From assembly GCA_022239325.1 (NCBI GenBank), contig JAKOGP010000005.1, forward strand, positions 124,001 to 188,000: DNA of 64,000 nucleotides, read 5' to 3'. Both the position numbers and the translations under genes were made by a program. The notes under the pieces were generated by a model. That model searched no databases and had not been told where the DNA came from. It worked only from the letters and a program-made list of their open reading frames with translations. Below, piece by piece: positions 1 through 64,000 of this stretch. Source of the stretch: Flavobacteriaceae bacterium LSUCC0859 (GTDB lineage Bacteria > Bacteroidota > Bacteroidia > Flavobacteriales > Flavobacteriaceae). Each line of letters opens with the position of its first letter. The stretch's first letter is position 1.

Positions 1-197
1 CTAATGATGTACCAGAGACGGCGGGTCATGAGCTGTATCTGGGGAACCAAATAGTCTGGGGCGGGGGCTGGTTTTTTTAGGGCCTCTAGGTGGTATACAA
101 AGAGCCTGGGGATATAAAAAAGCCCTGCGAACCAGGTGATCACAAAGATCAGGTGCAGGGCTTTTATTAGTGAATAAGTGTCTATGCTAAATTCCAT
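1..197 (-). CDS. hemJ: Protoporphyrinogen oxidase HemJ, N-terminal part (cut by window edge)
   Basis: The minus strand from 197 to the window edge encodes an open 65-residue N-terminus starting MEFSIDTYSLIKALHLIF and continuing through a hydrophobic helix (VITWFAGLFYIPRLFVYH) to MTRRLWYII. This is the typical start of HemJ (UPF0093/CopD-like) membrane proteins, which oxidise protoporphyrinogen IX to protoporphyrin IX. The early His in KALH, the WFAG helix and the later MTRRLWYI are family landmarks. Its stop codon lies outside the window. The stop of the upstream BNR-protein gene is only 18 bases away. The ferrochelatase hemH, the next step of haem synthesis, is encoded about 4.5 kb away on the same strand, which supports the call. 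Only the first membrane segments are visible, so the C-terminal half is unverified. Confidence 0.85.
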   Translation of the reverse strand, partial: MEFSIDTYSLIKALHLIFVITWFAGLFYIPRLFVYHLEALKKPAPAPDYLVPQIQLMTRRLWYII

Positions 198-215
198 AGA
201 CACAAAAATAAGGAT

Positions 216-3200
216 TTATTTAGTGGCTTCTAACTTTAAGAAAGGCAATTGCTTTTGGTTAAAGGCCTGGTTAAAGGCGTCTAAGTCTGCCCCTACTAAT
301 TTTTCATAGGTGGCCAGCTGGGCATCTATAGCTGCAGTGAGCTCCTCGCGAACCGCCTGGTCCTGTGCCGTAGGGCCAAAATCGTCTAAACCTACTAGGG
401 AGTTTAAGTGGCCTAACTTATTGGTGAGCCTAATGGGGAAATTGAGCGGGTCTTGGCCGGAGCGGTTTTGGGTCTGGTACAAGGCCTTTTCTACCTTGGA
501 AAGCCCTTCTTTAAGCGCTTTGGCTTGGTCTAAGAGGGCTTTTAAGCTCTCGTCTCCCTTGTACTGCGCGCTAAAGGCGTCTAACTTTTTGGTTACCGCC
601 CTAATGTTCTTTATGGCGTCGTGGGCCTCTTGCACCTTGGTATTTACCGCCGTGATAAAGTCATATTGGGCCTGCATGTCTGCCACAGTAGCCTCTGCAC
701 GGGGGTCTGCTAGAATCTTAAAGCTGTGGCTGCCCACCGGATTTCCGTTTACACTCATAGCTACACTGTAGTCTCCGGGTACCGCCTTGGGACCGTCTAA
801 ATTGGCCCACCATAATATCATTCCAGGTAGCTGCTCTGCGCCTGCCCCTCTGGTGTCCCACACAAAGGTGTTGCCCCCTTCTTTAACACTCATTTTCTGA
901 TCTTTTTCGGTAGCCTTATTGCTAAAACTGGCCACAACTTCACCGCTAGCATTAGAAAAATCTAGGGCTACGGAGTCTTGTGCGGCTCCGGCAGGCAGAT
1001 AAAAATGAGTCAGTACCCCAGCAGGATGGTTGGTACCCGCTGTGAGGTTCTTTCTTCCAGAGCTTCCGCCCTTGGTTCTGTAAGCGTCCTTAGGAGGGAA
1101 CAGATGGGCCTCCTTGGTACTGGCAGTGGCCTCTAAAGCCTGCAGCGGATTCAGGTCATCTATTATCCAAAGGGATCTTCCTTGGGTGGCCACAATGAGG
1201 TTGTTGTCCTTAATGGCCAAGTCTGTAATAGGAACAATAGGCAAGTTTTGCTGGAAGGGTTCCCAGCTTGCGCCATCGTTAAAAGAAATATACATCCCTG
1301 TTTCTGTCCCAGCGTACAGCAATCCTTCTCTTTTTTGGTCTGCTCTAAGCACTCTGGTAAAGTGCTCGGGGTCTATGCCAGAAGTAATAGTGGTCCAGCT
1401 AGCTCCGTAATCTGAAGTCTTGTACAAATACGGCGTAAAATCTCCAGATTTGTAAGAGGTGGCTGCTATATAACAGACCGCAGGGTTAAAAGGAGAGGGC
1501 TCTACGGAGTTTACCATGGCCCAGGTAGGCATTTGTTTTGGGGTGATGTTGGTCCAATTGGCACCGCCATCTCTAGTGAGGTGAACCAGACCGTCGTCTG
1601 AACCTACCCACATAAGCCCTTCTTGTAGCGGGCTTTCACCGGCAGCAAAAATAGTAGCGTAATACTCTACCCCAGTGTTGTCTTGGGTAATAGGCCCTCC
1701 AGAAGAAACCAATTTACTGGGCTCATTTCTAGTTAGGTCTGGACTTAGGATCTCCCAGCTCTGTCCCTCATTGGTAGAGGCGTGTACGTGCTGAGAAAAG
1801 GTGTATATTTTCTTGGGATTGTGCTTGCTAAACACAATGGGGAAGTTCCACTGAAAGCGGTACTTCATGCCCTCTGCCCCATAGCCCATGGGGTTATCTG
1901 GCCATACGTTTATCCCTCTGGTGGTTCCTGTTTTGTGGTTTACCCTAGTGAGAAAGCCACCATAGGAGCCTCCGTATACAATGTCGTTATCCAAGGGGTC
2001 TACTGCAATATGAGCAGACTCACCCCCTGCGGTAGACTCCCAATCTGCCTCCGTAATAGCGTAGCCGTCTGAGCGGTGCTTTACCCTTTGGGTAGAGTTG
2101 TCCTGCTGAGCCACATAAATTCTATACGGAAAGCTGTTGTCTGTGGTTACGCGGTAGTACTGCGCCGTTGGCTGATTCATATAGGTACTCCATGAGTCCC
2201 CACCGTTAAGCGACACCTGAGCACCGCCGTCGTCTGCCATAATCATACGCTGGTTGTCTTCTGGGGCAATCCATAAATCGTGGTGGTCTCCGTGTGGCGC
2301 GTTGTAAGTACTAAAGGTCTTCCCGCCGTCTGTACTCTTGTGGTAGCGCACATTAAGCACATAGAGTCCGTTGGCGTCCTGAGTGTCTGCATAGAGACGG
2401 GTATAATACCAGGCTCTTTGGCGCAGCTTACGCTCCTCATTGATCTTGGTCCAGCTTTCACCTCCATTTTCAGAGCGGTACAATCCGCCCTGGTCTTTGT
2501 TTTCTACCATGGCCCAAACGCGGTCTGGCTGTACAGGAGACACCGCTACCCCCATAATACCCAAGGTACCTTTGGCAAAGCCTTTATTGGTAGAGATTTC
2601 TGTCCAGTTTTCTCCGGCGTCTGTAGACTTCCACACTTTGGAGCCTTCGCCTCCAGAATTTAAACTGTAGGGAGTTCTATTCACCCGCCAAGTAGTGGCG
2701 TATAATACCTGTGCATTGTTGGGGTCTATAATAAGATCTACGGCGCCTGCGTTTTCATTGGCAAAGAGGGTCTTTTTCCAAGTTTTCCCTCCATTGGTAC
2801 TCTTGTACACCCCGCGCTCTTGGGTGGGCTTATAAATATTACCTAGCACCGCTGCGTACACAATATCTGGGTTTCTAGGGTCTACACCAACCCTAGGAAT
2901 GTGCTTACTTTCTGGCAGTCCAATATGCTGCCAGGTTTTTCCGGCGTCAGAAGATTTATACATCCCATAGCCAGAGGAGACATTCCCCCTCAGGGTCACC
3001 TCGCCACCACCTACATAAATAATGTTGGGGTCTGAGGGCGCTACGGCAATGGCTCCTATACTCCCGCCAAAAAAGCCGTCTGAAATGTTTTCCCAAGTGG
3101 TTCCAGCGTCGGTGGTTTTCCAAACCCCACCTCCAGTAGCGCCCATATAAAACAGATTGGGTTTTCCGGCTACGCCGGTTACGGCCGCAGAACGGCCCCC

Positions 3201-3353
3201 TCTAAAGGGCCCCAATTCTCGGTATTCTAAACCGCTGTACAGAGCAGCGTCTGGGGCCTTGGCGGCCTTGGACTTTCTTCTTTGTGCTTGGGCTTGAAAA
3301 GGGATGAGGGACAGTGCCAATAACAGCAGCCCCAAAAAGGATAATTTTTTCAT
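216..3353 (-). CDS. Secreted sortilin/BNR-repeat protein (beta-propeller, glycosyl-hydrolase-like)
   Basis: A 1045-residue protein with a clear signal peptide (MKKLSFLGLLLLALSLIPF, then AQAQ). It contains at least ten Asp-box (BNR) motifs of the S-x-D/N-x-G-x-T-W type, for example KTTDAGTTWE, KSSDAGKTWQ, KSTNGGKTWK, RSENGGESWT and LTRDGGANWT, spread over residues ~75-700. These are the hallmark of sortilin/VPS10-like or sialidase-like beta-propellers. The last ~250 residues are helical and carry no Asp boxes. Proteins of this build are common in Bacteroidota and are often annotated 'glycosyl hydrolase', but no catalytic sialidase residues can be assigned here, so a structural or peptide-binding role is equally possible. 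No T9SS C-terminal domain is visible. It lies 30 bases downstream of the MATE gene. Confidence 0.8.
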   Translation of the reverse strand: MKKLSFLGLLLLALSLIPFQAQAQRRKSKAAKAPDAALYSGLEYRELGPFRGGRSAAVTGVAGKPNLFYMGATGGGVWKTTDAGTTWENISDGFFGGSIGAIAVAPSDPNIIYVGGGEVTLRGNVSSGYGMYKSSDAGKTWQHIGLPESKHIPRVGVDPRNPDIVYAAVLGNIYKPTQERGVYKSTNGGKTWKKTLFANENAGAVDLIIDPNNAQVLYATTWRVNRTPYSLNSGGEGSKVWKSTDAGENWTEISTNKGFAKGTLGIMGVAVSPVQPDRVWAMVENKDQGGLYRSENGGESWTKINEERKLRQRAWYYTRLYADTQDANGLYVLNVRYHKSTDGGKTFSTYNAPHGDHHDLWIAPEDNQRMIMADDGGAQVSLNGGDSWSTYMNQPTAQYYRVTTDNSFPYRIYVAQQDNSTQRVKHRSDGYAITEADWESTAGGESAHIAVDPLDNDIVYGGSYGGFLTRVNHKTGTTRGINVWPDNPMGYGAEGMKYRFQWNFPIVFSKHNPKKIYTFSQHVHASTNEGQSWEILSPDLTRNEPSKLVSSGGPITQDNTGVEYYATIFAAGESPLQEGLMWVGSDDGLVHLTRDGGANWTNITPKQMPTWAMVNSVEPSPFNPAVCYIAATSYKSGDFTPYLYKTSDYGASWTTITSGIDPEHFTRVLRADQKREGLLYAGTETGMYISFNDGASWEPFQQNLPIVPITDLAIKDNNLIVATQGRSLWIIDDLNPLQALEATASTKEAHLFPPKDAYRTKGGSSGRKNLTAGTNHPAGVLTHFYLPAGAAQDSVALDFSNASGEVVASFSNKATEKDQKMSVKEGGNTFVWDTRGAGAEQLPGMILWWANLDGPKAVPGDYSVAMSVNGNPVGSHSFKILADPRAEATVADMQAQYDFITAVNTKVQEAHDAIKNIRAVTKKLDAFSAQYKGDESLKALLDQAKALKEGLSKVEKALYQTQNRSGQDPLNFPIRLTNKLGHLNSLVGLDDFGPTAQDQAVREELTAAIDAQLATYEKLVGADLDAFNQAFNQKQLPFLKLEATK

Positions 3354-3383
3354 GGTGGTGTTGGTTTTTTTAGAAACTTAAAG

Positions 3384-4757
3384 TTAAGAAAAAAACCGCT
3401 TCATCTCGCGTCTTAAAAAATATCCGGTAATCAGGGTAGCCAGCAGGTCTGAAACTGGGAAGGCCAACCACACCCCAAGGGTGCCTAAAAAGTAAGGAAG
3501 TATATAAACCAGGGGAATAAACAAGAGGGCCTGACGGCTTAAAGTAAGCAGTAGGGCTGGAATGGCTTTACCAGCCGCTTGGAAGTAAGCAGCGCCAATG
3601 AGCTGCAGCGCAATAATAGGGGTAGCTGCAAACACCCAGCGCATGGCTGCAGGGGTGTGTTCTAACACATAGGCATTTAAGGCCGCCCCCTCTGGGCTTA
3701 AATTTTTAGAAGAGAGAAAGAGGCTGGTGAGGGTCTCGGGAAAAATCATCAGGCCTGCAAAGACTACCGTAGCCAAAACGGAGGCGTATAGTATAGCGGT
3801 GTTAATGCTCTCTCGCACCCGCTGCCACTGCTGGGCCCCATAATTGTAGCCCGCAATGGGCAAAAAGCCTTGGGTGACCCCAAAAACCGGGAAAAGGGCA
3901 AACATGAGCATGCGCCCCACTATGGCGTAAACAGCTACCAGGGCCTCGCCCCCCAATGAAAACAAAAGGGTATTCATAATGAGATAGGTGACCGAAGTGG
4001 CGGCTTGGCGGGCCAGGGTTACAAAACCCAGGGCCCCCATCTCTTTCACAATGGGCCTTGAAAATATAAAATGCTTGAGCTTGGGCTTGAGGCTGGTGTG
4101 TCTGGATCTAAAAAAATACAATACGTAGGCAAAGCAAAGCAGATAGCCCCCAGTGGTAGCCCAAGCCGCCCCGGCCATACCCCAATCCAAAAGGTAAATA
4201 AAAATATAATCCATGAGCAGGTTGCCCACAGAGGGAATGATCATGGCCACCATGGCAAATTTGGGCTTGCCCTCTGCCCTAATTACCGTATTGCCCATCA
4301 TACAAAGGCCCAAAAAAGGCACGCCGTACAAGACAATGGTGTAATAGGTTTTGGCCAGCGGGGCTATAGCGCCCTGGCCGCCAAAGGCTGGCACTATGGC
4401 GTCTACAAAATACAAACCAAGAGAAATCATGGAGACCGTAACCAGCAGCGTCATAGCAATCTGGTTGCCAAAGGTGTGCAGGGCTTTTTCATCTTGGCCA
4501 GCGCCCAGGGCTCTGGAGAGAATGCTAGAACCTCCAATTCCAATGGCCATGCCTAAAGCAGCAATAAAAAAAGAAACGGGCAGCACCACATTAATAGCGG
4601 CAATACCCAGGGCGCCAATCCAGTTACCCACAAAAATAGAGTCTATGAGTACATTGAGAGACATCACCAGAATTCCAATAGAGGCCGGCACCGCTTGTTT
4701 TATGAGCAGTGGGCCAATGGGCTGGGTACCTAGAGCACTAGTAGTGGGTTTAGCCAT
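3384..4757 (-). CDS. MATE family multidrug/cation antiporter
   Basis: A 457-residue polytopic membrane protein with about twelve hydrophobic segments in two similar halves, the architecture and length of the MATE (multi-antimicrobial extrusion) family in the inner membrane. Typical stretches are the first helix with PASIGILVMSLNVLIDSIFVG, the GIGGSSILSRALGAG loop and, in the second half, GVTQGFLPIAGYNYGA. MATE proteins exchange Na+ or H+ for organic cations; the substrate cannot be read from sequence. Its start overlaps the end of hemH by eight bases, suggesting co-transcription. The adjacency to haem genes need not mean a haem-related substrate. Confidence 0.88.
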   Translation of the reverse strand: MAKPTTSALGTQPIGPLLIKQAVPASIGILVMSLNVLIDSIFVGNWIGALGIAAINVVLPVSFFIAALGMAIGIGGSSILSRALGAGQDEKALHTFGNQIAMTLLVTVSMISLGLYFVDAIVPAFGGQGAIAPLAKTYYTIVLYGVPFLGLCMMGNTVIRAEGKPKFAMVAMIIPSVGNLLMDYIFIYLLDWGMAGAAWATTGGYLLCFAYVLYFFRSRHTSLKPKLKHFIFSRPIVKEMGALGFVTLARQAATSVTYLIMNTLLFSLGGEALVAVYAIVGRMLMFALFPVFGVTQGFLPIAGYNYGAQQWQRVRESINTAILYASVLATVVFAGLMIFPETLTSLFLSSKNLSPEGAALNAYVLEHTPAAMRWVFAATPIIALQLIGAAYFQAAGKAIPALLLTLSRQALLFIPLVYILPYFLGTLGVWLAFPVSDLLATLITGYFLRREMKRFFS

Positions 4758-5790
4758 AAGGCAGTTCGCTGGTGGTTTCCCACTGCTGCACCCAGTCTTT
4801 CATGAGCGCTACCCAGGCATCTGAGTCGTTTAAACAGGAAATGTGCTTAAAGCTTTCGCCTCCGGCTTCTTTAAATTCTTCTTCCCCCTCCATGGCAATT
4901 TCTTCCAAGGTCTCTAAACAATCCGAGACAAAGGCAGGGGTAATCACAGCAAGTTTGGTCTTGCCTTCCTTGGCAAAACGCTCAAATTCGTAGTCTGTAT
5001 AAGGTTTTAACCAGGGGTCTCCGGCCAATCTAGACTGGAAAGACAGGGCCACCTGCTCTTCTGGCAAGCCCAAATACTCCCGTACCAATTTGGTGGTCTC
5101 ATAGCATTGGTGCCTATAACAAGTATGGTGGGCTACAGAATTTATACTGCAGCAGTGACCGTCTATGGCACAGTGAAACTTGGTAGGGTCGGACTTTCTA
5201 ATATGACGCTCCGGAATGCCGTGGTACGAAAACAAGATCTGGTCGTATTCAAAGCCTTCTAATTGGGCCTTTATATGGTCTCCCAGCACTTTAATATAGT
5301 CTGGCTGCTTGTAAAAAGCAGGCAGAGTTTGCACCTTCATGCTAGGGAAATGGGCCCTTTGGTCTTCTAAGACCTTCACCACCACAGTCTCATAAGAGCT
5401 CATGGCGTACTGTGGGTATAAGGGGACCAATAGCACCTCCTCTACGCCCTTAGCGTCTAATTCCGCAAGGGCTTTTTTAATGCTCATAGAACCGTAGCGC
5501 ATGCCTAAGGCTACAGGCATGTCTAATTGTGCGGCTAGTTTGGCGGTAAATCGCTCGGAGATAACCACCAAGGGAGATCCTTCTTCCCACCAAATCTTGG
5601 CGTAGGCCTTAGCAGATTTTTTGGGTCTGGTTTGTAATATAATCCCTTTTACCAGTAGGGTTCTCAGGGCTTTGGGTACATCTATGACCCTAGAGTCCAT
5701 GAGAAACTCTGCCAAATAGGGTTTTACATCTTTTTTAGTAGGGCTATCTGGGGAGCCTAAGTTTACGAGTAAGAGTCCTTTTTTACCCAT
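4750..5790 (-). CDS. hemH: Ferrochelatase
   Basis: A 346-residue protein that inserts Fe2+ into protoporphyrin IX, the last step of haem synthesis. Visible family signatures are the N-terminal LLLVNLGSPDSPT, the SYHGIPERHIRKSD catalytic-His segment at about residue 190, a Cys/His-rich insertion (HCCSINSVAHHTCYRHQC) usual in Bacteroidota ferrochelatases, and VALSFQSRLAGDPWLKPYTD. The C-terminal TPAFVSDCLETLEEI with Glu residues matches the second metal-binding region. Length agrees with the family. It starts one base inside the end of the small lipoprotein gene upstream and overlaps the MATE gene downstream, so these minus-strand genes look like one transcript. Confidence 0.95.
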   Translation of the reverse strand: MGKKGLLLVNLGSPDSPTKKDVKPYLAEFLMDSRVIDVPKALRTLLVKGIILQTRPKKSAKAYAKIWWEEGSPLVVISERFTAKLAAQLDMPVALGMRYGSMSIKKALAELDAKGVEEVLLVPLYPQYAMSSYETVVVKVLEDQRAHFPSMKVQTLPAFYKQPDYIKVLGDHIKAQLEGFEYDQILFSYHGIPERHIRKSDPTKFHCAIDGHCCSINSVAHHTCYRHQCYETTKLVREYLGLPEEQVALSFQSRLAGDPWLKPYTDYEFERFAKEGKTKLAVITPAFVSDCLETLEEIAMEGEEEFKEAGGESFKHISCLNDSDAWVALMKDWVQQWETTSELPYG

Positions 5791-6062
5791 TACTCTATAC
5801 AGCTTTCTTCATAAGAGCGGTAGGCTACCTTAATAAGTACCTCTCCTTTAATTCCTTTGGATTCTTTAAACTGGTCTATGCAGGCATCGTATACGTCTTT
5901 GTCAAATTGGCCTACATAGGTAGTAGCTGCATTTTGTTCGTGGTTTACCACCAAGTCTAGGGTATTCTTACACTCACAGTTCGTAGGGGCCTCTCCACAG
6001 CTGGACAATAAAAAGTTAGCAGCTATAGCTAAGCCAAATAATCCTTTTTTCATGGTCATCAA
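5790..6062 (-). CDS. Small Cys-rich lipoprotein of unknown function
   Basis: A 90-residue protein with a lipoprotein signal (GLFGLAIAANFLLSSC), so the mature chain begins at the Cys and is about 68 residues. The mature part has four further Cys (C-E-C near its start, one mid-chain, one near the end) and no recognisable domain. The start is uncertain because MMTMKK offers three Met codons; the last one (6053) gives the most usual signal peptide. It is packed between the WbpM-like gene and hemH (one-base overlap with hemH). I do not recognise the family. Confidence 0.65.
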   Translation of the reverse strand: MMTMKKGLFGLAIAANFLLSSCGEAPTNCECKNTLDLVVNHEQNAATTYVGQFDKDVYDACIDQFKESKGIKGEVLIKVAYRSYEESCIE

Positions 6063-6075
6063 TTTTTAAACAAAG

Positions 6076-7911
6076 TTAGTCTAATTTCTCGTACTCGGAA
6101 TGCATGCTCTTGAATTCTGGAACCAATTTTTTCATGGCCGCTACCAATTCCATCGCTGGGCTTCCTTCTTGGGCCTGAGCCATTAGTGCCTCTAAGCTCT
6201 GGGCCGCTGCGGCAGAAATCTGGTCTTTTTTGGCCTTAAAAATAAGGGGGTTGTGGGAAGGCAGCAAGGCCTCCTTTTGGGTGAGCAGCTCCTCGTATAA
6301 TTTTTCTCCTGGCCTAAGACCAGTGTATTTAATTTCTATGTCCTGGCCCTCTAAAAGGCCTGAAAGGCGTATCATGTCTACCGCCAGGTCTGCAATTTTT
6401 ACCGGGGCGCCCATATCAAAGACAAAGACTTCTCCGCCTTCGCCTATGGCTCCCGCCTCTAAGACTAGTTGGCAGGCCTCTGGAATGGTCATAAAATATC
6501 TCGTAATCTCTGGGTGGGTGACTGTTACTGGGCCCCCTGCTTCTATTTGCTGTTTAAAAATAGGCACCACAGAACCATTAGATCCCAGCACATTGCCAAA
6601 TCTGGTGGTGATGAGTTTGGTGGCCCCTGCCCTTTCCAACTGAGCCGCCAGGTACAACTCTGCCAAGCGCTTAGAAGCCCCCATGACATTGGAGGGGTTT
6701 ACGGCCTTGTCGGTAGAGACCAGCACCAGCTGGGCTACCCGATGTTCTATGGCCAGGTCTACTACAATCTTAGTTCCCAATACGTTATTAAGCAATGCCT
6801 GCTGCGGCTGGGCCTCCATCATAAAGACGTGCTTAAAGGCGGCTGCGTGAAAGACAGCGTCTATGGGGCCACTTTTAAAAATGGTTTCCATAAAAGGCGC
6901 ATCGGTCACAGACCCAATGAAACAATTAAATGTGCTACATCCTTGGTCTAGTAATTCATTTTTTAAATGAAATAGCGGCGTCTCTGCCTGATCTACCAGA
7001 AGCAGCTCCTTTGGCTTAAACACCAAGAGTTGTCGTACAATCTCTGACCCAATACTCCCTGCAGCTCCGGTAACCAGTACCCGCTTGCCGCTGTACATTT
7101 CTTTGTTGCGGTCTAAATCTATGGCAATCTGGTCTCTTTTAAGCAGGTCTTCTATCCTAAGAGCCTGTAGATTGGCCGTAGCACCACCCTGCACCCACTG
7201 GTCTACCGAGGGGAGGGTAAAGATCTTTATCTGCTGCTGCTTAAAAAATTCAAAGAGTTCTTTTTTCTTGGCGGGGCCTAGCTGCTCCGTGGTGAGAATC
7301 ACCTGGGCTATTCCCTTTTTGGCAAGCAAAGGCAACAGCCCCTTCCCCATACCATATACCGGTAATCCCTCTATAGAACGCCCTATCTTTTTGGCGTCCT
7401 CATCTATAAAACCCAGCACCGCAATCTGATTGGAATTGAGCAGCGCCCTATGGGCATTCATCCCATTCTCCCCGGCTCCAAAGAGTAGGGTGGGTATTTT
7501 CTCGTTTTTTTTAATAGACTGGTGGTACAACAGCCTAATCATGACCCTATAAGCAATGAGCAAGCTCAGCGAAAAATAAAACAACAGCACTAGATAGCGG
7601 TACTCCAAACGGCTGTTGGCCCCGCTGTAGGCGGCAAATAAAAGCGTGGCTATAAAAAGCCCAGCTCCTATTCTGGCTACGTCTAAAAGCGCCGTATAGC
7701 GGAGCATCATCTTATAGGCTCCCATAGCCCACAAACACCCCATAGCCAGTATGCCAAACACCGCCAAATCTTGGTATTCATTAATAATCACCTTGGCTCC
7801 GTTTAGTACCAATAAAATACGTATGGCCAGCGCTAAAGAAAATACGTCTAGGACGTAAGCGTAGGTCTTGTTGTAGTGGTTCTTAAATATGCGCTGTAAT
7901 AGGCTTATCAT
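6076..7911 (-). CDS. WbpM/CapD-type membrane nucleotide-sugar 4,6-dehydratase
   Basis: A 611-residue protein with four N-terminal membrane helices (residues ~15-130), a CoA-binding-like Rossmann region (TLLFGAGENGMNAHRAL, ~145-165) and a C-terminal short-chain dehydrogenase domain with VLVTGAAGSIGSEIV at ~280. The catalytic segment reads STDKAVNPSNVMGASKR, with Met where most SDR enzymes have Tyr, the usual state in the WbpM/FlaA1-large family. These enzymes convert UDP-GlcNAc to the 4-keto-6-deoxy sugar at the membrane, feeding QuiNAc, FucNAc or di-amino sugars. With the adjacent sugar transferase and epimerase it forms the downstream, likely conserved end of the polysaccharide operon that makes and loads the first sugar. 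GC is moderate, unlike the island upstream. Confidence 0.88.
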   Translation of the reverse strand: MISLLQRIFKNHYNKTYAYVLDVFSLALAIRILLVLNGAKVIINEYQDLAVFGILAMGCLWAMGAYKMMLRYTALLDVARIGAGLFIATLLFAAYSGANSRLEYRYLVLLFYFSLSLLIAYRVMIRLLYHQSIKKNEKIPTLLFGAGENGMNAHRALLNSNQIAVLGFIDEDAKKIGRSIEGLPVYGMGKGLLPLLAKKGIAQVILTTEQLGPAKKKELFEFFKQQQIKIFTLPSVDQWVQGGATANLQALRIEDLLKRDQIAIDLDRNKEMYSGKRVLVTGAAGSIGSEIVRQLLVFKPKELLLVDQAETPLFHLKNELLDQGCSTFNCFIGSVTDAPFMETIFKSGPIDAVFHAAAFKHVFMMEAQPQQALLNNVLGTKIVVDLAIEHRVAQLVLVSTDKAVNPSNVMGASKRLAELYLAAQLERAGATKLITTRFGNVLGSNGSVVPIFKQQIEAGGPVTVTHPEITRYFMTIPEACQLVLEAGAIGEGGEVFVFDMGAPVKIADLAVDMIRLSGLLEGQDIEIKYTGLRPGEKLYEELLTQKEALLPSHNPLIFKAKKDQISAAAAQSLEALMAQAQEGSPAMELVAAMKKLVPEFKSMHSEYEKLD

Positions 7912-7943
7912 CTCAAATACTTTGGGAGGACAAATATAGGAAT

Positions 7944-8492
7944 TTAATGGCTGATGCCCTTGGGTCTAAAGACCTGGAAAAAGGTGCCTAAAATAATCTG
8001 AAGGTCTAGCTTCCAAGTACGCTTTTCCATATATTCCTTCTCTAAGGCCACCTTTTGCTCTAAAGAAATCTCGTCCCTACCATTCACCTGCGCCCAGCCA
8101 GTAATCCCCGGCATTTGCTCGTCTACCCCTGCTGCTACTCGCAGTGCCATAAGATCTTCCTGATTGTAGAGTGCGGGCCTAGGCCCTATAAATACCATCT
8201 CTCCTCTTACAATATTAATGAGATTGGGAAGCTCGTCTAAAGACAGCTTTCTCAGCAATCCTCCCATAGAAAGCAGGTACTGCTTTGGATTTTCTAATAA
8301 ATGAGTAGCTACATTGGGGGTGTTCTTCTTCATAGTCCTAAACTTGTACATGCTAAAAAAACTATAGTTTTTACCCACCCGTTTTTGTACAAAAAACACC
8401 GGCGCTCCGTCTTCCAAATAAATAACTACAGCCACCAATACAAAAAGCGGAGACAGCAGCAACAGCATTAAAAGGGCTATACATCTATTCAT
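7944..8492 (-). CDS. Initiating sugar-phosphate transferase (PglC/WcaJ-type, small form)
   Basis: Transfers a sugar phosphate from a UDP-sugar to undecaprenyl phosphate, starting glycan assembly on the inner membrane. The short (182-188 residue) monotopic form is seen: one hydrophobic N-terminal segment (CIALLMLLLLSPLFVLVAVV), then FVQKRVGKNYSFFSMYKFRT, LRKLSLDELPNLINIVRGEM and FIGPRPAL, all core motifs of the bacterial sugar transferase family with the catalytic Asp-Glu of LDELPN. The frame is open from 8510, but Met at 8492 gives a normal PglC-like start and a shorter overlap with the epimerase gene. The substrate is probably a diNAc- or QuiNAc-type sugar made by the flanking dehydratase and epimerase; that is inference. 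Confidence 0.9.
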   Translation of the reverse strand: MNRCIALLMLLLLSPLFVLVAVVIYLEDGAPVFFVQKRVGKNYSFFSMYKFRTMKKNTPNVATHLLENPKQYLLSMGGLLRKLSLDELPNLINIVRGEMVFIGPRPALYNQEDLMALRVAAGVDEQMPGITGWAQVNGRDEISLEQKVALEKEYMEKRTWKLDLQIILGTFFQVFRPKGISH

Positions 8493-9348
8493 AAGTACTA
8501 AAAGAAGCAAAGGTTTTTCTAAAGCCCTCCACCGCTTGCAGCGGCAATGGCTGGCCTATCTGTTTCATAAGAGGGCTTGCGTCTACTACCGCATTTTGGG
8601 TGAGTTTTTCCAAACGTTCTGTGTTTATGGGTAAAGGTAACACATCTCCCAGCTTGGCCAAAAGAAACCAAAGACCTTTAGGTACTTTCCAAAAAAGCAC
8701 CTTCTTCTGTAAACCCTCGCCCGCTAGCGCTACCACTTGCTTGGTACTCAGTGGCTGCTCATCTGCAACATCATAGACCCCAGAAGCTACGCTCTCCTTT
8801 TCTATAAGCGCCTGTACCACAAAACACAGATTCTCCACAGATAAAAAAGACCGCTGGTTTTCAAAGGCCGCTAAAGGCCAAACCCCTAACTTCTTCACCA
8901 CCCCAAATAGCAAATTCAAATTCCCTTTATTCCCAGGACCATGCACCATCACCGGCCTTAAAACATACACCCTTTTCCCCTCTGGCAGTTTTTGGGCTAA
9001 TATATACTGCTCTGCCATATACTTAGATTGGCTGTAAGCCGATGCTCCTTTTACTTCTTCCTGGGCCTCCTGCGCCTTAATAGAACTCATAAAAACAAAA
9101 ACAGAAGCCTCAGAGGCCAAAAAAGTGTCAAACACTTTTTTAGTGAGTTCTGTATTCACCTCAAAATACGCTGAAGGCTCTGATGTATTTTTAAGATCAT
9201 GCGCCTTCCCAGCAAGATGTACCACCGCCGCCCCTTTTTCAAAGGAGAGCGGCTCCCCACTCCTCAAATCTACATGCACTACCCCCTCCCCCAAATACTG
9301 GGACAGATTTTGGCCTATAAAGCCTGTGGAACCGGTGATGTAAACCAT
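8485..9348 (-). CDS. NAD-dependent epimerase/reductase (UDP-4-keto-sugar reductase-like)
   Basis: A 287-residue extended SDR enzyme. The N-terminal MVYITGSTGFIGQNL is the NAD-binding Gly motif, and YSQSKYMAEQ (about residue 125) holds the Tyr-x3-Lys catalytic pair. Position between the island and the sugar transferase is the usual place for the WbpV/FnlB/WbiG-like reductase that acts on the WbpM product to give UDP-QuiNAc or UDP-FucNAc. The exact product cannot be assigned from motifs. It is the last gene with housekeeping-like GC; immediately upstream of its start the base composition falls sharply and a recombinase gene follows on the opposite strand. Confidence 0.82.
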   Translation of the reverse strand: MVYITGSTGFIGQNLSQYLGEGVVHVDLRSGEPLSFEKGAAVVHLAGKAHDLKNTSEPSAYFEVNTELTKKVFDTFLASEASVFVFMSSIKAQEAQEEVKGASAYSQSKYMAEQYILAQKLPEGKRVYVLRPVMVHGPGNKGNLNLLFGVVKKLGVWPLAAFENQRSFLSVENLCFVVQALIEKESVASGVYDVADEQPLSTKQVVALAGEGLQKKVLFWKVPKGLWFLLAKLGDVLPLPINTERLEKLTQNAVVDASPLMKQIGQPLPLQAVEGFRKTFASFSTYE

Positions 9349-9599
9349 GTTTTTGAATGAATAAAAAGCAAAGATAAAACTTTCAACTACAGCCCGTAGT
9401 ATTTAAAATAAAAGATCAGTTAACCCCTATTTTACTGATGTTTCACGTAAATTAACATAAAAAATAACGTATCTTTAAGTGTAATCAAAAACTAAAAATA
9501 CAGTAATTTTTTGTAAAGAAACATTCTATACAAAATGTAATTCCATGTAAAAAACTTTACAAACTTTACACTGAATTTTTAGCTAATAAACGCTTTACA
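9349..9599. promoter_or_regulatory. AT-rich spacer upstream of orphan recombinase with TTTACA iterons and dyads
   Basis: This 251-base gap has no gene but is rich in repeats. The heptamer CTTTACA occurs at 9555, 9564 and 9593, and inverted (TGTAAAG) at 9512. The pair TTTGTAAAG (9510-9518) and CTTTACAAA (9555-9563) is a perfect 9-bp inverted repeat. A second dyad, ATCAGT (9415-9420) and ACTGAT (9434-9439), lies nearer the epimerase gene. The CTTTACAAA motif also occurs in front of the recombinase at 41502-42515. I infer an operator or recombinase accessory sites; a promoter consensus is not clear here. Confidence 0.45.
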
Positions 9600-10568
9600 A
9601 TGTATCACAAAAACAATAATAATGGACTATTGCTTGAGCAAATTTCGAATTATATTAAGCATGCGCCTTATAGAAGAATAAAAAGAAGTGGTTCACTAGG
9701 ATTATCTGATAATTCAGTTAGAAATCTAATGGTATTTGAGAAGCTGATTAAAGATTTCGAAAAGCACATAGGAAATCAAATTATGTTAAATGCTATAGAT
9801 CACATGTTAGTTAATAAGTTTAAAGAATGGCTTTTAACTGAAAAAAGCTATTCTTTAAATAATGCTGGACTTCAACTAAAGCTGTTAAAAATGATTTGTA
9901 AGGAGGCGGAAAGAATGAGTATTCCCGTTAATCCATATACAAGACATATTGAATCATTTACTCAAAAAAGTAGGGATAGAGTGCTTCAAACTATTTCTTT
10001 TGAAGAAATAAAAAAGATTAAATCCCTTAAAGAGTTACCCTCAACACTTGAAAATGCTAGAAAATGGATGCTAATTGGTTTATATATAGGTCAAAGAGTT
10101 TCTGATTTGTTAATTCTAAATCCTTTACAATTAAGATTTGTTGAGCATGGTGTTTATGTAGATATTACGCAACAAAAAACAGATAAAAATGTCACTATTG
10201 GAGTGGTAGATCCTGACGTAATTAAAATTTTGCAATACAAATTTCCTTATAATATTTCAGCACAATTATTTAATAGACAAATAAAACATGTATGTCAAAT
10301 TGCTGGAATAAATGAGATGGTAAGTGGTTATAAATTATGCTCTAAAACAAGAAGAAAAAAATTGGGTACACACCCAAAATCAAGCATAATTTCTTCTCAT
10401 GATTTAAGAAGATCGTTTGCTACGAATTACTTTGGGAAAATTGAAACGCCTATTCTTATGCAAATCACTGGTCACTCTAAAGAAAGTACGTTTTTAAGTT
10501 ATATTGGAACACAGGTAAACAAAGACACTTATGCAGATGCTTTTATGAAAGTTGCTGCTACTTTGTAG
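9600..10568 (+). CDS. Tyrosine recombinase (orphan paralog at edge of polysaccharide island)
   Basis: A 322-residue tyrosine recombinase. The N-terminal half (residues ~10-110) is an SAM-like core-binding domain. The C-terminal catalytic domain shows the Arg of YIGQRVSDLL, the HDLRRSFATN box, the GHSKESTFLSYIG segment with second His and nucleophilic Tyr. It is a clear paralog of the three recombinases at 41.5, 45.3 and 49.3 kb, sharing the KIETPILMxxTGHS stretch, but is the most diverged and AT-rich. Unlike them it has no adjacent lipoprotein cassette and no TGGTCTA core close by. It is the only plus-strand gene in the polysaccharide locus and its 3' end overlaps the next, convergent gene by 11 bases. 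It may be a remnant of island acquisition or act in trans on the lipoprotein sites. Confidence 0.9.
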   Translation: MYHKNNNNGLLLEQISNYIKHAPYRRIKRSGSLGLSDNSVRNLMVFEKLIKDFEKHIGNQIMLNAIDHMLVNKFKEWLLTEKSYSLNNAGLQLKLLKMICKEAERMSIPVNPYTRHIESFTQKSRDRVLQTISFEEIKKIKSLKELPSTLENARKWMLIGLYIGQRVSDLLILNPLQLRFVEHGVYVDITQQKTDKNVTIGVVDPDVIKILQYKFPYNISAQLFNRQIKHVCQIAGINEMVSGYKLCSKTRRKKLGTHPKSSIISSHDLRRSFATNYFGKIETPILMQITGHSKESTFLSYIGTQVNKDTYADAFMKVAATL

Positions 10569-10854
10569 GATCTGGACCCTTCTCTTCAAACCAATTTTTA
10601 CCCCTTTTGGCTAATTTATCAAGAGTGAACTCATCTCTCACTGATTTTGTTTTTGGAAGTAAATAGTTAGAAAGACTCTGTAGAAGTTTAACTCTATCAG
10701 ACATTGAGAGTTCACTTTGGTGCATAATTAAATGATCTAGAACTCCTTCATACAAAATCTCCATTTTCTCTTTAATGTTTGGATCTAATGTTTTAGAGGG
10801 GCCTCTTTTTCCTTTTTGACCTGCGATTTTAGCTGTTTCTGAATTAAATGGCAT
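10558..10854 (-). CDS. Small basic protein of unknown function (phage/mobile-type)
   Basis: 98 residues, Lys-rich. The N-terminus (FNSETAKIAGQKGKRGP) resembles short basic DNA-binding starts seen in phage and mobile-element proteins; the middle is helical (LSMSDRVKLLQSLSNYLL) and the end (WFEEKGPDPTK) is charged. I do not recognise a defined family. It overlaps the end of the recombinase gene tail-to-tail and is followed after about 90 bases by the glycosyltransferase gene, so it is either the last passenger of a mobile insertion with the recombinase or a stray first gene of the downstream transcript. Confidence 0.55.
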   Translation of the reverse strand: MPFNSETAKIAGQKGKRGPSKTLDPNIKEKMEILYEGVLDHLIMHQSELSMSDRVKLLQSLSNYLLPKTKSVRDEFTLDKLAKRGKNWFEEKGPDPTK

Positions 10855-10943
10855 ATTTCAAAATTACAGCAAGGTGTACTGTTTTGAAAAATGAATTACA
10901 CTAAAGTTTTTAACATACTCTTTTAATAACTAACCACTTGCAA

Positions 10944-11678
10944 TTAAAAAAATTGCTTCAACTTTTTTAGCTTGTAAACAAAAAATATTATTGAATTAAC
11001 ATAAACTTTATTAATCTTAAAAGCCCTAAGTTCCTCTTTATAAATAGTCCATTTGCTTTTTAAACCACTATTACTAATCCCTCCTATTAGCATCTTAACA
11101 AGTTTTTTATTTAAATAAAAAGAAGATACTTGGTTTACTTCTAGAAATCTTAAGCATAACTCAAAATCACCGCCTATTTTAAAGCTATCATTATAACCTC
11201 CTAGACGATCGTAAACTTCTTTTTTGCAGTAAAATGTTGGATGCGCAGGCATCCAAGCCTTTTTTATAAGACCAATCTCATAGGGTCTAGATATCCAATT
11301 TCTAATTACTTTCCCATTTTCACTAATGTAATCTAAGTTCCCATAGACAATATCGGCTTTGTTTTCAGAAAATGCTTTTGCAATTTCTTGAACTGAATTA
11401 TCATTATAAAAAATGTCATCTGCATTTAAAAAACCAATTACATCTCCAGTGGCTAATTTTAACCCTTTATTAAATGCATCGTATACTCCATTATCTGGCT
11501 CTGATTTAATTTTTGAAACATGAGGAAATGAATTACATATTTCAAGTGTATTATCCTTAGAACCCCCATCAACTATAATATGCTCGATGTTTTTATAGGA
11601 TTGATTAGCTACAGATTGAAGTGTTTTTTCAATTGTGGCTTTTGCGTTAAAAGAGATGGTGATAATAGAGATTTTCAA
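10944..11678 (-). CDS. Family 2 glycosyltransferase
   Basis: A 244-residue GT-A-fold enzyme. It opens with MKISIITISFNAKATIEKTL, followed by QSYKNIEHIIVDGGSKDNT, and has the metal-binding acidic motif in GFLNADDIFYN and the later GGDFELCLRF. This matches the WcaA-like group of family 2 inverting transferases that add a sugar from a nucleotide donor to a lipid-linked intermediate at the inner membrane face. The C-terminus ends in a basic amphipathic stretch (KLKKLKQF). Donor and acceptor are unknown. It lies two bases downstream of rmlA in the same direction, so may use a dTDP-sugar. Confidence 0.88.
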   Translation of the reverse strand: MKISIITISFNAKATIEKTLQSVANQSYKNIEHIIVDGGSKDNTLEICNSFPHVSKIKSEPDNGVYDAFNKGLKLATGDVIGFLNADDIFYNDNSVQEIAKAFSENKADIVYGNLDYISENGKVIRNWISRPYEIGLIKKAWMPAHPTFYCKKEVYDRLGGYNDSFKIGGDFELCLRFLEVNQVSSFYLNKKLVKMLIGGISNSGLKSKWTIYKEELRAFKINKVYVNSIIFFVYKLKKLKQFF

Positions 11679-11680
11679 CT

Positions 11681-12553
11681 TTAAACTAATTTTCTTTTTA
11701 GATAATTAGCATATGCATTACCCTTATAGTTTTTAATATGATCTTTTAGCATTGCCTTATCAATTAATCCTTTATCATAAGCAATTTCTTCTAAGCAAGC
11801 TACTTTTAAACCTTGTCTTTTTTCTATGGTATGTATAAAATTTGAAGCTTCAAGCATTGATTCGTGAGTTCCAGTGTCTAACCATGCAAAACCTCGATAC
11901 ATGATTTCAACTGATAATTTTTTCTGATCTAGATATAACTCATTTAAAGAAGTGATTTCAAGTTCTCCTCTGGCGCTAGGTCTAACTTTTTTTGCTTGTT
12001 TAATTACAGAATTAGGATAAAAATAAAGCCCTACAACTGCATAATTACTTTTTGGGGATTTTGGCTTTTCTTCCAGCGATAGTACATTTCCCCTGTCATC
12101 AAATTCTACAACGCCATAACTTTTAGGGTCATTGACGTAATAGCCAAAAATAGTTGCTTTTTTATATCTTGCTGTATTAATTACAGCATTAGACAATAGT
12201 TCTGTTAGTCCATGCCCATAAAATATATTATCTCCTAAAATCAAACAAACATCATCGGAACCAATAAAATCCTCTCCTATTATAAATGCTTGGGCTAAGC
12301 CATCAGGACTGGGCTGTTCGGCATAAGAAAGTTTTAATCCTAAATTTGCTCCATCTCCAAAAAGTTTTTCGAAACTTGGAAGGTCTTGTGGCGTTGATAT
12401 TATTAAAATCTCTGTAATCCCCGCTAACATTAAAACAGACAATGGATAATTTATCATAGGCTTATCATATATTGCCAACAGTTGTTTAGAAACTGTTTTG
12501 GTAATTGGATAAAGCCTAGTGCCTGTGCCTCCTGCTAAAATTATTCCTTTCAT
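11681..12553 (-). CDS. rmlA: Glucose-1-phosphate thymidylyltransferase
   Basis: A 290-residue enzyme that makes dTDP-glucose from glucose-1-phosphate and dTTP. It shows the RmlA signature [22 protein letters not shown], the [14 protein letters not shown] segment, [18 protein letters not shown] and [12 protein letters not shown], with family-typical length. It supplies the dTDP-sugar branch whose later steps are the ketoisomerase and aminotransferase just upstream. The usual next enzyme, the 4,6-dehydratase RmlB, is absent from this window and must be encoded elsewhere if the branch works. Its start shares one base with the end of the preceding glycosyltransferase gene. Confidence 0.95.
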
Positions 12554-13527
12554 TACTGATTATTTATGTACAATTTATCGCTATAAAATGTAGATCTTAA
12601 TTTTCTGGAAAATTCTCTAATTATTGATTTAAAACCAGCTACATGGTTGTCTTTCTTAGCTTGAATTTGAAAAGCGCCAAGCTTATTTTGAAGTAATAAT
12701 TTAGCATAGGGCTTATAAACTCGATCTAAAAGGACTCCTTTTAAAGATACGAAAACTCTACTGAGATCAGTTGAAAATAAATTTTTATCAACTTGCTTTA
12801 GGTTTGCAAAGTGATAAAATATCAATGGCTTATTATTGACCATAATATTATAACCATCAAAGTTTAAAGTATAGTTCTTGACATTCCAAATAGCAACATT
12901 TGCTCCAATGTTTTCAATTACTTTGACCCCTTTATATTTATCAGGCCAGTAATCAAGGTATTTTTGATCTGCAAACCTAGTTTTTTCAATTTTTTGATAG
13001 CACCATTCTATACAATCTTTCATCCAATCGTTGAGACATTTCAACCCTTGAGTATCTCTTCGAAACGAAACCCAGCCAACATTGTACTTCCCATAAACCC
13101 TATTCCTCTTAGTGAAAAAGTTAAATCTATGACTAATGATTCCTATTGAGCTGTCTACTAATTCATTGAAAATTTCATTCGGTGAACTAAAAAAGAATAA
13201 ATCCGCATCTAAATATGTAATTAAGTCAACCTCAGAAAAATTAGAGATAACGTAATTACAGGTAGCAGGACTACAAGTAAAAAAATACTCAACAAAATTT
13301 CTGTTTTGCTTTGCTATTTTTAATTCTGGGTAAAATGATTCTAGCTCCTCGTGATATATGGGAACTATATTTTGATTATTTAATTCACATATTTTATCAT
13401 AAGAAACATGATCAAAGCAAAACATGAATAACCTAAAATCTGTCTCGCAATTTTCAAGGGAATATAGTAGATTTTTAGCATGTCCTAGATAATTACTATC
13501 AAAATGAGTACAATAAAAATGTGTCAT
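12553..13527 (-). CDS. Putative GT-A-fold glycosyltransferase
   Basis: 324 residues. The early [20 protein letters not shown] and the acidic [15 protein letters not shown] (about residue 105) look like the donor-binding D-x-D region of family 8/24-like glycosyltransferases, and [13 protein letters not shown] plus [10 protein letters not shown] match the following part of such folds. No signal peptide or membrane segment is seen, so it should act in the cytoplasm on lipid-linked sugars. The family assignment is tentative. The gene overlaps fdtB by four bases and rmlA by one, in a tight co-transcribed block. Confidence 0.7.
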
Positions 13528-14624
13528 CTATAAAATTTTTTTATTCGATCACAAACTAAATCTACTTCTTCAAATGTTAGTCCGGGATATAGAGGAAGGC
13601 TCAAGCATATTTTTGACATGTTTTCTGCAATTGGGAAGTCTCCTTTTTTAAATCCCAATTCAGAGTAAGCTTTCTGAAGATGAGGAGGTATAGGATAATG
13701 AATTCCTGTTTGAATGTTATTTTCAAGAAGAAACTTGATAAGTTCTTCTCTTTTAGAAGTTTTAATAACGTATAAGTGATACACATGATCAGCTTCAGGA
13801 GAAACATATGGAATATTTATTTCTCTTAAATCCTTTAAGTTATTATTATATCTAGCTGCAATTTCTTTTCTCTCATTAGTAAATTCTTTTAAATACTTTA
13901 ATTTAACATTTAGAATTCCTGCTTGAAGTTCATCAATTCTAGAATTTACGCCTTTTATAATATTTACATATTTTTCATTAGACCCATAATTTCTATAGGT
14001 TTTTGCAAAAATCTTATAACTTTCAGTGTTTGTCGTTATAGCTCCTGCCTCACCAATTGCACCAAGATTTTTTGTTGGATAAAAACTAGTTGCATTAATA
14101 TCGCCAAATGAGCCTGTATACTTACCGTTCCAAGTTCCTAATTGTGATTGTGCATTATCCTCAACGACAAATAAATTATACTTTTTAGCAATTTTCATTA
14201 TTGCATCCATATCACACGATTGCCCATATAAATGAACGGGCATTATTACCTTTGTCTTTTTAGTAATAGCTTTTTCAATTGAAATTGGGCAAATATTAAA
14301 CGTATTAATATCTGGCTCAACGGGTATAATTTTTGCTCCAACAGCGCTTATTGCTAACCAAGTGGCTATGTAAGTGTTGGAAGGAACAATAACTTCATCG
14401 CTTGGTCCAACATTAAGGGCTTTCAAAGCAATTACTAGCGCATCTAAACCACTTGCAACTCCTACTGTATTTTTAACTTTTGTTAAGTTTGAATAACTGG
14501 ACTCAAAATTTTCAACTTCATTCCCTAAAACATACCACTGAGAATCAAAGACCTTTTCAATTGAATCAAGTATTTCTTTTTTATGAAAAAGTGTATGTTT
14601 TTTGAATGAGTTAAATGGTATCAT
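13524..14624 (-). CDS. fdtB: dTDP-3-keto-6-deoxyhexose 3-aminotransferase (FdtB/QdtB-like)
   Basis: A 366-residue PLP-dependent DegT/DnrJ/EryC1-family aminotransferase. Visible are VGVASGLDALVIALKALNVG, EVIVPSNTYIATWLAI, the PVHLYGQSCDMD segment, VVEDNAQSQLG with the PLP-pairing Asp, and the Schiff-base Lys in TSFYPTKNLGAIGEAG. The SNTYIATW/HLYGQ pattern and adjacency to an FdtA-type ketoisomerase point to C3 amination of dTDP-3-keto-6-deoxyhexose, giving dTDP-Fuc3N or dTDP-Qui3N. The block overlaps its neighbours by four bases on each side. The usual third gene, an FdtC/QdtC N-acetyltransferase, is not obvious; the gene between fdtA and fdtB looks like a methyltransferase instead. Confidence 0.85.
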   Translation of the reverse strand: MIPFNSFKKHTLFHKKEILDSIEKVFDSQWYVLGNEVENFESSYSNLTKVKNTVGVASGLDALVIALKALNVGPSDEVIVPSNTYIATWLAISAVGAKIIPVEPDINTFNICPISIEKAITKKTKVIMPVHLYGQSCDMDAIMKIAKKYNLFVVEDNAQSQLGTWNGKYTGSFGDINATSFYPTKNLGAIGEAGAITTNTESYKIFAKTYRNYGSNEKYVNIIKGVNSRIDELQAGILNVKLKYLKEFTNERKEIAARYNNNLKDLREINIPYVSPEADHVYHLYVIKTSKREELIKFLLENNIQTGIHYPIPPHLQKAYSELGFKKGDFPIAENMSKICLSLPLYPGLTFEEVDLVCDRIKKFYR

Positions 14625-15292
14625 TTAAAGAGTAAAAAATTATTTGAATTTAAAGATTTATGCTTATATCTTTTTTTCCAAGAATTAATAAATGATTTTT
14701 TTGATCTCGAATAACCACAAAAAACTCTTTTTTTATTCTTTAAAAAAGAGTAAAGTATTATTTTAATTTCTCTAACTATAGTAGAAAAATTTAAAATCTG
14801 AGCAGGGATAAAATAAATTATATTAGACCCTGACTTATAAAGACTATCAAAAAGAGTTTTCAGTTCTTCATCTGTTAGTTCAGTGTCGATCCTTGATAAT
14901 AAAACTAAAGAATCTTTTGCTTCAATTTTAAAATCAGATCTTAAATCTAAAGGAAAAACTTTATCAAAGATTTTAAATGAATCTAAGATTTTAATTGAAT
15001 GGTCAAGATCAGAAACTTCAATTTGAATTTCTATAGCATTTTTTAAATGATATTCTAGTGCTGCTAACCCAGATCCAAGTGAAACAACTCTTTTAACATT
15101 ATTAGCTTTAATTATTTTGCCTATTTCTTTTACAGTCCCTTCATGTTTTTTTTCGCTTTTACGATCTTTTAAATAAATATCGAGGTTATCTGGCAAGTAA
15201 TATCCTTTTTCCTTTTTATTTGACCTAATTATACTCCAATCAATTGTATTTGTGGATAGCTCATTAAAAACAGAATGATGCTTAATTTTCAT
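14621..15292 (-). CDS. Putative SAM-dependent methyltransferase-like protein
   Basis: About 223 residues from Met at 15292; the frame is open to 15313, but MKIKHHSVF is the more natural start and gives an 11-base overlap with fdtA. The segment RVVSLGSGLAALEYHL is a plausible Rossmann motif I, followed by an acidic strand end (IEVSDLD) as in SAM-binding folds, and DSLVLLSRIDTELTDEE at the motif IV position. The C-terminus is basic. It sits where dTDP-Fuc3N loci usually have the N-acyltransferase, so an amino-sugar N- or O-methyltransferase is an attractive but unproven idea. Confidence 0.55.
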   Translation of the reverse strand: MKIKHHSVFNELSTNTIDWSIIRSNKKEKGYYLPDNLDIYLKDRKSEKKHEGTVKEIGKIIKANNVKRVVSLGSGLAALEYHLKNAIEIQIEVSDLDHSIKILDSFKIFDKVFPLDLRSDFKIEAKDSLVLLSRIDTELTDEELKTLFDSLYKSGSNIIYFIPAQILNFSTIVREIKIILYSFLKNKKRVFCGYSRSKKSFINSWKKRYKHKSLNSNNFLLFK

Positions 15293-15641
15293 AAATATAA
15301 TCTTCTTTATCAAACTCCTCAGAAGCTAAAACTAGTAAAATAGAATTTTCACTAAAATTACTCATCCAATGAAAATCCTCTGGATTTAATAGTAGGCATT
15401 TTGAAGGAGAATCCATTTTATATTTAATAGACTTCTTAGTTTTTCCCACAAAAACATCACAAGATCCATTAATCATTATTAGAGCTTGAATAGTTTTTTT
15501 GTGTGCATGATACCCCCTGTCAGAGTCATTAACATTATATATATAATAAACTCTTTTGATTTCAAAAGGAAGCATTTTTTCAATAACTGACAACGAGCCT
15601 CTTGAATCAACAAAAGTTGGAATACTAAGAAATTTAGCCAT
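15282..15641 (-). CDS. fdtA: dTDP-4-keto-6-deoxyglucose 3,4-ketoisomerase (FdtA/WxcM-like cupin)
   Basis: A 119-residue cupin enzyme of the FdtA/QdtA/WxcM type. Family markers are the DSRGSLSVIE start, KRVYYIYNV, the metal-free active-site HAHKKTIQALIMINGSC and LLNPEDFHWMSNFS. It isomerises dTDP-4-keto-6-deoxyglucose to the 3-keto sugar, the substrate of the aminotransferase encoded one gene downstream. Family length is about 130-140, so this is complete. It overlaps the glycosyltransferase gene upstream by eight bases. Whether the product is the galacto (FdtA) or gluco (QdtA) form cannot be told from sequence alone. Confidence 0.88.
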   Translation of the reverse strand: MAKFLSIPTFVDSRGSLSVIEKMLPFEIKRVYYIYNVNDSDRGYHAHKKTIQALIMINGSCDVFVGKTKKSIKYKMDSPSKCLLLNPEDFHWMSNFSENSILLVLASEEFDKEDYIYEN

Positions 15642-16770
15642 TCAAAAATCTTTTTGTAAAAATAGCTAATTGATTATCCGGATTGTACTTTTCAATAACT
15701 ATTTTTCTAATTTCATCTCTATCAAATTTATGCTTTTTGGAAAACCATAAATTTATCATATGTGCTAAATCAACATAATCATTTTCTGTAAATAAAAAAC
15801 CATTTTTACCATCAATAATAGCCTCTACTTCTGGCATTTGATTATTATAATTATTGTGAGATGCCACAGGAGTTCCATATGATAAACAATGTATTGCCGT
15901 TAAGCCAATGTTCCCGGGAGAAACACATAGGTCTGAGTTATAAATAAGTTGCCCTGTTTCTTCAGTGTCATAAGACTTCCCATAAAAATTGAGCCAACCT
16001 TTATCTATATATTTTTGATTTGAGGCTTTATAAAACTCTAGATTATCTCCATCTCCAACAACTAACAAATTATAAGATATATTTGTCTGATTTAATTTCT
16101 CTATTGCCTTAATAAGTAAATCAATTTTCTTTTTCTCTGTAACTCTCCCAATAAAGAGAATTATAGGTAAAGATCCGTCTTTAAATAGCTTTTTAACTTT
16201 AGTGTTATCCTCTTTTTTAAGATTATGGTAATGTTTTTGATGCGAATCAAAATCCAATGAATTATATACTACATCTAGGGTGCCTTCATCAAAACCATTT
16301 TTAACCAATAATTTCTTAGCCCTGTTTTCATAAAGAAAAATAACGTCTGCTAATTTTAAAAAGGTTAACCTTATATGCTTCTTTATAAAATTTTCATTTC
16401 CATAAAGGCCATGAGACCACATATAGATTTTTTTTCCTCTGATTTTTGCAATTAAACAGGCAATCCATGAGGAAATAATATACATCTCACCTAAAAGCAT
16501 TACATAATCAAATTTAGAAAAAGCTGTGAGTCTTAATACCTCTGATTGCCAAATAAGAATTTTTTTATTAAGCCAATAATTTTTTAAAAAATGGAGTTTA
16601 GCTTTTTCTTGATCATCAAATAAGTTTTTTAAATCTGGAGTAGGAATGTTTAAAGGATTAGTTGGGGAAAAATAAATATCAAATACGAATTTATTTGAAC
16701 CAATAAGTTTTTTCCAAATAGCAAATCTGTAATGGGGGAAAATATTAGTAAAAAATAATATCTTTTTCAA
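15634..16770 (-). CDS. Family 4 glycosyltransferase
   Basis: A 378-residue GT-B-fold retaining transferase. The N-terminus [20 protein letters not shown] is typical of family 4 enzymes acting on cell-surface glycans. The C-terminal donor site has ILFIGRVTEKKKIDLLIKAI and the E-x7-E-like region in SYGTPVASHNNYNNQMPEVE. It overlaps fcl upstream by four bases and fdtA downstream by eight. Given its place directly after gmd and fcl it is a candidate fucosyltransferase, but that is only context. Confidence 0.88.
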   Translation of the reverse strand: MKKILFFTNIFPHYRFAIWKKLIGSNKFVFDIYFSPTNPLNIPTPDLKNLFDDQEKAKLHFLKNYWLNKKILIWQSEVLRLTAFSKFDYVMLLGEMYIISSWIACLIAKIRGKKIYMWSHGLYGNENFIKKHIRLTFLKLADVIFLYENRAKKLLVKNGFDEGTLDVVYNSLDFDSHQKHYHNLKKEDNTKVKKLFKDGSLPIILFIGRVTEKKKIDLLIKAIEKLNQTNISYNLLVVGDGDNLEFYKASNQKYIDKGWLNFYGKSYDTEETGQLIYNSDLCVSPGNIGLTAIHCLSYGTPVASHNNYNNQMPEVEAIIDGKNGFLFTENDYVDLAHMINLWFSKKHKFDRDEIRKIVIEKYNPDNQLAIFTKRFLNG

Positions 16771-17696
16771 AATTGAGATCTATAAACTTTTTTGACTCCA
16801 TAATCTAGATTAATTCTTGAGTTCCAACCTAGTCTATTTATTTTAGTAGAGTCTAATAATTTTCTTGGTGTTCCATCTGGTTTAGAGTTGTCCCAAATAA
16901 TTTCACCTTTGAATCCCACAATATTTTTTATCAAACTTGCTAATTCTTTTATTGAAACTTCCTCTCCGGATCCAATATTATATAAAGATCGATCTAATTT
17001 ATTTTCTAATGCATAAACTACTGCATTTGCCAAATCGTCTACGTGAAGAAACTCTCTCCTGGGTGACCCTGTTCCCCAAAGAACTACATTTGAATTATTG
17101 CTTTCTTTGGCTTCATGAAATTTTCTTAGCATTGCTGGTAAAACATGAGAAGTTTTAAGATCATAATTATCGCCTGGGCCATATAAATTGGTTGGCATTA
17201 GGGATACATAATCTCTATTGTACTGCTCTCGAAGTGCTTCTATTAACTTCACTCCCGAGATCTTTGCAATAGCATACCACTTATTTGTTTCTTCAAGTGG
17301 CCCAGTGAGTAAATATTCCTCTTTAAGTGGCTGAGGAGCCATCTTTGGATATATACACGAGCTCCCAAGAAAGATAAACTTAGGAATATCTAATTCATGT
17401 GCTGCTTTAATGAGATTGTTTTGAATAAGCATGTTATCCATTAAAAACTCATAAGGGTAAGTACTATTAGCTATTATGCCACCTACTTTAGCTGCTGCAT
17501 CTATAATTACCTCAGGCTTTTCTTTCTCAAGCATTTTAAAAACTGCTCTTTGGTCTCTTAAGTCTAATTCTTTAGAACTAAATCCAATGATGCTTTTGTA
17601 GCCTTTCCCTTTTAATGCTCTCCAGCAAGCAGAACCTACCATTCCATTATGACCTGCTATTAAAATCTTAGAGTCTAAGGTAATGGTGCTATTCAT
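16767..17696 (-). CDS. fcl: GDP-L-fucose synthase
   Basis: A 309-residue 3,5-epimerase/4-reductase that turns GDP-4-keto-6-deoxymannose into GDP-L-fucose. It has the NADP-binding motif [28 protein letters not shown], the FLGSSCIYP strand and the catalytic YAIAKISG, as in WcaG/Fcl enzymes, and the [20 protein letters not shown] region. Length is family-typical. It overlaps gmd by eight bases; the two form the complete pathway from GDP-mannose and show that L-fucose is probably a component of the glycan. Confidence 0.95.
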
Positions 17697-18801
17697 AATA
17701 ATTAAGGGTATTAAAACCTCCGTCTTTTAAATATTTGTCTTTCTTAAATAATCTTAAATCTGAACTCATCATATCTTCTACTAGTTCTTCTAAAGTAATT
17801 TCTGGCTCCCAACCAAGTTTTTGTTTTGCTTTAGTAGGATCCCCAATTAAAAGATCTACCTCTGTAGGCCTATAGTATTTCTCATCTATTGATAATACTT
17901 CTTTACCTATTTCTAATTGATATTCTGGATTCGAGCAAGAAGCTATTTTAGCCACTTCATTGATGCCTTCTCCAAGAAACTCTAATTCAACTCCAATATG
18001 ATTAAATGCCATTTTAACAAAGTCTCTGATTCTTGTAGTTCTTCCGGTAGCAATAACCCAATCTTCAGATTCTTCTGCTTGAAGTATCATCCACATCATT
18101 CTAACATAATCCTTTGCATGACCCCAATCTCTTTTGGAATCTAGATTACCTAAATATAGCTTATCTTGAATACCAAGAGCAATTCTTGAAACAGCTCTGG
18201 TAATCTTTCTAGTAACAAAAGTTTCTCCACGAATAGGAGACTCGTGATTGAATAAAATACCATTTGATGCAAACATGCCGTAAGCCTCTCTGTAGTTAAC
18301 GGTTATCCAATAAGCATACATCTTTGCTACAGCATAAGGTGATCGAGGATAAAAAGGAGTCGTTTCTGATTGCGGAACTTCTTGAACCTTTCCATATAAT
18401 TCTGAAGTTGAAGCTTGATAAATTCTAGTCTTCTTTTCTAAACCTAAAATTCTGATAGCCTCTAACAATCTCAATGTTCCAATACCATCTGTGTCTGCAA
18501 CATATTCTGGCATTTCAAAAGAGACACGGACATGACTCATAGCGGCTAAGTTATAAATCTCATCAGGTTGGATTTCTTTAATGAGCCTAATGAGATTAGT
18601 ACTGTCAGTCATATCTCCATAATGAAGAATAAACTTCTGGTTTTCAATATGGGGGTCCTCATAAAGATGATCTATCCTGTCAGTGTTAAATAATGATGTG
18701 CGTCGCTTTAATCCATGAACTGTGTAACCCTTTTTTAAAAGGAACTCAGACAAATAAGCTCCGTCTTGACCTGTAACACCAGTTATTAAAGCTGTTTTCA
18801 T
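17689..18801 (-). CDS. gmd: GDP-mannose 4,6-dehydratase
   Basis: A ~370-residue SDR enzyme producing GDP-4-keto-6-deoxymannose. Signatures are [39 protein letters not shown], the [18 protein letters not shown] segment and the catalytic [12 protein letters not shown], then [18 protein letters not shown]. The frame opens at 18807 but MKTALITG at 18801 is the natural start. Upstream lie about 80 bases of non-coding AT-rich DNA before the end of the next gene, one of the few breathing spaces in the operon. Confidence 0.95.
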
Positions 18802-18890
18802 ATTCACCTTATCTTTAAAATTAAACCAGTTAAAAAAATATACAAATTATACGAGAAAAATGTTCTTGTATTTAAGATATTAATACCAAC

Positions 18891-20336
18891 TTATACATCT
18901 AATAAGTTATTGCTGTTATATAAATCCCTTATTTCAGATTCATTTACTTCAATACCTGAATCAAGGTCATCTTTTGTGAAAATATTATTCATATAAAATG
19001 CACTTATTAATTGATGTTTTTTACAATTATACTTATAATTTAAAATATTTAATAATAATTCATTTAAAGCTTTCACATTATTCGCCTTTAAAATAAAATC
19101 ATAAGAAATGTATGGATTTTCACCTGTGGAAATGGGTATTATATTGTTATATGCTAATTCAAATAAAACATTTCCATGATTTGAAATACCAAATTTTATT
19201 CCAGAATCAAAAATTGATAAATTAGAATAACTTTTATCTAACCAAATAAAATCAAAAAATTCACACTGAAGATCTTTTAATAATTTTGAATTTTTATTAT
19301 TTGGATGAGGCTTAACCGCAACTTTATAATTGTAATTCCTTAGGGTTTTTAAAATATTTACCGCCCATTCATATAAGTCTTCATAAATCATATATCTATA
19401 GGAATGTGGAGAGTCATAAAATTCATGTAAAAAAACTATTCCATCTAAGTTTAAACTTTTGAGGTCACTATCATATTCAACGAATGGGGATGATTCCAAA
19501 TAACTATATTTAAAATTACCGTTAAATAAATCCTTAATTTTATTTTCAGTTTTTAGTAATTCATCTTTACTTAAGTTAAGATTCTTAAAATCTTGATGAA
19601 AGTTTGAGAAATTTGGTAAATGAAAATAGTCTTTACTTGAAAGTCTTTTGAAAATTATTCTATGTGAACAATAAGTGAATACTTCAGTCTGTTTTTTTAT
19701 CAAAACTCTAACGGGAATACCATGCTTTATGTATGAAGAATAAGTTGATAAATACTTAAAATAATGAGTGTTCAATTGTTTAAAAAAATGAATATCTAAA
19801 AAAGCCCTAAAAATGTATATCAATAACACAAAGTCTTTAAAATTTAAAGTGTGCTTATTATTAAATCTCAAATAAGAATCATAAATTAAATCTCCACAAT
19901 AAATTTCTTTATACTTAACATTAAGTAAATCTTTTTTAGATTTTAAACAAAAAAACACTTTTAAGGAATCCAGAAAAATTTTATAAGTGGTAGTTATGGA
20001 ATTTTTTTTTGGCAAATAAAAATCTACACCTGCTGATTTATATAGCCTTAACCATTTTTTTTTTCTTAATGAAAAAATAACTTTTTTAAGAAAATAAAGA
20101 GGGGGGAAAAAAAAATAAACCAATTTTGGCGAAAAAGCCTCAGGATATACTCCTACAAAAGTTAAATCTCTATTATTTTTTATGAATTTTGTGATAAATA
20201 CTAGAAAAAAATAGTCATGTGGACATTGAACTAGCACTTTATTTTTACTATTCTTATTATACGTGCACTCTCTTTTTAAATATATACTCTCATTTGCATC
20301 AAAAATCGAAATTTTTTTATTTATAATATGAAACAT
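18891..20336 (-). CDS. Large protein of unknown function, possible capsule-type glycosyltransferase
   Basis: 481 residues, very Lys/Phe/Tyr-rich and encoded by some of the most AT-rich DNA in the window. There is a hydrophobic stretch near residues 70-90 (LVYFFFPPLYFLKKVIF), but no signal peptide. The C-terminal third has VAVKPHPNNKNSKLLKDL and, later, GISNHGNVLFELAYNNIIPI, which resemble the donor-binding part of capsule-synthesis and Kdo/nonulosonate transferases of GT-B fold. As it is the last gene of the nonulosonate block before gmd, it is a candidate nonulosonic-acid transferase. I do not recognise it firmly. Confidence 0.5.
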   Translation of the reverse strand: MFHIINKKISIFDANESIYLKRECTYNKNSKNKVLVQCPHDYFFLVFITKFIKNNRDLTFVGVYPEAFSPKLVYFFFPPLYFLKKVIFSLRKKKWLRLYKSAGVDFYLPKKNSITTTYKIFLDSLKVFFCLKSKKDLLNVKYKEIYCGDLIYDSYLRFNNKHTLNFKDFVLLIYIFRAFLDIHFFKQLNTHYFKYLSTYSSYIKHGIPVRVLIKKQTEVFTYCSHRIIFKRLSSKDYFHLPNFSNFHQDFKNLNLSKDELLKTENKIKDLFNGNFKYSYLESSPFVEYDSDLKSLNLDGIVFLHEFYDSPHSYRYMIYEDLYEWAVNILKTLRNYNYKVAVKPHPNNKNSKLLKDLQCEFFDFIWLDKSYSNLSIFDSGIKFGISNHGNVLFELAYNNIIPISTGENPYISYDFILKANNVKALNELLLNILNYKYNCKKHQLISAFYMNNIFTKDDLDSGIEVNESEIRDLYNSNNLLDV

Positions 20337-20350
20337 TCTTACTTTTTAAA

Positions 20351-21067
20351 TTAGAATTTAAAAACATCTCTTACTAAACAAAATGCTTCTGCAAAATTGA
20401 CTCCTACAATAATTCCCAGCCTCTGAGCTATAATTCTCAAAGCCTCTGGTGAACGGGGATGAGGTGAAATTCGTCGTTCAAATTCATAACATTCCATTGC
20501 AGAAATTTTTGCGTTTAAGTGATTTTCTTTAACTTCAACATAAAAGTTTGGTATAAAGTGGTTTGGATCACTTGAGGCGCGCCATTCTGTTCCAGATGGG
20601 GTTTCAAAAGTTATTATTCCATGTGTTTGCTCATTTTGCAGTGGTCTACAAGCTGTTATTACTGCATTAAAAGTAATTTGATGATCAATGTTGACATCTC
20701 CACCATGATGGGTGAAAATATATTCTGGATTAAATAATTTCTTTTCTTCTTCAATAATTTTTATGATTTCTAACAATGGAATAGTGTCAAATCTATTGTC
20801 TGGAAAGTCACAAATTGAGACTGATTGATAGCCAATTTTTTTTATTGCGCTCTGAATGTTTTTTTTATGAATTTGAAGTTTATTTTTTACTTCAATCGAA
20901 TTTTTGTTGACTGATCTTGAAGTAATACCTTCACCTAAAATTAACACATGAGCATTAACGTTGTAATCATTAATTAAAAGGTTCATAGTAGCACCTAAAC
21001 CCAGTATTTCGTCGTCTGGATGTGCGACTACAATCATAATTTTTTTATTTTTTAGTGATTCTAACAT
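20351..21067 (-). CDS. PIG-L/LmbE family N-deacetylase
   Basis: A 238-residue zinc-dependent deacetylase. The metal-binding motif VVAHPDDEILGLGATM is at the N-terminus and the second half of the site is FTHHGGDVNIDHQITFNA, together the hallmark of PIG-L/LmbE/BshB enzymes that remove N-acetyl groups from sugars. It overlaps the formyltransferase gene by 23 bases. Deacetylation followed by formylation by its neighbour is a logical pair for changing the N-acyl group of a nonulosonic acid or its precursor. The substrate itself cannot be read from sequence. Confidence 0.85.
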   Translation of the reverse strand: MLESLKNKKIMIVVAHPDDEILGLGATMNLLINDYNVNAHVLILGEGITSRSVNKNSIEVKNKLQIHKKNIQSAIKKIGYQSVSICDFPDNRFDTIPLLEIIKIIEEEKKLFNPEYIFTHHGGDVNIDHQITFNAVITACRPLQNEQTHGIITFETPSGTEWRASSDPNHFIPNFYVEVKENHLNAKISAMECYEFERRISPHPRSPEALRIIAQRLGIIVGVNFAEAFCLVRDVFKF

Positions 21068-21722
21068 CCGCTATTATACTTTTATTAGCTTTTAAAGAAG
21101 CTCTAGTAAATTCAAATAATAATGATTCTGTCTCTAAAAATGCGTTAGGATAACCTTCAGCATCAAGCATTCTTATGTAATCATATACTTTGTTTATATC
21201 AGAAAGTGAGGATATATTACTTTCTGATCTTTTCCTTCTTCTAAAATTTGATATCTGACCTGACTGGAGCTGGGGAGAGATATTATTTTCTATAATTGAA
21301 AAAATCATATCTTTAATAATCAACCCTGAACGAATAAAAATTTCTTCAGCCGTTCCTAAAAGTGATAATTTTGACTTCAAATATACAGGACCTGTATCTA
21401 AGCCCTTTTCTACACGTATAGCTGAAATGACTGTTTCTTTATATTCTAAAACTATTAAATTTTGTAAAGGACTACCCCCTCTGCCAAAAGGCAAATCTGT
21501 CATATGAAATAATATACATTCAAATCTTAAAAATATTTCAGAAGGAATAATATAAGACCAATGAGGAATAAAAATATAATCAGGTTTTAAACTTTCTATA
21601 TTATTAAGTGTGAAATTTTCTTTTTGGTTAATTATAAACCAATTGCCAGATTTACTTTTTAACAAATCTTCAAACAATTCATGATGCCAAATTTTTTCTG
21701 TTACTAATAAATAAGTTTTCAT
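21045..21722 (-). CDS. Sugar N-formyltransferase-like protein (methionyl-tRNA formyltransferase fold)
   Basis: About 225 residues from Met at 21722, which gives an ATGA overlap with pseI; an earlier in-frame Met at 21734 is less likely. The middle carries the formyltransferase core: FHMTDLPFGRGGSPLQNLI with the catalytic His, and IRVEKGLDTGPVYLKSKL with the catalytic Asp. The Asn that normally stands two residues before the His is replaced by Leu. Such proteins use N10-formyl-tetrahydrofolate to formylate amino sugars. The position between pseI and the PIG-L deacetylase suggests N-formylation of a nonulosonate. Confidence 0.8.
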   Translation of the reverse strand: MKTYLLVTEKIWHHELFEDLLKSKSGNWFIINQKENFTLNNIESLKPDYIFIPHWSYIIPSEIFLRFECILFHMTDLPFGRGGSPLQNLIVLEYKETVISAIRVEKGLDTGPVYLKSKLSLLGTAEEIFIRSGLIIKDMIFSIIENNISPQLQSGQISNFRRRKRSESNISSLSDINKVYDYIRMLDAEGYPNAFLETESLLFEFTRASLKANKSIIADVRITKK

Positions 21723-22762
21723 AGTAAATCCCAAGTTAATGGTGTGCCAGTTTTAATATTAAAATTTGCATTCCTACCTAATACCGAGTCGTAAAGTTTT
21801 GGGGGCAGCCCATCTCCAGGCCTTATTATACGAATATTATCAACTGTAAATTTATCTCCAATTTTTATATCTTTTGAAACATAGATTGAACGTTTATATT
21901 TTACGCTGTTTTTCTCTGCATCTTGAACTCCATAATGAATACTTCCTAAAGATAAAAAAGCTCTCTCACATTCTACAACTAAACTTTGTAATTCAGAAGG
22001 CTCAATAGAAAAAGCACTATCTACACCACCATCTGCTCTTTTTAAAGTAAAATGTTTTTCAATAACTGTTGCACCTAATGCAATGGAAGCTACACTAGCT
22101 CCTATACCCATTGTATGGTCTGATAATCCAACATGACAATTAAATGCATTTTTTAAATGAGGAATTGTTAAAAGATTAGTTGTTTCTGGGGTAGCTGGAT
22201 AAGTAGAGGTGCATTTTAATAAAACCAAGTTTTTACATCCTCCATCTCGTAATACACGAACTGCCTCATCTATATCTGCCAAATTAGTAGCTCCAGTTGA
22301 CATTATAACTGGCTTACCTGTTGCAGCTACTTTTCTTAATAATGGCAGATCTGTGTTTTCAAAAGATGCGATTTTGTATAGCTCAACATCTAAGTTTTCT
22401 AAAAAATCCACAGCAGTTTCGTCAAATGGTGTGCTAAAGCCAATCATACCTAATTCCTTTGCTAAATCAAATATTGGTTTATGCCATTCCCATGGAGTAT
22501 AGGCTTCTTGGTATAGTTCATGCAACTCTCTGCCATTCCATAATGATTTAGGATCATTGATCTTAAGCGCCCCTTTTATGGTCATTGTATCTGCAGTGTA
22601 AGTTTGTAATTTTAATGCATTAGCTCCAGCAGCAGCAGCAGCGCGTACGATAGCAAAAGCCCTTTCGATTGAATGGTTGTGATTACCACTCATCTCTGCA
22701 ATAATAAATGGTTTAGAGTCTTTACTTATAATAAAGTTACTGAGTTTAATTGATTGTAACAT
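21719..22762 (-). CDS. pseI: Pseudaminic-acid-type nonulosonate synthase
   Basis: About 347 residues. Condenses a 6-deoxy-diacetamido hexose with phosphoenolpyruvate to form the nine-carbon acid. Signatures include PFIIAEMSGNHNHSIERAF, ANALKLQTYTADTMTI, LYKIASFENTDLPLLRKVA, HVGLSDHTMGIGASVASIALGA and TVIEKHFTLKRADGGVDSAFS, plus a C-terminal antifreeze-like SAF domain (residues ~285-345). ADTMTIK and GVDSAFS fit PseI better than NeuB or LegI. The frame is open from 22807, but Met at 22762 is preferred because it leaves a normal short overlap with the ATP-grasp gene. The downstream formyltransferase start overlaps its stop as ATGA. Confidence 0.93.
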   Translation of the reverse strand: MLQSIKLSNFIISKDSKPFIIAEMSGNHNHSIERAFAIVRAAAAAGANALKLQTYTADTMTIKGALKINDPKSLWNGRELHELYQEAYTPWEWHKPIFDLAKELGMIGFSTPFDETAVDFLENLDVELYKIASFENTDLPLLRKVAATGKPVIMSTGATNLADIDEAVRVLRDGGCKNLVLLKCTSTYPATPETTNLLTIPHLKNAFNCHVGLSDHTMGIGASVASIALGATVIEKHFTLKRADGGVDSAFSIEPSELQSLVVECERAFLSLGSIHYGVQDAEKNSVKYKRSIYVSKDIKIGDKFTVDNIRIIRPGDGLPPKLYDSVLGRNANFNIKTGTPLTWDLL

Positions 22763-23702
22763 ATTCTGAAAATCCTTTATAAAATTTAGAATTAATTGGA
22801 GGAGCAATATATGAATTAATTGGCTGATTGAATTTATCGTAAATACTCCAAATTAAATCTTCAAAGCCAAGTAAATGCCTAAATAAAATGGTACTTGAAA
22901 ATCTAGGATTAATTTCAAATATAATTGGACCTCTTTTGGACATTCTTAATTGAACATTAATACTGCCTCTTAATTTTAATGTTTTTGCTAAGCCTATTAA
23001 CAAATTTTCTATTTCTTCATTCTCAATAATTTCTCCAAATCCAGTTTGTCCCCCATCCATTAATCTTCTGTGTATAATAATATTTCTGAATTCTGAATTA
23101 CCTGACTGAAATAGACCACAAGTATATTCTTGATCAATAGAAGATATATATTCTTGAGAAAGATAATGAGGATATTTACTCTTAAAATATGAGAAATCCT
23201 CTTTATTTTCGGCAATAAATATACTTTTACTACCAGCCCCAAACCGACTCTTAATAATAAGAGGATAGTTTGGTTTTATTTCATCTTTTAATATTTTAGT
23301 TTTAGGATATTTAAACTTATTGCTTTTTAGAAATAAATAAGTTTGCATTTTATCTAAACCTACTTCACGAGATTCTAAATTGGCTAAAATAAGTTTGTCC
23401 TCAAATTTATTGTAAGCTTCTTTATCTGAAGTGAAAAATCGTATCTCCTGCTCTGATGCGGGGATTATGATCTCTATTTGGTTTTTATTAACCAAGTACT
23501 CTAATTCATCTATATAACTATTTAAATTACAAGAAGGTAAAATACAAAAATTAGTAAAAATAAATTTTGCTGCAGACTCTAATTGAATGTCTGCTCCAGT
23601 CAGCGTTTTGCATATTTTATTTGAACCAAGAATTTTACCAATACTTTGACCAATATCACCGCCAGCTCCCGTAACAAGTATATTATAGCTTTTATCCATC
23701 AT
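22746..23702 (-). CDS. ATP-grasp family carboxylate-amine ligase-like protein
   Basis: 318 residues. The N-terminus is a Rossmann-like preATP-grasp domain (ILVTGAGGDIGQSIGKIL). The ATP-grasp core shows NYPLIIKSRFGAGSKSIFIA (nucleotide binding), an acidic loop near YISSIDQEYTCGLF and the metal site FEINPRFSSTILFRHLLGFE. These proteins resemble carbamoyl-phosphate synthase large-chain fragments and often sit in nonulosonate or capsule loci, where their substrate is unknown; ligation of an amino acid or other acyl group to the sugar is the usual guess. Four-base overlap with the phosphoesterase gene upstream. Confidence 0.75.
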   Translation of the reverse strand: MMDKSYNILVTGAGGDIGQSIGKILGSNKICKTLTGADIQLESAAKFIFTNFCILPSCNLNSYIDELEYLVNKNQIEIIIPASEQEIRFFTSDKEAYNKFEDKLILANLESREVGLDKMQTYLFLKSNKFKYPKTKILKDEIKPNYPLIIKSRFGAGSKSIFIAENKEDFSYFKSKYPHYLSQEYISSIDQEYTCGLFQSGNSEFRNIIIHRRLMDGGQTGFGEIIENEEIENLLIGLAKTLKLRGSINVQLRMSKRGPIIFEINPRFSSTILFRHLLGFEDLIWSIYDKFNQPINSYIAPPINSKFYKGFSEYVTIN

Positions 23703-24394
23703 CTTTTCAAGATCTCTAATAAATAATTATTTCCCGGATCATTTTGAGAAATTTCCTTTTCTAATTCTGTTGTATTATACCTTGTTGATTTCAATTCAAA
23801 AGAATTATTTACCGTATTTACTAATGCCCAATTTGCAACTCCGCCCTTTTGTCTTGACTGGCCTACAGAACCCACATTGATTAAAATTTGTTTACCTATA
23901 TTTACTGCAAATTGATAATGACTGTGGCCAATTAAGATAAAATCATGAATAGAATCAATACACTTTTCTAAAATATCTTTTTTAGTATCCGGATAAATGT
24001 AAAAATCTGGTGACCATGGACTTCCATGACAAAGGAGGAATTTTGATTCATTTATTTCTAGACTTTTTTTATCTGGAAGCTTTAAAAGTAAGTTTAATTG
24101 TTGTTCAGACAAAATTTCTAAAGCTCTCTTATGTCCACTTCCATAAAGATTATGAACAGTAGTGAAATCTAAATCGCTATTCAATAAAGATTTTAAGATA
24201 TTTTCATGATTACCTCGAATCATTTCACATTTCCAATCTGAAAGTAAATCCAAAACTTTATGAGGATTATAATAATAGCCAACTATATCTCCCAAGATAA
24301 AAAGCTGTTCAACCTTACATTTTTTTATATCTTTTAAAACAGCTTTCAAAGCAAAATCATTTCCGTGAATATCTGAAAGAATTGCAATTTTCAA
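23699..24394 (-). CDS. Calcineurin-like metallophosphoesterase (YfcE/MJ0936-type)
   Basis: A 231-residue metal-dependent phosphoesterase. All five canonical blocks are visible: ILSDIHGNDFALKAVL, LFILGDIVGYYYNPHK, MIRGNHENI, the LLCHGSPW block and ILIGHSHYQF. It overlaps both neighbours by four bases, so is clearly part of the operon. Nonulosonate routes starting from phosphorylated precursors need a phosphatase (as in sialic acid synthesis), but the PseB-type route does not, so its role here is puzzling. It could remove phosphate from a sugar intermediate or be regulatory. Confidence 0.82.
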   Translation of the reverse strand: MKIAILSDIHGNDFALKAVLKDIKKCKVEQLFILGDIVGYYYNPHKVLDLLSDWKCEMIRGNHENILKSLLNSDLDFTTVHNLYGSGHKRALEILSEQQLNLLLKLPDKKSLEINESKFLLCHGSPWSPDFYIYPDTKKDILEKCIDSIHDFILIGHSHYQFAVNIGKQILINVGSVGQSRQKGGVANWALVNTVNNSFELKSTRYNTTELEKEISQNDPGNNYLLEILKR

Positions 24395-25275
24395 AATACA
24401 CCGGGTTTAAGTTTACAGTAAATAATACAGCTTCTTGATAACTTTGTCAAAGAAAGACCTTTAGACCATTCCATATATGATTCCAAACCCTGGTCCCTTA
24501 TGAAATTGGTGATTTTAACTCTTGCTAAATGTGCTTGAGTACCGCTTTCTTTATTTTTATAATAATTTGAAAAATCATTCATTAAAAATATTTCAATTGG
24601 AAAATCACCAAATGAATCAATTACACATAAGCCCTCTTTTGTTACAAAATTTTTTAATGAATCAAAATTAAAATAAGAAAGGTGATCTGGAGGGCAATAC
24701 CATTCATCATTACTTTTTCCCATTTTTTTTAAAAGATCTTGAAATTGAGAAGAATCATTAGGAACGACAATTCTTAAAACACTATCATTATGCATTAATT
24801 TTTTTACTTTTCGAATAAAGTAGATAGGGTCCACCACATGCTCTAAAATATTTCCTAAATTAATTAATGAATATTTTTGACCATCTTTTATTCTAAAATT
24901 TAAATCATCATAAGCATTTCCAAATGTTGTATGTCCTAATAAATCCGGGTTCATTGCTTTTAAACCTGCTTGAGAAAAATCTGTTCCATATACAGACCAA
25001 CCAAATTTTTGAAGATAATACATAAAAAAACCTTCTCCACAACCTATATCAAATAGATTTTTTTTAGAATTGACAATCATTTTTGACATTACAAAATCTG
25101 CTACTTCGGCTGCGATTTCGGTAAGCCTAAGTTCCTCATCACTGTATTTTTTAGAGTATGTTGCAACTACTGGCGATTGATAATATTTTTCACTGTAATA
25201 TTTTTCAAGCTCTTCTATACTTGGAGTAGGGTTAACTTGAAAAAATCCATATTCGTTTTTCTTTAATAATTTCAT
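24391..25275 (-). CDS. Class I SAM-dependent methyltransferase
   Basis: 294 residues. The SAM-binding motif NLFDIGCGEGFFMYYLQKFG is at about residue 78, with VYGTDFSQAGLKAMN as the acidic strand-2 end and LINLGNILEHVVDPIYFIRK as the motif seen in ubiquinone/menaquinone-type and sugar methyltransferases (Methyltransf_23 group). The N-terminal ~60 residues (ending SEKYYQSPVVATYSKKY) match the extended start of polysaccharide-locus members. The target is probably the nonulosonate or a neighbouring sugar; not assignable. Overlaps the phosphoesterase gene by four bases. Confidence 0.8.
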   Translation of the reverse strand: MKLLKKNEYGFFQVNPTPSIEELEKYYSEKYYQSPVVATYSKKYSDEELRLTEIAAEVADFVMSKMIVNSKKNLFDIGCGEGFFMYYLQKFGWSVYGTDFSQAGLKAMNPDLLGHTTFGNAYDDLNFRIKDGQKYSLINLGNILEHVVDPIYFIRKVKKLMHNDSVLRIVVPNDSSQFQDLLKKMGKSNDEWYCPPDHLSYFNFDSLKNFVTKEGLCVIDSFGDFPIEIFLMNDFSNYYKNKESGTQAHLARVKITNFIRDQGLESYMEWSKGLSLTKLSRSCIIYCKLKPGVF

Positions 25276-25281
25276 GAAAAT

Positions 25282-26196
25282 TTAATTAGCATAATTAATA
25301 AGATTGATTAGTAAATTATCTATTTTCCCCTTTTTTATGAATTTCTGAGTTTCATTTGAGCTTATAACCTTCTGGGATTTTATTAAAATCTCTTCAATAA
25401 CATCTTTTTTATTTCTATTAATTGAAATAACATGAGGTAAATCATTTTTTTGCAAAAATTCATAAAATAATTCTTGATCTTTAGCCTGATAAACCGGAAG
25501 TGCTAATCTTTTTCTATACCATACTTCATGAAGTGTTACACTAGCGCCACAAATCACTAAGACTGAGGAATCAATTTCTTTAACCATTTGCTCTGGACTT
25601 AATCCTTTTGCAATTTTTGTTATATACCCCTCTTTAATAAATCTTTCGTTAATTTCATACGTCGATTCTTGATTCATCATGATTCCAAGGGCTAGTAAAA
25701 TTTTATTCTTTATAGGTTGGATATTTGTCCTAACAAGAAACTGTTCTCTTAAAAGTAAATAATCTGGACCAACATGTAATGGTATTTTCCAGCCATTATA
25801 TAAATCAATAGAAGCATAAATATTTGGATTAATTAATGTCCATGCCTCTGTTCTTTTAATTTTTGCAACATCATCAATAATAACTGATTTAATTTGATTC
25901 ACTTTTAAAAGATTAATATATTTTGAACCAAACCGATCGCCATCCAATATTATGAAGTAGATTTTTGAATCAGTAAAACTATCTTTAATAATGTTCACTT
26001 CAAGTGAAATATCATAATTATTTTCAATAAGAACAGTGCTAAAATTGTTTAATTTTAAATATTCATGCCACTTACTTGAACTTGCTATAATACAATATTT
26101 CTCCCCTAATCTGTGGAGAGATTGTGCAATTGCAATAGCTCTAGAACGATTCCCTTGGCCAAATTGTTCTCTATCTTCTACCCTAATTAAAATCAA
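25282..26196 (-). CDS. PseG/SpsG-like protein lacking the usual catalytic His
   Basis: 304 residues with the two-domain GT-B-like layout of PseG, the UDP-sugar hydrolase that frees 2,4-diacetamido-2,4,6-trideoxy-L-altrose in pseudaminic acid synthesis. Matching parts are the N-terminal RVEDREQFGQGNRSRAIAIA, VIIDDVAKIKRTEAWTLINP, GPDYLLLREQF and the C-terminal donor site VICGASVTLHEVWYRKRLAL. In characterised PseG the Gly-rich loop reads G-x-G-H and the His is catalytic; here the same position is Asn (GQGN). Either it hydrolyses by a different residue, acts on another UDP-sugar, or is inactive. It sits seven bases from the methyltransferase gene. Confidence 0.7.
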   Translation of the reverse strand: MILIRVEDREQFGQGNRSRAIAIAQSLHRLGEKYCIIASSSKWHEYLKLNNFSTVLIENNYDISLEVNIIKDSFTDSKIYFIILDGDRFGSKYINLLKVNQIKSVIIDDVAKIKRTEAWTLINPNIYASIDLYNGWKIPLHVGPDYLLLREQFLVRTNIQPIKNKILLALGIMMNQESTYEINERFIKEGYITKIAKGLSPEQMVKEIDSSVLVICGASVTLHEVWYRKRLALPVYQAKDQELFYEFLQKNDLPHVISINRNKKDVIEEILIKSQKVISSNETQKFIKKGKIDNLLINLINYAN

Positions 26197-26198
26197 GT

Positions 26199-27554
26199 TT
26201 ATAAATATTTTCGAAATACTGGTTTAGCTTCGTCTCCAATTAAATATTTTTCAATTCCATTTTCAAGTGCTTCTTTATAAACAATAAGCGATTCTGATAA
26301 TGCATTTATGATCAAATTAACATGTTCAGGTGTATGACTAAAACTTGGACAAAAATATCCTTGAAAAAAAACACCCCTAGCAAACATTTCTTGCATTATT
26401 AAAGTTCTAAATGCACTGGAAATAACTCCGCTATTATCTTTAAAATTAAGAGTTGGCAACCAGTTACATGATAAAATATCTATATAATTAATCATTCCTA
26501 ATTTGTTAATTAACTCTAAACTTTTAGATAAAAACAAATCTCCAATTTCTTGGTTGTGTTCAATTACATTATTATTTTGAAAGAAATCAATTGTAGCTAA
26601 ACCCGCTGTCAAAGCATGAGTTTCTCCACCGTGAGTAGTGGAAATCAAAAAAACTTTCTCTTCTCCTTTGTTTAAAATACCTCCTAATTCCATTATTTGT
26701 TTTGTACCAGTTAATGCGCAAAAAGAAAATCCGTTTGCAATACCCTTTCCCCAAGTGGTCATGTCTGGTTTTAGATCATATTTGGTAATAGCTCCTGGGA
26801 ATGAGGCTTTAAAGCCGCTCACCATCTCATCTATAATAAAAAGCGCACCATATTTATGAGATAGTTTGATTGCTTCTTTAAGGAATGTTTCAGGTGAACT
26901 ACCACAATTACAATTAGAGCAAGTGTTCTTTTCTGGCTCCGTAATGACACACGCAATTTGATTTGGGTATTTCTCAAATAACTGTTTAAGAGAGTCTAAA
27001 TTACAAGATTTAAATGTCACTGACATTTCTGATATTTCTGAAGGAACACCCTTATTACAATCTGTAGTGCCAATAAACCAGTCGTCATATGAATAAAAAG
27101 GATGGTCGCTAGGAAAGGCAACTAATTTTTTATTTGTAAATGCTCTTGCTAGTTTAACTGCAGCAGAAGTAACAATAGAACCGGTTTTAGCAAATTTAAT
27201 CATATCATGCTGAGGAACAATTTCCAAAAACCTTTCAGCCATTTCCATTTCAAGATGAGATGGTCGTTGAAAATTGACGCCATTGCTTAACTCTTTCTTT
27301 ACTGCATCAACTACCGGTTCAAAAGCATGTCCTAAACTTACGCTTGTTAACCCCATTGAACAATCAAGATATTTATTATTATCTAAATCCCATATAAATA
27401 CTCCTTTTCCTCGGGAAATTGCTGCAGGTGAAAGAGTTGGGAATTGGTCATCTCCCTTAGAGTAAGTATGTGCCCCACCTGGAATCAGCTTGTGAATTTT
27501 ATTGCGATATATATCAGATTTACTGAAATTAGTTATTTTATGCTTTCCTGTCAT
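26199..27554 (-). CDS. Class III PLP aminotransferase (glutamate-1-semialdehyde aminomutase-like)
   Basis: A 451-residue aminotransferase. Markers are IPGGAHTYSKGDDQFP, MGLTSVSLGHAFEPVVDAVK, KFAKTGSIVTSAAVKLARAF, LFIIDEMVSGFKASFPG with the PLP-binding Asp, and the Schiff-base Lys in TTWGKGIANGFSF. A Cys-rich insertion (CSNCNCGSS) at about residue 217 could bind metal and is unusual for the family. HemL itself is about 430 residues and housekeeping; the insertion and the operon position argue for a sugar-specific relative. It overlaps the cytidylyltransferase gene upstream by 17 bases. Confidence 0.82.
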   Translation of the reverse strand: MTGKHKITNFSKSDIYRNKIHKLIPGGAHTYSKGDDQFPTLSPAAISRGKGVFIWDLDNNKYLDCSMGLTSVSLGHAFEPVVDAVKKELSNGVNFQRPSHLEMEMAERFLEIVPQHDMIKFAKTGSIVTSAAVKLARAFTNKKLVAFPSDHPFYSYDDWFIGTTDCNKGVPSEISEMSVTFKSCNLDSLKQLFEKYPNQIACVITEPEKNTCSNCNCGSSPETFLKEAIKLSHKYGALFIIDEMVSGFKASFPGAITKYDLKPDMTTWGKGIANGFSFCALTGTKQIMELGGILNKGEEKVFLISTTHGGETHALTAGLATIDFFQNNNVIEHNQEIGDLFLSKSLELINKLGMINYIDILSCNWLPTLNFKDNSGVISSAFRTLIMQEMFARGVFFQGYFCPSFSHTPEHVNLIINALSESLIVYKEALENGIEKYLIGDEAKPVFRKYL

Positions 27555-28284
27555 TTTTTATTGATTTTAAAAATCCTGCATTTCTAATTATTTGTTGGTT
27601 AAAAAATAAAGTAGGGTTAGCTAGTATAAAATCAGAATAATCCAACCAGCAGCAATTAAGTCCTAATTTATTTATGAGTAATTCTATAGCTTCAAAATCC
27701 ACCTGTTCATCTACAGTGAATCTGACATTTCTAAAATCACCTTCGTTACATTTAAATTCACCAAAGGTTCCGTTTGATTTGCTTTGATTTCGGATATATG
27801 GTGTAACGTGTTCTTTTTCAGAGGATAATCTTGCATTAAAATATGCTTTTTCTAAATCCTTTTTTTTGAAAATTTCAACATCAACACCATCTGGAAAATT
27901 ACTGCTCGTAACGCAATAAGAAAAATCATTATTAAGTGCAAATTGAACTACTTGACAAATTAAAACTGGATCAATTAAAGGGCAATCACTTGTAACTCTA
28001 ACTATATGGGTTGACTGAACCAATTGACTCGCATGAAAAAACCTATCTAGCACATCTTCTGTAGAGCCTTGATAAATTAAACAACCCTCATTTTTCGCAA
28101 CTGACACAATATAATCAGAATCTGGCTCAAGTGTTGTTGCAACAATGATTTTTTCAAATCCATTAACTTTTTTTAATCTTTGTAAATGGATTTGGAGTAA
28201 TGTTTGACCGTTAATTTTCTTTAATACTTTGCCTGGTAATCTACTAGATCCAATACGTGCTTGTGTAATAATTGTAAAACTCAT
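27538..28284 (-). CDS. SpsF-type CMP-nonulosonate cytidylyltransferase
   Basis: About 248 residues from Met at 28284, which overlaps the reductase stop as ATGA. The N-terminal TIITQARIGSSRLPGKVLKK is the CTP-binding motif of the SpsF/NeuA group; STHIVRVTSDCPLIDPVLI is the second core motif. It should activate the nonulosonic acid with CTP (the PseF role, filled by SpsF in Bacillus spore-coat loci). Together with PseB, PseC, PseH-like, PseG-like and PseI it completes a pathway to a CMP-sugar. Confidence 0.82.
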   Translation of the reverse strand: MSFTIITQARIGSSRLPGKVLKKINGQTLLQIHLQRLKKVNGFEKIIVATTLEPDSDYIVSVAKNEGCLIYQGSTEDVLDRFFHASQLVQSTHIVRVTSDCPLIDPVLICQVVQFALNNDFSYCVTSSNFPDGVDVEIFKKKDLEKAYFNARLSSEKEHVTPYIRNQSKSNGTFGEFKCNEGDFRNVRFTVDEQVDFEAIELLINKLGLNCCWLDYSDFILANPTLFFNQQIIRNAGFLKSIKNDRKA

Positions 28285-29138
28285 TTCCAATTATATGGGT
28301 ATAACAAATCATTATTTTTAACTCTTATATTATTTATACTTTCTATTACATCTAATGAAAGATCACTAGTACTATTAAGTAAATTTAAACTTAATTGTTC
28401 ACAGGTATCAACACCGATAATCAAATCATCAATTTGTTTGTAATGTAATGCATATTGAAGACATAGATTAGACATTGTCATATTGGAAGTTTGAGCAATT
28501 TCATTTAATTTAATAAGTTCTTCTTTAAGTTCTACTAATTTACCTTTCAAATTATTAGGTGAAATAAAAAACAATCCCTGAAGAAATATGGAGCGTACCT
28601 GAATCCTTTTACCATTTTCTTTAGCTTTTAAAATAAGGTTTCCTCTACGAAAAAAATTATCAAAAGGATTAAAAGGAATTTGTATTACCTTAATATCAGG
28701 ATCATTAATTACATCCTCGAACTCATCATTTGTATAGACAGAAACCCCTAATTGTTCAACTAAATTATCGTTTAAAAGTTTATTAAAATAAGGTTTGATA
28801 CATTTATCTTTGTATTCTGCATAGCTATGGTAAAAACAAATACTCAACTTCTCAACGGCTAACAATTCACATGCGTACTTTACACGATTTATCAATGATT
28901 CAGGTGATATAGAAGAAAATTTTGAATTTATATTAAATAATTGTTTTCCAGATCGATGGTAATCACCAATTATTGTATGTGCAATTCCATAAGCCTCCGC
29001 AGAATCTAATGATACAATTCCAGAGTCATGAGCAAGGTCAAATATATCTTTGATTTTTGATTTATCTGGCTGGCCATTTTTATTGTTAATTCCATAATTC
29101 ATGCCAAATTGAACTGTCCCTAAAGTGTATTTACTCAT
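28281..29138 (-). CDS. Aldo/keto reductase
   Basis: A 285-residue NAD(P)H-dependent reductase of the AKR fold. LGTVQFGMNYGINNKNGQP and SLDSAEAYGIAHTIIGDYHR contain the catalytic Asp and Tyr; the His is probably in LSICFYHSYAEYK. QIPFNPFDNFFRRG follows as expected. AKR members encoded next to SpsF and a class III aminotransferase recur in nonulosonate loci, suggesting they work on the same keto intermediate, but this is context only. It overlaps the acetyltransferase gene by eight bases. Confidence 0.8.
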   Translation of the reverse strand: MSKYTLGTVQFGMNYGINNKNGQPDKSKIKDIFDLAHDSGIVSLDSAEAYGIAHTIIGDYHRSGKQLFNINSKFSSISPESLINRVKYACELLAVEKLSICFYHSYAEYKDKCIKPYFNKLLNDNLVEQLGVSVYTNDEFEDVINDPDIKVIQIPFNPFDNFFRRGNLILKAKENGKRIQVRSIFLQGLFFISPNNLKGKLVELKEELIKLNEIAQTSNMTMSNLCLQYALHYKQIDDLIIGVDTCEQLSLNLLNSTSDLSLDVIESINNIRVKNNDLLYPYNWK

Positions 29139-29676
29139 TTAAAATTTGTTTATTGAAAATAGCCATTCTATATATATTACTTAATTTATTTTCATAATAA
29201 CCATGATTTACATAAATTCCTTCTATAACAAAGCCCAATTTTAAGTATAATTTAACGGCTTCTTTATTTAATTCGACAACACCCAAAGTCAACTTTCTTA
29301 ATTTAAGCGTGTTAAAACAAAAATTAATTACTAGCTCTGAAGCTTCATTGGCAAAACCATTTCCCCAAACAGTTTTATCTCCTATTAAAATGCCATATTC
29401 TCCCCTTTTATGATAAAAATTAATAGGGTCTATTTTAATGTTTCCTATGTGATTACCGCTTTTTTTATGAATAATAGCCCAAAAAAATACTTTTTCTTTA
29501 ACTGCCCTTTTAATATATTTTCTTAACCCATCTAGATTAAGGCCACCCCTTGTTTCTAAATATTTATATACTTCTGGATCATTTAACCAGCTTAAATAAA
29601 TTTCCGTGCAGAATGTTTCATCCATAGGATATAACATTAATCTTTTAGATTCTAATTTAACGATTTGTGTATGCAT
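29131..29676 (-). CDS. GNAT acetyltransferase, PseH-like
   Basis: A 181-residue GNAT/RimJ-type N-acetyltransferase: LESKRLMLYPMDETFCTEI, YLSWLNDPEVYKYLETRGG, then the acetyl-CoA-binding region VWGNGFANEASELVINFCF and the closing KLYLKLGFVIEGIYVNHGYY. In pseudaminic acid loci a GNAT next to pseC acetylates the 4-amino group of the PseC product (PseH role), and here it lies 12 bases downstream of pseC. The fold is clear; the substrate is inferred. Confidence 0.82.
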   Translation of the reverse strand: MHTQIVKLESKRLMLYPMDETFCTEIYLSWLNDPEVYKYLETRGGLNLDGLRKYIKRAVKEKVFFWAIIHKKSGNHIGNIKIDPINFYHKRGEYGILIGDKTVWGNGFANEASELVINFCFNTLKLRKLTLGVVELNKEAVKLYLKLGFVIEGIYVNHGYYENKLSNIYRMAIFNKQILNE

Positions 29677-29688
29677 TAGAATAAATTA

Positions 29689-30849
29689 TTATATGTAATT
29701 GGCCTTATTTATGACATCAGCCACAAATTGTTGCTCACTTTCTGTCAAGCTGGCAAAAATAGGTATGCTAATTGCCTCTGAATAATATAATGTAGATTGT
29801 GGAAATTCACTTTTATCAAATCCAATTTTTTCAAAATAGGGATGTTTGTAAACAGGTATATAATGTAAATTAACTAATATTCCAGCACTCCTTAGCTTTT
29901 CAAAAAGCTGTAGGTGAGAAATCCACTGATTACTTTCCTTTACTCTAATTATATATAAATGAAATGCAGAGTAATTGTCTGGATGTTGCCAAGGTAATTG
30001 TAACCATTCTTGATTTAATAATTCATCATAACGTGCTGCAATGGTATTACGAGCAGACACAAATTCATCCAAACGTTTCATTTGACTTATTCCCAAGGCG
30101 GCTTGAATATCTGTCATTCGATAATTATAACCAAGATCAACTTGTTCATAATACCATGGACCCTCTGAAATATTTGTCATTTCAATTTGCTTACGAACTA
30201 TACCATGACTTCGGTAACGATTTAAAAGATTAGCTAATTTTAAGTCATTAGTCAGGCACATCCCGCCCTCTCCTGTAGTAATAATTTTTACTGGATGAAA
30301 ACTGAAAACTGTTATGTCTGAAAAATGACAACCACCTATTGATTCGTTTTTATATTTTCCTCCGATAGCGTGAGAGGCATCTTCGATAATACGAAAACCA
30401 TATCTTTGACCTAATTCATGAATTTTACTCATCTCACAAGATTGTCCTGCTAAATGAACTGGGATTACAACTTTTGGTAAACGACCTTGCTTCTCTGCTT
30501 TAATAAGCTTTTCTTCCAAAACACTAATAGACATATTATATGTTGCAGAATCAATGTCCACAAAATCCACATCTGCACCACAATACAGGGCACAGTTTGC
30601 GGAAGCAACAAACGTAATTGGGCTTGTCCATACAATATCACCTTTCTTAACACCTAAAGCTAAACAAGCTATATGAAGTGCGCTTGTAGCGCTATTAACT
30701 GCAACAGCATAATTTGCGTTACAATAATCTGCTATTAATTGTTCAAAAGCAGGAACTGTAGGGCCTTGTGTAAGAAAATCTGATTTAAGAACAGAAACAA
30801 CTGCATCAATGTCTTCTATAGATATATCTTGTCTGCCGTATGGAATCAT
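29689..30849 (-). CDS. pseC: UDP-4-amino-4,6-dideoxy-N-acetyl-L-altrosamine transaminase
   Basis: A 386-residue DegT/DnrJ/EryC1 aminotransferase. The start MIPYGRQDISIEDIDAVVSV, LKSDFLTQGPTVPAFEQLIA, VNSATSALHIACLALGVKKG and WTSPITFVASANCALYCGA match PseC closely. The PLP Lys is in FSFHPVKIITTGEGGM. It adds the 4-amino group to the PseB product in pseudaminic acid synthesis. GC is slightly higher than its neighbours, and about 100 non-coding bases precede it, so it may be a separate acquisition or have its own ribosome entry. Confidence 0.92.
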   Translation of the reverse strand: MIPYGRQDISIEDIDAVVSVLKSDFLTQGPTVPAFEQLIADYCNANYAVAVNSATSALHIACLALGVKKGDIVWTSPITFVASANCALYCGADVDFVDIDSATYNMSISVLEEKLIKAEKQGRLPKVVIPVHLAGQSCEMSKIHELGQRYGFRIIEDASHAIGGKYKNESIGGCHFSDITVFSFHPVKIITTGEGGMCLTNDLKLANLLNRYRSHGIVRKQIEMTNISEGPWYYEQVDLGYNYRMTDIQAALGISQMKRLDEFVSARNTIAARYDELLNQEWLQLPWQHPDNYSAFHLYIIRVKESNQWISHLQLFEKLRSAGILVNLHYIPVYKHPYFEKIGFDKSEFPQSTLYYSEAISIPIFASLTESEQQFVADVINKANYI

Positions 30850-30946
30850 AGTAATTATCTTTATTTAAGTTTGTGCCAAAAAAAAAGCTTTATTTAAATA
30901 TTCATACAAGTTTTTTGTTTATAAAATTCGAGAAATGAAAATAAAA

Positions 30947-31876
30947 TTATCTTAAGGTTTTTATTAATGTATTTAAATACTCTCTTTGTTTTGTATTAAG
31001 ATCTCTTTTATCAATAACATTAGCTAAAGCTAATATTTCAGAAAATAAATCATAACTATAATATAGCCCAAGCATCATGAAACATTGAGTTAAATCTCTT
31101 TTAATTATCTCATCAAATCTCAATAAAAAAACAAAATCGCATTCGTTCAAAATATATTTTGATTTAATCTTATTGTTTGTTGTTCTATGCGGACTCGATA
31201 TAGGTTTAACAAAAGCTAATTCAAATTTGTTTGAAATAAAAAATTCATAGACAACGTCAAAAGGTGTTGTGCCAAGCATTATTGGGTGAGCCTGCATTGA
31301 ATTCTCAACCTCAACAGCTAATAAATTATTTTTAAGATTATGGTTAGAAAGGTTTTTAATTATGTCAAACTCTGAACCCTGAATATCAATTTTCAATGCA
31401 AAAGGTTTATTAAAAACATGTTTTTCAATTATTGAGTTTAAACTAACTGTTTCAATGAGTGATTCTTTTAATGGAAAAAAATATGAATATGATACTCTAT
31501 GCTCCCAATTAGAATTCATCACAGGCTTTAAAAGTGAAGACCCAGTATCAACATTAGTCATATAAAGTGTTTTTGTTCCCCCTTCACCAGACACAGCTAA
31601 TGGCAATTTTGTAATTTTTGATTTGTAAAGCCAATTATCGCAGTACAACAAATTATGAGAATTTGGGTCAATTGCTATCCAATTTGTTTTTAAATTATTT
31701 ATGAAAATATCCCATTTAAGATGAGGATAATATGAAGCGCCTACATCAATTATAACTTGTCCTTCTAATAGAGAATCTATGCATTTTCTTGCTCTTATTT
31801 TATACCGAAAAGATCTAAACAATAATATCTTAATGACTTCAATTATCTTTTTTATGTAAAACTTAACTTTTAACAT
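30947..31876 (-). CDS. FkbM family methyltransferase
   Basis: A 309-residue SAM-dependent methyltransferase. The SAM loop is VIIDVGASYYPHLKWD, followed by NWIAIDPNSHNLL, and the FkbM hallmark FALKIDIQGSEFDIIKNL is present. FkbM-type enzymes O-methylate sugars and polyketides; polysaccharide-locus members usually methylate a glycan hydroxyl. It starts inside the last codons of the oxygenase-like gene (14-base overlap), suggesting the two are translated together. Confidence 0.82.
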   Translation of the reverse strand: MLKVKFYIKKIIEVIKILLFRSFRYKIRARKCIDSLLEGQVIIDVGASYYPHLKWDIFINNLKTNWIAIDPNSHNLLYCDNWLYKSKITKLPLAVSGEGGTKTLYMTNVDTGSSLLKPVMNSNWEHRVSYSYFFPLKESLIETVSLNSIIEKHVFNKPFALKIDIQGSEFDIIKNLSNHNLKNNLLAVEVENSMQAHPIMLGTTPFDVVYEFFISNKFELAFVKPISSPHRTTNNKIKSKYILNECDFVFLLRFDEIIKRDLTQCFMMLGLYYSYDLFSEILALANVIDKRDLNTKQREYLNTLIKTLR

Positions 31877-32978
31877 ATCTCAAAATTTTATTTAAATAAT
31901 AAAATTGCTCTTTTTTACCTAAAACAATTTGTAGCGCTAATCTTTCACCTTCAATTATTAGTCCTCCTCTGTGCAAAACACTCGAGCCATCAAACACAAC
32001 AGTTTTTCCAGGCATGCCAGTGAAAATGATTTCATTTTGAATTAATTTCTGTTCTAGTAGAGAATTTGGTTTAACATCAAAACCAAAATGAGAATTAAAT
32101 TTTACTATACTTGGCAATAATTCAAAAAGTTCTTTAAAATTCTTACAACCAAAAGTTTGGTGATACTTATGATTAAAAAGATTTTTTATCTTTGAATTTT
32201 GTCTTCCAACCTGGCCTATAGCCCTACCTATTAAAGATTGAATATAATTTATTTTAAAAATATCATCTTGGTTTTTTATTACGGAAAAGGGACCGTTTTT
32301 TTGACTGACACTTGATAAATAAGTTATTGCTTTTGGATTACCAATGCCTTCATCTAGATGAAGATAGGTTGTTTTGGGTGTTTTTTCTTTATCACTTAGT
32401 AGCCACCACTTTGATTCTTGGGTGCTGAGTTCTAAAGCACAACCTACTACAGACATATTTTCTCCTGTCATTTTTTTTAGGCTTGAAAAAATTCCAGAAA
32501 ATTTAAAATCTATATTTAGTAAAATGGTTGCTAAATTTATAGCTATCCCGCTATCCGTTGTTAGTTCTTCCCTTTTTAAATTTCCATTTTGAAAGTTTTT
32601 AGTGATTTTTGATTTATTTTTAAACAAAATAATCTTCAAGATAAACAAACTAAATCTGCTTATTTTAGATTCAAAAAATTGATTTTTTGGCTTTTGGGAA
32701 TTTGTATTTAGCCTATTAAAATAATCTAAGTCATTTTTCAATATTTTTTTAGAGTAATCTCTGAGTTCATCTAAGAATATCTTCCCGTCTTTATTTTCAT
32801 AACATTTTTGAAGTAAATCAAAAACTTCTTCAATTTTATTTAAAATGCATTTTCTAACTTCATCCGATTTAGATTTTTTGAAATCCGTTAACAACATTTC
32901 AAACTCATCTAACAAACTTGTTAATTCATTTTGAAAACTATGATTTTCTATATACGGTAGTTCGATTTTTGAATCCAT
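31863..32978 (-). CDS. Putative Fe(II)/2-oxoglutarate dioxygenase-like protein
   Basis: 371 residues, very Lys-rich, with a long helical N-terminal half lacking recognisable motifs. In the C-terminal half TTYLHLDEGIGNPKAI offers an H-x-D pair and SSVLHRGGLIIEGERLALQI a distal His plus Arg, the spacing expected of phytanoyl-CoA-dioxygenase-like enzymes with their H-x-D...H iron site. If correct it could hydroxylate a sugar or lipid-linked intermediate. The call rests on these few residues. It lies one base downstream of pseB and overlaps the FkbM gene. Confidence 0.5.
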   Translation of the reverse strand: MDSKIELPYIENHSFQNELTSLLDEFEMLLTDFKKSKSDEVRKCILNKIEEVFDLLQKCYENKDGKIFLDELRDYSKKILKNDLDYFNRLNTNSQKPKNQFFESKISRFSLFILKIILFKNKSKITKNFQNGNLKREELTTDSGIAINLATILLNIDFKFSGIFSSLKKMTGENMSVVGCALELSTQESKWWLLSDKEKTPKTTYLHLDEGIGNPKAITYLSSVSQKNGPFSVIKNQDDIFKINYIQSLIGRAIGQVGRQNSKIKNLFNHKYHQTFGCKNFKELFELLPSIVKFNSHFGFDVKPNSLLEQKLIQNEIIFTGMPGKTVVFDGSSVLHRGGLIIEGERLALQIVLGKKEQFYYLNKILRYVKS

Positions 32979-32979
32979 A

Positions 32980-33978
32980 TTATCGCAAATTTAACTTACT
33001 AATTTTATCTTTTAAGCTCTCGACAGTCTCCCATTGGGAATTATCTAAAGAATTATACGAAAATCCCTCTACCACTCTTTTTGCCTTAAATTTCTGCAGG
33101 AATAAATCAATCGAAAAATTAGGTTTAGCTGGCAAAATGACATAGTGATCTTTTAATTCAAAAGTGTTAAAAGAATCAGAAGCTGATATCATTTCTTCAT
33201 GTAGTTTCTCCCCTGGTCGAATTCCAACCACTTGAATTTCGCATGTTGAGTCAATAGCTTTAGCAACATCTGTGATTTTATAAGATGGTATTTTAGGGAT
33301 AAATATTTCACCACCTAAAGAATTTTCTATGGCATAGAATATCATGCCTACTCCTTCTTTTAGAGAGATATTAAATCTAGTCATATCTATATGTGTAATA
33401 GGAAAAACTCCTGAGTCCTTAATATTGTTAAAGTAAGGAACAACAGACCCATTAGACCCTAATACATTTCCATACCTTACTACTGAAAAATTTATTTGTT
33501 TATCGCCTTTAATATTATTTGCAGCTACAAATAGTTTATCAGAAGTTAACTTAGTGGCTCCGTATAAATTAATCGGAGCACAAGCTTTATCTGTAGATAA
33601 TGCAACAACAGTTCTAACATTTTTATTTAATGCTGCATGAATTACATTTTCAGCCCCGCCAATATTTGTTTTAATGCATTCATCGGGATTATATTCTGCT
33701 ATATCCACGTGTTTCATTGCAGCAGCATGAATAACAATATCTACACCTTCAAATGCCCTAATTAATCTATCCCTATCTCTTACATCTCCAATGAAAAATC
33801 TAATTTTTGGATATTTTGAAACTGGCCACTCCTTAGCCATCTCATACTGCTTTTGCTCATCTCTGGAGTAAATAATTACTTTTTTTACATTTTCATGTTC
33901 AGAAAAAATTGATTTAACTATTTCTTTACCAAGTGAACCTGTTCCTCCAGTAATAAGTATGGTTTTATCATTTAACAT
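32980..33978 (-). CDS. pseB: UDP-GlcNAc 4,6-dehydratase (inverting)
   Basis: A 332-residue soluble SDR enzyme for the first step of pseudaminic acid synthesis. Seen are TILITGGTGSLGKEIVKSIF, VIIYSRDEQKQYEMAKEW (PseB-typical), HAAAMKHVDIAEYNPDECI and the catalytic STDKACAPINLYGATKL with Tyr. This contrasts with the membrane-bound WbpM-like enzyme of the same locus, which has Met at this position, so two different 4,6-dehydratases feed the glycan. Encoded just downstream of the ABC flippase. Confidence 0.93.
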   Translation of the reverse strand: MLNDKTILITGGTGSLGKEIVKSIFSEHENVKKVIIYSRDEQKQYEMAKEWPVSKYPKIRFFIGDVRDRDRLIRAFEGVDIVIHAAAMKHVDIAEYNPDECIKTNIGGAENVIHAALNKNVRTVVALSTDKACAPINLYGATKLTSDKLFVAANNIKGDKQINFSVVRYGNVLGSNGSVVPYFNNIKDSGVFPITHIDMTRFNISLKEGVGMIFYAIENSLGGEIFIPKIPSYKITDVAKAIDSTCEIQVVGIRPGEKLHEEMISASDSFNTFELKDHYVILPAKPNFSIDLFLQKFKAKRVVEGFSYNSLDNSQWETVESLKDKISKLNLR

Positions 33979-33990
33979 AAAATAACTTTT

Positions 33991-35718
33991 TTAGAAAGTG
34001 TTACTTTTTATACTTAATCTTCCATTAATTAATTCAAAAATCCTGTCACAATCTACTAAAGTAGTTAATCTATGAGCAATCATAATAACTGTTTTATCCT
34101 TTAAATTTTTAACAGAATTAATTATTTCTTTTTCAGTTTCATTGTCTAGTGCAGAGGTCGCCTCATCTAAAATCAAAATATTAGGATTATTATATAGCGC
34201 TCTAGCTATTCCTATTCTTTGTCTTTGCCCCCCAGATATCTGAACCCCTCTTTCACCAACTTTAGATTCAACACCATTTTCTAGATTATTTACAAATTCT
34301 GTTAATTGAGAGTCATTAATGGCTTTCCACAATTTAATATTATCTATTTCACTATTAGAAATTCCAAAGCATATGTTATTTTTAATAGAATCGTCTAATA
34401 GAAAAATATCTTGAGGAACATAGCCAATATTTTTTTGCCAACTTTTAAGATTGCTATATATATTAATGCCGTCATATTTTATCTCCCCGCTTACAGGAGA
34501 ATATAGTCCCATTAAAAGATCGACTAGTGTACTTTTGCCTGAACCTGAACTACCCACAATTCCTATTTTTTCGCCTTTGAAAATTGTAAAATTCAGTTCT
34601 TTAAAAACTAAATCTTCAGATTTACTATATCCGAAGCTCAAGTCTACTATTTCTAAATTATGGCTGAAGCGAGCTTGGGATAAAATATTACTTTCAAAAC
34701 TTTGATATGGAATTTTAAACTCATTGAAATAAATATCTACTGAAGGCAAATAGAATTTTAATGTTTGAAAAGAAGAGAGAATTCTATTAAGAGAAGGAAT
34801 TATTTTAAAAGTAGATGCCACAAAAACCCCCAGAACAGGAATAATTATTTTCACATCTTTCCCTTGATATAATTGTATTATAATAAATAAAGCTAAACTT
34901 AAAACAGCTAAAAATTCAAAAAAGAGTTTTGGAAACTGAGAAATTGTGGCATTATTTGACCATACTCTTGTTTTTAGTGACATTGAATCATCAAAAATAT
35001 TTTTAAAAAATCTGCCTTTATCTAAAAGCATTATATCTTTTATTGAACCAAATGTTTCAGTTAGAGTTTGTGATATAATAATGTCAGATTCTTCCCTTTT
35101 AAGTCCCCATAATTTTAATTTAGATTTAGTTATTTGATAAATTAAAATTGAAATAATTCCTAAAAAAAAACCTGTGGCAATTGCTCCAAATGGTTCTATA
35201 TATATTAAAATCGCTACAAAAGAAATCAGAAATAAGGTTTCGGTTAACAGTGCTAAAAAAGCTACCCAAAAATTCCAATAATTATGTAATTCAACTTGAA
35301 AATTTTTAATTAAACCTGAGCTATTTCTTTTTAAAAAGAAGTTATATGGCAGGCTCAAATATCTTGAAAAAAGTGTTCTAGCTGTTGTTGATATAATGTT
35401 TGCTAAGAATCTATTTTGAATAAAACTAAGTATTACAAGAAAAATAGTTTTAATTAAATAAAATACAATTAATGAAATTAAAGCAAACAATATAAAATCA
35501 GAATGTTTCTCTAATTCAAAAATCTCAGCAAATTTAACAAGATAAATATTTGTATCAATCAAATTTGGATCAGTAATAATAGTCAAAACTGGCAATAAAA
35601 TCCCTAGCCCAAAAAGCTCAAAAATCATTCCTATAAAAAGTAAAAAAGTAAGGATCACTAACCCTTTTCTTTGCCTTTTAGTTATTAGAAAATTTATTTT
35701 TTTAAGTGTGCTTAACAT
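33991..35718 (-). CDS. ABC-type lipid-linked oligosaccharide flippase (PglK/MsbA-like)
   Basis: A 575-residue fused ABC half-transporter: six membrane helices in residues ~20-320, then a nucleotide-binding domain with Walker A GSSGSGKSTLVDLLMG, Q-loop GYVPQDIFLLDDSI, signature QISGGQRQRIGIARAL and Walker B ILILDEATSALD. Position and make-up fit PglK-like flippases, which move lipid-linked oligosaccharides across the inner membrane. No Wzx-type flippase is present in the window, so this protein is the likely exporter of the finished repeat unit. Its start is one base from the cytidylyltransferase-like stop. Confidence 0.88.
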   Translation of the reverse strand: MLSTLKKINFLITKRQRKGLVILTFLLFIGMIFELFGLGILLPVLTIITDPNLIDTNIYLVKFAEIFELEKHSDFILFALISLIVFYLIKTIFLVILSFIQNRFLANIISTTARTLFSRYLSLPYNFFLKRNSSGLIKNFQVELHNYWNFWVAFLALLTETLFLISFVAILIYIEPFGAIATGFFLGIISILIYQITKSKLKLWGLKREESDIIISQTLTETFGSIKDIMLLDKGRFFKNIFDDSMSLKTRVWSNNATISQFPKLFFEFLAVLSLALFIIIQLYQGKDVKIIIPVLGVFVASTFKIIPSLNRILSSFQTLKFYLPSVDIYFNEFKIPYQSFESNILSQARFSHNLEIVDLSFGYSKSEDLVFKELNFTIFKGEKIGIVGSSGSGKSTLVDLLMGLYSPVSGEIKYDGINIYSNLKSWQKNIGYVPQDIFLLDDSIKNNICFGISNSEIDNIKLWKAINDSQLTEFVNNLENGVESKVGERGVQISGGQRQRIGIARALYNNPNILILDEATSALDNETEKEIINSVKNLKDKTVIMIAHRLTTLVDCDRIFELINGRLSIKSNTF

Positions 35719-36147
35719 CTATGATTTCTTAAGCAGCCAACTAGATGACTGTATTTTATCTCCAAGCCCGTCTATGAGTGCCACATTCATGTCTTCGCAA
35801 ACAGATCTCTCTGGAATTGTATCGTTATTTTGATCTCCTCCATTAGCAAATCCTAATTCAAACTCTTCTCCAAACTGCTCAGCAATCATTTTAATGGTGG
35901 CACATACGGTTCTATCGGTGTCAATAGAGAGAATGGCCTTATCTACGGCTTTAATGTTTGAAACGATGATCATACGCTCATTCTCATCCTGAAACTCCTT
36001 ACTACCCTTTAACTCTCTTTGATGGTCATTATTTACAATCACAAAAAGTTTGTTAGCCAAAGCCTTAGCATTATTAAAATACTCTAGATGCCCTTTGTGA
36101 ATGGGGTTAAAGTATCCTGAAACGATGATGGCTTTTTGCTTTTTCAA
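35719..36147 (-). CDS. Cytidylyltransferase-like nucleotidyl transferase
   Basis: A 142-residue protein with the TagD/RfaE-C-like fold: VSGYFNPIHKGHLEYFNNA holds the H-x-G-H nucleotide-binding motif, and QDENERMIIVSNIKAVDKAI and ANGGDQNNDTIPE follow in the expected order. It would join CTP or ATP to a small phosphorylated compound such as glycerol-, ethanolamine- or sugar-phosphate. The substrate is unknown. GC is visibly higher than the adjacent island genes, and it pairs with the HTH gene 65 bases upstream, so the two may be the conserved head of the locus. Confidence 0.82.
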   Translation of the reverse strand: MKKQKAIIVSGYFNPIHKGHLEYFNNAKALANKLFVIVNNDHQRELKGSKEFQDENERMIIVSNIKAVDKAILSIDTDRTVCATIKMIAEQFGEEFELGFANGGDQNNDTIPERSVCEDMNVALIDGLGDKIQSSSWLLKKS

Positions 36148-36212
36148 ATTAAAAAAGATTATTAATGATTTTTACTACTGCTGGTAGGTGGCTAGTATAA
36201 TTTAAGGTGCTT

Positions 36213-36728
36213 TTACTCATTTTTATTAAATAAAATAAGCTCATCGGCGTTAAGCCTGTGACTAGCTGATAAAAAGAAAGCAACCTTTCTGTTTATGAGC
36301 TTTTCAAGCTTCTCCTCTAGGTTTGTAACGTAGGAGGTGTTTAAATCCTGGCCTACTACGATTATTTCAATTTTACCACTATCAATGCCTTTGGCGTAGT
36401 TGCCAATTAGAATAATCTGCTCCACGTCTCCCATTCGCTCTAAGACAACCTCTACTGTATCTTCAAGTCCAAGGTGTTTGAGAATGACTTTTTGCAATAC
36501 AGAGAACATGGGGTGCTTTGTGTTGGCTTTATATTGTATTTTATTGTTGGTTTTTTCTTTTTGAAGGTAACCTGCGTTGTGTAAGTGATTGAGTTCCTTA
36601 CGGATGGCGTTTGTAGATTCGCCCATCTCCGTAGCTAGACCGTTTAAATAACCTCGATTGGCCTGCGATACAAAGAATTTGATCAACAGGCGCAATCTTG
36701 TTTTTGAGGTTATCAATTCACCTAGCAC
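36213..36728 (-). CDS. Winged-helix regulator with nucleotidyltransferase-like C-terminus
   Basis: 171 residues starting at a GTG codon (MLGELITSKTRLRLL). Residues ~1-75 form an ArsR-like winged helix (RLRLLIKFFVSQANRGYLNGLATEMGE with the recognition region NAIRKELNHLHNAGYL). The C-terminal half (IILIGNYAKGIDSGKIEIIVVGQDLN) resembles a MNT-type nucleotidyltransferase fold, though the usual G-S...D-x-D residues are replaced (GNYAKGIDSGKIEI). Regulators of this build head polysaccharide loci in Flavobacteriia. It is the first gene of the long minus-strand run and probably controls it, binding the palindromes just upstream of its own start. Confidence 0.78.
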   Translation of the reverse strand: MLGELITSKTRLRLLIKFFVSQANRGYLNGLATEMGESTNAIRKELNHLHNAGYLQKEKTNNKIQYKANTKHPMFSVLQKVILKHLGLEDTVEVVLERMGDVEQIILIGNYAKGIDSGKIEIIVVGQDLNTSYVTNLEEKLEKLINRKVAFFLSASHRLNADELILFNKNE

Positions 36729-36740
36729 TTACTAATAATT

Positions 36741-36775
36741 TGAATTACTTATTTTCAAGTAATAAAAGTACTTAA
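36741..36775 (-). promoter_or_regulatory. Palindromic operator upstream of the HTH regulator gene
   Basis: Between the GTG start and the next gene lies a perfect dyad, ATTACTT (36744-36750) and AAGTAAT (36757-36763), followed at once by the 8-base palindrome AAGTACTT (36766-36773). The ACTT/AAGT half-site thus recurs four times in 30 bases, fitting a dimeric winged-helix protein. Autoregulation of the HTH gene, and with it the polysaccharide operon, is inferred. No clear TAnnTTTG promoter element is seen within it. Confidence 0.5.
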
Positions 36776-36795
36776 TCTTATGTTTTTAAGCAAAT

Positions 36796-37689
36796 TTAAT
36801 GGGCTTTTCTTCTGTAAAATTGATCTTGAAATTTACCGCCCTCTAGAGGTACATTTCTAAATATAAGTGTTTCTAGTGAATCACTGTAAAAAACTGGAAA
36901 TGATAAAATTGGTTTTGAAGGTTTGCTTTTGAAAAAAAAATTAAATGTGTCTTTAGTGATGGTAAATAAATATTCGTCACCAGAATTTGACTCTACTAAA
37001 TTTTTTGATTTAAAGATGTAATGAAGTGTTGTATCTCTTATGATTTGTTTTGGAAAATTATACACTCTTTCCCAGTGGCCAGTAAGTTCCTTAGGCGAAA
37101 TAGATCGTTGGTCTTCATACTCAGTAACCAAGAAACTCAACTTAACTTTATTAAAAGATTCGTAGAACCTTTGAAAATAGTTAGTATTAGCTTTTAATTT
37201 GCTTGGTAGATAGTTATATGCATTTATCAATGAAGTTGTATCTCTAACCTTTTCAAGTACGTCTAAATATGTATTGTAATGATCCAGATTTTTAGGCCAG
37301 CCTTCAAAAGCGCTTTTAGCAAAAGGGAGCGCATCTGTAAACTCATTTTGATAAATTAATACTTTTGCTTTTAAATAATCTCCGATTCTAACATGAGGAT
37401 TAATTTCAATCGCTTTAGATATAAAATTGTCTGTTTCTGACAATCTCCCCTCATTTAAAAGATAATTTACCCTATAAACATCCAAAGGCATTGCAGTAAT
37501 AGTAACGTTAGGTATACTTGGCAGCAAGGCATTAATCGTGTCAAATTTAAGCTGCATTCCACTTGGATTTTTTAAGTCACTTAATATTTTATTTTGAATA
37601 ACGTGAGAGCTAAACACTTGATAATTTATAAATATAGAAGCAAGCAGGAATAGATAAATAAGGAAATATAAAACTTTCTTAATTTTCAT
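36796..37689 (-). CDS. Membrane-anchored TPR-like protein paired with the O-antigen ligase
   Basis: A 297-residue protein with one N-terminal membrane helix (VLYFLIYLFLLASIFINYQVF) and an outward helical domain. Segments such as VDVYRVNYLLNEGRLSE-like, FISKAIEINPHVRIGDYLKA and VLIYQNEFTDALPFAKSAFE read as TPR-type helix pairs (residues ~80-150). The C-terminal third is beta-rich. It overlaps the ligase gene by 11 bases. Many Wzy_C proteins carry fused periplasmic TPRs; here the TPR part may be a separate partner. No firm family. Confidence 0.6.
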   Translation of the reverse strand: MKIKKVLYFLIYLFLLASIFINYQVFSSHVIQNKILSDLKNPSGMQLKFDTINALLPSIPNVTITAMPLDVYRVNYLLNEGRLSETDNFISKAIEINPHVRIGDYLKAKVLIYQNEFTDALPFAKSAFEGWPKNLDHYNTYLDVLEKVRDTTSLINAYNYLPSKLKANTNYFQRFYESFNKVKLSFLVTEYEDQRSISPKELTGHWERVYNFPKQIIRDTTLHYIFKSKNLVESNSGDEYLFTITKDTFNFFFKSKPSKPILSFPVFYSDSLETLIFRNVPLEGGKFQDQFYRRKAH

Positions 37690-38932
37690 TAGAAAAAGCT
37701 TGAATGTTAATAATGAGAGAGAGAATTACCATAAACATAACTTGCATTATTGGTCGTTCAAAAGGAAAGTTTAAAGACGCATCTATTAAATATGCTGAAA
37801 GTGAACAAAATAGGACTACTACATTAAAAGGTTGAGATTTAATGTAAAGCAACAATCTTTTGTAGGAATAAAAAAAGATCAACAAAAATAAAATTCCACC
37901 AACTAGACCAAGTTCAGTTGTGTACTCAAGAAAATCATTGTGGGCATGAAATGGTACTAAATAGTTTTCACCCAAAGAACCCCAATACATAGAAGATTCG
38001 ACTTTCCAATTTCCCAAACCAGCTCCAATGAAAGGGTTATTATATATGTAATCTAAGGCATTTGACCACAATTCAAACCTGTTACTACTAGATTCATTAG
38101 TAACTCTGATCTGTGAGACTTTAGTAATTGCAGACTTATTTGAAGCAGGTAGAATATTTAATGATAAAAAATATGATAAAAAGGTTGGAATAAAAATGAA
38201 GAAAAAAAGAAATAAATACCTGATTTTCTTTGTGATATGGAGCTTAAAAATTAAATAAAAGAATAATATAATTAATATTAAAAGTAGTGATAATAATGCT
38301 GCTCTTGAGTTAATTAGAAACAAAACAAGTGTTGGCATTAAAACAAAAAAAGAATAAAGTATTCTAGGGATTATTTTTTTTGTTTGGACAATCAGATGAA
38401 AAATAAAAGGAATTTTTACTACAATTGAGGCTGTAGTAATATTTCGATTGCCCGTAACGCCCTTAAAAGCATCTACATTTAAAGTGTCAATATTAAAAAT
38501 AAGCATTCCATTATCAATAAACTCAATTATTAGTGGACTCAAAGAAAAAAAAGATTCAATAATACATGATAAAGCAATAAGAATTGAGACTACATAAAAC
38601 TTAAGTTGAAAATTTTTAAACAAACTAGACAAAACAAAAAGGCCAACCAAGACATTAATTAGTCTAAAAAAATCATGAGCCCAAAGGGTCAAGTTTATTG
38701 CGTAAAGAAAAGAGAAAAAGGAAAATATAGAAAAAAAAGAAAAAACACTTAGCACTGAGCTTTTAACTTCAAAAACTGGCAATTTAAAGAATAAAAAACT
38801 TGTTAAAAGTATTGTATTCAATATGCTAAGATACAACCATTGTGGTCCCGCAAAATCGACCGCACCAAAAAGAGGTATTAAAAAAACAAAAAGATAAAGG
38901 CCTAAAAGTGAATAAGGGAAAAATGTTTTCAT
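37679..38932 (-). CDS. O-antigen ligase/polymerase (Wzy_C family)
   Basis: A 417-residue polytopic membrane protein with about ten helices. The periplasmic loop has the family signature: NRFELWSNALDYIYNNPFIG, GAGLGNWKVES and FHAHNDFLEYTTELGLVGG. It either joins glycan to lipid A-core or protein, or polymerises repeat units; WaaL and Wzy cannot be separated from sequence. Its ATG directly follows the T-run of the terminator behind the lipoprotein cassette on the same strand, leaving no room for a separate promoter or ribosome site. Expression may therefore depend on readthrough or an internal promoter. Confidence 0.88.
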   Translation of the reverse strand: MKTFFPYSLLGLYLFVFLIPLFGAVDFAGPQWLYLSILNTILLTSFLFFKLPVFEVKSSVLSVFSFFSIFSFFSFLYAINLTLWAHDFFRLINVLVGLFVLSSLFKNFQLKFYVVSILIALSCIIESFFSLSPLIIEFIDNGMLIFNIDTLNVDAFKGVTGNRNITTASIVVKIPFIFHLIVQTKKIIPRILYSFFVLMPTLVLFLINSRAALLSLLLILIILFFYLIFKLHITKKIRYLFLFFFIFIPTFLSYFLSLNILPASNKSAITKVSQIRVTNESSSNRFELWSNALDYIYNNPFIGAGLGNWKVESSMYWGSLGENYLVPFHAHNDFLEYTTELGLVGGILFLLIFFYSYKRLLLYIKSQPFNVVVLFCSLSAYLIDASLNFPFERPIMQVMFMVILSLIINIQAFSNEN

Positions 38933-38961
38933 AAAAAAAAGCCCCTCAAAAGGAGGGGCTT
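38933..38961 (-). terminator. Rho-independent terminator after the left cassette
   Basis: On the minus strand a 9-bp stem, AAGCCCCTC with GAGGGGCTT (38939-38947 and 38953-38961), with a short loop is followed by eight T. It lies 24 bases after the stop of the left cassette. The T-run abuts the ATG of the O-antigen ligase gene, an unusual arrangement. Confidence 0.88.
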
Positions 38962-38984
38962 AAATATAATAAATTCAATACTTA

Positions 38985-41432
38985 TTACGAAGCTAACTTA
39001 GAGCTAAAGTTTACACTTTTTCTAGCAATAGAATCAGCATTTGTTTGACCAGTTCCATCTTTAGCATCTACCCATTTCTCGTCATCTCCAACTAGATTAC
39101 CGGCACCTGTATTAATACCACTAGCAGTAAGAATTGTAGCAGTACCGTTTGTAAAAGTAACTGTTTTTGCTCCTGCTACACCAGCTGCAGTAGATTTGAA
39201 AGTAACGTAAGCAGAACCTACATCTCCAGTATTGTCACCTAACACAATAGAAGCTGAATTAAAACCTAGGGATGTTGTAGAAGCTACTGAACCACTTAAG
39301 GCATAAACATCTAAATCAAAAGTAAAGACTGATTTTTGAGAACCTTTTGCTAGTGAAGTAAAGTCTAATTTAGATAAACCAGTTCCTGTACCAGTAGCAA
39401 CAGAATAATATTTAGAAGCAACACCAGTTCCAGCATCTAAAGCAGTTTTGAATGCAGTAGCAATTTCTGCAATAGAAGAAGCAGAACCTGAAGTAACAGA
39501 AACCGCAGCTCCATCTCCTGCATCTAAAACATAAACACCTGATACATTGGTAAGTCCTTTAAACTCGATAGAAGCTGTATTAACACCTTTACCGTAACCA
39601 TCAATAGCTACACCAACACTTGAAAGTTGAGCCGCTGTACCTGCATCTGCAGCCCAGTTTGCAACATCATAGTATAAACTTAAACCTGTACTTGGTATGA
39701 TTGATACAATATCGTCACCAACTTGAATTCCATTATTAGAATCTGTACCATCAAGTCCTGTAATTAACATTTCTCTTACCTGACTTACACCACCAACAGC
39801 GTTTGATGCTTCATAATCTACATTAGCAATTACACCAGCAGCAGTATCAGCACCAGAAACAGAATCAGTATCGTAAATTAAGTCTGTTGCAGCAACTGTT
39901 AAGTCTTCTACACCAGCAGCAGTAATTGTTTTTCCAATATTATCTGCTTTTACAACTACAGAACCTGCAGTTCCAATCTGACCAGCTGCATCAGCAATAA
40001 AGTCAGACAAAGGTTCGAAGTCTGCAGAAGTAATTACGTGAGCAACAACTGGAGATGTTCCAGGTAGTTGAATAGATTCGATAGTTAAGTCATTAGATTG
40101 AATATCTACTACAGCAGCGGTAGCAGCACCAACGTCATTTAAAGCAGCAAAACTTATTGTATCTAATTCACTGTTGTTCTTTACAATCAATTTGTGAAGA
40201 CCATCAACATTATCAGCAGTAAGGGAAGTTAAATCAGAATTTCCACTAACTTCTAATGAACCTTTAGCAGCTGATGTATATGGAATATCCAATGTAGACA
40301 GATCAGTTCCAGCAACCTTAACATTTAAAGCTGTGCCATCAAAAGTTAATGAAGTTAAATCAGAACCTGAAGATATAGTTACATTAGAAAAAGTACCACC
40401 TAAAATCAAAGTCTCTAATCTAGAAGAACTAGAAGTAACATTTAAATGCTGTGCAGTTGTTACAGAAGTTTTTGTTGAAGCTGCAGCAACAATATGAACA
40501 GAAGTTGCTCTGTCAAATACTGTATCTATAGCAATTGTAGCTCCTGCTGCTTTACCTGGATTTACAGAAGGCAAAACAACAGTGTCTGCTTTCGCAAAAG
40601 AAGATGAAGCAGATAAAGATTCCCATTTAGGTAAGTCTACTGAAGTAAGTGCATCTGCCACAATATCACCTTTAGCAAAAACAGGGGCAATAAGAGTAGA
40701 TGCATTAACTATTGTTAAAGACTCAAATGTAGTAGCAGCAGTACCGTCTACTTTAGTTAGGTTCGTGAAAGCAGAAAGATTTACTGAAGCATTGTCTGCA
40801 GTAGTAATAGAAATAGCAGAATCATAAGCAGTTAATGCAGATAAATCTACACTTGTTGCTTTTGCAAAACTTAGAGAACCTAATCCTGAAGTTGCATGAG
40901 TGAGTGCCGGTAAAGATACAGATGTAGTAAAGTCATCCCCAGATAAACTCAAAGCGCCTGTAGATTTTAATGCTGGCAATGAAATATCACCAGATTGGTT
41001 TATGGTAACGTTTTTAGCTCCGTTCAACTGAGTGAATACTCCTTGTGTAGTTGAACTTGCAGTAGCTGTATAAGTAACAGTTCCAGTAACAGAAACCATT
41101 TTAGCCATTAATGAAGCAACATCAGCGTCATTCATTGTAGAAGTATGAGTGATGTGAACTCCTCCGTTAATGATTGAAACCTTATCACCTAAAGCAAGAG
41201 CAAAGTCTAATTCTGACTGACTTGAAACTGTAAGAATAGATCCTGTTGGAGCATATATGTTATTTTGTGCTAGCAACTCGTCTAAATCTACTTGTTGAGC
41301 AGCCAAAGCAGTAGCTAAAGCAGCTACTTCGTCTGCAGTTGCAGCATTTGCCAATGCAGCTTGTAACTCGGCTACAGAAGCAGCTAAAGTTTCAAGTGAC
41401 GACTCTAGACCAGGGTCAGACCCAAAACACAA
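38985..41432 (-). CDS. Silent C-terminal cassette L of the switchable lipoprotein
   Basis: An 815-codon open frame without promoter, ATG start or signal peptide; the first in-frame start-like codon is a TTG at 41432. After the recombination core (encoding GLES at residues 8-11) come an Ala-rich coiled coil (AASVAELQAALANAATADEV), a conserved region ending in DKVSIINGGVHITHTS, then an LRR/solenoid-like set of short repeats (LTSLTADNVDGLHKLIVKNN) and a ~300-residue C-terminal domain. The first ~115 residues match the expressed protein at 42973-45150 and cassette R; the rest diverges. Joined to the expressed 5' end by inversion it would give an ~884-residue lipoprotein in frame. It could alternatively be a broken copy, but the intact frame over 2.4 kb argues against decay. 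Confidence 0.8.
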   Translation of the reverse strand: MCFGSDPGLESSLETLAASVAELQAALANAATADEVAALATALAAQQVDLDELLAQNNIYAPTGSILTVSSQSELDFALALGDKVSIINGGVHITHTSTMNDADVASLMAKMVSVTGTVTYTATASSTTQGVFTQLNGAKNVTINQSGDISLPALKSTGALSLSGDDFTTSVSLPALTHATSGLGSLSFAKATSVDLSALTAYDSAISITTADNASVNLSAFTNLTKVDGTAATTFESLTIVNASTLIAPVFAKGDIVADALTSVDLPKWESLSASSSFAKADTVVLPSVNPGKAAGATIAIDTVFDRATSVHIVAAASTKTSVTTAQHLNVTSSSSRLETLILGGTFSNVTISSGSDLTSLTFDGTALNVKVAGTDLSTLDIPYTSAAKGSLEVSGNSDLTSLTADNVDGLHKLIVKNNSELDTISFAALNDVGAATAAVVDIQSNDLTIESIQLPGTSPVVAHVITSADFEPLSDFIADAAGQIGTAGSVVVKADNIGKTITAAGVEDLTVAATDLIYDTDSVSGADTAAGVIANVDYEASNAVGGVSQVREMLITGLDGTDSNNGIQVGDDIVSIIPSTGLSLYYDVANWAADAGTAAQLSSVGVAIDGYGKGVNTASIEFKGLTNVSGVYVLDAGDGAAVSVTSGSASSIAEIATAFKTALDAGTGVASKYYSVATGTGTGLSKLDFTSLAKGSQKSVFTFDLDVYALSGSVASTTSLGFNSASIVLGDNTGDVGSAYVTFKSTAAGVAGAKTVTFTNGTATILTASGINTGAGNLVGDDEKWVDAKDGTGQTNADSIARKSVNFSSKLAS
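41398..41420 (-). other. Recombination site L (minus orientation)
   Basis: On the minus strand: TCTGACCC, core TGGTCTA (41406-41412), GAGTCGTC. The two arms match at only 4 of 8 positions as an inverted repeat. The core has the same reading phase (xxT GGT CTA) as in sites M and R. The left arm instead pairs with the right arm of site M, evidence of a past exchange between the two sites. Confidence 0.75.
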
Positions 41433-41446
41433 ACAATAAACTTCAC

Positions 41447-41482
41447 AAAAAAAGCCTGTAATGCTATGTATTACAGGCTTTT
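41447..41482 (-). terminator. Terminator between recombinase 1 and silent cassette L
   Basis: An 11-bp perfect stem AAGCCTGTAAT/ATTACAGGCTT (41452-41462, 41470-41480) with a 7-base loop and, on the minus strand, seven T. It stops recombinase transcripts before they reach cassette L, keeping that cassette silent. The A/T flanks also allow bidirectional action. It travels with the invertible segment. Confidence 0.88.
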
Positions 41483-41501
41483 AAAGGCTAATTAAAAATT
41501 T

Positions 41502-42515
41502 TTATTGTGCTACTGCCCTGGCATAACCTTCGCTAAAACTTTGTTTTTCTTGTATTTTGAGCACCCCAGACATGAAAATATCGGCGTAGGCGTCCCTGTT
41601 GTTGTTTCTTCCAATATAACTTAAAAAAGTACTCTCCCTTGAGTGGCCAGTCATGTTCATGAGAATAGGGGTTTCAATCTTACCAAAGAAGTTGGTGGCA
41701 AAGGACCTACGTAAGTCATGGGAAGAAATTACCTGGTATTTGGGGAACAAGCCAATTTCTTTTCTCTTGCTTTCTGGATTGTATTGGTAGCCCTTAACTT
41801 CTTCATTTATCCCTGCCATTTCTAGGACCTCCTTCATATATCTATTAAAACATCTATCGCTTATACGCCTGGGAAAATCCAATTTAATAATTTCCACAGC
41901 TAAGGGGTTTATAACTCCTACAGTTACCGCAGTTCGTGTCTTTTTTTGTAAAATGTCTACATATACCCCACCATTAGCTGCGGTTCTAATATCTAACTTG
42001 GTCAATGCCAGTAAATCCGAGACCCTTTGGCCCAACCAAAAGCCTATAACAATCCATTTTCTGGTGTTTTCAAGACGTTCAGAAGGCAGTCTAATTTGCT
42101 GAATTTTTTCGAGATCTGAAAAGGTGAGTATGTTAATGAGCTTATCTTGCCTAGATTGTGCAAAACCGGACACATAATTGGTGTAGGGGTGTACCGCAAT
42201 ATCATTTTTCTTGGCGTCTACACAAATAGTTTTCAGGGTTCCCATAAGCCTACCTGCATGATTTTCAGAATAATTTTTATCCTGCAAAAGCCACTGTTTA
42301 AAACGATCTACGGTTTTTTTATTGAGGTCTGAAAAATAGAGGGTACCTGAAAAATCAATTTCAAATTCTTTGAAAACAATTCTAAAATTGGTGTAGTTGG
42401 CTATAGCACGTGAAGACAAGCCCACTCTACCGCCACTCATACTTCTAAATTTAGCGTTGGCGATAAAATGGTCTAAGTAAGAAACTATAGACGTATTCAC
42501 AAGGTTTGTACTCAT
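41502..42515 (-). CDS. Tyrosine recombinase 1 of the lipoprotein switch
   Basis: About 337 residues from ATG at 42515; a GTG at 42527 is possible but the ATG aligns with its paralogs. N-terminal core-binding domain (NYTNFRIVFKEFEIDFSGT, FKQWLLQDKNYSENHAG), then the catalytic domain with GFWLGQRVSDLLAL (first Arg), SSHDLRRSFATNFFGKIE (His-x-x-Arg) and MTGHSRESTFLSYIG (His and Tyr). All catalytic residues are present, so it should be active. It lies inside the predicted invertible segment, transcribed toward site L and away from the lipoprotein promoter. It is the best candidate for the invertase. Confidence 0.93.
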   Translation of the reverse strand: MSTNLVNTSIVSYLDHFIANAKFRSMSGGRVGLSSRAIANYTNFRIVFKEFEIDFSGTLYFSDLNKKTVDRFKQWLLQDKNYSENHAGRLMGTLKTICVDAKKNDIAVHPYTNYVSGFAQSRQDKLINILTFSDLEKIQQIRLPSERLENTRKWIVIGFWLGQRVSDLLALTKLDIRTAANGGVYVDILQKKTRTAVTVGVINPLAVEIIKLDFPRRISDRCFNRYMKEVLEMAGINEEVKGYQYNPESKRKEIGLFPKYQVISSHDLRRSFATNFFGKIETPILMNMTGHSRESTFLSYIGRNNNRDAYADIFMSGVLKIQEKQSFSEGYARAVAQ

Positions 42516-42527
42516 AAGCTGGGGCAC

Positions 42528-42972
42528 AGCTTAGGCAAAATAAGTAGCAAGATGTATTGGGGATTGCAAATGTAAGAAAAAAACTACAAAACTTTACAAA
42601 AAAGTGCTCATAATGCTAATTCACAACAATTTGACATCAATTATTGCATAATATTTTTAGTATGATAAAAAAAAATGTAGCTTTGAGTATTAATAGGGTA
42701 TACAGTCCCTTTTTGGAAATTTATACAGCGAAACTACTGTTTCTTTAGCCGATGGATATTAACCACTCGTCTATAGATATACGGTATTTCGTCGAAAAAG
42801 TGAAAACGACCAATGCTTAGTTTCACACTTTTGCACGGTATACATGTTCCCAAATTGTACCTGTATTCGAATTTAACTAATGACTATGAACCAAAAACGC
42901 ATTACTAATCAAATTTTAACACAAGAACTTTCTTTAAATTCAACACTTAATTACTTATTTAACATTTCAAAC
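42528..42972. promoter_or_regulatory. Divergent control region between recombinase 1 and the lipoprotein
   Basis: No gene, but dense structure. A TAGCTTTG element (42678-42685, plus strand) is a candidate -7 box for the lipoprotein, with only a weak -33 match, and implies a ~285-base leader. Dyads: GAAAC-tact-GTTTC (near 42730) and AAAGTG/CACTTT arms (42797-42802, 42826-42831). ACGGTAT is repeated at 42781 and 42835. A short in-frame extension upstream of the lipoprotein (from 42880) has no signal peptide and is taken as leader. Regulator or recombinase-helper binding is inferred. Confidence 0.5.
42567..42600 (-). promoter_or_regulatory. Promoter of recombinase 1
   Basis: On the minus strand the perfect Bacteroidota -7 element TACATTTG (42567-42574) is preceded, after 22 bases, by TTTG (42597-42600), within the spacing reported for Flavobacteriia. 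It lies about 50 bases before the ATG at 42515. A CTTTACAAA motif (42592-42600) shared with the recombinase at 9600 overlaps the -33 end. Confidence 0.6.
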
Positions 42973-45150
42973 ATGAAAAAACTATTTTCTTACTTATTAA
43001 TTTCGTCCATGGTGGTTTTGTCATCATGTACAAACTACGACGATCAATTTGATGATCTGAACTCACAGATAAATAGCTTGAAAGGCCAGATTGAAGGTTT
43101 TTCTTCTTTATCTTCAGGATTAACTGCTTTACAAGGAACTGTAGCTTCTTTACAGTCTGCTGTAGCTAACATTCCTGTAACTCCTGCAACTGACATCTCT
43201 GGTCTAGAGTCAGACCTAGATGCATTAAGCTCTGGATTAGAGGCAGTTACAACTAAGCTTGCAGAATTAGAAGCCGCTTTGGCTAACGCTTCTACAGCTG
43301 CTGAGGTTGCAGCTTTGCAAACCGCTTTAACAGCTGCACAGGCAGATATTACTACCATCTTAGAAAATAATAATGTTTATACAGGTGATTTAAGCATCAC
43401 TAATACTGCTGAATTAGCTTTTGCCACTGCCCTAGGTGACAAAGTAGCTATCATTAACGGTAATGTTGTGGTAACTGTAGACAGTGATGACTTAGACGCT
43501 GAAGCAGTTTCTGCTGTAACTTCAAAAATAGCTTCTGTAGTTGGAAGTGTAACAGTTACTACAGACGCTTCTCTAGATTTTTCTGCCCTAACTGCAGTAA
43601 GTTCCTCTTATTCAGTTACTGGTCATGATGTAGATGACGCTGCTTTAGCTTCTGCTAACGGAGTTACTTTAAACTACAATGGTGCATATACACAACCTGC
43701 TTTAGTAACAGCTGGTGCCGTAACCATCACAAACAAAACATCTACGGTAACAGGTACAATTGCTGTAGACTTTTCAGGATTAACCTCAGGATCTGTTAAC
43801 AGCGGTACTTTATCTTTAGATTCTGCTGCTTCTGTTAAAATTGGATCTGGAGCTGCTATTGTTTCTTTAACTGCGCCAAAAGCCTTAGAGGTTGAATTGC
43901 ACAATGCTGGAACTCTAGCTTCTTTAACTATAGACACAGCTTCTGCAACATCTGTTGTAGTAAAAGCTACAAAAGTAACTGGAGCCACTACGGTAACAGC
44001 TACCTCTGCAGTATCTTTTCCAAGTGCAACTGATGTAGCTGCATTAACTGTTTCTGCTGGTTCTTTTTCTGCACCTTTATTAACAGATGCTGCTGCAACT
44101 ACAGTTAACGCAGACGAAATTACTTTAACAGCACTTGAAACTTTAAGCGCTGCAGCTTCTTTTGACACAGAAGCCCTAAGTGTTCCTGCTTTAAAAACAG
44201 CAGCTGCTTTAACAATAAGCACTTTAGACGCTGTTGCTCTTCCTGCTTTAGAAACTGCTGGTGTTATTACTGCAGACAATGCAGTAACTTTTAATGCTGG
44301 GGTTCTCGTAACTTCTGCTGCTATCAATACCGCTTCTGCTACTACTGTAGTATTAGGTTCTGCTACTGCTTCACATATTGCAGACTTAGCTACTGTAAAA
44401 GAATTGACATTAAACAACCAAGCTACTGCTTTTGCTGTTGGAACTGCAGCGGAACTTACTAGCTTAACTATAAATGGAAAATCTGCATCTACAACTAGTG
44501 TAACTGTTGGAAACGCTGCTAAATTAGCTACTATTTCATTAACAGGTAAGTTTGCTTCTGCTAGCGTAGAAGGTGCTTTAGCTAAATTAGAGTCTTTAAG
44601 CACAGCAGGTACTATTGAATCTTTAACTGTATCTGGAACAACTAAATTGGCTGCCGTAGATTTCGCTCACACTTCTGCAGATGTGTCTACCCTTAAAGTG
44701 GTAAACAATGCTAAATTAGGATCACTTACAACAAGTACAGACTATCTTGCAGAATTAACAGTTACAGGTAACAATGTATTAACTGCTGCAGATTTCTCTT
44801 CATATGCCAATGTAATAAACGATACTGCTGCAACTGCTTCTGTAACCATAGCAATAGGGACAAACTCACTAACTGCTACATTTACTCCTGCAACAGCTGC
44901 AAGTGGTGCTACTGCTTTTGCAGAAGCTACTATTGTTTCTGCCTCTTTAGGAAGTTTATCTGCTTACATCCAAGATGTATATGATGTAGACCCAGCTATG
45001 ATCTCATTATCATTAGATCCTGCTGCTACTACTAAAGGAACTTCTGTAGCTGCGTTTAGTACTCAAAACGCAACAGCAGTAACAGGTTCTGATTTACCAG
45101 CCGGTGCAATTGCAAGTGAAGAAGCCAATGCGCTTATCACTGCCAACTAA
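42973..45150 (+). CDS. Expressed switchable surface lipoprotein (constant 5' end + cassette M)
   Basis: 725 residues. MKKLFSYLLISSMVVLSSC is a complete lipoprotein signal; acidic residues right after the Cys (TNYDDQFDD) resemble the surface-export signal of Bacteroidota lipoproteins. A heptad coiled coil (LNSQINSLKGQIEGFSSL) follows to residue 76, where the GLES core begins. Beyond it comes cassette M: a second coiled coil (LAELEAALANASTAAEV), the conserved NNNVYTGDLS...ALGDKVAIINGN block, and an Ala/Thr/Val-rich solenoid of short repeats to the end. It lacks the extra C-terminal domain of cassettes L and R and any T9SS sorting motif. Start chosen at 42973 for the signal peptide; the frame opens earlier at 42880. 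The ligand is unknown; probably an adhesin or antigen. Confidence 0.85.
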   Translation: MKKLFSYLLISSMVVLSSCTNYDDQFDDLNSQINSLKGQIEGFSSLSSGLTALQGTVASLQSAVANIPVTPATDISGLESDLDALSSGLEAVTTKLAELEAALANASTAAEVAALQTALTAAQADITTILENNNVYTGDLSITNTAELAFATALGDKVAIINGNVVVTVDSDDLDAEAVSAVTSKIASVVGSVTVTTDASLDFSALTAVSSSYSVTGHDVDDAALASANGVTLNYNGAYTQPALVTAGAVTITNKTSTVTGTIAVDFSGLTSGSVNSGTLSLDSAASVKIGSGAAIVSLTAPKALEVELHNAGTLASLTIDTASATSVVVKATKVTGATTVTATSAVSFPSATDVAALTVSAGSFSAPLLTDAAATTVNADEITLTALETLSAAASFDTEALSVPALKTAAALTISTLDAVALPALETAGVITADNAVTFNAGVLVTSAAINTASATTVVLGSATASHIADLATVKELTLNNQATAFAVGTAAELTSLTINGKSASTTSVTVGNAAKLATISLTGKFASASVEGALAKLESLSTAGTIESLTVSGTTKLAAVDFAHTSADVSTLKVVNNAKLGSLTTSTDYLAELTVTGNNVLTAADFSSYANVINDTAATASVTIAIGTNSLTATFTPATAASGATAFAEATIVSASLGSLSAYIQDVYDVDPAMISLSLDPAATTKGTSVAAFSTQNATAVTGSDLPAGAIASEEANALITAN
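43192..43214 (+). other. Recombination site M (plus orientation)
   Basis: GACATCTC, core TGGTCTA (43200-43206), GAGTCAGA. As an inverted repeat the arms match at only 3 of 8 positions. The left arm pairs 6/8 with the right arm of site L and the right arm pairs 7/8 (9/10 when extended to GGTCTGACYC) with the left arm of site L. It lies in the coding frame at codons 74-81, encoding D-I-S-G-L-E-S-D. Confidence 0.78.
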
Positions 45151-45194
45151 GAGTAATTAAGTTTGAATGAAACACTCTGTGTAGTGTATATAAA

Positions 45195-45224
45195 AGACCC
45201 TCCAATTGGAGGGTCTTTTTTTTT
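45195..45224 (+). terminator. Terminator after cassette M
   Basis: AGACCCTCC-AATT-GGAGGGTCT (45195-45216), a perfect 9-bp stem followed by nine T. It ends the lipoprotein transcript 45 bases after the stop and separates it from recombinase 2. Confidence 0.93.
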
Positions 45225-45337
45225 GTGATGTTGGTCTATATTAGGGTGTTATTAATCTAAAATTATTACTTAATAGATTAATTTTTAGTAACTTAAATTA
45301 AGTTAAAGGATTCCCAAATCTAATAAACTTACTTACT

Positions 45338-46312
45338 ATGCAAACAATTAAAAAACAAGTTAGCATAGCATCTTATATGGCTGTTTTTATAGAAAATGCT
45401 CAATACCAAGTGGTAAAGGGCGGGCAGTTAGGACTCAGTAAAAGAGCGCTTTCCAACTATAAAAACTTTGCCAAAATAATGGCTGCTTATGACACTTATC
45501 AAAAGAAAAAATGGTGCTTTAATGAGATAAGTGCGCAGAGCGTACATGCGTTTAAGCAATATCTGTTAGAAAAGAAAAAATACAGTCTAAACCACGCTGG
45601 ACGGATCATGGGCTTTTTAAAAACCGTTTGTAAAACGGCAGCCAATTACCAGATAGACACTGGAAACGCTACCCATCTCATTGCAGGATTTTCAAAACCT
45701 CAGCAAGATAAAATAATTCACACCATCAGTTTTGAGGAATACCAGCGGATTATAGCCATAGATTACAGAAAGAATGACCGCCTAAACAACGCCAGAAAAT
45801 GGCTCATTATAGGTTTTTGGATAGGGCAACGTGTTTCTGATTTACTAAAGCTTAGCCCAGACCAATGTAGACCTGCCCCTAATGGAGGTATCTATATAGA
45901 TGTAGTACAACAAAAAACAAAAAAACGAGTAACTCTTGGAGTCATAGACCCCCTAGCCCTCAAAATTATAAACCAACAATTTCCAAGAACCATTGGAGCA
46001 CGATGCTTTAACAGATATATGAAAGAAATCTGCAAAGACGCTGGACTCACTCAAATGGTCCAAGGTTACAAGATGAACCCAGAGACCAAAAGAAAAGAAG
46101 AGGGTGTATTTCCCAAATACGAGCTGCTCTCTTCACATGACCTCAGACGTTCCTTTGCCACTAACTTCTTTGGGAAAATAGAAACTCCAGTACTCATGCA
46201 AATGACAGGGCACTCCAGAGAAAGTACTTTTTTGTCTTATATAGGAGTTGGAGAAAATAAAGACCTCTATGCCAACAGTTTTATGGAAGGTTTAAAAGAA
46301 ATAAAAATTTAA
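45338..46312 (+). CDS. Tyrosine recombinase 2 of the lipoprotein switch
   Basis: 324 residues, same family as recombinase 1: core-binding part NYKNFAKIMAAYDTYQKKK and FKQYLLEKKKYSLNHAG, catalytic GFWIGQRVSDLLKL, SSHDLRRSFATNFFGKIE and MTGHSRESTFLSYIG, with Arg, His-x-x-Arg, His and Tyr intact. It lies between cassette M and site R, transcribed toward cassette R, repeating the recombinase-site-cassette order seen at site L. Only AT-rich weak hairpins, not a strong terminator, separate it from site R. Upstream, ATTCCCAAATCTAATAAA (from 45310) resembles a stretch before recombinase 3 (from 49166) and may be a shared promoter or binding element. Confidence 0.93.
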   Translation: MQTIKKQVSIASYMAVFIENAQYQVVKGGQLGLSKRALSNYKNFAKIMAAYDTYQKKKWCFNEISAQSVHAFKQYLLEKKKYSLNHAGRIMGFLKTVCKTAANYQIDTGNATHLIAGFSKPQQDKIIHTISFEEYQRIIAIDYRKNDRLNNARKWLIIGFWIGQRVSDLLKLSPDQCRPAPNGGIYIDVVQQKTKKRVTLGVIDPLALKIINQQFPRTIGARCFNRYMKEICKDAGLTQMVQGYKMNPETKRKEEGVFPKYELLSSHDLRRSFATNFFGKIETPVLMQMTGHSRESTFLSYIGVGENKDLYANSFMEGLKEIKI

Positions 46313-46337
46313 ATTTTATTTTAAAATTGTAAATGAA

Positions 46338-46385
46338 TTCTTACAATCATAACTATTTAATTATCAATATGTAAGAAAATACTTA
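46338..46385. repeat. Inverted repeats next to site R
   Basis: TTCTTACA (46338-46345) and TGTAAGAA (46370-46377) form a perfect 8-bp inverted repeat; GTAAG (46371-46375) also pairs with CTTAC (46381-46385), ending just before site R. TGTAAGAAAA recurs in the promoter of recombinase 1. They may be accessory binding sites that order the synaptic complex. Confidence 0.45.
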
Positions 46386-46408
46386 CCGGATTCTGGTCTA
46401 GAATCCGG
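46386..46408 (+). other. Recombination site R (plus orientation, fully symmetric)
   Basis: CCGGATTC, core TGGTCTA (46394-46400), GAATCCGG: 8/8 matching inverted arms around the 7-bp core, a textbook tyrosine-recombinase site. It is a direct repeat of site M and inverted relative to site L. Its perfect symmetry suggests that its two halves have not been exchanged with the others in this genome. Confidence 0.8.
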
Positions 46409-46418
46409 ACAGGCTGCA

Positions 46419-49019
46419 TTGACCGCTGCACTAGAAGCTTTAGCTACTAGATTAACTACATTAGAGACTGATTTAGCTGGTGCTGCAACCGCTGCTGAAG
46501 TTACTGCTTTACAAACAGCTTTAGCTGCTGCACAAGCAGACTTAACTGAGTTATTAGCTTCTAATAATGTATATTCTAATGATCTTACTATTAATTCTCA
46601 GGCTACTTTAGATGTAGCTAAGAGTTTAGGAGGGAAGTTAGCTATCATTAACGGAGGTGTAACCATTACTCAATCCTCTTCTATGGATGCAGAAGATTTG
46701 CAAGCTGTGGTAGATGTAATGGTGACAGTTACAGGAAATGTAACTTACACTATGGCTGTTAACGGTTCTACTCAGGCAGTATTTAATAATTTAACATCAG
46801 TTGGTGGTCTTAATCTAGATGTATCTGGAGCTATTAACTTCCCTGAATTACAGAATGCTGGCGCTGTTGTATTAGATGACACCCACAAAAACTACGTAAC
46901 TTCTGTAGAGTTTCCAAAGCTTTCTAAAGTTACAAGCTTTAAAACTGGGTCAGATGCTAACACTATTAAATTCTCAAAAGCTACCGCTATCACTTTATCA
47001 GAATTAGCTAATTATGAAAACGCAAGTTTGACTTTGGAAGGTAAATTAGATTTTACTTTAGACTTAGCAAAATTGACTTCAAAAACAGCTGCTGGTGTTA
47101 AAAACCCAATTAATTTAACAATCAAAGGAGCAAAAGAAGTGACTTTACCAGAGTTTACAAGTGGTAAAGTTATTGCAGATTCTTCTGAAAAAGTAGTATT
47201 GGCTAAATATGAGGGTAACATAGGAGATAGCTTTGCTAAAACTGAATACCTTCATTTAGAAGTATACGAAGAAGACTATACTTCAAGCTCAACTTCTTTG
47301 GATACTTTAATATTTGGTGGTGTTGCTGAAAGTTCAGATACAGATAGTGGTGATCACCCAACATTAGATTTAGATGGTGCGTCTGGCTTAACTAACTTAA
47401 CTGTAAAAGGAAAGCTCTATAAACTTTATCTTAAAGGAAATACTTCATTAACAGATGTAGACGTAACAGGAGCTATAAATAGTGTAACTGTTGAAGGTGC
47501 TACTTCTCTTGAGGCTTTAGTTTTAGGTCATACAGGTGCAGCAATTGCAGCTGATAAAGATGAGGCAGATTTAACAATCAAAGGTAATACTGAACTTGCC
47601 TCTTTAACTGTAGACGCATTAGTTAATGCTGCAGATCTTACTATTACTGGCAACACTTCTTTAGAGACTATTAGTTTTGCTAAATTAGCTGGAATTGGTG
47701 TAGACGCAGTACCAGTTGTAGATGTTAGCAATAACAACTTAACCGCATCTGTGGTTGAAAAAGATACCAACGGTTCTACTGATGCTGTTACAGCTGCAGG
47801 AGGTACTGGGTCCATTACTACTACTTCTGGAATGGATGATTTAAAAGCATATTTAGGTGCTGCTGCAACAAAAGCTGCTGCAACTGCTGGTGCTTCTGTT
47901 TATGCTTCATTTGACACTGTAGAAACTTATATTGACACTGCAGATGCACAAACTGGACCATTCAACTTTACGGTAGGTGCTAAAGGTCAAGGGAATAATG
48001 TATATACTGAGATTGTATATATAAGTCCTGCAGAAGGGGCTGATAAGTTTCCAAACAGAACTTCTTATATAATTAAAGATTTAATGGATGGTAGTGATGA
48101 CAAAATTACTATTGCTGCAAATGGTGGGACTGTAAGTTATACAAAAGATGCCACTACAGAAACAGCAAGTGAATTTGTTTCTAGAGTGGTAGATACTGAT
48201 GCACTTTCAGCAAATAGTGTTGGTCTTACAAAACTTACTGGAATTAACAAACATCTTGATTTAACATTTACAACAGATGATGCCACTGCTGCACAGGGTG
48301 CATACACTGCAACTTTACTAATTGGATCTACTGGTTATTCCTCTGCGGTAGTAACCCCAACTTCTTATACAAACGGAAAAGTAGAAATCTTAGTTGCAGC
48401 ATCTTCAGGGAATGCAGCATCTGACGATGCAACAGCTTTTGCTACAGCCTTTAATGACAAAACAAAAGTTAAAGTATACACCTATACTGCTAGTGGGACA
48501 TACACAACAACAACTGTTGATTATACATCAATGTATAAAGCAACTGCTGCAGGTGGAATTGTGACGCTTCAACCATTAAAAACTGTTTACACTTCTGCAA
48601 CTGCAACAGAAACAGTTATTGATTTAACCTCAGGTGCAAGAAATTTACCAGTCTACACACTCTTCACAGATTTAGTTCCTGCAACAAGTACACCAAATAC
48701 AACAAATGTACCAACAATTGCTACTTCAATTGCTAAATCAGATTTTGGAATTACAGTGACAGATGAATTATATGGGACTTCTAATACATTTATTGCAAGT
48801 GGAAGTGAGGCTGTTTCAATGGCAGATGGAGCTACAACCACTATTGCAACAGCTGTAATAGCAAAAATAAATGAGGATTCTACTTATGATAGTACAGACG
48901 GAACTAGAGAATACCATAAAACTGGAGTTCCTTATTCAAATACACTTACAAGAGTAGAAGAAGTTGATAAAGACAATGGTGTTTCTGCCAACAAGAAAAA
49001 CATCACTTCGTGGCTATAA
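46419..49019 (+). CDS. Silent C-terminal cassette R of the switchable lipoprotein
   Basis: An 866-codon frame whose first start-like codon is TTG at 46419; in frame it opens at 46353 and runs through site R (S-G-L-E-S), with no ATG, signal peptide or visible promoter. Order: Ala-rich coiled coil (LEALATRLTTLETDLAGA), the conserved block SNNVYSNDLT...LGGKLAIINGGVTIT, LRR/solenoid repeats (LTSLTVDALVNAADLTITGN-like) to about residue 460, then a ~400-residue Thr-rich C-terminal region in two or three domains. Fusion to the expressed 5' end would give ~950 residues in frame. It is the longest of the three alternatives. Confidence 0.8.
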   Translation: MTAALEALATRLTTLETDLAGAATAAEVTALQTALAAAQADLTELLASNNVYSNDLTINSQATLDVAKSLGGKLAIINGGVTITQSSSMDAEDLQAVVDVMVTVTGNVTYTMAVNGSTQAVFNNLTSVGGLNLDVSGAINFPELQNAGAVVLDDTHKNYVTSVEFPKLSKVTSFKTGSDANTIKFSKATAITLSELANYENASLTLEGKLDFTLDLAKLTSKTAAGVKNPINLTIKGAKEVTLPEFTSGKVIADSSEKVVLAKYEGNIGDSFAKTEYLHLEVYEEDYTSSSTSLDTLIFGGVAESSDTDSGDHPTLDLDGASGLTNLTVKGKLYKLYLKGNTSLTDVDVTGAINSVTVEGATSLEALVLGHTGAAIAADKDEADLTIKGNTELASLTVDALVNAADLTITGNTSLETISFAKLAGIGVDAVPVVDVSNNNLTASVVEKDTNGSTDAVTAAGGTGSITTTSGMDDLKAYLGAAATKAAATAGASVYASFDTVETYIDTADAQTGPFNFTVGAKGQGNNVYTEIVYISPAEGADKFPNRTSYIIKDLMDGSDDKITIAANGGTVSYTKDATTETASEFVSRVVDTDALSANSVGLTKLTGINKHLDLTFTTDDATAAQGAYTATLLIGSTGYSSAVVTPTSYTNGKVEILVAASSGNAASDDATAFATAFNDKTKVKVYTYTASGTYTTTTVDYTSMYKATAAGGIVTLQPLKTVYTSATATETVIDLTSGARNLPVYTLFTDLVPATSTPNTTNVPTIATSIAKSDFGITVTDELYGTSNTFIASGSEAVSMADGATTTIATAVIAKINEDSTYDSTDGTREYHKTGVPYSNTLTRVEEVDKDNGVSANKKNITSWL

Positions 49020-49021
49020 TC

Positions 49022-49037
49022 TCTAGAATATTCTAGA
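49022..49037. repeat. Perfect 16-bp palindrome after cassette R
   Basis: TCTAGAATATTCTAGA starts two bases after the stop codon of cassette R. Each half contains TCTAGAAT, which is also the right part of site R (core plus arm). It could be a vestigial or secondary recombinase-binding site, or coincidence. Confidence 0.4.
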
Positions 49038-49062
49038 AATAACCCATAGTCATCTACAAAAT

Positions 49063-49090
49063 GGTGCCACCCGAAAGGGTGGCATCTTTT
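49063..49090 (+). terminator. Terminator after cassette R
   Basis: TGCCACCC-GAAA-GGGTGGCA (49065-49084): an 8-bp stem with a stable GNRA loop followed by a T-rich run. A silent cassette keeping its own strong terminator fits the idea that it is a transcribed gene in another configuration. Confidence 0.88.
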
Positions 49091-49192
49091 GTTTTAAAAC
49101 ATTTATAATTAATTGTTTAAAACAATGCATTTAAATTAAAGATTTAAGGTAAAATGCATTAAAAATTCCCAAAATCTTATAAATAGTCAAAA

Positions 49193-49228
49193 TGTATTGA
49201 GAGTAATTCACTAGATACCCTCAATACA
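49193..49228. repeat. Inverted repeat upstream of recombinase 3
   Basis: TGTATTGAG (49193-49201) and CTCAATACA (49220-49228) form a perfect 9-bp inverted repeat around an 18-base spacer, 80-110 bases before the recombinase start. Likely an operator or accessory site; not seen before the other recombinases. Confidence 0.5.
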
Positions 49229-49305
49229 ATAAGTGTAAAATAAAACCTACTTGTTTTTTAAAAGCCATACAATTGTGGCGTGGTAAGCAACTAAAAACAA
49301 GTAAA

Positions 49306-50280
49306 ATGAAAAATGACATTAAAATACTGGCATTCTTAGACGTGTTTATTAGAACCATTACCGTTAGAGAAGCTAACAACGGCCAAATAGGGCTAAAACA
49401 AAAATCGGTTAATAATTACCTAGTATTTAAAAAAATGTGGGTGTTATTTGAAGCCTACGAGCTCAAAAGCTATCGATTTAGAGATTTAGATAAAACAGTA
49501 GTAGAAGATTTTAAGTTTTGGCTTCTAGAAGAAAAAAACTTTAGTCCCAATACCGCTGGGCGGCACTTTGGTACTCTGAAAACCCTGTGTTCCGAGGCTA
49601 AAAAAAGTGACTATAAAGTACATAAGTACTGCAAATATATAAAGGGCTTTTCCAGACCCAAAGATCAGGAAACAATCAATACCCTGAGTTTAGAGGAGAT
49701 TAGGAAAATCTCAGAGTTGCAATTAGACTCTGAACGCTTAGACAATGCCAGAAGGTGGATTATCCTTGGTGTATGGCTAGGGCAACGGGTTTCCGATCTG
49801 CTCAATATTACCCAAGCAAACATTAGAAAATCCAATGTGGTGGGCTACTATGTAGACCTTACCCAACAAAAAACGGGTCATAAAATTACCATAGGGGTGG
49901 CCAATAAAAATGCCATTCAGATTATAGAAGAAGGCCTGCCTAGAAAGATCAATAGCAAGCTATTTAATGAGTTGCTTAAGGAGGTACTAGCCTTAGCAGG
50001 TGTTACCCAAAAGGTAAAAGGCTATAAATTCAATAAAAAGACCAAACGCAAAGAATTTGGAGAATATAAAAAATGTGAGATCATGGCTTCCCATGATTTA
50101 AGGAGAACCTTTGCTACTAATTTTTACGGAAAAATAGAGACTCCTATTATTATGAGAATGACTGGGCATTCCAGAGAACACAACTTCCTGAGGTATATTG
50201 GAAAAAATGAAGATTTAGATTATGTGGCAGACACCTTTATCTCCAAAGTTAACGCTCTAGAAATGCATACCGCTTCTTAG
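49306..50280 (+). CDS. Tyrosine recombinase 3 of the lipoprotein switch
   Basis: 324 residues from ATG at 49306, equal in length to recombinase 2; the frame is open from a TTG at 49273 but that start lacks support. Catalytic residues are present in GVWLGQRVSDLLNI, ASHDLRRTFATNFYGKIE and MTGHSREHNFLRYIG. It differs from recombinases 1 and 2 around the nucleophile (REHNFLRYIG versus RESTFLSYIG), hinting at a different specificity. It closes the array at the right edge and overlaps the PorP/SprF gene tail-to-tail by four bases. Confidence 0.92.
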   Translation: MKNDIKILAFLDVFIRTITVREANNGQIGLKQKSVNNYLVFKKMWVLFEAYELKSYRFRDLDKTVVEDFKFWLLEEKNFSPNTAGRHFGTLKTLCSEAKKSDYKVHKYCKYIKGFSRPKDQETINTLSLEEIRKISELQLDSERLDNARRWIILGVWLGQRVSDLLNITQANIRKSNVVGYYVDLTQQKTGHKITIGVANKNAIQIIEEGLPRKINSKLFNELLKEVLALAGVTQKVKGYKFNKKTKRKEFGEYKKCEIMASHDLRRTFATNFYGKIETPIIMRMTGHSREHNFLRYIGKNEDLDYVADTFISKVNALEMHTAS

Positions 50281-51287
50281 TAAAACCTAGAAAAATCGCG
50301 GCGGTTGCGGTCTCTGAATGGAGAGAGGTCAAAGTTTACAAAAATCTCGAAGGCGTTGGGAGCTGCGGCTTGGCTGGCGCCCATGGGAAGAGAGTAATTA
50401 AAACCAATGTCTAAGGCCTCTATTTTCATGCCGGCAGAGACGCCAAGCTGGAACAGATTAAAACCGTTTAAACTAGACACATGCTCATTAATTCCAATAG
50501 AAATATTGGCTAATATGAGTTCTTGGTATAGATCTACCCGGGTGTTGGGTCCCTGGCGGCTTACATTGTTAAACAAATAGAGATAGGAATAAGAGGGTAA
50601 CCTCCCCTGCTGGTAACGGTTAAGGTTAAACTCATAGGCAAATTGAGCCCCAATGAGCATGTCTAAACTTATGGCTACCTCCGAGAGCTCCGTAGAGGTT
50701 TTAGGCTTGTTAATATGCCTGATAGAGAGTCCATAGGCCATATTGTAGTCATTATGAGCCATAAAAGAGGCTCCAAAGTCTATGAAGCCCATATTGTCTG
50801 TGGCACTTATAGGATCTATAGTTTGGGTGTTTACCTGGCCGCTTAGAATATCTATTTGGTCTGAAAAGACCAAATTGGTGTAGTCATACATAAAGCCTCC
50901 ATAGCCAGCACTTACTCCAGGGTAAAAGGTCCAATTATTTTCTAACTGAAGCTTGTAAATATAGCTGAGCTTGAGCATAGAATTGTTAAAACCAGAATTG
51001 TCTAACCTAGAATTCATATACTCTATACCCAATTGAAAGTCATAGTTATCAAAGAAGGTAGTGGCGTAGGCGTACTGATGCTGGGACACATTATTGTCCT
51101 GAGCGCTAGCAAACTCACTCACTACCCCAATTTTAGAAGGATCTTTAAAGCTAAAAAAACTAGCATTTACCGAATGGGGTAGGTTGCTCATATTGTGAAT
51201 AAAGCGGTCTTGAGCTTGTACCACAAAGGTTTGTAGCCCAAAAAGGCATAACCCTACAATCAGATATGTGGTTTTTAATGTGCTCAT
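50277..51287 (-). CDS. PorP/SprF family type IX secretion-associated outer membrane protein
   Basis: 336 residues with a signal peptide (TTYLIVGLCLFGLQTF, then VVQAQ) and the PorP/SprF hallmark pattern after it: DRFIHNMSNLPHSVNASF, alternating beta-strands with GVSAGYGGFMYDYTN and MGFIDFGASFMAHNDYNMAY. Such proteins are membrane partners for secreting or anchoring the giant T9SS protein encoded directly upstream, as SprF serves SprB in gliding. The stop of the giant gene and this ATG share one base (TAATG), a strong sign of translational coupling. Confidence 0.9.
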   Translation of the reverse strand: MSTLKTTYLIVGLCLFGLQTFVVQAQDRFIHNMSNLPHSVNASFFSFKDPSKIGVVSEFASAQDNNVSQHQYAYATTFFDNYDFQLGIEYMNSRLDNSGFNNSMLKLSYIYKLQLENNWTFYPGVSAGYGGFMYDYTNLVFSDQIDILSGQVNTQTIDPISATDNMGFIDFGASFMAHNDYNMAYGLSIRHINKPKTSTELSEVAISLDMLIGAQFAYEFNLNRYQQGRLPSYSYLYLFNNVSRQGPNTRVDLYQELILANISIGINEHVSSLNGFNLFQLGVSAGMKIEALDIGFNYSLPMGASQAAAPNAFEIFVNFDLSPFRDRNRRDFSRFY

Positions 51288-54200
51288 TAGCGCAGTAAGA
51301 TAGCTTCTCCGTTGGTAGTATATTCTTTGTCGTCATGGGTAATGGCTGTAAAGCTAAATCTAAAGTTTTTAGCCGCATAAGGAATACCCGTAATTTGGTT
51401 GCCGTCCCATCCCCAACCGGTGGCCACAGGAAGCTCTTCTACCGTTGTGGTAAATACCAGATTGCCCCACATGTCATAGATGTCTAATTTAAAGGACTTT
51501 ATTCCGGTGTACTTAGGTTCAAAGACGTCGTTTATACCGTCTGCATTGGGTGTGAAGGCAGAAGGGAAAATTACCAAATACCCCCTACCCACAATGAGTT
51601 CTTGAGTAGTTTCTTTGTAACAGCCCAGAGCGTTGTAAAAACGCATGGCCACGGTAAAGGTTCCAGGGGTTCTGTATTTGTGTACAATGTCTGTGGTGGC
51701 CGCGTTTTCTGCAGTTACTTCTAAGATGTCTGAACCGTCTCCAAAATCCCAAGTCATTTTAGTATACAGGTCTAATGAGCTATTGGTGAAGGTAACCTCT
51801 TCGTTGGCCGCAATAATACCAGACTGGTCGTAATTGGTAGAACTATAGCTAAATTCTGGCTCCCCTACCCCTGTTGTAATAGCCACAGAAACCCCACAAC
51901 CCTGCTCGTTTATGACGTTTAGAATGCCGTCTTCTACCGGCTGGTCTATGGTTACCTCGTAGGTGTCGTCTCCAATAAAGTTGCTGCTCACTAGGCTGCC
52001 CTGGTAATAGAAACTAAAGTCATCGGAGTCTCTGTCAAAAACCTTAATATTTAGAGTCCCCGGCTCTCCTATACAGAGGGATCTGCTAAGGAATGGGCCG
52101 TCTAAAATTTGTATGGTCTCTGCTGGAGAGAGGGTGTAAAAGCCTGTAAAATTGGTGGCCTGTGAATTGGCACAGTTCACAAGAGAGGAGCCAATCTTTA
52201 AGCGGTATCGGCCAGCGGCCAAATTATTGATTGCTAATAAATTAGTCCCCACAAGTTCGTAGCTAGGGTTAGGGTCTTGAGCGTTCCCTGGAATTTCACG
52301 CTCCCATATAATGTTGTAAGGTGCCGCCCCACCCTCTATGGCAATGCTAAAGGCGCCGTCTGAAGGATCTATACCACAGCTAAGCTCTTGGGTATTTACG
52401 GTAACACTAATGGGTTTTATATTGGCCTCTATGAGGAATTCTATAGGGTCTGAAAGACAGCCTTCTGCGTCTTCTATCACTAGGCTGTACTTGCCAGGGT
52501 TTAATGGTACCGCCTCTGTGCTAATGAATGACACAAAACCAAGGGCAGAGTCTGTGGTGGCAGAGGCTGTGGTAGCACTAGCCGTGCCTGTGGTAGGTGT
52601 TGCAGTGCCTGTAGTAGTGCTTCCAGTACCTGTGAGTGGTACGCCACTGGCCAGACCTGTCCATCTGTATATATAATAGGGCTCCTGAGCAGCGTTCACA
52701 AATGGGGTACCCCCACTAACTAAAGCGGTGTTAGGGAAGGCCTGATTGCTAGGATCACAAACATCTAATACCAAGTCTGTTTCTCCTAGGTAGGAGATGG
52801 GTTCAAAAGCCCCAAGGGTAAAGTTTTCAAAGATTTCACAGCCATTGGTGGTTCCGGTTTGGGTTCCCGTAAGTGGAATTTGCTCTATAATACGCAGCAG
52901 ATAAGAACCTCCTGTAAGTTCTGGAATACGGTACTGCTGTGTGGTGTTGTTGTATTTGAGCTGTCCATTAGCAATAGAAACCTCATTGCCGTTAAGGAAG
53001 AACTTCAGGGCATTGGTATGCTTAAGCCTAAAGGCAAAGGAGCCAGTTTCTATCTCACAAGTAGGAGGTGTTACTTTGGTGTTAAAAATATCTAAGGGTG
53101 CCGCACCAATAGTAAAGTTTTTCACTACGGTATTACATGCGCCGGCTTCTTCAGAACTGTCGGTAATGGTAGCCCGGTATTCTCCAGGGGTAAGGCCAGT
53201 GAGCAATAGATCTCCAGGTCTGTTTAGGTTAGCCCACTCGTAGCAGTCTACCGTACAGGTAGAAGTGGTGGTAGAGACGGTTCCGCCTGCGGCAGACTTA
53301 AGTTCCCATTTCTCCCAAACCACATTGGGACTAACTCCATTGGAAACAGAAAGGCTAATGCTGGCGTCTGCAGCGTTTACCGAACAGCTAGATTGATCTA
53401 CCGTACCTATCACCTCAAATGGAGCCGCGGGAGGATCTATGCTTATGTTAATTGTTTTAGTACATCTATTGGCGTCTGTGACCAAAAGGGTATAGGAACC
53501 TCCCTCTGTTACGTTCAAGCTTGGCTGGGTGGTAACTCTATTAATGCCTGGGCCGGTCCACTGGTAGCTGTAATTGCCGCTGCCACCGCTTACGGTTACG
53601 GCAATAGATCCAAAGCCGCCACAGGGAATTTCTGTAATCGTAGGCTCAGAAATTTCTATCTCCTCTGGAATGGTCACCACAATATTTGGTATGACCACCA
53701 CTGCACAATTGTTGGCGTCTGTAAAGGAAATAGTGTGGGTTCCCTCCTGAATGCCTGTGATACTTTTGGTAATTGCAGTGACAGAGCTGGTACCAAAGCT
53801 TATCTGAGCGCCATTATCTATAGAATATTTGTATGGTGGGGTACCACCTGTGACTCTAAAGCTGGCAGTGCCTCCGTTACTACTAAAACAAGCCGGGCTC
53901 TCGGTTTCTCCAATCGGAGTTGCGTTGAATGCTTCTGGCTCCGAAATAGTGTAAGTTTCTTCAATTTTACAGGCGCCATCTGAAGAGTTAAGGTCCGAAA
54001 TGGTGAGCCTATACACCCCAGCACCCAAACCGCTAATAGAAGTGGTATTGTTATTGTTGGTTACTGAGGCCGTTACTGCAGTTCCATTGTTGTTGGTCCA
54101 TACAATCTGAAGATCTGCATTGGGGTCTGCGCTAAACTGTACCTCTATGGCGGCGTCTGTGTCTCCATTACAAGAGAGTACGGCATTGGTAAGCTGAGAT

Positions 54201-57200
54201 CTCACTATAGAAAGTTCAGAGACAGAACCCACTTCTATGATGGCGGTGTCTGAGCAGCCTAGGGCGTCTGTTACGGTAAGCTCATACTGTCCTGGTCCAA
54301 GGTTGTTCAGGTCTCTTGTAAAGTAGGTGACTCCTGCAGGACCCTTCCACTCAAAGGTATAGCGGCCACTGCCCCCTACTACAAAATCATCTGCCACGGT
54401 AATGGTTCCGTCATTTACCCCAAAGCAGGTAGCGTCTGTACTGCTAAGCTTGCTCTCGTCTATGTCTAACTCAATAGGCATAACAATTTGCTGAGATATA
54501 GGCGAACAGGTTCTAAGGCCATTTTCAGAAAGGGTAACTGTATAGGTTGCCCCTTTTATTAGGTTGGGGAAGGTATGGGCACTTCCGTCTATTGCCGCAA
54601 TAGTTACAGGTGGGGTATTGGTGCTGGTGAGGGTATAGATATAATTCTCTAGCCCTCCGGTTCCTGTAGCAGTTAAAAGTCCGTCACAGGTAGCACTCAA
54701 AGTGAGGCTCAATGCAGCAGGTTCAGTAATAGTAAACCAATCTGAAGACTGTATACAAACTGGAACCACCACGCCCTCTATAGTGTTGGTGTATGTGCTA
54801 ATGGAAAGCTTATAATCTCCAGGAGTGAGACCAGTAGCCTGCATGGTATTTTGTCTAAAACCTCCGTCTCCTCTTTTCTGCCACTCAAAAGTAGGGCTAG
54901 GGTGGCTACTCACAAAATCTGTGAGCTCTACGCGTATAGCCCCATCTGCCACACCGTTACAACTCACGTTTTCTACGCGGGTAAGTATGGCGGCATTGTC
55001 AAAGGTAGTTGGCGTTACGGTGGTAATGGTCACTACGTTAGAAGGGATGGAATTACAAGCAATGCCATTGATAGTATTGGTGGTAATTCTTCTAAAAGCT
55101 GTAGTTTCATTAAGCGGCGTACTAAAAGTTAAATTTTCTGCGGTAGCCCCGCTAACAGTGGTCCAAACACTAGCCCCTGATGGTAAGGCCTCCCAGAAGT
55201 AGGTCATGGCCCCTCTAGACTGGTTATTTGCTGCAGCAGTTTGGCTTATGGGTATAGATGGGTTAGAGCCGGCACATACAATGAGCTCTTCGGTGTTTAC
55301 AGAGCCTGGAGAGACCTTATTTACAATCATTTCTATGGGTGCAGTATACGCATAGGCCGTGGTACAAGGCGTACCACCATTATCTAAACGTACACCCCTT
55401 CTGTAGAAAGTGGTATTGCTTTGGGTGCCTATGCTAAGGCTGGCCGTGGTTACACTGCTGGTTCCGCTCATTACCTGGCTCCAGGTAAGATTATCTGAGG
55501 ACTGTTCCCATAGGTATTCTTGATTGCTAAAGCTAGAGTCTCCTGTCACGGTGAGGGTAAAGCCGCTGTGGTCTACACAAAGTACCTCGTTTGTACTAGC
55601 ACTTATGGTTCCCGGTACCAAGACTTTGTCTAGCACTTCAAAGCGCTGGCTCACACTAGCACATGTAGTATTGTTGGTAGCTGTAAATTCATAGCGGCCT
55701 GCGTCTAAGTTTTCTATTCTTAGGGTGTTAGAGAGGGTCACGGTATTGTCTACTTGGTCTCCAGTTGCCCCCTCCAGTTTTACCCAGCTAAAACTATTGG
55801 TGTTCAAGGCAGGCCTCACATATTCTACCGACATTCTGGTGTCTGTGGTGCGGCTGCTAATATTGGTGCTTATGGTAAAAGGAACTCCTGTGTCACTAGC
55901 TGTGAGGGTAATCACGCTTCCAACATGTACCACCTGAATACTTGGGCCTGGGGTAAGAGCCGCTGTGAGACTGGCTGTGAGACTGGCTAAGGTAGTGTTA
56001 GACGCTGTTGCCGTGTACGAATAGGTATTGCTGTTAATTGTTACCTCATAGCGACCGGAAGGGGTATAGGTTCCAGACCTTGTATAGGTGCCTGAAAGCG
56101 TGATATTTACCCTTTGGGCTTGTGCGGTTTGGCTGCCACCTAGCACTGCAGCTGCAGGCACTTCAATAGCTCCGTCTGCACCACCTGGGCAGGTAGGATC
56201 TGTAACCAAATCTCTTGGAGTTGGAATATTGAGTGTGGGAGCGTCTAATACATTAATGAGTAATACGTTGGAGTATTCTGTACAAAAAATTCCTGGTGAA
56301 ATTTCCTGTCTAATCCCTCTTCTGACATATATAGAATTGGGCATGCTGTTAGTAATATTAAGTACCTGATTGTTCACAGAACCAGAATAATTTCCAGAAA
56401 GGCTGAGTAAGCCCCAGTTGCCTCCAGTAGTATTTTTGGTTTCCCAGAAGCTCTCAAAACTACTCTCGTAACCAGGTACCTTGGCTTCTGTAGCCGCAGA
56501 GGCGGCGCCAATCACAATAGGACTATCGAGAGAGACACAGGTATTGAGCACATTTTCTACCACTGGATTTTCTTTAAATACAATGGTACCTGGCTCTATA
56601 TTCACTACTTTAATAGTTATTGGGTCTGAGTAAATAGTACAGCTCGGAGAATTGGTTCCTGTTGCTACATAAGACAATTTAAGCCTGTAGTAGGTCTCTT
56701 GGAACAAGGCGGGTAACCTATAGGTGTTGCTGTCTTCAAAACCTCCATTACCGTCTGCTATGGCAGACCAGGTAGTAGAGTCTGTAGAACTCTCCCAAAC
56801 CTGCTCTGTATTGTCTGAAAGTAAGGCAATGTCCGTGGCATTGGTGAGGCTTAGGGTACCTCTGCTAAGGTCTGAAGCACAAACGGTATTGACGCTGCTC
56901 ACTATGGCGGGTTTGGGCATTTCTTCTTTTACCACCACGGTAAAACTATTGGAGAAATTGTCTTCTTCGTCAGAGTCGTCACAAGTTAAAGTAACCGTAC
57001 CAACTGTTATATTAGACAGCACTTTTCTTCTAAACTGTGTGGTTTTAGTGAGCGGCTGTGGTTGGTAGTTTACTTCTGTAGCACCAGGAATAAGAGACCA
57101 GTTCCCCCCTACTTCTTTTTTGTACCACTCAAAAGACACGGCACCACTTACAGTGTAGGCCGTAGATCCATCTAAGAAGCTAGCAGGCTGCTCGTTATAA

Positions 57201-60200
57201 CAGATTTCTATGCGGCCATTGTCTGAATTACCGTTGTATTGAATGCTTCCTGGAGTAGCTAAATTAACATCTATTTTAAGCGCAGGGGTATAAGAGTAGT
57301 CCGGAGCACAATTCACACCCGCAGCTAGATTGCTATTAATTCCACGTCTAAACCAAGTGGTCTGGGTAATGGTTCCTGTAACGGAATAGGTAGCAGTAGT
57401 TACAGTTACTCCAGCCGTTTTAATGGTTGTCCATACTGGGTTGGCATTATCTCCGTCTAAGGATTGTTGCCAAATATAAATAGGGTTAGGTGGTAGGGTC
57501 AGATTGGGTACAGACAATAAAGGTGTAGCACCCTCACAAACTAAATCTCCCAGACTACTTGTAAGCGTACCAGCTACAATCGGATTGGGATTAATAAGGT
57601 TAAAAGTGGGACTCACTGTCACGGCAGTACAATCTAGGTTGTTGGTGACCGTTAATTCGTATCGGCCTGCGGCCAAATTAGTAAGGTTCAAGGTTCCAGG
57701 GTCTACAAAGGAGGTGTCTGTAAGGTTTCCAGAATCGCCCTCTAATTTTCTCCAGCTATAACTATTCGCTAAGGCTCTTGTATCTAGATACTCTAAAGTA
57801 AATACACTTTCTGTATTATTTAAAATACTGGTATTGATGCTAAAGTCTTGAGTAGGGTCCTTGGCCTCTAAAGTAATGAGATTCCCCACACTTGTAATCT
57901 CCAGCGTATTGGATAGGGCGTTAGTCAAAACTGCGGTTATGCTAGCTGTAATACTTTCAATAGAAGTATTGCTAACTGTGGCTGTGAAATCATAGTTGCT
58001 TCCTGCTACAGTAGTTCTAAAGGTAGCAGTAGTACTGTAAGTGCCAGATACCGTTAACTGTACCCGCTGTGGCCTGTCTGTTGGGGTTCCTCCTACAATG
58101 GCAGTTGGACTAATAGTAATACTACCATCCGTTCCGTTAAAGCAACTTGGATCTATTACATAAATACTCGGGTCTGGAATGTTCACAGTGGGTTCGGGAA
58201 CATAATCTATGAGTACCGAATTGGTAAAGTCCTCGCAAATAACATCTCCAGCGTCATTAAGTACTTGTATTTTCTTTCTAATATAAATAGAGCTAGTAAT
58301 GTTACTTGCTAATAGGGTATTGGATTGTGTGCTTGACAGCTGGCTATCAAAAGTAAGATCTGTAAAAGTAGACACCCCATCTTTGGGTTTGGACTGCCAT
58401 GTAACTGTATAACTGCTAGTATTAGGGTACACACTGTGGTTTAATCCAGACTTAGCCGTAATGGTAAGTAATGGTGTAGCTGCACCACAAGTCTGATAAT
58501 AGTGCTCTTGAGCAGTTGGGGTGGTAAAGGCAATTTCACCTGGTGTAATATTAATGACTTCTACTTCAAAAACATCACTCTCATAAGTACAAAGCGTATC
58601 TGAAAGCACAGATGCTTTTACTTTGAAATAGGTGTTTTGAAGGAGCTGAGGCAATTGATAAGTCTCCCCTCCATATATTTCTGTAGGATCTAATGGATCT
58701 TTTATACTGGTCCATACGGTTTTATTGCTTGAGGCAAACCATTGGTATACCACCCCGTCAGAAGTTGGGCTATACATATTAGATATAGTAATGCTTCCTG
58801 GGCTTAAGTTAGTAGCACACACCTGTGAATTTACAGTAGAAGTAAGCCTTGGAATCTCTACTTGTGGGAGTACATTAATCTTAAAAATATTAGAGAAGGA
58901 GGTGTCTGTACTTACGCCTGTACAAGTACTGGTGACCACATCTGTATTAATAGTATAGGTATATACGGAGCTTATACGTCTTTTAATCCAGGTAGTTTCA
59001 GTAATAGTAGTAGCAGGATAGGTCTCTGTTAAAATATTGGTGGAACTGTAATTGATCCCATCTGGAGAAGTATACCATTCAAAAACTGGGGTGCCGTATA
59101 CATCCCAGTCATTGGCTCCATTGGAATTGAATCCTTCGTGCTCAGTGCCATAGCACACATCTATAATGTCTGTGGTTCCAGCTCTTAAGGTGCCATTGTA
59201 AATAATCTCTCCTGGCTCTGCATGGTTTACGGTGATGGTATAATCTGCCGTAAAAGGCCCTGTATTACAAGTAGGGCTGTCCGTCCCAGTGATAGTAACG
59301 GTGGTCTCTCTCCTAAAAGTAGTAGTTTCTAAAATAGGGTCTGGCGCTAAAGTTTCTCCTGTTTGACCGCTAATTAAGCTAAAAGCAGAGTCTGACTTTC
59401 CTTTTTTGTACCATTTAAAGCTCAGTGCCCCTCTTTCTATAGGAGGAATGCTCCCTACCGTAACCAATCTACCCAATTCATCTCCGGCACAGACAATGGT
59501 TTGCTTATTAGCAGAAGTAATAGATCTTGATTGGGGTACTATAATAGCGAGGGTGTTGGCAGACATATAGAAGCACTCGTCGTAAGGGTCTGCCACACTT
59601 ACATACCTCCTAAAATAAGTGGTTTGGGTAATAGTTGCCGCTGGCGTGTAATTTTGTGTGTTTACGCCTAGTGAACGGTAAAGTCCATTTTCTGAATTAG
59701 AGGAATACCAGGAGTAATTTATTGTAAGTTCAGTGGTTGGAGACACATTGTTGATAAATGCAGAAGCCACAGTTCCACTGAATGTTCCAGGAGTCCCTCC
59801 AGAACAAATAACCTGCTCTGTGAGGCTATTGTTGGCCTCTGACAAATAAATATTTATGCTCCCTGGGTTTACAGTCAGGTTTTCAGAACCATAGAGTGCA
59901 CTTGCAATATTACTTACTGAGGTGCATGTGGTGCCATCTAGAACAGATGTGGTAGTCCTTCTAAAGAAATAATCTTTCTGAAAACCTGTACCCATGGCAA
60001 TAATTTTTTCTTCGATGTCTTGACTGCTTATCCCTTGGGTGGTAGGGGTCATGGTTTGCCAATTGCTGGTGTTGTCTGGTGATATTTCCCAACTATAACT
60101 AATACTACCTGTACCTCCCTGAGACCCTGTGAAACCTAAAGCTGGAATACTTTGATCTCCGCATAATTGAATGTTTTCTGCACCAAAACCATCGAATCTG

Positions 60201-63200
60201 ATCCTTGAATTTGCAGAGAATCTATTCATCTTGAGGGTAACAATATTTGAATAAGCAGGACAGTCTTGGCCCTCTATCTCTACCATTCTTCTATAGTGAA
60301 TGGTGTCACTAGTAGGCGCAGAGGGAATGGTCAGAGACTCTGAAGTCTGAGTAACGTTTCCTATTAAAACTGGGGTCCATAAATCAGGATCATTTAAACG
60401 TGCGGCCTTTTGCCATGTGTAACTTACAGAAGCACCGTCTGAAACTATTGCACCAGCAGTACTTGAAATTAAAATATTAGTTTCTGTCTCGCAGACAACT
60501 CTGGTCCCTGTAATGGTTCCTGCATTAATTTGAGGTACTGTAATCTGGAGCTCAGCAGAATTTACAGTACAAGATGGGCGCTCCAAGAAATAGGCTTGTC
60601 TTATAAAATAAGTGGTTTGAGTAAGGGTACCCGGATTGTAAACATTTCCTACTGCACCCGCTATATTGGTATAAGTTCCTGTTGGGCTTGTTCTACTGAG
60701 CCACTGGTATCTCAGGTTAAAAGTACTGGTATTGGTGCCATTTACTACCCGGAGTTCCCCTGGAGCTTCGTTTTCACAAACTGTTGTTGGACCACTATTG
60801 GTTAAACTTACCGTACCTGCAGTAATAATTGGCAATACCTCAATAGTAATGGTATTAGAGGGATTATCATTGGTGCTACAAGCAGTACTCAAGGCCAAGC
60901 GTCTGTAATTAGCCGTTTGGGTGATCTGATTAGAGGGTATGGTATAGGTGGTATTGGTAGTTCCAGACTGCAGGTCTTCCCAGCTGCCCGTTCCAATTTG
61001 TCGCTGCCAGGTGTAAGTAATGCTTTCTGCAGTTCCCCCTACCGTAGACGCTGTGCGCGTATTTCCAATAATTACCTCTTCTTCATAGCAAGCGTAGGAA
61101 GTGGCAGAAATAGTTCCTGCGTCTATGCCCACAACAGTTACCGCTGCCACATCTGAAATGGCCTCACAGCTACTACCATCTATGCTCATTACCCTTCTGT
61201 AATAGATAGTTCCCGTAGCAGTAGCAGAATTATCAGGCAGATAAGTTTCTCCAGCTGCGCTGGTATCTGTAAGGTTGGTAAAATTAGCTGCATTGTTGAT
61301 TCTGGAACTCTGCCACTGATAGGTTAGTGTTCCAGACACGGTGCTAGAATTGGTGGCCGTAGTAATACTTAAAGCAACAGGATCTTCCCCAACACAAATG
61401 GTTTGGTTCCCAGAAATGGTTCCCCCAATAAGTTCAGAAGTCACATTTTTAATCACGATAGTGCTGGTCACGGTATTGCTACAATTAGGAGAGCTTACCA
61501 ATCTTCTAAACCAGGTTGTTTGGGTGAGGGTATTACTAAAATCGTAAGATGGGTTCACTCCACTTTGTATCTGGCTCCAAGTGGCTCCATTGTCTATAGA
61601 CTGCTCAAATACATAGGTGAGAGTCTCCCCGGCGGTATTAGGCGTAATAAGCGCAGATCTTAGATTTCCAATGGGGCTAATGTTTACCAGAGGTTCTTCA
61701 TAACATAACTCTTGATCCCCGTCTATGGCACCTGGGTCTAATCCAATGACTGTAAAACGTTGTATGTCTGAGTATTCTGTACAGGTACGCCCTCCTTGGG
61801 TAAGGCTGGTGGCTCTTCTGTAGAAAGTAGTCCCTGTTAAGGTACTAGAAGGGGTGTAGGTTTCTCTATTGGCGTTAGTGGCTGTAATATTGGTAAAATT
61901 AGCAGGAATGTTGTCTAAAGACTGCTGCCACTGATACTCTAATGTACCTGAAAGAGTGGCAGTGTTGGTACTGCTATTTATGGTGAGAGGGCTGGCTGGC
62001 TCATTCTGACACACAATTTGTTCTGCACTGCTAAAGGTCCCCCCATCTATTTCGTCTAAAATAGTAATAACCACAATATTAGAGGTCACTGTATTAGAGG
62101 AGCAGGTACCAATAGAGGCTATCCTGCGGTACCTGGTAGTCTGCGTCAGGGTACCTGGGTCATAGGTAGCGCCATCTCTAGTACCTATGGCATTTACCCA
62201 AGGGGTAGTGGTTAAGCCTATTTGCTGTTGCCAGTTATAACTTATAGGCTCAGAATTTCCAGAAGTTACTGCTGGTGTCGTTTGGGTAATCACTGTAGGG
62301 TCTGCGCCATAACACAACTCTTGGTCTCCTGAAATTTCTCCTGGGAGTAGCTGCACCACCGTTACCTGAGCTGGCTGCGAATATGAGACACATGAAGAGC
62401 CTGTAATTCTGGTAATTCTTCTGTAATAGGTGGTGCCGGTTTGGGTATTGGAAGGGGTATAATTTTGTCCATTCCCTGAAATAAGAGAATAGGTGCTAGA
62501 ATCTGTACCTGGAGCTGTAGTTGAAGACTGCCACTGATAAGTTAAATTAGCACCTCCTGTAGCGCTGCCTAATGTTATGGTGAGCTCTGTAACAGGCTGT
62601 CCATAACACAGGGTTTGGGTAGGGGTGTCCATGGTGCCACCATCTACGTCTACTACCGTTACAGAAACTACAGAACTAATTGCTGTACAGGTTTGAGTGT
62701 TGCTCGGAATGGTATTGTGCATGGTGAGCCTTCTGTAATACAAGGTCCCCTGCGTAGATGTGTCAGGGATATAATTAGTAGCCGTGCTCACTCCTGTTGT
62801 AATATTGGTGAAATCTGAGGGAATATTAGTTGCAGAGGACTGCCACTGGAAATTCACTCCAGCTCCAGAAGCCCCACTAACAGTGAGATCTGACAAAGGT
62901 GTAGCACCCACACAAACCGTCTGATTACCCACAGCTGTACCTCCTTGTAGCTCAGAAAGCACTTTAATTTCCACGGAAGTGGTCGTAGCGGTTTGGCTGC
63001 ATGTGATGGTTCCACTCACAGAAGCAGAACGCCTAAATAAAGTAGTAGTGGTAAGCGCACCTACGTTGTATGTAGTACTACTCACATTGGTAGCTATGGT
63101 AGTCCATGTGCCGCCCGCATTAATGGATTGCTCCCAGGTGTATGCTATTTCTGCACCTCCTGCTGTAGCGTCTGCAACAGAACCTATGGTGCCTCCGTCT

Positions 63201-64000
63201 CCGCCATAACAAACCGTCTTGGCGCCGTCTATGCTTCCTGGAGTTACGCTCACTACGCTTACCTCAAACTCTCCACTGATGGCCTCGCAGTTGCTGCCGT
63301 TTTTAATAATTCTTCTGTAATAGGTAGTCCCTGCAGTAGCTGCTGGGGCATACGTAGCATTGGTAGCCCCTGAAATGTCCGTAAAACCAGTGCCCGTCTG
63401 GCTAGAACTTTGCCACTGATAGTTGGTGCTGCCGCTGCTGTTCTCTACTACCAAAGGCGTTACCGTACCCCCTACGCATAGCGTCTGAGTGGCTGTAGCG
63501 CTACTTGGGGTACCACCCTCAAGCTCTGCCAATACAGTTTTTACAATAATATTTGAGGTCTGGGTAGCAGTACAGCTGTTGGTACTTACAATTCTTCTAT
63601 AGCTCGTGGTCTGGGTCAGTTGTCCTGGGTTGTAGGTAGCGCCATCGTTGGTCCCAGTAGCTAAAGTCCATGTAGTACCTGAAGTACCTATACGCTGCTC
63701 CCAGCGGTAGGTGATGGTCATAGAAGGGCCACCCGAAGTCCTAGCAGGTTCTGAAGGAGAAGAAATAGTAGAGGCCGTAGCGTTATAGCAAAGCGTCTCA
63801 GCTGCTTCAATAGTTCCTGGGAAAAGCTGCTGTACCGTTACCGCTGCAGCGTCTGAGTAGGCCACACAGCTAGAGCCTGGCACAGAGGTAATTCTTCGGT
63901 AGTAGGTAGTGCCCGTTTGTGTGTTTGAAGGAATTAAAGTGGCAGATGCCTCATTTGGCACTATAGTAAAGGTACTAGAGTCTGTAGCAGAACTTGTAGA
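51287..64000 (-). CDS. Giant SprB-like T9SS surface adhesin (5' end beyond the window)
   Basis: More than 4,230 residues; the frame is open to the window edge, so the start and signal peptide are outside. From 64000 to about 55000 it consists of roughly 25 Ig-like repeats of ~85-95 residues, each with a Y-x-W-Q strand, a T-T-x-Y-R-R strand and a Cys pair. From about 55000 to 51900 are SprB-type repeats (SCNGVADGAIRV, GLGAGVYRLTISD). Then a PKD domain (MTWDFGDGSDI) and a C-terminal type B sorting domain (FPSAFTPNADGINDVFEP, DIYDMWGNLVF) for T9SS export. A ~75-residue beta module (LTVSGTYSTTATF and IINSNTYSYTATA-like) occurs twice near 58000 and 56050. A Thr/Gly/Ala linker lies near 52540-52640. 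Likely a gliding or surface adhesin. Confidence 0.93.
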   Translation of the reverse strand, partial: STSSATDSSTFTIVPNEASATLIPSNTQTGTTYYRRITSVPGSSCVAYSDAAAVTVQQLFPGTIEAAETLCYNATASTISSPSEPARTSGGPSMTITYRWEQRIGTSGTTWTLATGTNDGATYNPGQLTQTTSYRRIVSTNSCTATQTSNIIVKTVLAELEGGTPSSATATQTLCVGGTVTPLVVENSSGSTNYQWQSSSQTGTGFTDISGATNATYAPAATAGTTYYRRIIKNGSNCEAISGEFEVSVVSVTPGSIDGAKTVCYGGDGGTIGSVADATAGGAEIAYTWEQSINAGGTWTTIATNVSSTTYNVGALTTTTLFRRSASVSGTITCSQTATTTSVEIKVLSELQGGTAVGNQTVCVGATPLSDLTVSGASGAGVNFQWQSSATNIPSDFTNITTGVSTATNYIPDTSTQGTLYYRRLTMHNTIPSNTQTCTAISSVVSVTVVDVDGGTMDTPTQTLCYGQPVTELTITLGSATGGANLTYQWQSSTTAPGTDSSTYSLISGNGQNYTPSNTQTGTTYYRRITRITGSSCVSYSQPAQVTVVQLLPGEISGDQELCYGADPTVITQTTPAVTSGNSEPISYNWQQQIGLTTTPWVNAIGTRDGATYDPGTLTQTTRYRRIASIGTCSSNTVTSNIVVITILDEIDGGTFSSAEQIVCQNEPASPLTINSSTNTATLSGTLEYQWQQSLDNIPANFTNITATNANRETYTPSSTLTGTTFYRRATSLTQGGRTCTEYSDIQRFTVIGLDPGAIDGDQELCYEEPLVNISPIGNLRSALITPNTAGETLTYVFEQSIDNGATWSQIQSGVNPSYDFSNTLTQTTWFRRLVSSPNCSNTVTSTIVIKNVTSELIGGTISGNQTICVGEDPVALSITTATNSSTVSGTLTYQWQSSRINNAANFTNLTDTSAAGETYLPDNSATATGTIYYRRVMSIDGSSCEAISDVAAVTVVGIDAGTISATSYACYEEEVIIGNTRTASTVGGTAESITYTWQRQIGTGSWEDLQSGTTNTTYTIPSNQITQTANYRRLALSTACSTNDNPSNTITIEVLPIITAGTVSLTNSGPTTVCENEAPGELRVVNGTNTSTFNLRYQWLSRTSPTGTYTNIAGAVGNVYNPGTLTQTTYFIRQAYFLERPSCTVNSAELQITVPQINAGTITGTRVVCETETNILISSTAGAIVSDGASVSYTWQKAARLNDPDLWTPVLIGNVTQTSESLTIPSAPTSDTIHYRRMVEIEGQDCPAYSNIVTLKMNRFSANSRIRFDGFGAENIQLCGDQSIPALGFTGSQGGTGSISYSWEISPDNTSNWQTMTPTTQGISSQDIEEKIIAMGTGFQKDYFFRRTTTSVLDGTTCTSVSNIASALYGSENLTVNPGSINIYLSEANNSLTEQVICSGGTPGTFSGTVASAFINNVSPTTELTINYSWYSSNSENGLYRSLGVNTQNYTPAATITQTTYFRRYVSVADPYDECFYMSANTLAIIVPQSRSITSANKQTIVCAGDELGRLVTVGSIPPIERGALSFKWYKKGKSDSAFSLISGQTGETLAPDPILETTTFRRETTVTITGTDSPTCNTGPFTADYTITVNHAEPGEIIYNGTLRAGTTDIIDVCYGTEHEGFNSNGANDWDVYGTPVFEWYTSPDGINYSSTNILTETYPATTITETTWIKRRISSVYTYTINTDVVTSTCTGVSTDTSFSNIFKINVLPQVEIPRLTSTVNSQVCATNLSPGSITISNMYSPTSDGVVYQWFASSNKTVWTSIKDPLDPTEIYGGETYQLPQLLQNTYFKVKASVLSDTLCTYESDVFEVEVINITPGEIAFTTPTAQEHYYQTCGAATPLLTITAKSGLNHSVYPNTSSYTVTWQSKPKDGVSTFTDLTFDSQLSSTQSNTLLASNITSSIYIRKKIQVLNDAGDVICEDFTNSVLIDYVPEPTVNIPDPSIYVIDPSCFNGTDGSITISPTAIVGGTPTDRPQRVQLTVSGTYSTTATFRTTVAGSNYDFTATVSNTSIESITASITAVLTNALSNTLEITSVGNLITLEAKDPTQDFSINTSILNNTESVFTLEYLDTRALANSYSWRKLEGDSGNLTDTSFVDPGTLNLTNLAAGRYELTVTNNLDCTAVTVSPTFNLINPNPIVAGTLTSSLGDLVCEGATPLLSVPNLTLPPNPIYIWQQSLDGDNANPVWTTIKTAGVTVTTATYSVTGTITQTTWFRRGINSNLAAGVNCAPDYSYTPALKIDVNLATPGSIQYNGNSDNGRIEICYNEQPASFLDGSTAYTVSGAVSFEWYKKEVGGNWSLIPGATEVNYQPQPLTKTTQFRRKVLSNITVGTVTLTCDDSDEEDNFSNSFTVVVKEEMPKPAIVSSVNTVCASDLSRGTLSLTNATDIALLSDNTEQVWESSTDSTTWSAIADGNGGFEDSNTYRLPALFQETYYRLKLSYVATGTNSPSCTIYSDPITIKVVNIEPGTIVFKENPVVENVLNTCVSLDSPIVIGAASAATEAKVPGYESSFESFWETKNTTGGNWGLLSLSGNYSGSVNNQVLNITNSMPNSIYVRRGIRQEISPGIFCTEYSNVLLINVLDAPTLNIPTPRDLVTDPTCPGGADGAIEVPAAAVLGGSQTAQAQRVNITLSGTYTRSGTYTPSGRYEVTINSNTYSYTATASNTTLASLTASLTAALTPGPSIQVVHVGSVITLTASDTGVPFTISTNISSRTTDTRMSVEYVRPALNTNSFSWVKLEGATGDQVDNTVTLSNTLRIENLDAGRYEFTATNNTTCASVSQRFEVLDKVLVPGTISASTNEVLCVDHSGFTLTVTGDSSFSNQEYLWEQSSDNLTWSQVMSGTSSVTTASLSIGTQSNTTFYRRGVRLDNGGTPCTTAYAYTAPIEMIVNKVSPGSVNTEELIVCAGSNPSIPISQTAAANNQSRGAMTYFWEALPSGASVWTTVSGATAENLTFSTPLNETTAFRRITTNTINGIACNSIPSNVVTITTVTPTTFDNAAILTRVENVSCNGVADGAIRVELTDFVSSHPSPTFEWQKRGDGGFRQNTMQATGLTPGDYKLSISTYTNTIEGVVVPVCIQSSDWFTITEPAALSLTLSATCDGLLTATGTGGLENYIYTLTSTNTPPVTIAAIDGSAHTFPNLIKGATYTVTLSENGLRTCSPISQQIVMPIELDIDESKLSSTDATCFGVNDGTITVADDFVVGGSGRYTFEWKGPAGVTYFTRDLNNLGPGQYELTVTDALGCSDTAIIEVGSVSELSIVRSQLTNAVLSCNGDTDAAIEVQFSADPNADLQIVWTNNNGTAVTASVTNNNNTTSISGLGAGVYRLTISDLNSSDGACKIEETYTISEPEAFNATPIGETESPACFSSNGGTASFRVTGGTPPYKYSIDNGAQISFGTSSVTAITKSITGIQEGTHTISFTDANNCAVVVIPNIVVTIPEEIEISEPTITEIPCGGFGSIAVTVSGGSGNYSYQWTGPGINRVTTQPSLNVTEGGSYTLLVTDANRCTKTINISIDPPAAPFEVIGTVDQSSCSVNAADASISLSVSNGVSPNVVWEKWELKSAAGGTVSTTTSTCTVDCYEWANLNRPGDLLLTGLTPGEYRATITDSSEEAGACNTVVKNFTIGAAPLDIFNTKVTPPTCEIETGSFAFRLKHTNALKFFLNGNEVSIANGQLKYNNTTQQYRIPELTGGSYLLRIIEQIPLTGTQTGTTNGCEIFENFTLGAFEPISYLGETDLVLDVCDPSNQAFPNTALVSGGTPFVNAAQEPYYIYRWTGLASGVPLTGTGSTTTGTATPTTGTASATTASATTDSALGFVSFISTEAVPLNPGKYSLVIEDAEGCLSDPIEFLIEANIKPISVTVNTQELSCGIDPSDGAFSIAIEGGAAPYNIIWEREIPGNAQDPNPSYELVGTNLLAINNLAAGRYRLKIGSSLVNCANSQATNFTGFYTLSPAETIQILDGPFLSRSLCIGEPGTLNIKVFDRDSDDFSFYYQGSLVSSNFIGDDTYEVTIDQPVEDGILNVINEQGCGVSVAITTGVGEPEFSYSSTNYDQSGIIAANEEVTFTNSSLDLYTKMTWDFGDGSDILEVTAENAATTDIVHKYRTPGTFTVAMRFYNALGCYKETTQELIVGRGYLVIFPSAFTPNADGINDVFEPKYTGIKSFKLDIYDMWGNLVFTTTVEELPVATGWGWDGNQITGIPYAAKNFRFSFTAITHDDKEYTTNGEAILLR

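Follow-up and report, generated by a model that had tools for sequence, protein, structure and literature searches.

In the sap system of Campylobacter fetus, inversion moves one promoter among silent S-layer cassettes by way of a conserved 5' part of the gene. In shufflons, such as that of R64 Rci and the invertible loci of Bacteroides, tyrosine recombinases lie beside inverted and direct copies of a short site and exchange gene tails. A leaky terminator after the gene of the major subunit is found in S-layer and pilin operons, e.g. Caulobacter rsaA-rsaDE, an arrangement on which we found nothing direct in the open-licence literature. For BT1926-BT1927 of Bacteroides thetaiotaomicron, the accessible portions of two papers describe a phase-variable S-layer lipoprotein with an invertible promoter and an adjoining outer-membrane barrel gene (PMC12548429, PMC12578637). 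The titles and abstract openings of the open-licence literature contained no description of a switch that connects or disconnects a glycan ligase. In the locus analysed here, the flipping of a surface protein probably also turns a sugar-joining enzyme up or down, as judged from the DNA sequence of the locus.

The window, i.e. the whole stretch of 64,000 nucleotides that was analysed (G000:C8:124001-188000), comes from a 2.17-Mb genome of the flavobacterial family. It contains three copies of a 13-bp sequence, CTGGTCTAGARTC, for which 0.09 copies are expected. The copies belong to three cassettes, termed L, M and R, which together with their neighbors are arranged as follows (window coordinates):

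41401..41413, minus strand: crossover site CTGGTCTAGAGTC at the start of cassette L (silent)
43199..43211, plus strand: crossover site within M, the expressed gene, at which an L-type junction is seen in genome G011
46393..46405, plus strand: crossover site at the start of cassette R (silent)
38985..41413, minus strand: cassette L, a silent tail without signal peptide that starts at the crossover site and adjoins the ligase
42973..45150, plus strand: cassette M, the surface lipoprotein expressed in this assembly (MKKLFSYLLISSMVVLSSC...)
46404..49019, plus strand: cassette R, a silent tail starting at the crossover site, 70% identical to the silent cassette of locus L052
42678..42972, plus strand: -7 element TAGCTTTG (42678-42685) with the expressed cassette's conserved leader, from a seven-locus alignment
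45192..45219, plus strand: terminator of cassette M
41502..42527, minus strand: tyrosine recombinase int1, divergent from the promoter (PF13102 and PF00589)
41454..41478, minus strand: int1 terminator hairpin, between int1 and silent L
45338..46312, plus strand: tyrosine recombinase int2, downstream of M, 52% identical to int1
49273..50280, plus strand: tyrosine recombinase int3, downstream of R, 47% identical to int1, with a weak match to a XerA-type recombinase model

A 14-base form of the site with a leading T is common to M and R, is not shared by L, and has no further copy in the genome. The M protein begins with a lipoprotein signal peptide with its Cys (MKKLFSYLLISSMVVLSSC, read by eye from the translation), and when the 5' part of M is joined to the tail of L, M or R, the reading frame is kept at all three joints. 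The footprint of the cassette promoter and leader, with TAnnTTTG in 7/7 aligned loci followed by a leader of ~280 nt, is present in a single copy in its own genome (searched with a 119-nt core), and the leader has no Rfam match at E <= 1. In the related genome G011 (locus L055, another strain), the promoter segment aligns to window positions 42640-43211 (87.5%) and then to 41413-41335 (92%), and the two aligned segments overlap exactly in the 13-bp site; this is a junction of the promoter with an L-type tail, and a short way beyond that tail the contig stops, before any ligase. One site in both orientations, alternative in-frame tails and an alternative junction in a related genome are the hallmarks of a shufflon-type system, and on these features the inversion switch is real, with the three nearby tyrosine recombinases as its putative catalysts. 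Six end pairings are possible, and four of them lose no DNA; of these four, M is fed in two, L in one and R in one, and as reconstructed from these pairings it is only the L-fed state that points the promoter at the ligase. Since M is fed in this assembly, the ligase sits behind int1, the int1 terminator and silent L. The original prediction that cassette L is transcribed in one orientation of the switch only thus gains support from the single promoter-leader copy and from the L-type junction in G011.

The predicted structure of cassette L (mean pLDDT 55.8) is LRR/L-domain-like at best, and that in its N-terminal half; a PDB fold search with this low-confidence model returned no match at E <= 0.001, nor did a PDB sequence search with cassette L return any. 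The Bacteroidota protein O-glycosylation motif D[ST][ALIVMT] is enriched in none of the eight cassette sequences counted, with wR left out (0-7 found, shuffle means 5.2-9.1), and this result therefore lends no support to direct glycosylation of the cassettes there. A PorP/SprF-type gene, with a match below the model cut-off, adjoins the surface lipoprotein locus.

On the far side of cassette L, the minus strand continues into a glycan region with the following features:

38933..38961, minus strand: intrinsic terminator of cassette L, with the hairpin at 38961-38939 and a U-tract that ends 0 nt before the ligase ATG
37679..38932, minus strand: Wzy_C protein of 417 aa (O-antigen ligase / O-oligosaccharyltransferase / polymerase type; PF04932), here called the ligase
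36796..37689, minus strand: gene of a TPR-like protein (so called by eye), with an 11-nt overlap with the ligase gene
36729..36781, minus strand: conserved element upstream of the HTH gene, from an alignment of five loci (block in 5/5)
36213..36728, minus strand: 171-aa winged-helix-like (HTH) protein at the head of a glycan cluster (HTH_36 0.0044, below cut-off)

The ligase matches PF04932 at 7.5e-21 with 74.9 bits, above the gathering score of 31.7, and is thus a member of the Wzy_C superfamily. Its other matches are all weak: NCBIfam TfpM (2e-6) and glyco_rpt_poly (2.8e-5), both below cut-off, and WaaL 7tpg (7.1e-5). With matches to ligase, O-transferase and polymerase models, the enzyme may be a lipid ligase, a protein transferase or a polymerase. 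The TPR-like protein has no Pfam match, and its gene and the overlapping ligase gene are presumed to lie on one transcript. They also form a separate pair in G001, L051, L052, L053 and L073, and in L074, L075 and L083 the two are fused into a single protein of 770-786 aa.

Direct reading of the junction upheld the predicted order on the minus strand, namely the cassette L stop codon (TAA, 38987-38985), 24 nt, a strong hairpin, eight T and the ligase ATG (38932-38930). The stem, AGCCCCTC-CTTTT-GAGGGGCT, has nine pairs, six of them GC, and a loop of five, and is followed directly by the T run, which ends at 38933; this is the layout of an intrinsic (Rho-independent) terminator. Within the 52-nt gap between L and the ligase the hairpin has a stability of -16.5 kcal/mol (z -3.65), equalled in 1/200 shuffles, and a rule-based search called any terminator in 1/300 dinucleotide shuffles of this gap. 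The same abutment of terminator and ATG is found at a cold-shock gene of the same contig, and the layout is therefore not special to this switch.

A search with the cassette N-terminus identified seven named loci, five of which are intact (the remaining ones are L055, on the cut contig of G011, and L057 from Prevotella, with 29%, which was left out). In L051-L054 and L056 a Wzy_C gene comes directly after the expressed gene and on its strand, and wherever the contig is long enough the TPR and HTH genes come next. The promoter thus faces the ligase in 5/5 intact relatives with the same signal-peptide segment, and the window is the exception. Locus L056 belongs to G001, named as the single-cell genome MS024-3C in the accessible part of its description (PMC2668756). 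L052 further carries, on the opposite strand, a silent R-type cassette that is 70% identical to R of the window and has its site inverted, and therefore a flip there too would remove the promoter from the ligase.

At the level of the family, the surface gene was matched in 10 of 397 genomes (own included), at 11 places outside the own genome. Three of these are cut by contig ends (G226:C33, G335, G148), leaving 8 assessable, with the ligase directly next in four (G197, G092, G300, G076) and not in the other four (G226 twice, G385, G308): no ligase lies next to the surface gene at G226:C8, G226:C27 and G385, and L082 (G308) was rejected as an adjacent pair, with a convergent gene between surface gene and ligase. 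That 4/8 assessable distant homologs are not directly beside a ligase speaks against the readthrough reading favored below. In the same 397 genomes no ligase homolog beyond the own ligase was found at E <= 1e-60.

Ten adjacent pairs of surface lipoprotein and ligase were compared (window, G001, L051-L054, L073, L074, L075 and L083). The gap, 52-110 nt long, contains a hairpin and a U-tract in 10/10, with stems of differing sequence, and terminators were called in 0-3 of 300 shuffles per gap. The distance from the end of the U-tract to the ligase start is 0 nt in the window and L051, 10 in L053, 11 in L052 and L073, 12 in G001, 13 in L054 and 30 in L083, and it is 29 in L074 and 30 in L075 if one accepts the first GTG or TTG, picked by script, as the start, which may be wrong. 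The ligases of these pairs share 27-42% pairwise identity, and it is therefore the layout, not the sequence, that is kept; that the junction has persisted in spite of so much divergence is an argument for its use. The ten loci count for fewer than ten independent events, because L051 and L054 are from a single bin, and L074 and L075 belong to a single genus. That several genera retain the set of lipoprotein, terminator and Wzy_C gene suggests a joint function of enzyme and surface protein, for which glycan anchoring of the surface layer or its glycosylation are possibilities, and makes the pair a concrete candidate for the study of the little-known flavobacterial ligases and transferases.

The hairpin might alternatively be mainly a 3'-end stabiliser or processing site, at which long cassette-ligase transcripts are cut or trimmed to leave abundant cassette mRNA and scarce ligase mRNA. 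Such processing would give the same output ratio as leaky termination and would agree with the retention of the hairpin in all ten loci, but a T run typical of intrinsic termination follows every hairpin, and M and R of the window also end in a hairpin with a T-rich tail and have no ligase behind them. We therefore regard processing as quite improbable. Termination at strong hairpins with 7-9 T may be nearly complete, which speaks against leaky readthrough.

If termination at the junction were complete, the ligase would be essentially silent here and glycan ligation would be left to a fused paralog elsewhere in the genome. A second Wzy_C-type protein is indeed encoded at G000:C4:610511-611737 in a 782-aa frame, with Wzy_C-type proteins in similarly long frames in six other genomes of the genus, and it may cover for the ligase or keep a basal function. 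An intact ligase frame wherever the contig holds the whole gene (L054 is cut by the contig end) and a ligase that stays beside the surface gene across genera are, however, not expected of a silent gene, and in spite of the strong hairpin we give this explanation hardly any credence.

A more serious alternative to readthrough is a weak promoter of the ligase's own, located in the end of cassette L or overlapping the terminator and working in either orientation of the switch, the short gap being a matter of genome compactness. The original prediction reported no TAnnTTTG element near the end of cassette L, and there is indeed no exact copy in the last 150 nt and the gap; the nearest upstream of the ligase, at 39324-39317, lacks a -33 TTG. 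As a correction to it, two one-mismatch candidates, TTG-N21-TCCTTTTG at 38954-38947 and TATATTTA at 38968-38961, overlap the hairpin region; the better one is matched or beaten by 39% of shuffles. The -7 motif is degenerate in this genome, and similar compact junctions exist elsewhere in the contig. Exact TAnnTTTG precedes 16/40 genes at divergent gaps of this contig vs 11/56 operon-internal starts, in most of the ten loci the best promoter-like score upstream of the ligase does not exceed that of shuffles, and the scores of the conserved cassette promoters are just slightly above shuffles. For these reasons the motif argument is weak in itself, and we rejected the missing TAnnTTTG as proof that the ligase has no promoter. 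The arguments from spacing and conservation are stronger: zero bases separate the U-tract from the ATG in the window and L051, and the locus alignments reveal no conserved promoter footprint before the ligase, unlike before the surface gene and the HTH gene. A promoter of its own is accordingly unlikely for the ligase, though it is the alternative to which we give most weight.

The predicted dependence of the ligase on readthrough from cassette L is thus partly supported, by the conserved junction (10/10) and by the lack of a conserved ligase promoter footprint, but its scope is narrower than was proposed. The HTH gene, 93% identical in G001, starts 67 nt past the TPR gene and heads a long same-strand glycan cluster, and the DNA conservation upstream of it stops at the element 36729..36781, which is a probable separate promoter or operator for the rest of that cluster. 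Because the HTH gene has this conserved element of its own, dependence is limited to the ligase and the TPR gene, which do look dependent.

Because the promoter faces the ligase in all intact relatives, expression of the ligase and the TPR gene by readthrough, connected only in the L state, is the best reading of the locus. We consider it fairly probable that these two genes form the distal, low-output part of a terminator-attenuated operon that can be detached by the three-cassette inversion. The first gene of the operon, for an LRR-like and presumably abundant surface lipoprotein, would be transcribed from a strong promoter, and a leaky intrinsic terminator directly before the ligase start would let a small share of polymerases read through, yielding much surface protein and little ligase and TPR-like protein, with readthrough as the putative main supply of the ligase. 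In this lineage the first gene would have become a three-cassette inversion system, whose single segment of promoter, leader and signal peptide could be attached to any of the tails L, M and R at the 13-bp site. Only the L state would put the promoter on the ligase, the M state being that of this assembly; in the M and R states the ligase lies behind silent L without the cassette promoter, and therefore its expression should drop. The rest of the glycan cluster would be transcribed on its own, as the HTH element suggests. The ligase would stay coupled to the surface gene in lineages whose contig holds no silent partners, and inversion could detach it in those of the window and L052. It is conceivable, although we place it somewhat short of probable, that the switch both picks the surface lipoprotein and sets the amount of glycan ligation or polymerisation, so that protein antigen and glycan phenotype would change as a linked pair. 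If true, a marine bacterium would alter its protein coat and its sugar coat in one recombination event, a linked change relevant to phage resistance and grazing.

The locus combines features of several known systems. Like C. fetus sap, it would use inversion to move one promoter among silent cassettes by way of a conserved 5' part of the gene, but in another phylum and with other proteins, and we know of no glycan ligase behind one of the sap cassettes. With shufflons it shares tyrosine recombinases in the neighborhood of a short crossover site that is present in inverted and in direct copies; unlike in R64 Rci and the invertible loci of Bacteroides, the recombinase genes here are three in number and diverged, with a cassette or the promoter beside each, and the core of the site is CTGGTCTAGARTC. 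The likeness to BT1926-BT1927, as far as the accessible portions of its description go, is one of layout, with a large Bacteroidota surface lipoprotein, an invertible promoter and a barrel gene beside it (here of PorP/SprF type); there the promoter switches a single gene on and off, whereas here three cassettes are joined inside the reading frame and one cassette position continues into a glycan ligase. Finally, as in Caulobacter rsaA-rsaDE, an abundant surface protein and a terminator would be followed by low-output accessory genes expressed by readthrough, which is proposed here, with the difference that in the present locus DNA inversion could detach the first gene from the accessory genes.

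The leader of the expressed cassette, the surface lipoprotein gene, was delimited by aligning seven loci and includes an in-frame stretch at its end:
42690-42972 (+), leader of the expressed cassette, with a core at 42723-42841
42880-42972, in-frame upstream stretch MNQKRITNQIL...NYLFNISN, before the signal peptide

Across the 119-nt core the mean column identity is 93%, and in the seven loci this core can fold; no base pair with both sides changed was found among them, and an Rfam search with the leader gave no match. A genome search found the core as a single copy in three of 12 genus genomes; among 299 family genomes only the bacterium's own carries it, in one copy. Each of the seven loci has the in-frame stretch ahead of the signal peptide; it may represent leader sequence, a leader peptide or an N-terminal extension.

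Three further features concern recombination and the glycan cluster:
9600-10568 (+), fourth recombinase, related to the tyrosine recombinase int1 (45%)
46386-46408, perfect palindrome CCGGATTCT-GGTCT-AGAATCCGG, containing the crossover site of silent cassette R
36729-36781, conserved near-palindrome TTACTTGAAATTAAGTAA, upstream of the HTH gene

The perfect palindrome is likely a recombinase binding site, and the near-palindrome is a possible operator. The glycan cluster has the fourth recombinase at its far end; the single-cell genome MS024-3C has a homolog at the corresponding end of its own cluster, with one in-frame TAG within the match. Outside the window, at G000:C8:93675, the terminator T-run of a gene labelled cold-shock-like by eye also abuts the ATG of the following gene.

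Two relatives' loci carry paired Wzy_C-like proteins:
L074, 8436-14528 (reverse-complemented), two Wzy_C-like proteins
L075, 10885-16934, two Wzy_C-like proteins

The flavobacterial locus of surface gene and ligase is also present on L052 and L053, contigs labelled as Balneolaceae and Pelagibacteraceae MAGs, which are probably mis-binned. In L074 and L075 about 6 kb holds the two proteins, each of about 775 aa, the first adjoining the surface gene; perhaps they are a polymerase and a ligase.

Follow-up and report, generated by a model that had tools for sequence, protein, structure and literature searches.

Introduction

In Mycoplasma pulmonis, inversion at the vsa locus by the tyrosine recombinase HvsR sets the promoter, the ribosome site and the 5' part of a lipoprotein gene before silent 3' ends (PMC2268961). 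In the R64 shufflon, the tyrosine recombinase Rci uses a 7-bp core with arms of about 12 bp and gives pilV alternative C-termini while its N-terminus stays constant (PMC11852207). The SusC/SusD shufflons of Bacteroides fragilis depend on Tsr0667, a recombinase that shuffles outer-membrane protein genes (PMC4747536; PMC11852207). The S-layer switch at BT1927 of B. thetaiotaomicron makes a surface lipoprotein phase-variable by DNA inversion (PMC12548429). No description of such a switch in Flavobacteriaceae was found in the open-access literature (subscription papers were not covered).

In this study, we analysed a lipoprotein locus in a 64,000-nt stretch of flavobacterial DNA (the window). It is very probably an intragenic site-specific inversion switch, and switching in this species remains unshown. 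A sequence-only reading had called the locus apparently undescribed. This held for the lineage within the searchable literature but not for the principle, which is known from vsa. Among described systems, vsa comes nearest in mechanism, followed by the R64 shufflon and the B. fragilis shufflons.

Results

One expressed 5' end and three cassettes

The expressed 5' end, the three cassettes (frame map; for R also the promoter scan) and their terminators (terminator scan) were located as follows. G011, of the same genus, and G001 are related genomes.

42678-42685, plus strand: conserved -7 promoter box TANNTTTG of the lipoprotein gene (TAGCTTTG here, TAAATTTG in G011 and G001)
42686-42972, plus strand: long conserved 5' leader
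42973-43199, plus strand: constant 5' end with the start, the lipoprotein signal (LSSC) and the first coiled coil
38985-41412, minus strand: cassette L, a silent C-terminal cassette without its own start or signal
43200-45150, plus strand: cassette M, the C-terminal part now expressed
46394-49019, plus strand: cassette R, a silent C-terminal cassette without its own start or signal
38939-38961, minus strand: terminator of cassette L
45192-45219, plus strand: terminator of cassette M
49063-49086, plus strand: terminator of cassette R
41446-41486, minus strand: hairpin and T-run 3' of recombinase 1, also insulating silent cassette L (by eye)

An exact search of the window for the 12-mer TGGTCTAGARTC gave three sites (minus strand 41401-41412, plus strand 43200-43211 and 46394-46405), all in the same codon phase, in agreement with the sequence-only reading. 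When one mismatch was tolerated, there were 4 matches in the window against 0.46 expected. Fusion of 42973-43199 to L, M or R in silico produced open frames of 884, 725 and 950 aa, respectively, each with a single, terminal stop. These are the three lengths that had been predicted for the lipoprotein. The cassettes are paralogues whose homology starts at the core and continues downstream; none was seen on the 5' side of M. The likeness between L and R to the left of the core comes, in our reading of the alignment, from the 3' ends of two recombinase genes. The terminators 3' of L, M and R, one for each cassette as had been proposed, were rated strong by the scan. The hairpin at 41446-41486 was absent from the scan output and was recognised by eye only.

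Neither cassette L nor cassette R, each a long intact frame, has an ATG or a lipoprotein signal. Since possible TTG codons lie close to their ends, they might be independent genes whose starts were not recognised. A scan for Bacteroidota-type promoters 5' of L and of R nevertheless gave no match, in-frame stops precede the core in both, and neither has a signal peptide. A full 5' end is moreover present on the G011 homologue of L and on the G001 orthologue. Independent genes are thus hardly tenable. A hidden promoter and start driving L and R independently, which the sequence-only reading had named as a refutation, found no support in the promoter scan, and its claim that only the copy at 42973 has a promoter region, an ATG and a lipoprotein signal was confirmed by the frame map and the promoter scan.

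Promoter, leader and predicted product

The TANNTTTG box and the long leader are common to the window and two other species. The leader was 83-87% identical in these species, and long fully identical blocks, in a region reaching into the first codons to about 43040, covered synonymous codon positions around the start. The leader had no match in Rfam, its fold z-score was only -1.3, and no clear copy was found elsewhere in 298 genomes. It is possibly a regulatory RNA or a protein-binding leader. At the protein level, G001 and G011 both retain the frame that precedes the lipoprotein ATG (window 42880-42972, MTMNQKRITNQIL...). Translation may therefore begin earlier, or the frame may encode a leader peptide.

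Inspection of the translation showed a signal peptide with a lipobox cysteine, MKKLFSYLLISSMVVLSSC, at the M start 42973. This signal is kept in G011 and G001, and the product meets the criterion for an outer-membrane lipoprotein. In the proposed product, a lipoprotein of the outer-membrane type, the anchor and the coiled coil are constant, and a leucine-rich-repeat-like solenoid varies. The structure model of the R product contained two helices and a confident beta-solenoid over residues 60-450 (pLDDT mostly 80-94). A Recep_L_domain match was under the cut-off (E=5.8e-4), and leucine-rich-repeat matches were weak (best E=0.034). For M, a single-sequence structure model reached a pLDDT of only 49 and was left unused as too poor. 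Surface exposure and purpose are inferred, by analogy, from the lipoprotein signal and from similar systems.

Recombination sites and half-sites

The sites around the three cores are given below.

41393-41425, minus strand: recombination site L, with 13-bp arms and the spacer TGGTCTA at 41406-41412 (minus strand)
43187-43219, plus strand: recombination site M, with the spacer at 43200-43206
46381-46413, plus strand: recombination site R, CCGGATTCTGGTCTAGAATCCGG, a near-perfect palindrome

The recombination site had been placed at the 12-mer. The 12-mer does occur three times, but the true site is larger and has a 13-7-13 bp structure. The 7-bp spacer TGGTCTA is identical at all three sites and has 13-bp inverted arms on each side; the criterion for a tyrosine recombinase inversion site, a short identical spacer with inverted arms, is thus met. 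A search of the genome itself with a longer pattern gave no extra sites.

Half-sites were compared after each was written outward from the spacer. L-left matched M-right at 10/13 positions, and M-left matched L-right at 10/13. Site R was palindromic in itself (R-left and R-right, 10/13). Sites L and M matched within themselves at 5/13 each, and all remaining pairs at 4-5/13. When the 5 inner bases were excluded, which leaves the outer 8 bp, the best pairing of the three lefts with the three rights scored 18/24, a value reached in about 1e-5 of random draws. Because the L and M half-sites match crosswise, each present site consists of halves of two parental sites. Judged from the arms, this pattern is the scar of one L x M inversion inside the spacer.

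The cassettes are homologous downstream of the core, and gene conversion between these paralogues could be invoked for the chimeras in place of site-specific recombination. However, upstream of the core the silent copies have no sequence in common with the expressed 5' end, and the exchange point falls inside the spacer between paired arms. Arms and spacer also accompany recombinase genes in two further genera, as described below. Homologous recombination is therefore a very improbable source of the chimeras, and site-specific inversion remains the preferred reading.

Recombinases of the locus

Three recombinase genes were identified using Pfam and motif alignment.

41502-42515, minus strand: tyrosine recombinase 1, inside the invertible L-M segment
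45338-46312, plus strand: tyrosine recombinase 2
49306-50280, plus strand: tyrosine recombinase 3

The R/K/HxxR/H/Y catalytic motifs were intact in 3/3 recombinases in the alignment. All three had Pfam SAM-like and Phage_integrase matches, with recombinase 2 slightly under the curated cut-off for PF00589, and all met the criterion for membership of the tyrosine recombinase (phage integrase) family. Searching PDB sequences with the profile of the recombinases yielded no match. The order-wide recombinase search found the glycan-locus type only, and the three-recombinase locus was seen in a single genome. On viral contigs, relatives of the recombinases were distant; the junction pattern matched 9 times, in no case with the lipoprotein.

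A fourth recombinase, also of this family (window 9600-10568), adjoins a glycan-biosynthesis cluster. Glycan genes are likewise the neighbours of its relatives, whose identity is 67-79% in G003, G354 and G337 and about 50% in G604 and G450. This recombinase may govern a separate switch.

Proposed exchange of cassettes

In the proposed mechanism, the single segment with the promoter, the leader and the 5' end of the lipoprotein gene (about 42.68-43.20 kb) would be joined in frame to any of the three C-terminal cassettes, so that inversion would swap the variable, presumably exposed, leucine-rich-repeat-like part. Strand exchange would occur within the common spacer TGGTCTA between the 13-bp inverted arms. 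Catalysis by the tyrosine recombinases of the locus is inferred, and which enzyme acts on which site is undetermined. The possible routes follow from site orientation, and none was directly observed in this species. Sites L and M are inverted with respect to each other; exchange between them would invert 1.8 kb carrying recombinase 1 and the promoter and 5' end, and would move expression from M to L. The 5' end would then face site R, and one further inversion would give the R state. M and R are repeated in direct orientation; recombination between the two would remove cassette M along with recombinase 2. From the present state, R would thus be reached by two inversions or by an excision that loses M.

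The un-inverted state in relatives

The predicted junction of the 5' end with L was present in G011, where the 5' arm seen in the window runs into L at the core. The 5' side was identical at 53/60 nt, and the tail matched L at 60/70 compared with 28 for M and 29 for R. The joined cassette was 92% identical over 79 nt to cassette L of the window. With respect to porP, the promoter region and 5' end of G011 are oriented oppositely to those of the window. In G001, a complete lipoprotein gene oriented as in G011 lies between porP and a wzy-like gene; it has the same 5' end as the window and a tail 43% identical to L. Both relatives thus have a single, un-inverted lipoprotein gene beside porP. In the window, promoter and porP are separated by a block made up of recombinase 1, M, recombinase 2, R and recombinase 3.

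Orientation and junction in G011 and G001 indicate that the L state is ancestral. Relative to these genomes, the promoter segment of the window is flipped onto M. The G011 contig stops 72 bp beyond the core, the genome is 88% complete, and no recombinase passed E<=1e-60 in it; G011 therefore shows the un-inverted state and not switching.

The switch is bordered (window 50277-63961) by a gene of the PorP/SprF family and by a repetitive, adhesin-like gene of very large size (>4200 codons). The neighbour on the PorP/SprF side of the lipoprotein gene is kept in G001 and G011.

Loci in other genera

In a Candidatus Arcticimaribacter MAG (G787), locus L019 comprises an expressed lipoprotein gene, an inverted headless cassette and a recombinase, with the shared site CTC-AGGTTCA-GAGTGAT and the spacer AGGTTCA. 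Locus L036 (G031) has the same anatomy with the spacer GGATTAC; no further copies were found in the genus of G031. The predicted chimeras were in frame (716 aa in L019 and 740 aa in L036). The arms of the headless copies, GACTC/GAGT in L019 and ACTC/GAGT in L036, resemble GARTC of the window. Like arms with differing spacers would be expected of a system in which the enzyme binds the arms and a spacer need only match its partner. The L019 sites, checked by eye for a half-site swap, gave no clear pattern. At a third locus, L020, a cassette is followed by a recombinase and a contig end cuts the locus. The sequence-only reading had described the order as recombinase-site-cassette, but the repeated unit in L019, L036 and probably also the truncated L020 is site-cassette-recombinase.

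A second G787 contig, L093 (G787:C156, 1-5429), begins 33 bp upstream of the spacer. Its first 47 bp are identical to the expressed 5' end of L019; a different cassette of 694 aa follows, and then wzy-like and winged-helix genes, apparently orthologues of the left flank of the window. L093 and L019 lie on separate contigs with different neighbours despite the identical 47-bp 5' end. G787 yielded a single full 5' end. On these contigs, the simplest reading is that one population holds two junctions, which is suggestive and concerns a relative only. It is not excluded that G787 has two 5' ends that are paralogues, one of them truncated where the contig stops.

The locus might instead have undergone a single ancient inversion and now be locked, with L and R as dead 3' leftovers and no switching. 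This assembly displays one orientation only, and the L and M sites now have hybrid arms. Hybrid arms can lower recombination, as in lox half-site mutants. On the other hand, L and R show no decay, both frames being long, intact and followed by a terminator, and the catalytic motifs are intact in all three recombinases. L019 and L036 share the design, and G787 appears to have two junctions in one MAG. A locked locus is therefore improbable, and we retain the inversion switch as the preferred reading.

Discussion

The sites, the frames, the half-site swap, the alternative junction in relatives and the recurrence in other genera can all be read from the DNA, and we take them at that level. On the frames and the alternative junctions in G011 and G787, the locus meets the broad shufflon/vsa-type criterion of a constant 5' end with alternative, in-frame, silent 3' ends brought in by inversion. 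Exchange at the shared core, as the sequence-only reading had proposed, is supported for L and M by the half-sites, the G011 junction, the un-inverted genes of G011 and G001 and the loci in other genera. For R, the state is only inferred, and no R junction was seen anywhere. The 'antigenic' role is a guess; evasion of phages, grazers or immunity, or changed adhesion, is inferred.

Each site-cassette-recombinase unit could also be a small self-mobile module that excises as a circle, for which the direct repeats M and R would serve, and inserts at the site in the lipoprotein gene, with arm types specific to its own recombinase. This idea is tentative and rather unlikely; if true, lineages would collect and trade surface-protein tails.

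Cassette-switching of surface lipoproteins, from mycoplasma pathogens and plasmid shufflons, would be extended to Flavobacteriaceae that have small genomes and are apparently marine. Long-read ocean metagenomes that already exist allow a direct count of the predicted junctions, and such counts would test natural surface variation of these bacteria against phages or grazers. The combination of one spacer, three arm types and three recombinases, together with the loci having other spacers, is a natural set for recombinase/site co-evolution.

As in M. pulmonis vsa, an expressed lipoprotein 5' segment would be inverted onto silent 3' ends. The resemblance is in mechanism only, since proteins and organism are unrelated and the cargo here is a Gram-negative outer-membrane-type lipoprotein with leucine-rich-repeat-like cassettes. 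In contrast to vsa, three recombinase genes lie within the array, and the spacer varies between loci while the arms stay GACTC/GAGTC-like. The R64 shufflon shares the tyrosine recombinase, the 7-bp core and the constant N-terminus with alternative C-termini. However, the mobile parts of R64 are its C-terminal segments, and a single recombinase acts on all seven sites, whereas here the constant 5' end would move, each added cassette pairs with a recombinase gene, and the arms are palindromic within the parental sites. The SusC/SusD shufflons of B. fragilis, in the same phylum, also involve outer-membrane protein genes rearranged by a recombinase, but Tsr0667 is a master recombinase at many loci, and cargo and sites differ. 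BT1927 is an on/off promoter inversion outside the coding sequence without cassette exchange, unlike the present locus. Within the searchable literature, the cargo, the lineage, the site set and the multi-recombinase array appear to be new, and the principle is known.

Follow-up and report, generated by a model that had tools for sequence, protein, structure and literature searches.

The array of surface-protein and recombinase genes in the 64-kb stretch of DNA analysed here (the window) contains three sites, L, M, and R, with a common 7-bp spacer, TGGTCTA, which raises the question of whether the arms flanking these spacers preserve the history of a DNA inversion. The first-pass annotation took the poorly matched arms of sites L and M as the trace of a past inversion between them, and the present arrangement as the switched state of an older array. 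The observation is confirmed and proved stronger than first stated, and the swap between L and M is supported; the present copy, however, is probably one phase of a reversible switch rather than a one-off relic. The locus is very likely a site-specific inversion switch for a variable surface lipoprotein, captured in the phase that follows an L × M inversion. A more specific model, in which three recombinases with three half-site specificities share one spacer, hybrid arms tell of past exchange, the symmetric arrangement acts as a hub, and one sequence suffices to reveal the current state, is tentative, with the balance tipping slightly against it.

One head and three tails

The array (38985–50280) comprises, in this order, tail L and int1 on the minus strand, followed on the plus strand by a head joined to tail M, then int2, tail R, and int3. 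The head (42973..43199, plus strand) encodes a lipoprotein signal (MKKLFSYLLISSMVVLSSC) and the first helix of a predicted coiled coil and is the sole copy in the genome. It is presently joined to cassette M (43200..45150, plus strand), yielding a protein of 725 aa. The other two tails are silent: cassette L (38985..41412, minus strand), which has no signal peptide of its own and an open frame in phase with site L, and cassette R (46394..49019, plus strand). Both silent tails, of roughly 800–870 codons each, are still open and in frame. A whole-genome search with the head and the first tail domain as query recovered one head and three tails, all of them in the array.

The codons across TGGTCTA-GA have the same phase at sites L, M, and R, and all three head–tail fusions are in frame; those with L and R encode open proteins of 884 aa and 950 aa. 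The crossover falls into codons 76–78 (S-G-L), which separate the first predicted stalk helix from the second, and the tails are ~54% identical near the site, falling to ~14–36% farther along. With one head, several silent tails, and a shared short in-frame site, the locus has the layout of a head-and-tail inversion system of the Vsa-like kind as to mechanism, and its sites have the inverted arrangement needed for tail exchange, site L lying on the minus strand and the other two on the plus strand. Terminator-like hairpins are located 3' of cassettes M (45192..45219, plus strand) and R (49063..49086, plus strand); a third, AAGCCTGTAAT-ACATAGC-ATTACAGGCTT followed by a T run, was recognized from the sequence between int1 and site L (41450..41480, minus strand).

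The predicted structure of the surface protein combines a coiled-coil stalk with a beta-rich body, at mixed confidence. A fold search gave no match at E <= 0.001, and comparison with the PDB returned no sequence match and, in the profile search, coiled-coil matches only. No homology to a solved S-layer protein was found that would place it among the S-layer lipoproteins of Bacteroidota.

An O-antigen-ligase-like gene lies beyond the left tail (window 36213–38932) and at the corresponding place in other loci (L140, L141, L158, L159; relatives G789 and G794), in some of them followed by a small regulator; it is a conserved edge of the array. On the right, a minus-strand gene (50277–51287) converges on int3, and the flank (50277–63961) encodes a PorP-like protein and a repeat protein of 4224 residues, unlike the TonB-receptor-like and pirin-like genes found there in relatives (L014–L017, L030).

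Three recombinases of one family

The recombinase gene int1 (41502..42527, minus strand; Phage_int_SAM_5 and Phage_integrase) is located inside the invertible segment. The product of int2 (45338..46312, plus strand) is 53% identical to that of int1, and the product of int3 (49273..50280, plus strand), the final gene of the array, is 42% identical to that of int2. All three possess a SAM-like core-binding domain and an integrase domain matching PF00589, with int2 just under the gathering score (24.6 vs 27.1 bits). The catalytic set R-K-HxxR-H-Y is complete in each of them, and the PF00589 domain with R-K-H-R-H-Y identifies them as tyrosine recombinases. They are not equivalogs of XerC/XerD, because TIGR02225, where it matched, scored only 18.6–26 bits against a cut-off of 329.6. 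Yet despite scores far below the XerD cut-off, lambda Int, XerA, XerH, and Cre are matched by the fold predicted for int2.

The fourth member of this recombinase family, int4 (window 9600–10568), borders a polysaccharide gene cluster. Its closest relatives (L018, L020, and L029, with up to 82% identity, and also L022 and L054) occur in similar settings. No convincing inverted repeats were found around this capsule-linked gene.

Arms matched across sites

Site L (minus strand) consists of the left arm TTTTGGGTCTGACCC (41413..41427), the spacer (41406..41412), and the right arm GAGTCGTCACTTGAA (41391..41405). Site M (plus strand) comprises the left arm TGCAACTGACATCTC (43185..43199), the spacer (43200..43206), and the right arm GAGTCAGACCTAGAT (43207..43221), whereas site R (plus strand) comprises ATACTTACCGGATTC (46379..46393), the spacer (46394..46400), and GAATCCGGACAGGCT (46401..46415). 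Arms were compared over 15 bp outward from the spacer, with left arms as reverse complement. Against the right arms of L, M, and R, respectively, the left arm of L matched at 7, 11, and 5 positions, that of M at 11, 5, and 5, and that of R at 5, 7, and 11. The best three of all 15 arm pairs, each with 11/15, are L-left/M-right (GGGTCAGACCCAAAA and GAGTCAGACCTAGAT), M-left/L-right (GAGATGTCAGTTGCA and GAGTCGTCACTTGAA), and R-left/R-right (GAATCCGGTAAGTAT and GAATCCGGACAGGCT; the inner eight positions all match); the remaining left/right pairs reach 5–7/15. The three classes have no sequence in common beyond GAR.

Inversion of the segment 41406–43206 places L-left beside M-right and M-left beside L-right and renders all three sites symmetric; the flipped-back site M would read GGTCTGACCC-TGGTCTA-GAGTCAGACC. 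The scores originally given for the present state (L 4/8, M 3/8, R 8/8) and after the flip (6/8 and 9/10) were reproduced. They mixed windows of 8 and 10 bp, and it is the fixed 15-bp window that brings out the clean one-to-one matching. The middle T of TGGTCTA is the centre of symmetry, with 11 matches there and at most 8 at shifted centres, and the symmetry ends at ~15 bp, as none of the three pairs matches at positions 16–19. Such symmetry would be left by a recombinase footprint of ~13 bp per arm, by analogy with loxP and FRT.

The claim that the joint improvement of two sites by a single flip is hard to explain by chance stands up against a null in which random flanks were taken from this locus with the coding phase preserved. 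The best-pairing sum of 33/45 was reached in none of the 100,000 draws. When the conserved inner 3 bp were omitted (positions 4–15), the matching remained significant (P = 5e-6), as did the swapped L/M pairs (P = 4e-5) and the gain of the swapped over the present state (P = 0.001). The two improvements are unequal: L-left/M-right is strong on its own (P = 0.0009), whereas M-left/L-right is weak by itself (P = 0.016, positions 4–15) and completes the matching.

Homologous recombination is an unlikely cause of the exchange because the block identical between any two sites is only 10–13 bp long. Other copies of TGGTCTA in the 64-kb window lack matching arms and are therefore considered chance occurrences.

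Related arrays in marine Flavobacteriaceae

Recombinases of the same clade are located beside similar tails in several MAGs of marine Flavobacteriaceae, and they group with int1–int3 (support 94/92). In G789 ("Candidatus Arcticimaribacter"), contigs C125 and C156 have exactly 47 bp in common, covering head, spacer, and inner arm, and then continue into different tails. C30 and C46 of G794 behave alike: they diverge after exactly 55 common bp, the last of which is the final base of ACCTCCA, the spacer equivalent. Contig ends that are common over one fixed length indicate a fork in a de Bruijn assembly, which puts the same head on different tails in both relatives; such forks could stem from one switching population or from two strains. 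A further assembly break at a site is seen in L013:1–40, where the contig starts 13 bp before the spacer equivalent.

Five head–tail junctions are readable in these relatives (two in G789, one in G790, two in G794), and in every one of them the head points either away from the tail on the recombinase side or toward the flank with the O-antigen ligase. As far as the contigs can be read, this is the flipped-back orientation of the window. The spacers, as read, differ by lineage (TGGTCTA, AGGTTCA, ACCTCCA, GGATTAC) and agree within one locus. Long symmetric arms are absent from the three relatives with complete sites (L015, L016, and G794; left/right 3–9/15), and the arms of relatives have only an inner GAGT-like motif in common. 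Arm symmetry is therefore not a general signature of such arrays, and the first-pass annotation, which had named relatives without symmetric arms as evidence against its reading, is in part contradicted by them.

Next to the arrays of G789 and G790, a single complete recombinase gene each was detected; in G794, the array-side recombinase is apparently split over two frames. Relatives with just one complete recombinase detected thus show no long arm symmetry, a point against the proposed model. A search for more arrays in the genus and in 400 genomes of the family and 398 of the order yielded mostly isolated or capsule-linked recombinases, and viral contigs scanned with the recombinase profile and two site patterns gave no matches. 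In L015, from the Arcticimaribacter relative, the place of int1 in the invertible segment is taken by a gene for a secreted protein of 463 residues (L015:1327–2718), which we take by eye to be D-Ala-D-Ala-carboxypeptidase-like. Apart from its array, G790 also encodes a complete, stand-alone lipoprotein that belongs to the family of the array's surface proteins (L143:2471–4846).

A probable reversible switch and its alternatives

We propose that tyrosine recombinases connect a single 5' head, which comprises the lipobox and the first stalk helix, to any one of three tails. Each site would be built of an arm of ~13–15 bp, the 7-bp spacer, and a second arm of ~13–15 bp, with the six arms forming three matched classes, as many as there are recombinase genes. 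This agreement, which is one of numbers and not of binding, together with the dissimilarity of the classes beyond GAR, suggests one recombinase per arm class; mixed recombinase complexes may then exchange strands through the common spacer. The head would face cassette L in the symmetric "home" state, and site L would be inverted relative to M and R, so that a single inversion, with no DNA lost, would bring the head to either of these tails. In the phase seen in the window, the head is on M, sites L and M would be hybrids, and site R is untouched. Sites M and R are direct repeats, so that, judging from the coordinates, an exchange between these two would remove tail M together with int2.

The consequences predicted for the flip hold for the most part: the head reads into cassette L, and int1, int2, and int3 all come to lie on the plus strand. 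They do not each precede a cassette, however, because int1 is followed by M and int2 by R, but int3 by none. The order of the two states and the activity of the switch in the sequenced strain are inferred.

The matched arms were likely once neighbours, but binding of both by the same recombinase could also give the match. A given recombinase might bind one left and one right half-site somewhere in the array, without the two ever having been adjacent; the arms would then tell which recombinase binds where and not which state came first. Matching would be expected in either orientation, and as the switch is probably reversible, both states would recur. We consider this explanation rather unlikely, since like arms around one spacer are the simplest route to a symmetric binding site, site R already has such symmetry where it stands, and the relatives show the orientation matching the symmetric state.

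It is improbable that a single recombinase reads the inner GAG/GAR alone and that the outer symmetry is coincidental or due to, for example, template-switch correction of palindromes. The common inner motif of the relatives would agree with this, as would the sites of the R64 shufflon, in which one arm is free to vary (PMC11852207). The symmetry outside the inner bases, however, is far from random, and template-switch correction requires the matched arms to be neighbours, so that it would still record the swap.

Even less probable is a dead remnant, an array past inverting and frozen in its present state. Although there is no direct evidence of inversion in the sequenced strain, continued flipping is favoured by the intact recombinases, the three open tails, and the assembly forks in relatives. 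That the arms match through similar coding of the coiled-coil stalk is very improbable and contradicted by the phase-matched null: although all right arms and the left arm of M are coding and the right arms resemble each other (7–9/15), the left arms of L and R are non-coding, the symmetry relates one strand to the reverse complement of the other and has no link to coding, and in-phase coding stretches reach 11/15 against the right arm of L at only 2 of 2,395 positions.

Comparison with known systems

In the XerC/XerD-dif system, which resolves chromosome dimers, the two arms of the site are bound by two related recombinases, and this resembles the binding by two recombinases proposed for the hybrid sites in the window. 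The Vsa junction lies inside the coding region. Both Vsa of Mycoplasma pulmonis (HvsR) and Vpma of M. agalactiae (Xer1) switch lipoproteins by site-specific inversion (PMC2268961), and like the locus in the window, they combine one expressed 5' end or promoter with silent lipoprotein genes and an adjacent tyrosine recombinase. By contrast, the window contains three paralogous recombinases between its tails and three arm classes; the comparison is one of mechanism, not of sequence.

The sfx sites of R64-type shufflons, which are recombined by Rci to swap protein C-termini, have a nearly identical geometry (12-bp arm, 7-bp spacer, 12-bp arm; PMC11852207). They have one conserved and one free arm and are served by one invertase, whereas both arms are specific in the window and form three matched classes alongside three recombinases, which sets the locus apart from shufflons of this type. 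Artificially symmetric R64 sites allow also excision (PMC11852207). The BT1927 S-layer switch of Bacteroides thetaiotaomicron (PMC12548429) is another case of phase variation of a surface lipoprotein by DNA inversion in Bacteroidota, but there a promoter is inverted to turn expression on or off, whereas the locus in the window switches a coding head between tails.

Head-and-tail inversion switches are of a known kind, but this variant is unusual: in the inversion switches compared here, one recombinase acts on like sites, whereas the locus in the window combines a common spacer with matched, class-specific arms. If the model is correct, it would show how several recombinases cooperate in one array, and it would provide a natural set of candidate orthogonal pairs of recombinases and half-sites. 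The state of a switch and its switching history would then be inferable from assemblies alone. No account of such switching in marine Flavobacteriaceae turned up in a limited literature search, and the locus would add surface-protein switching of the head-and-tail type to this group.
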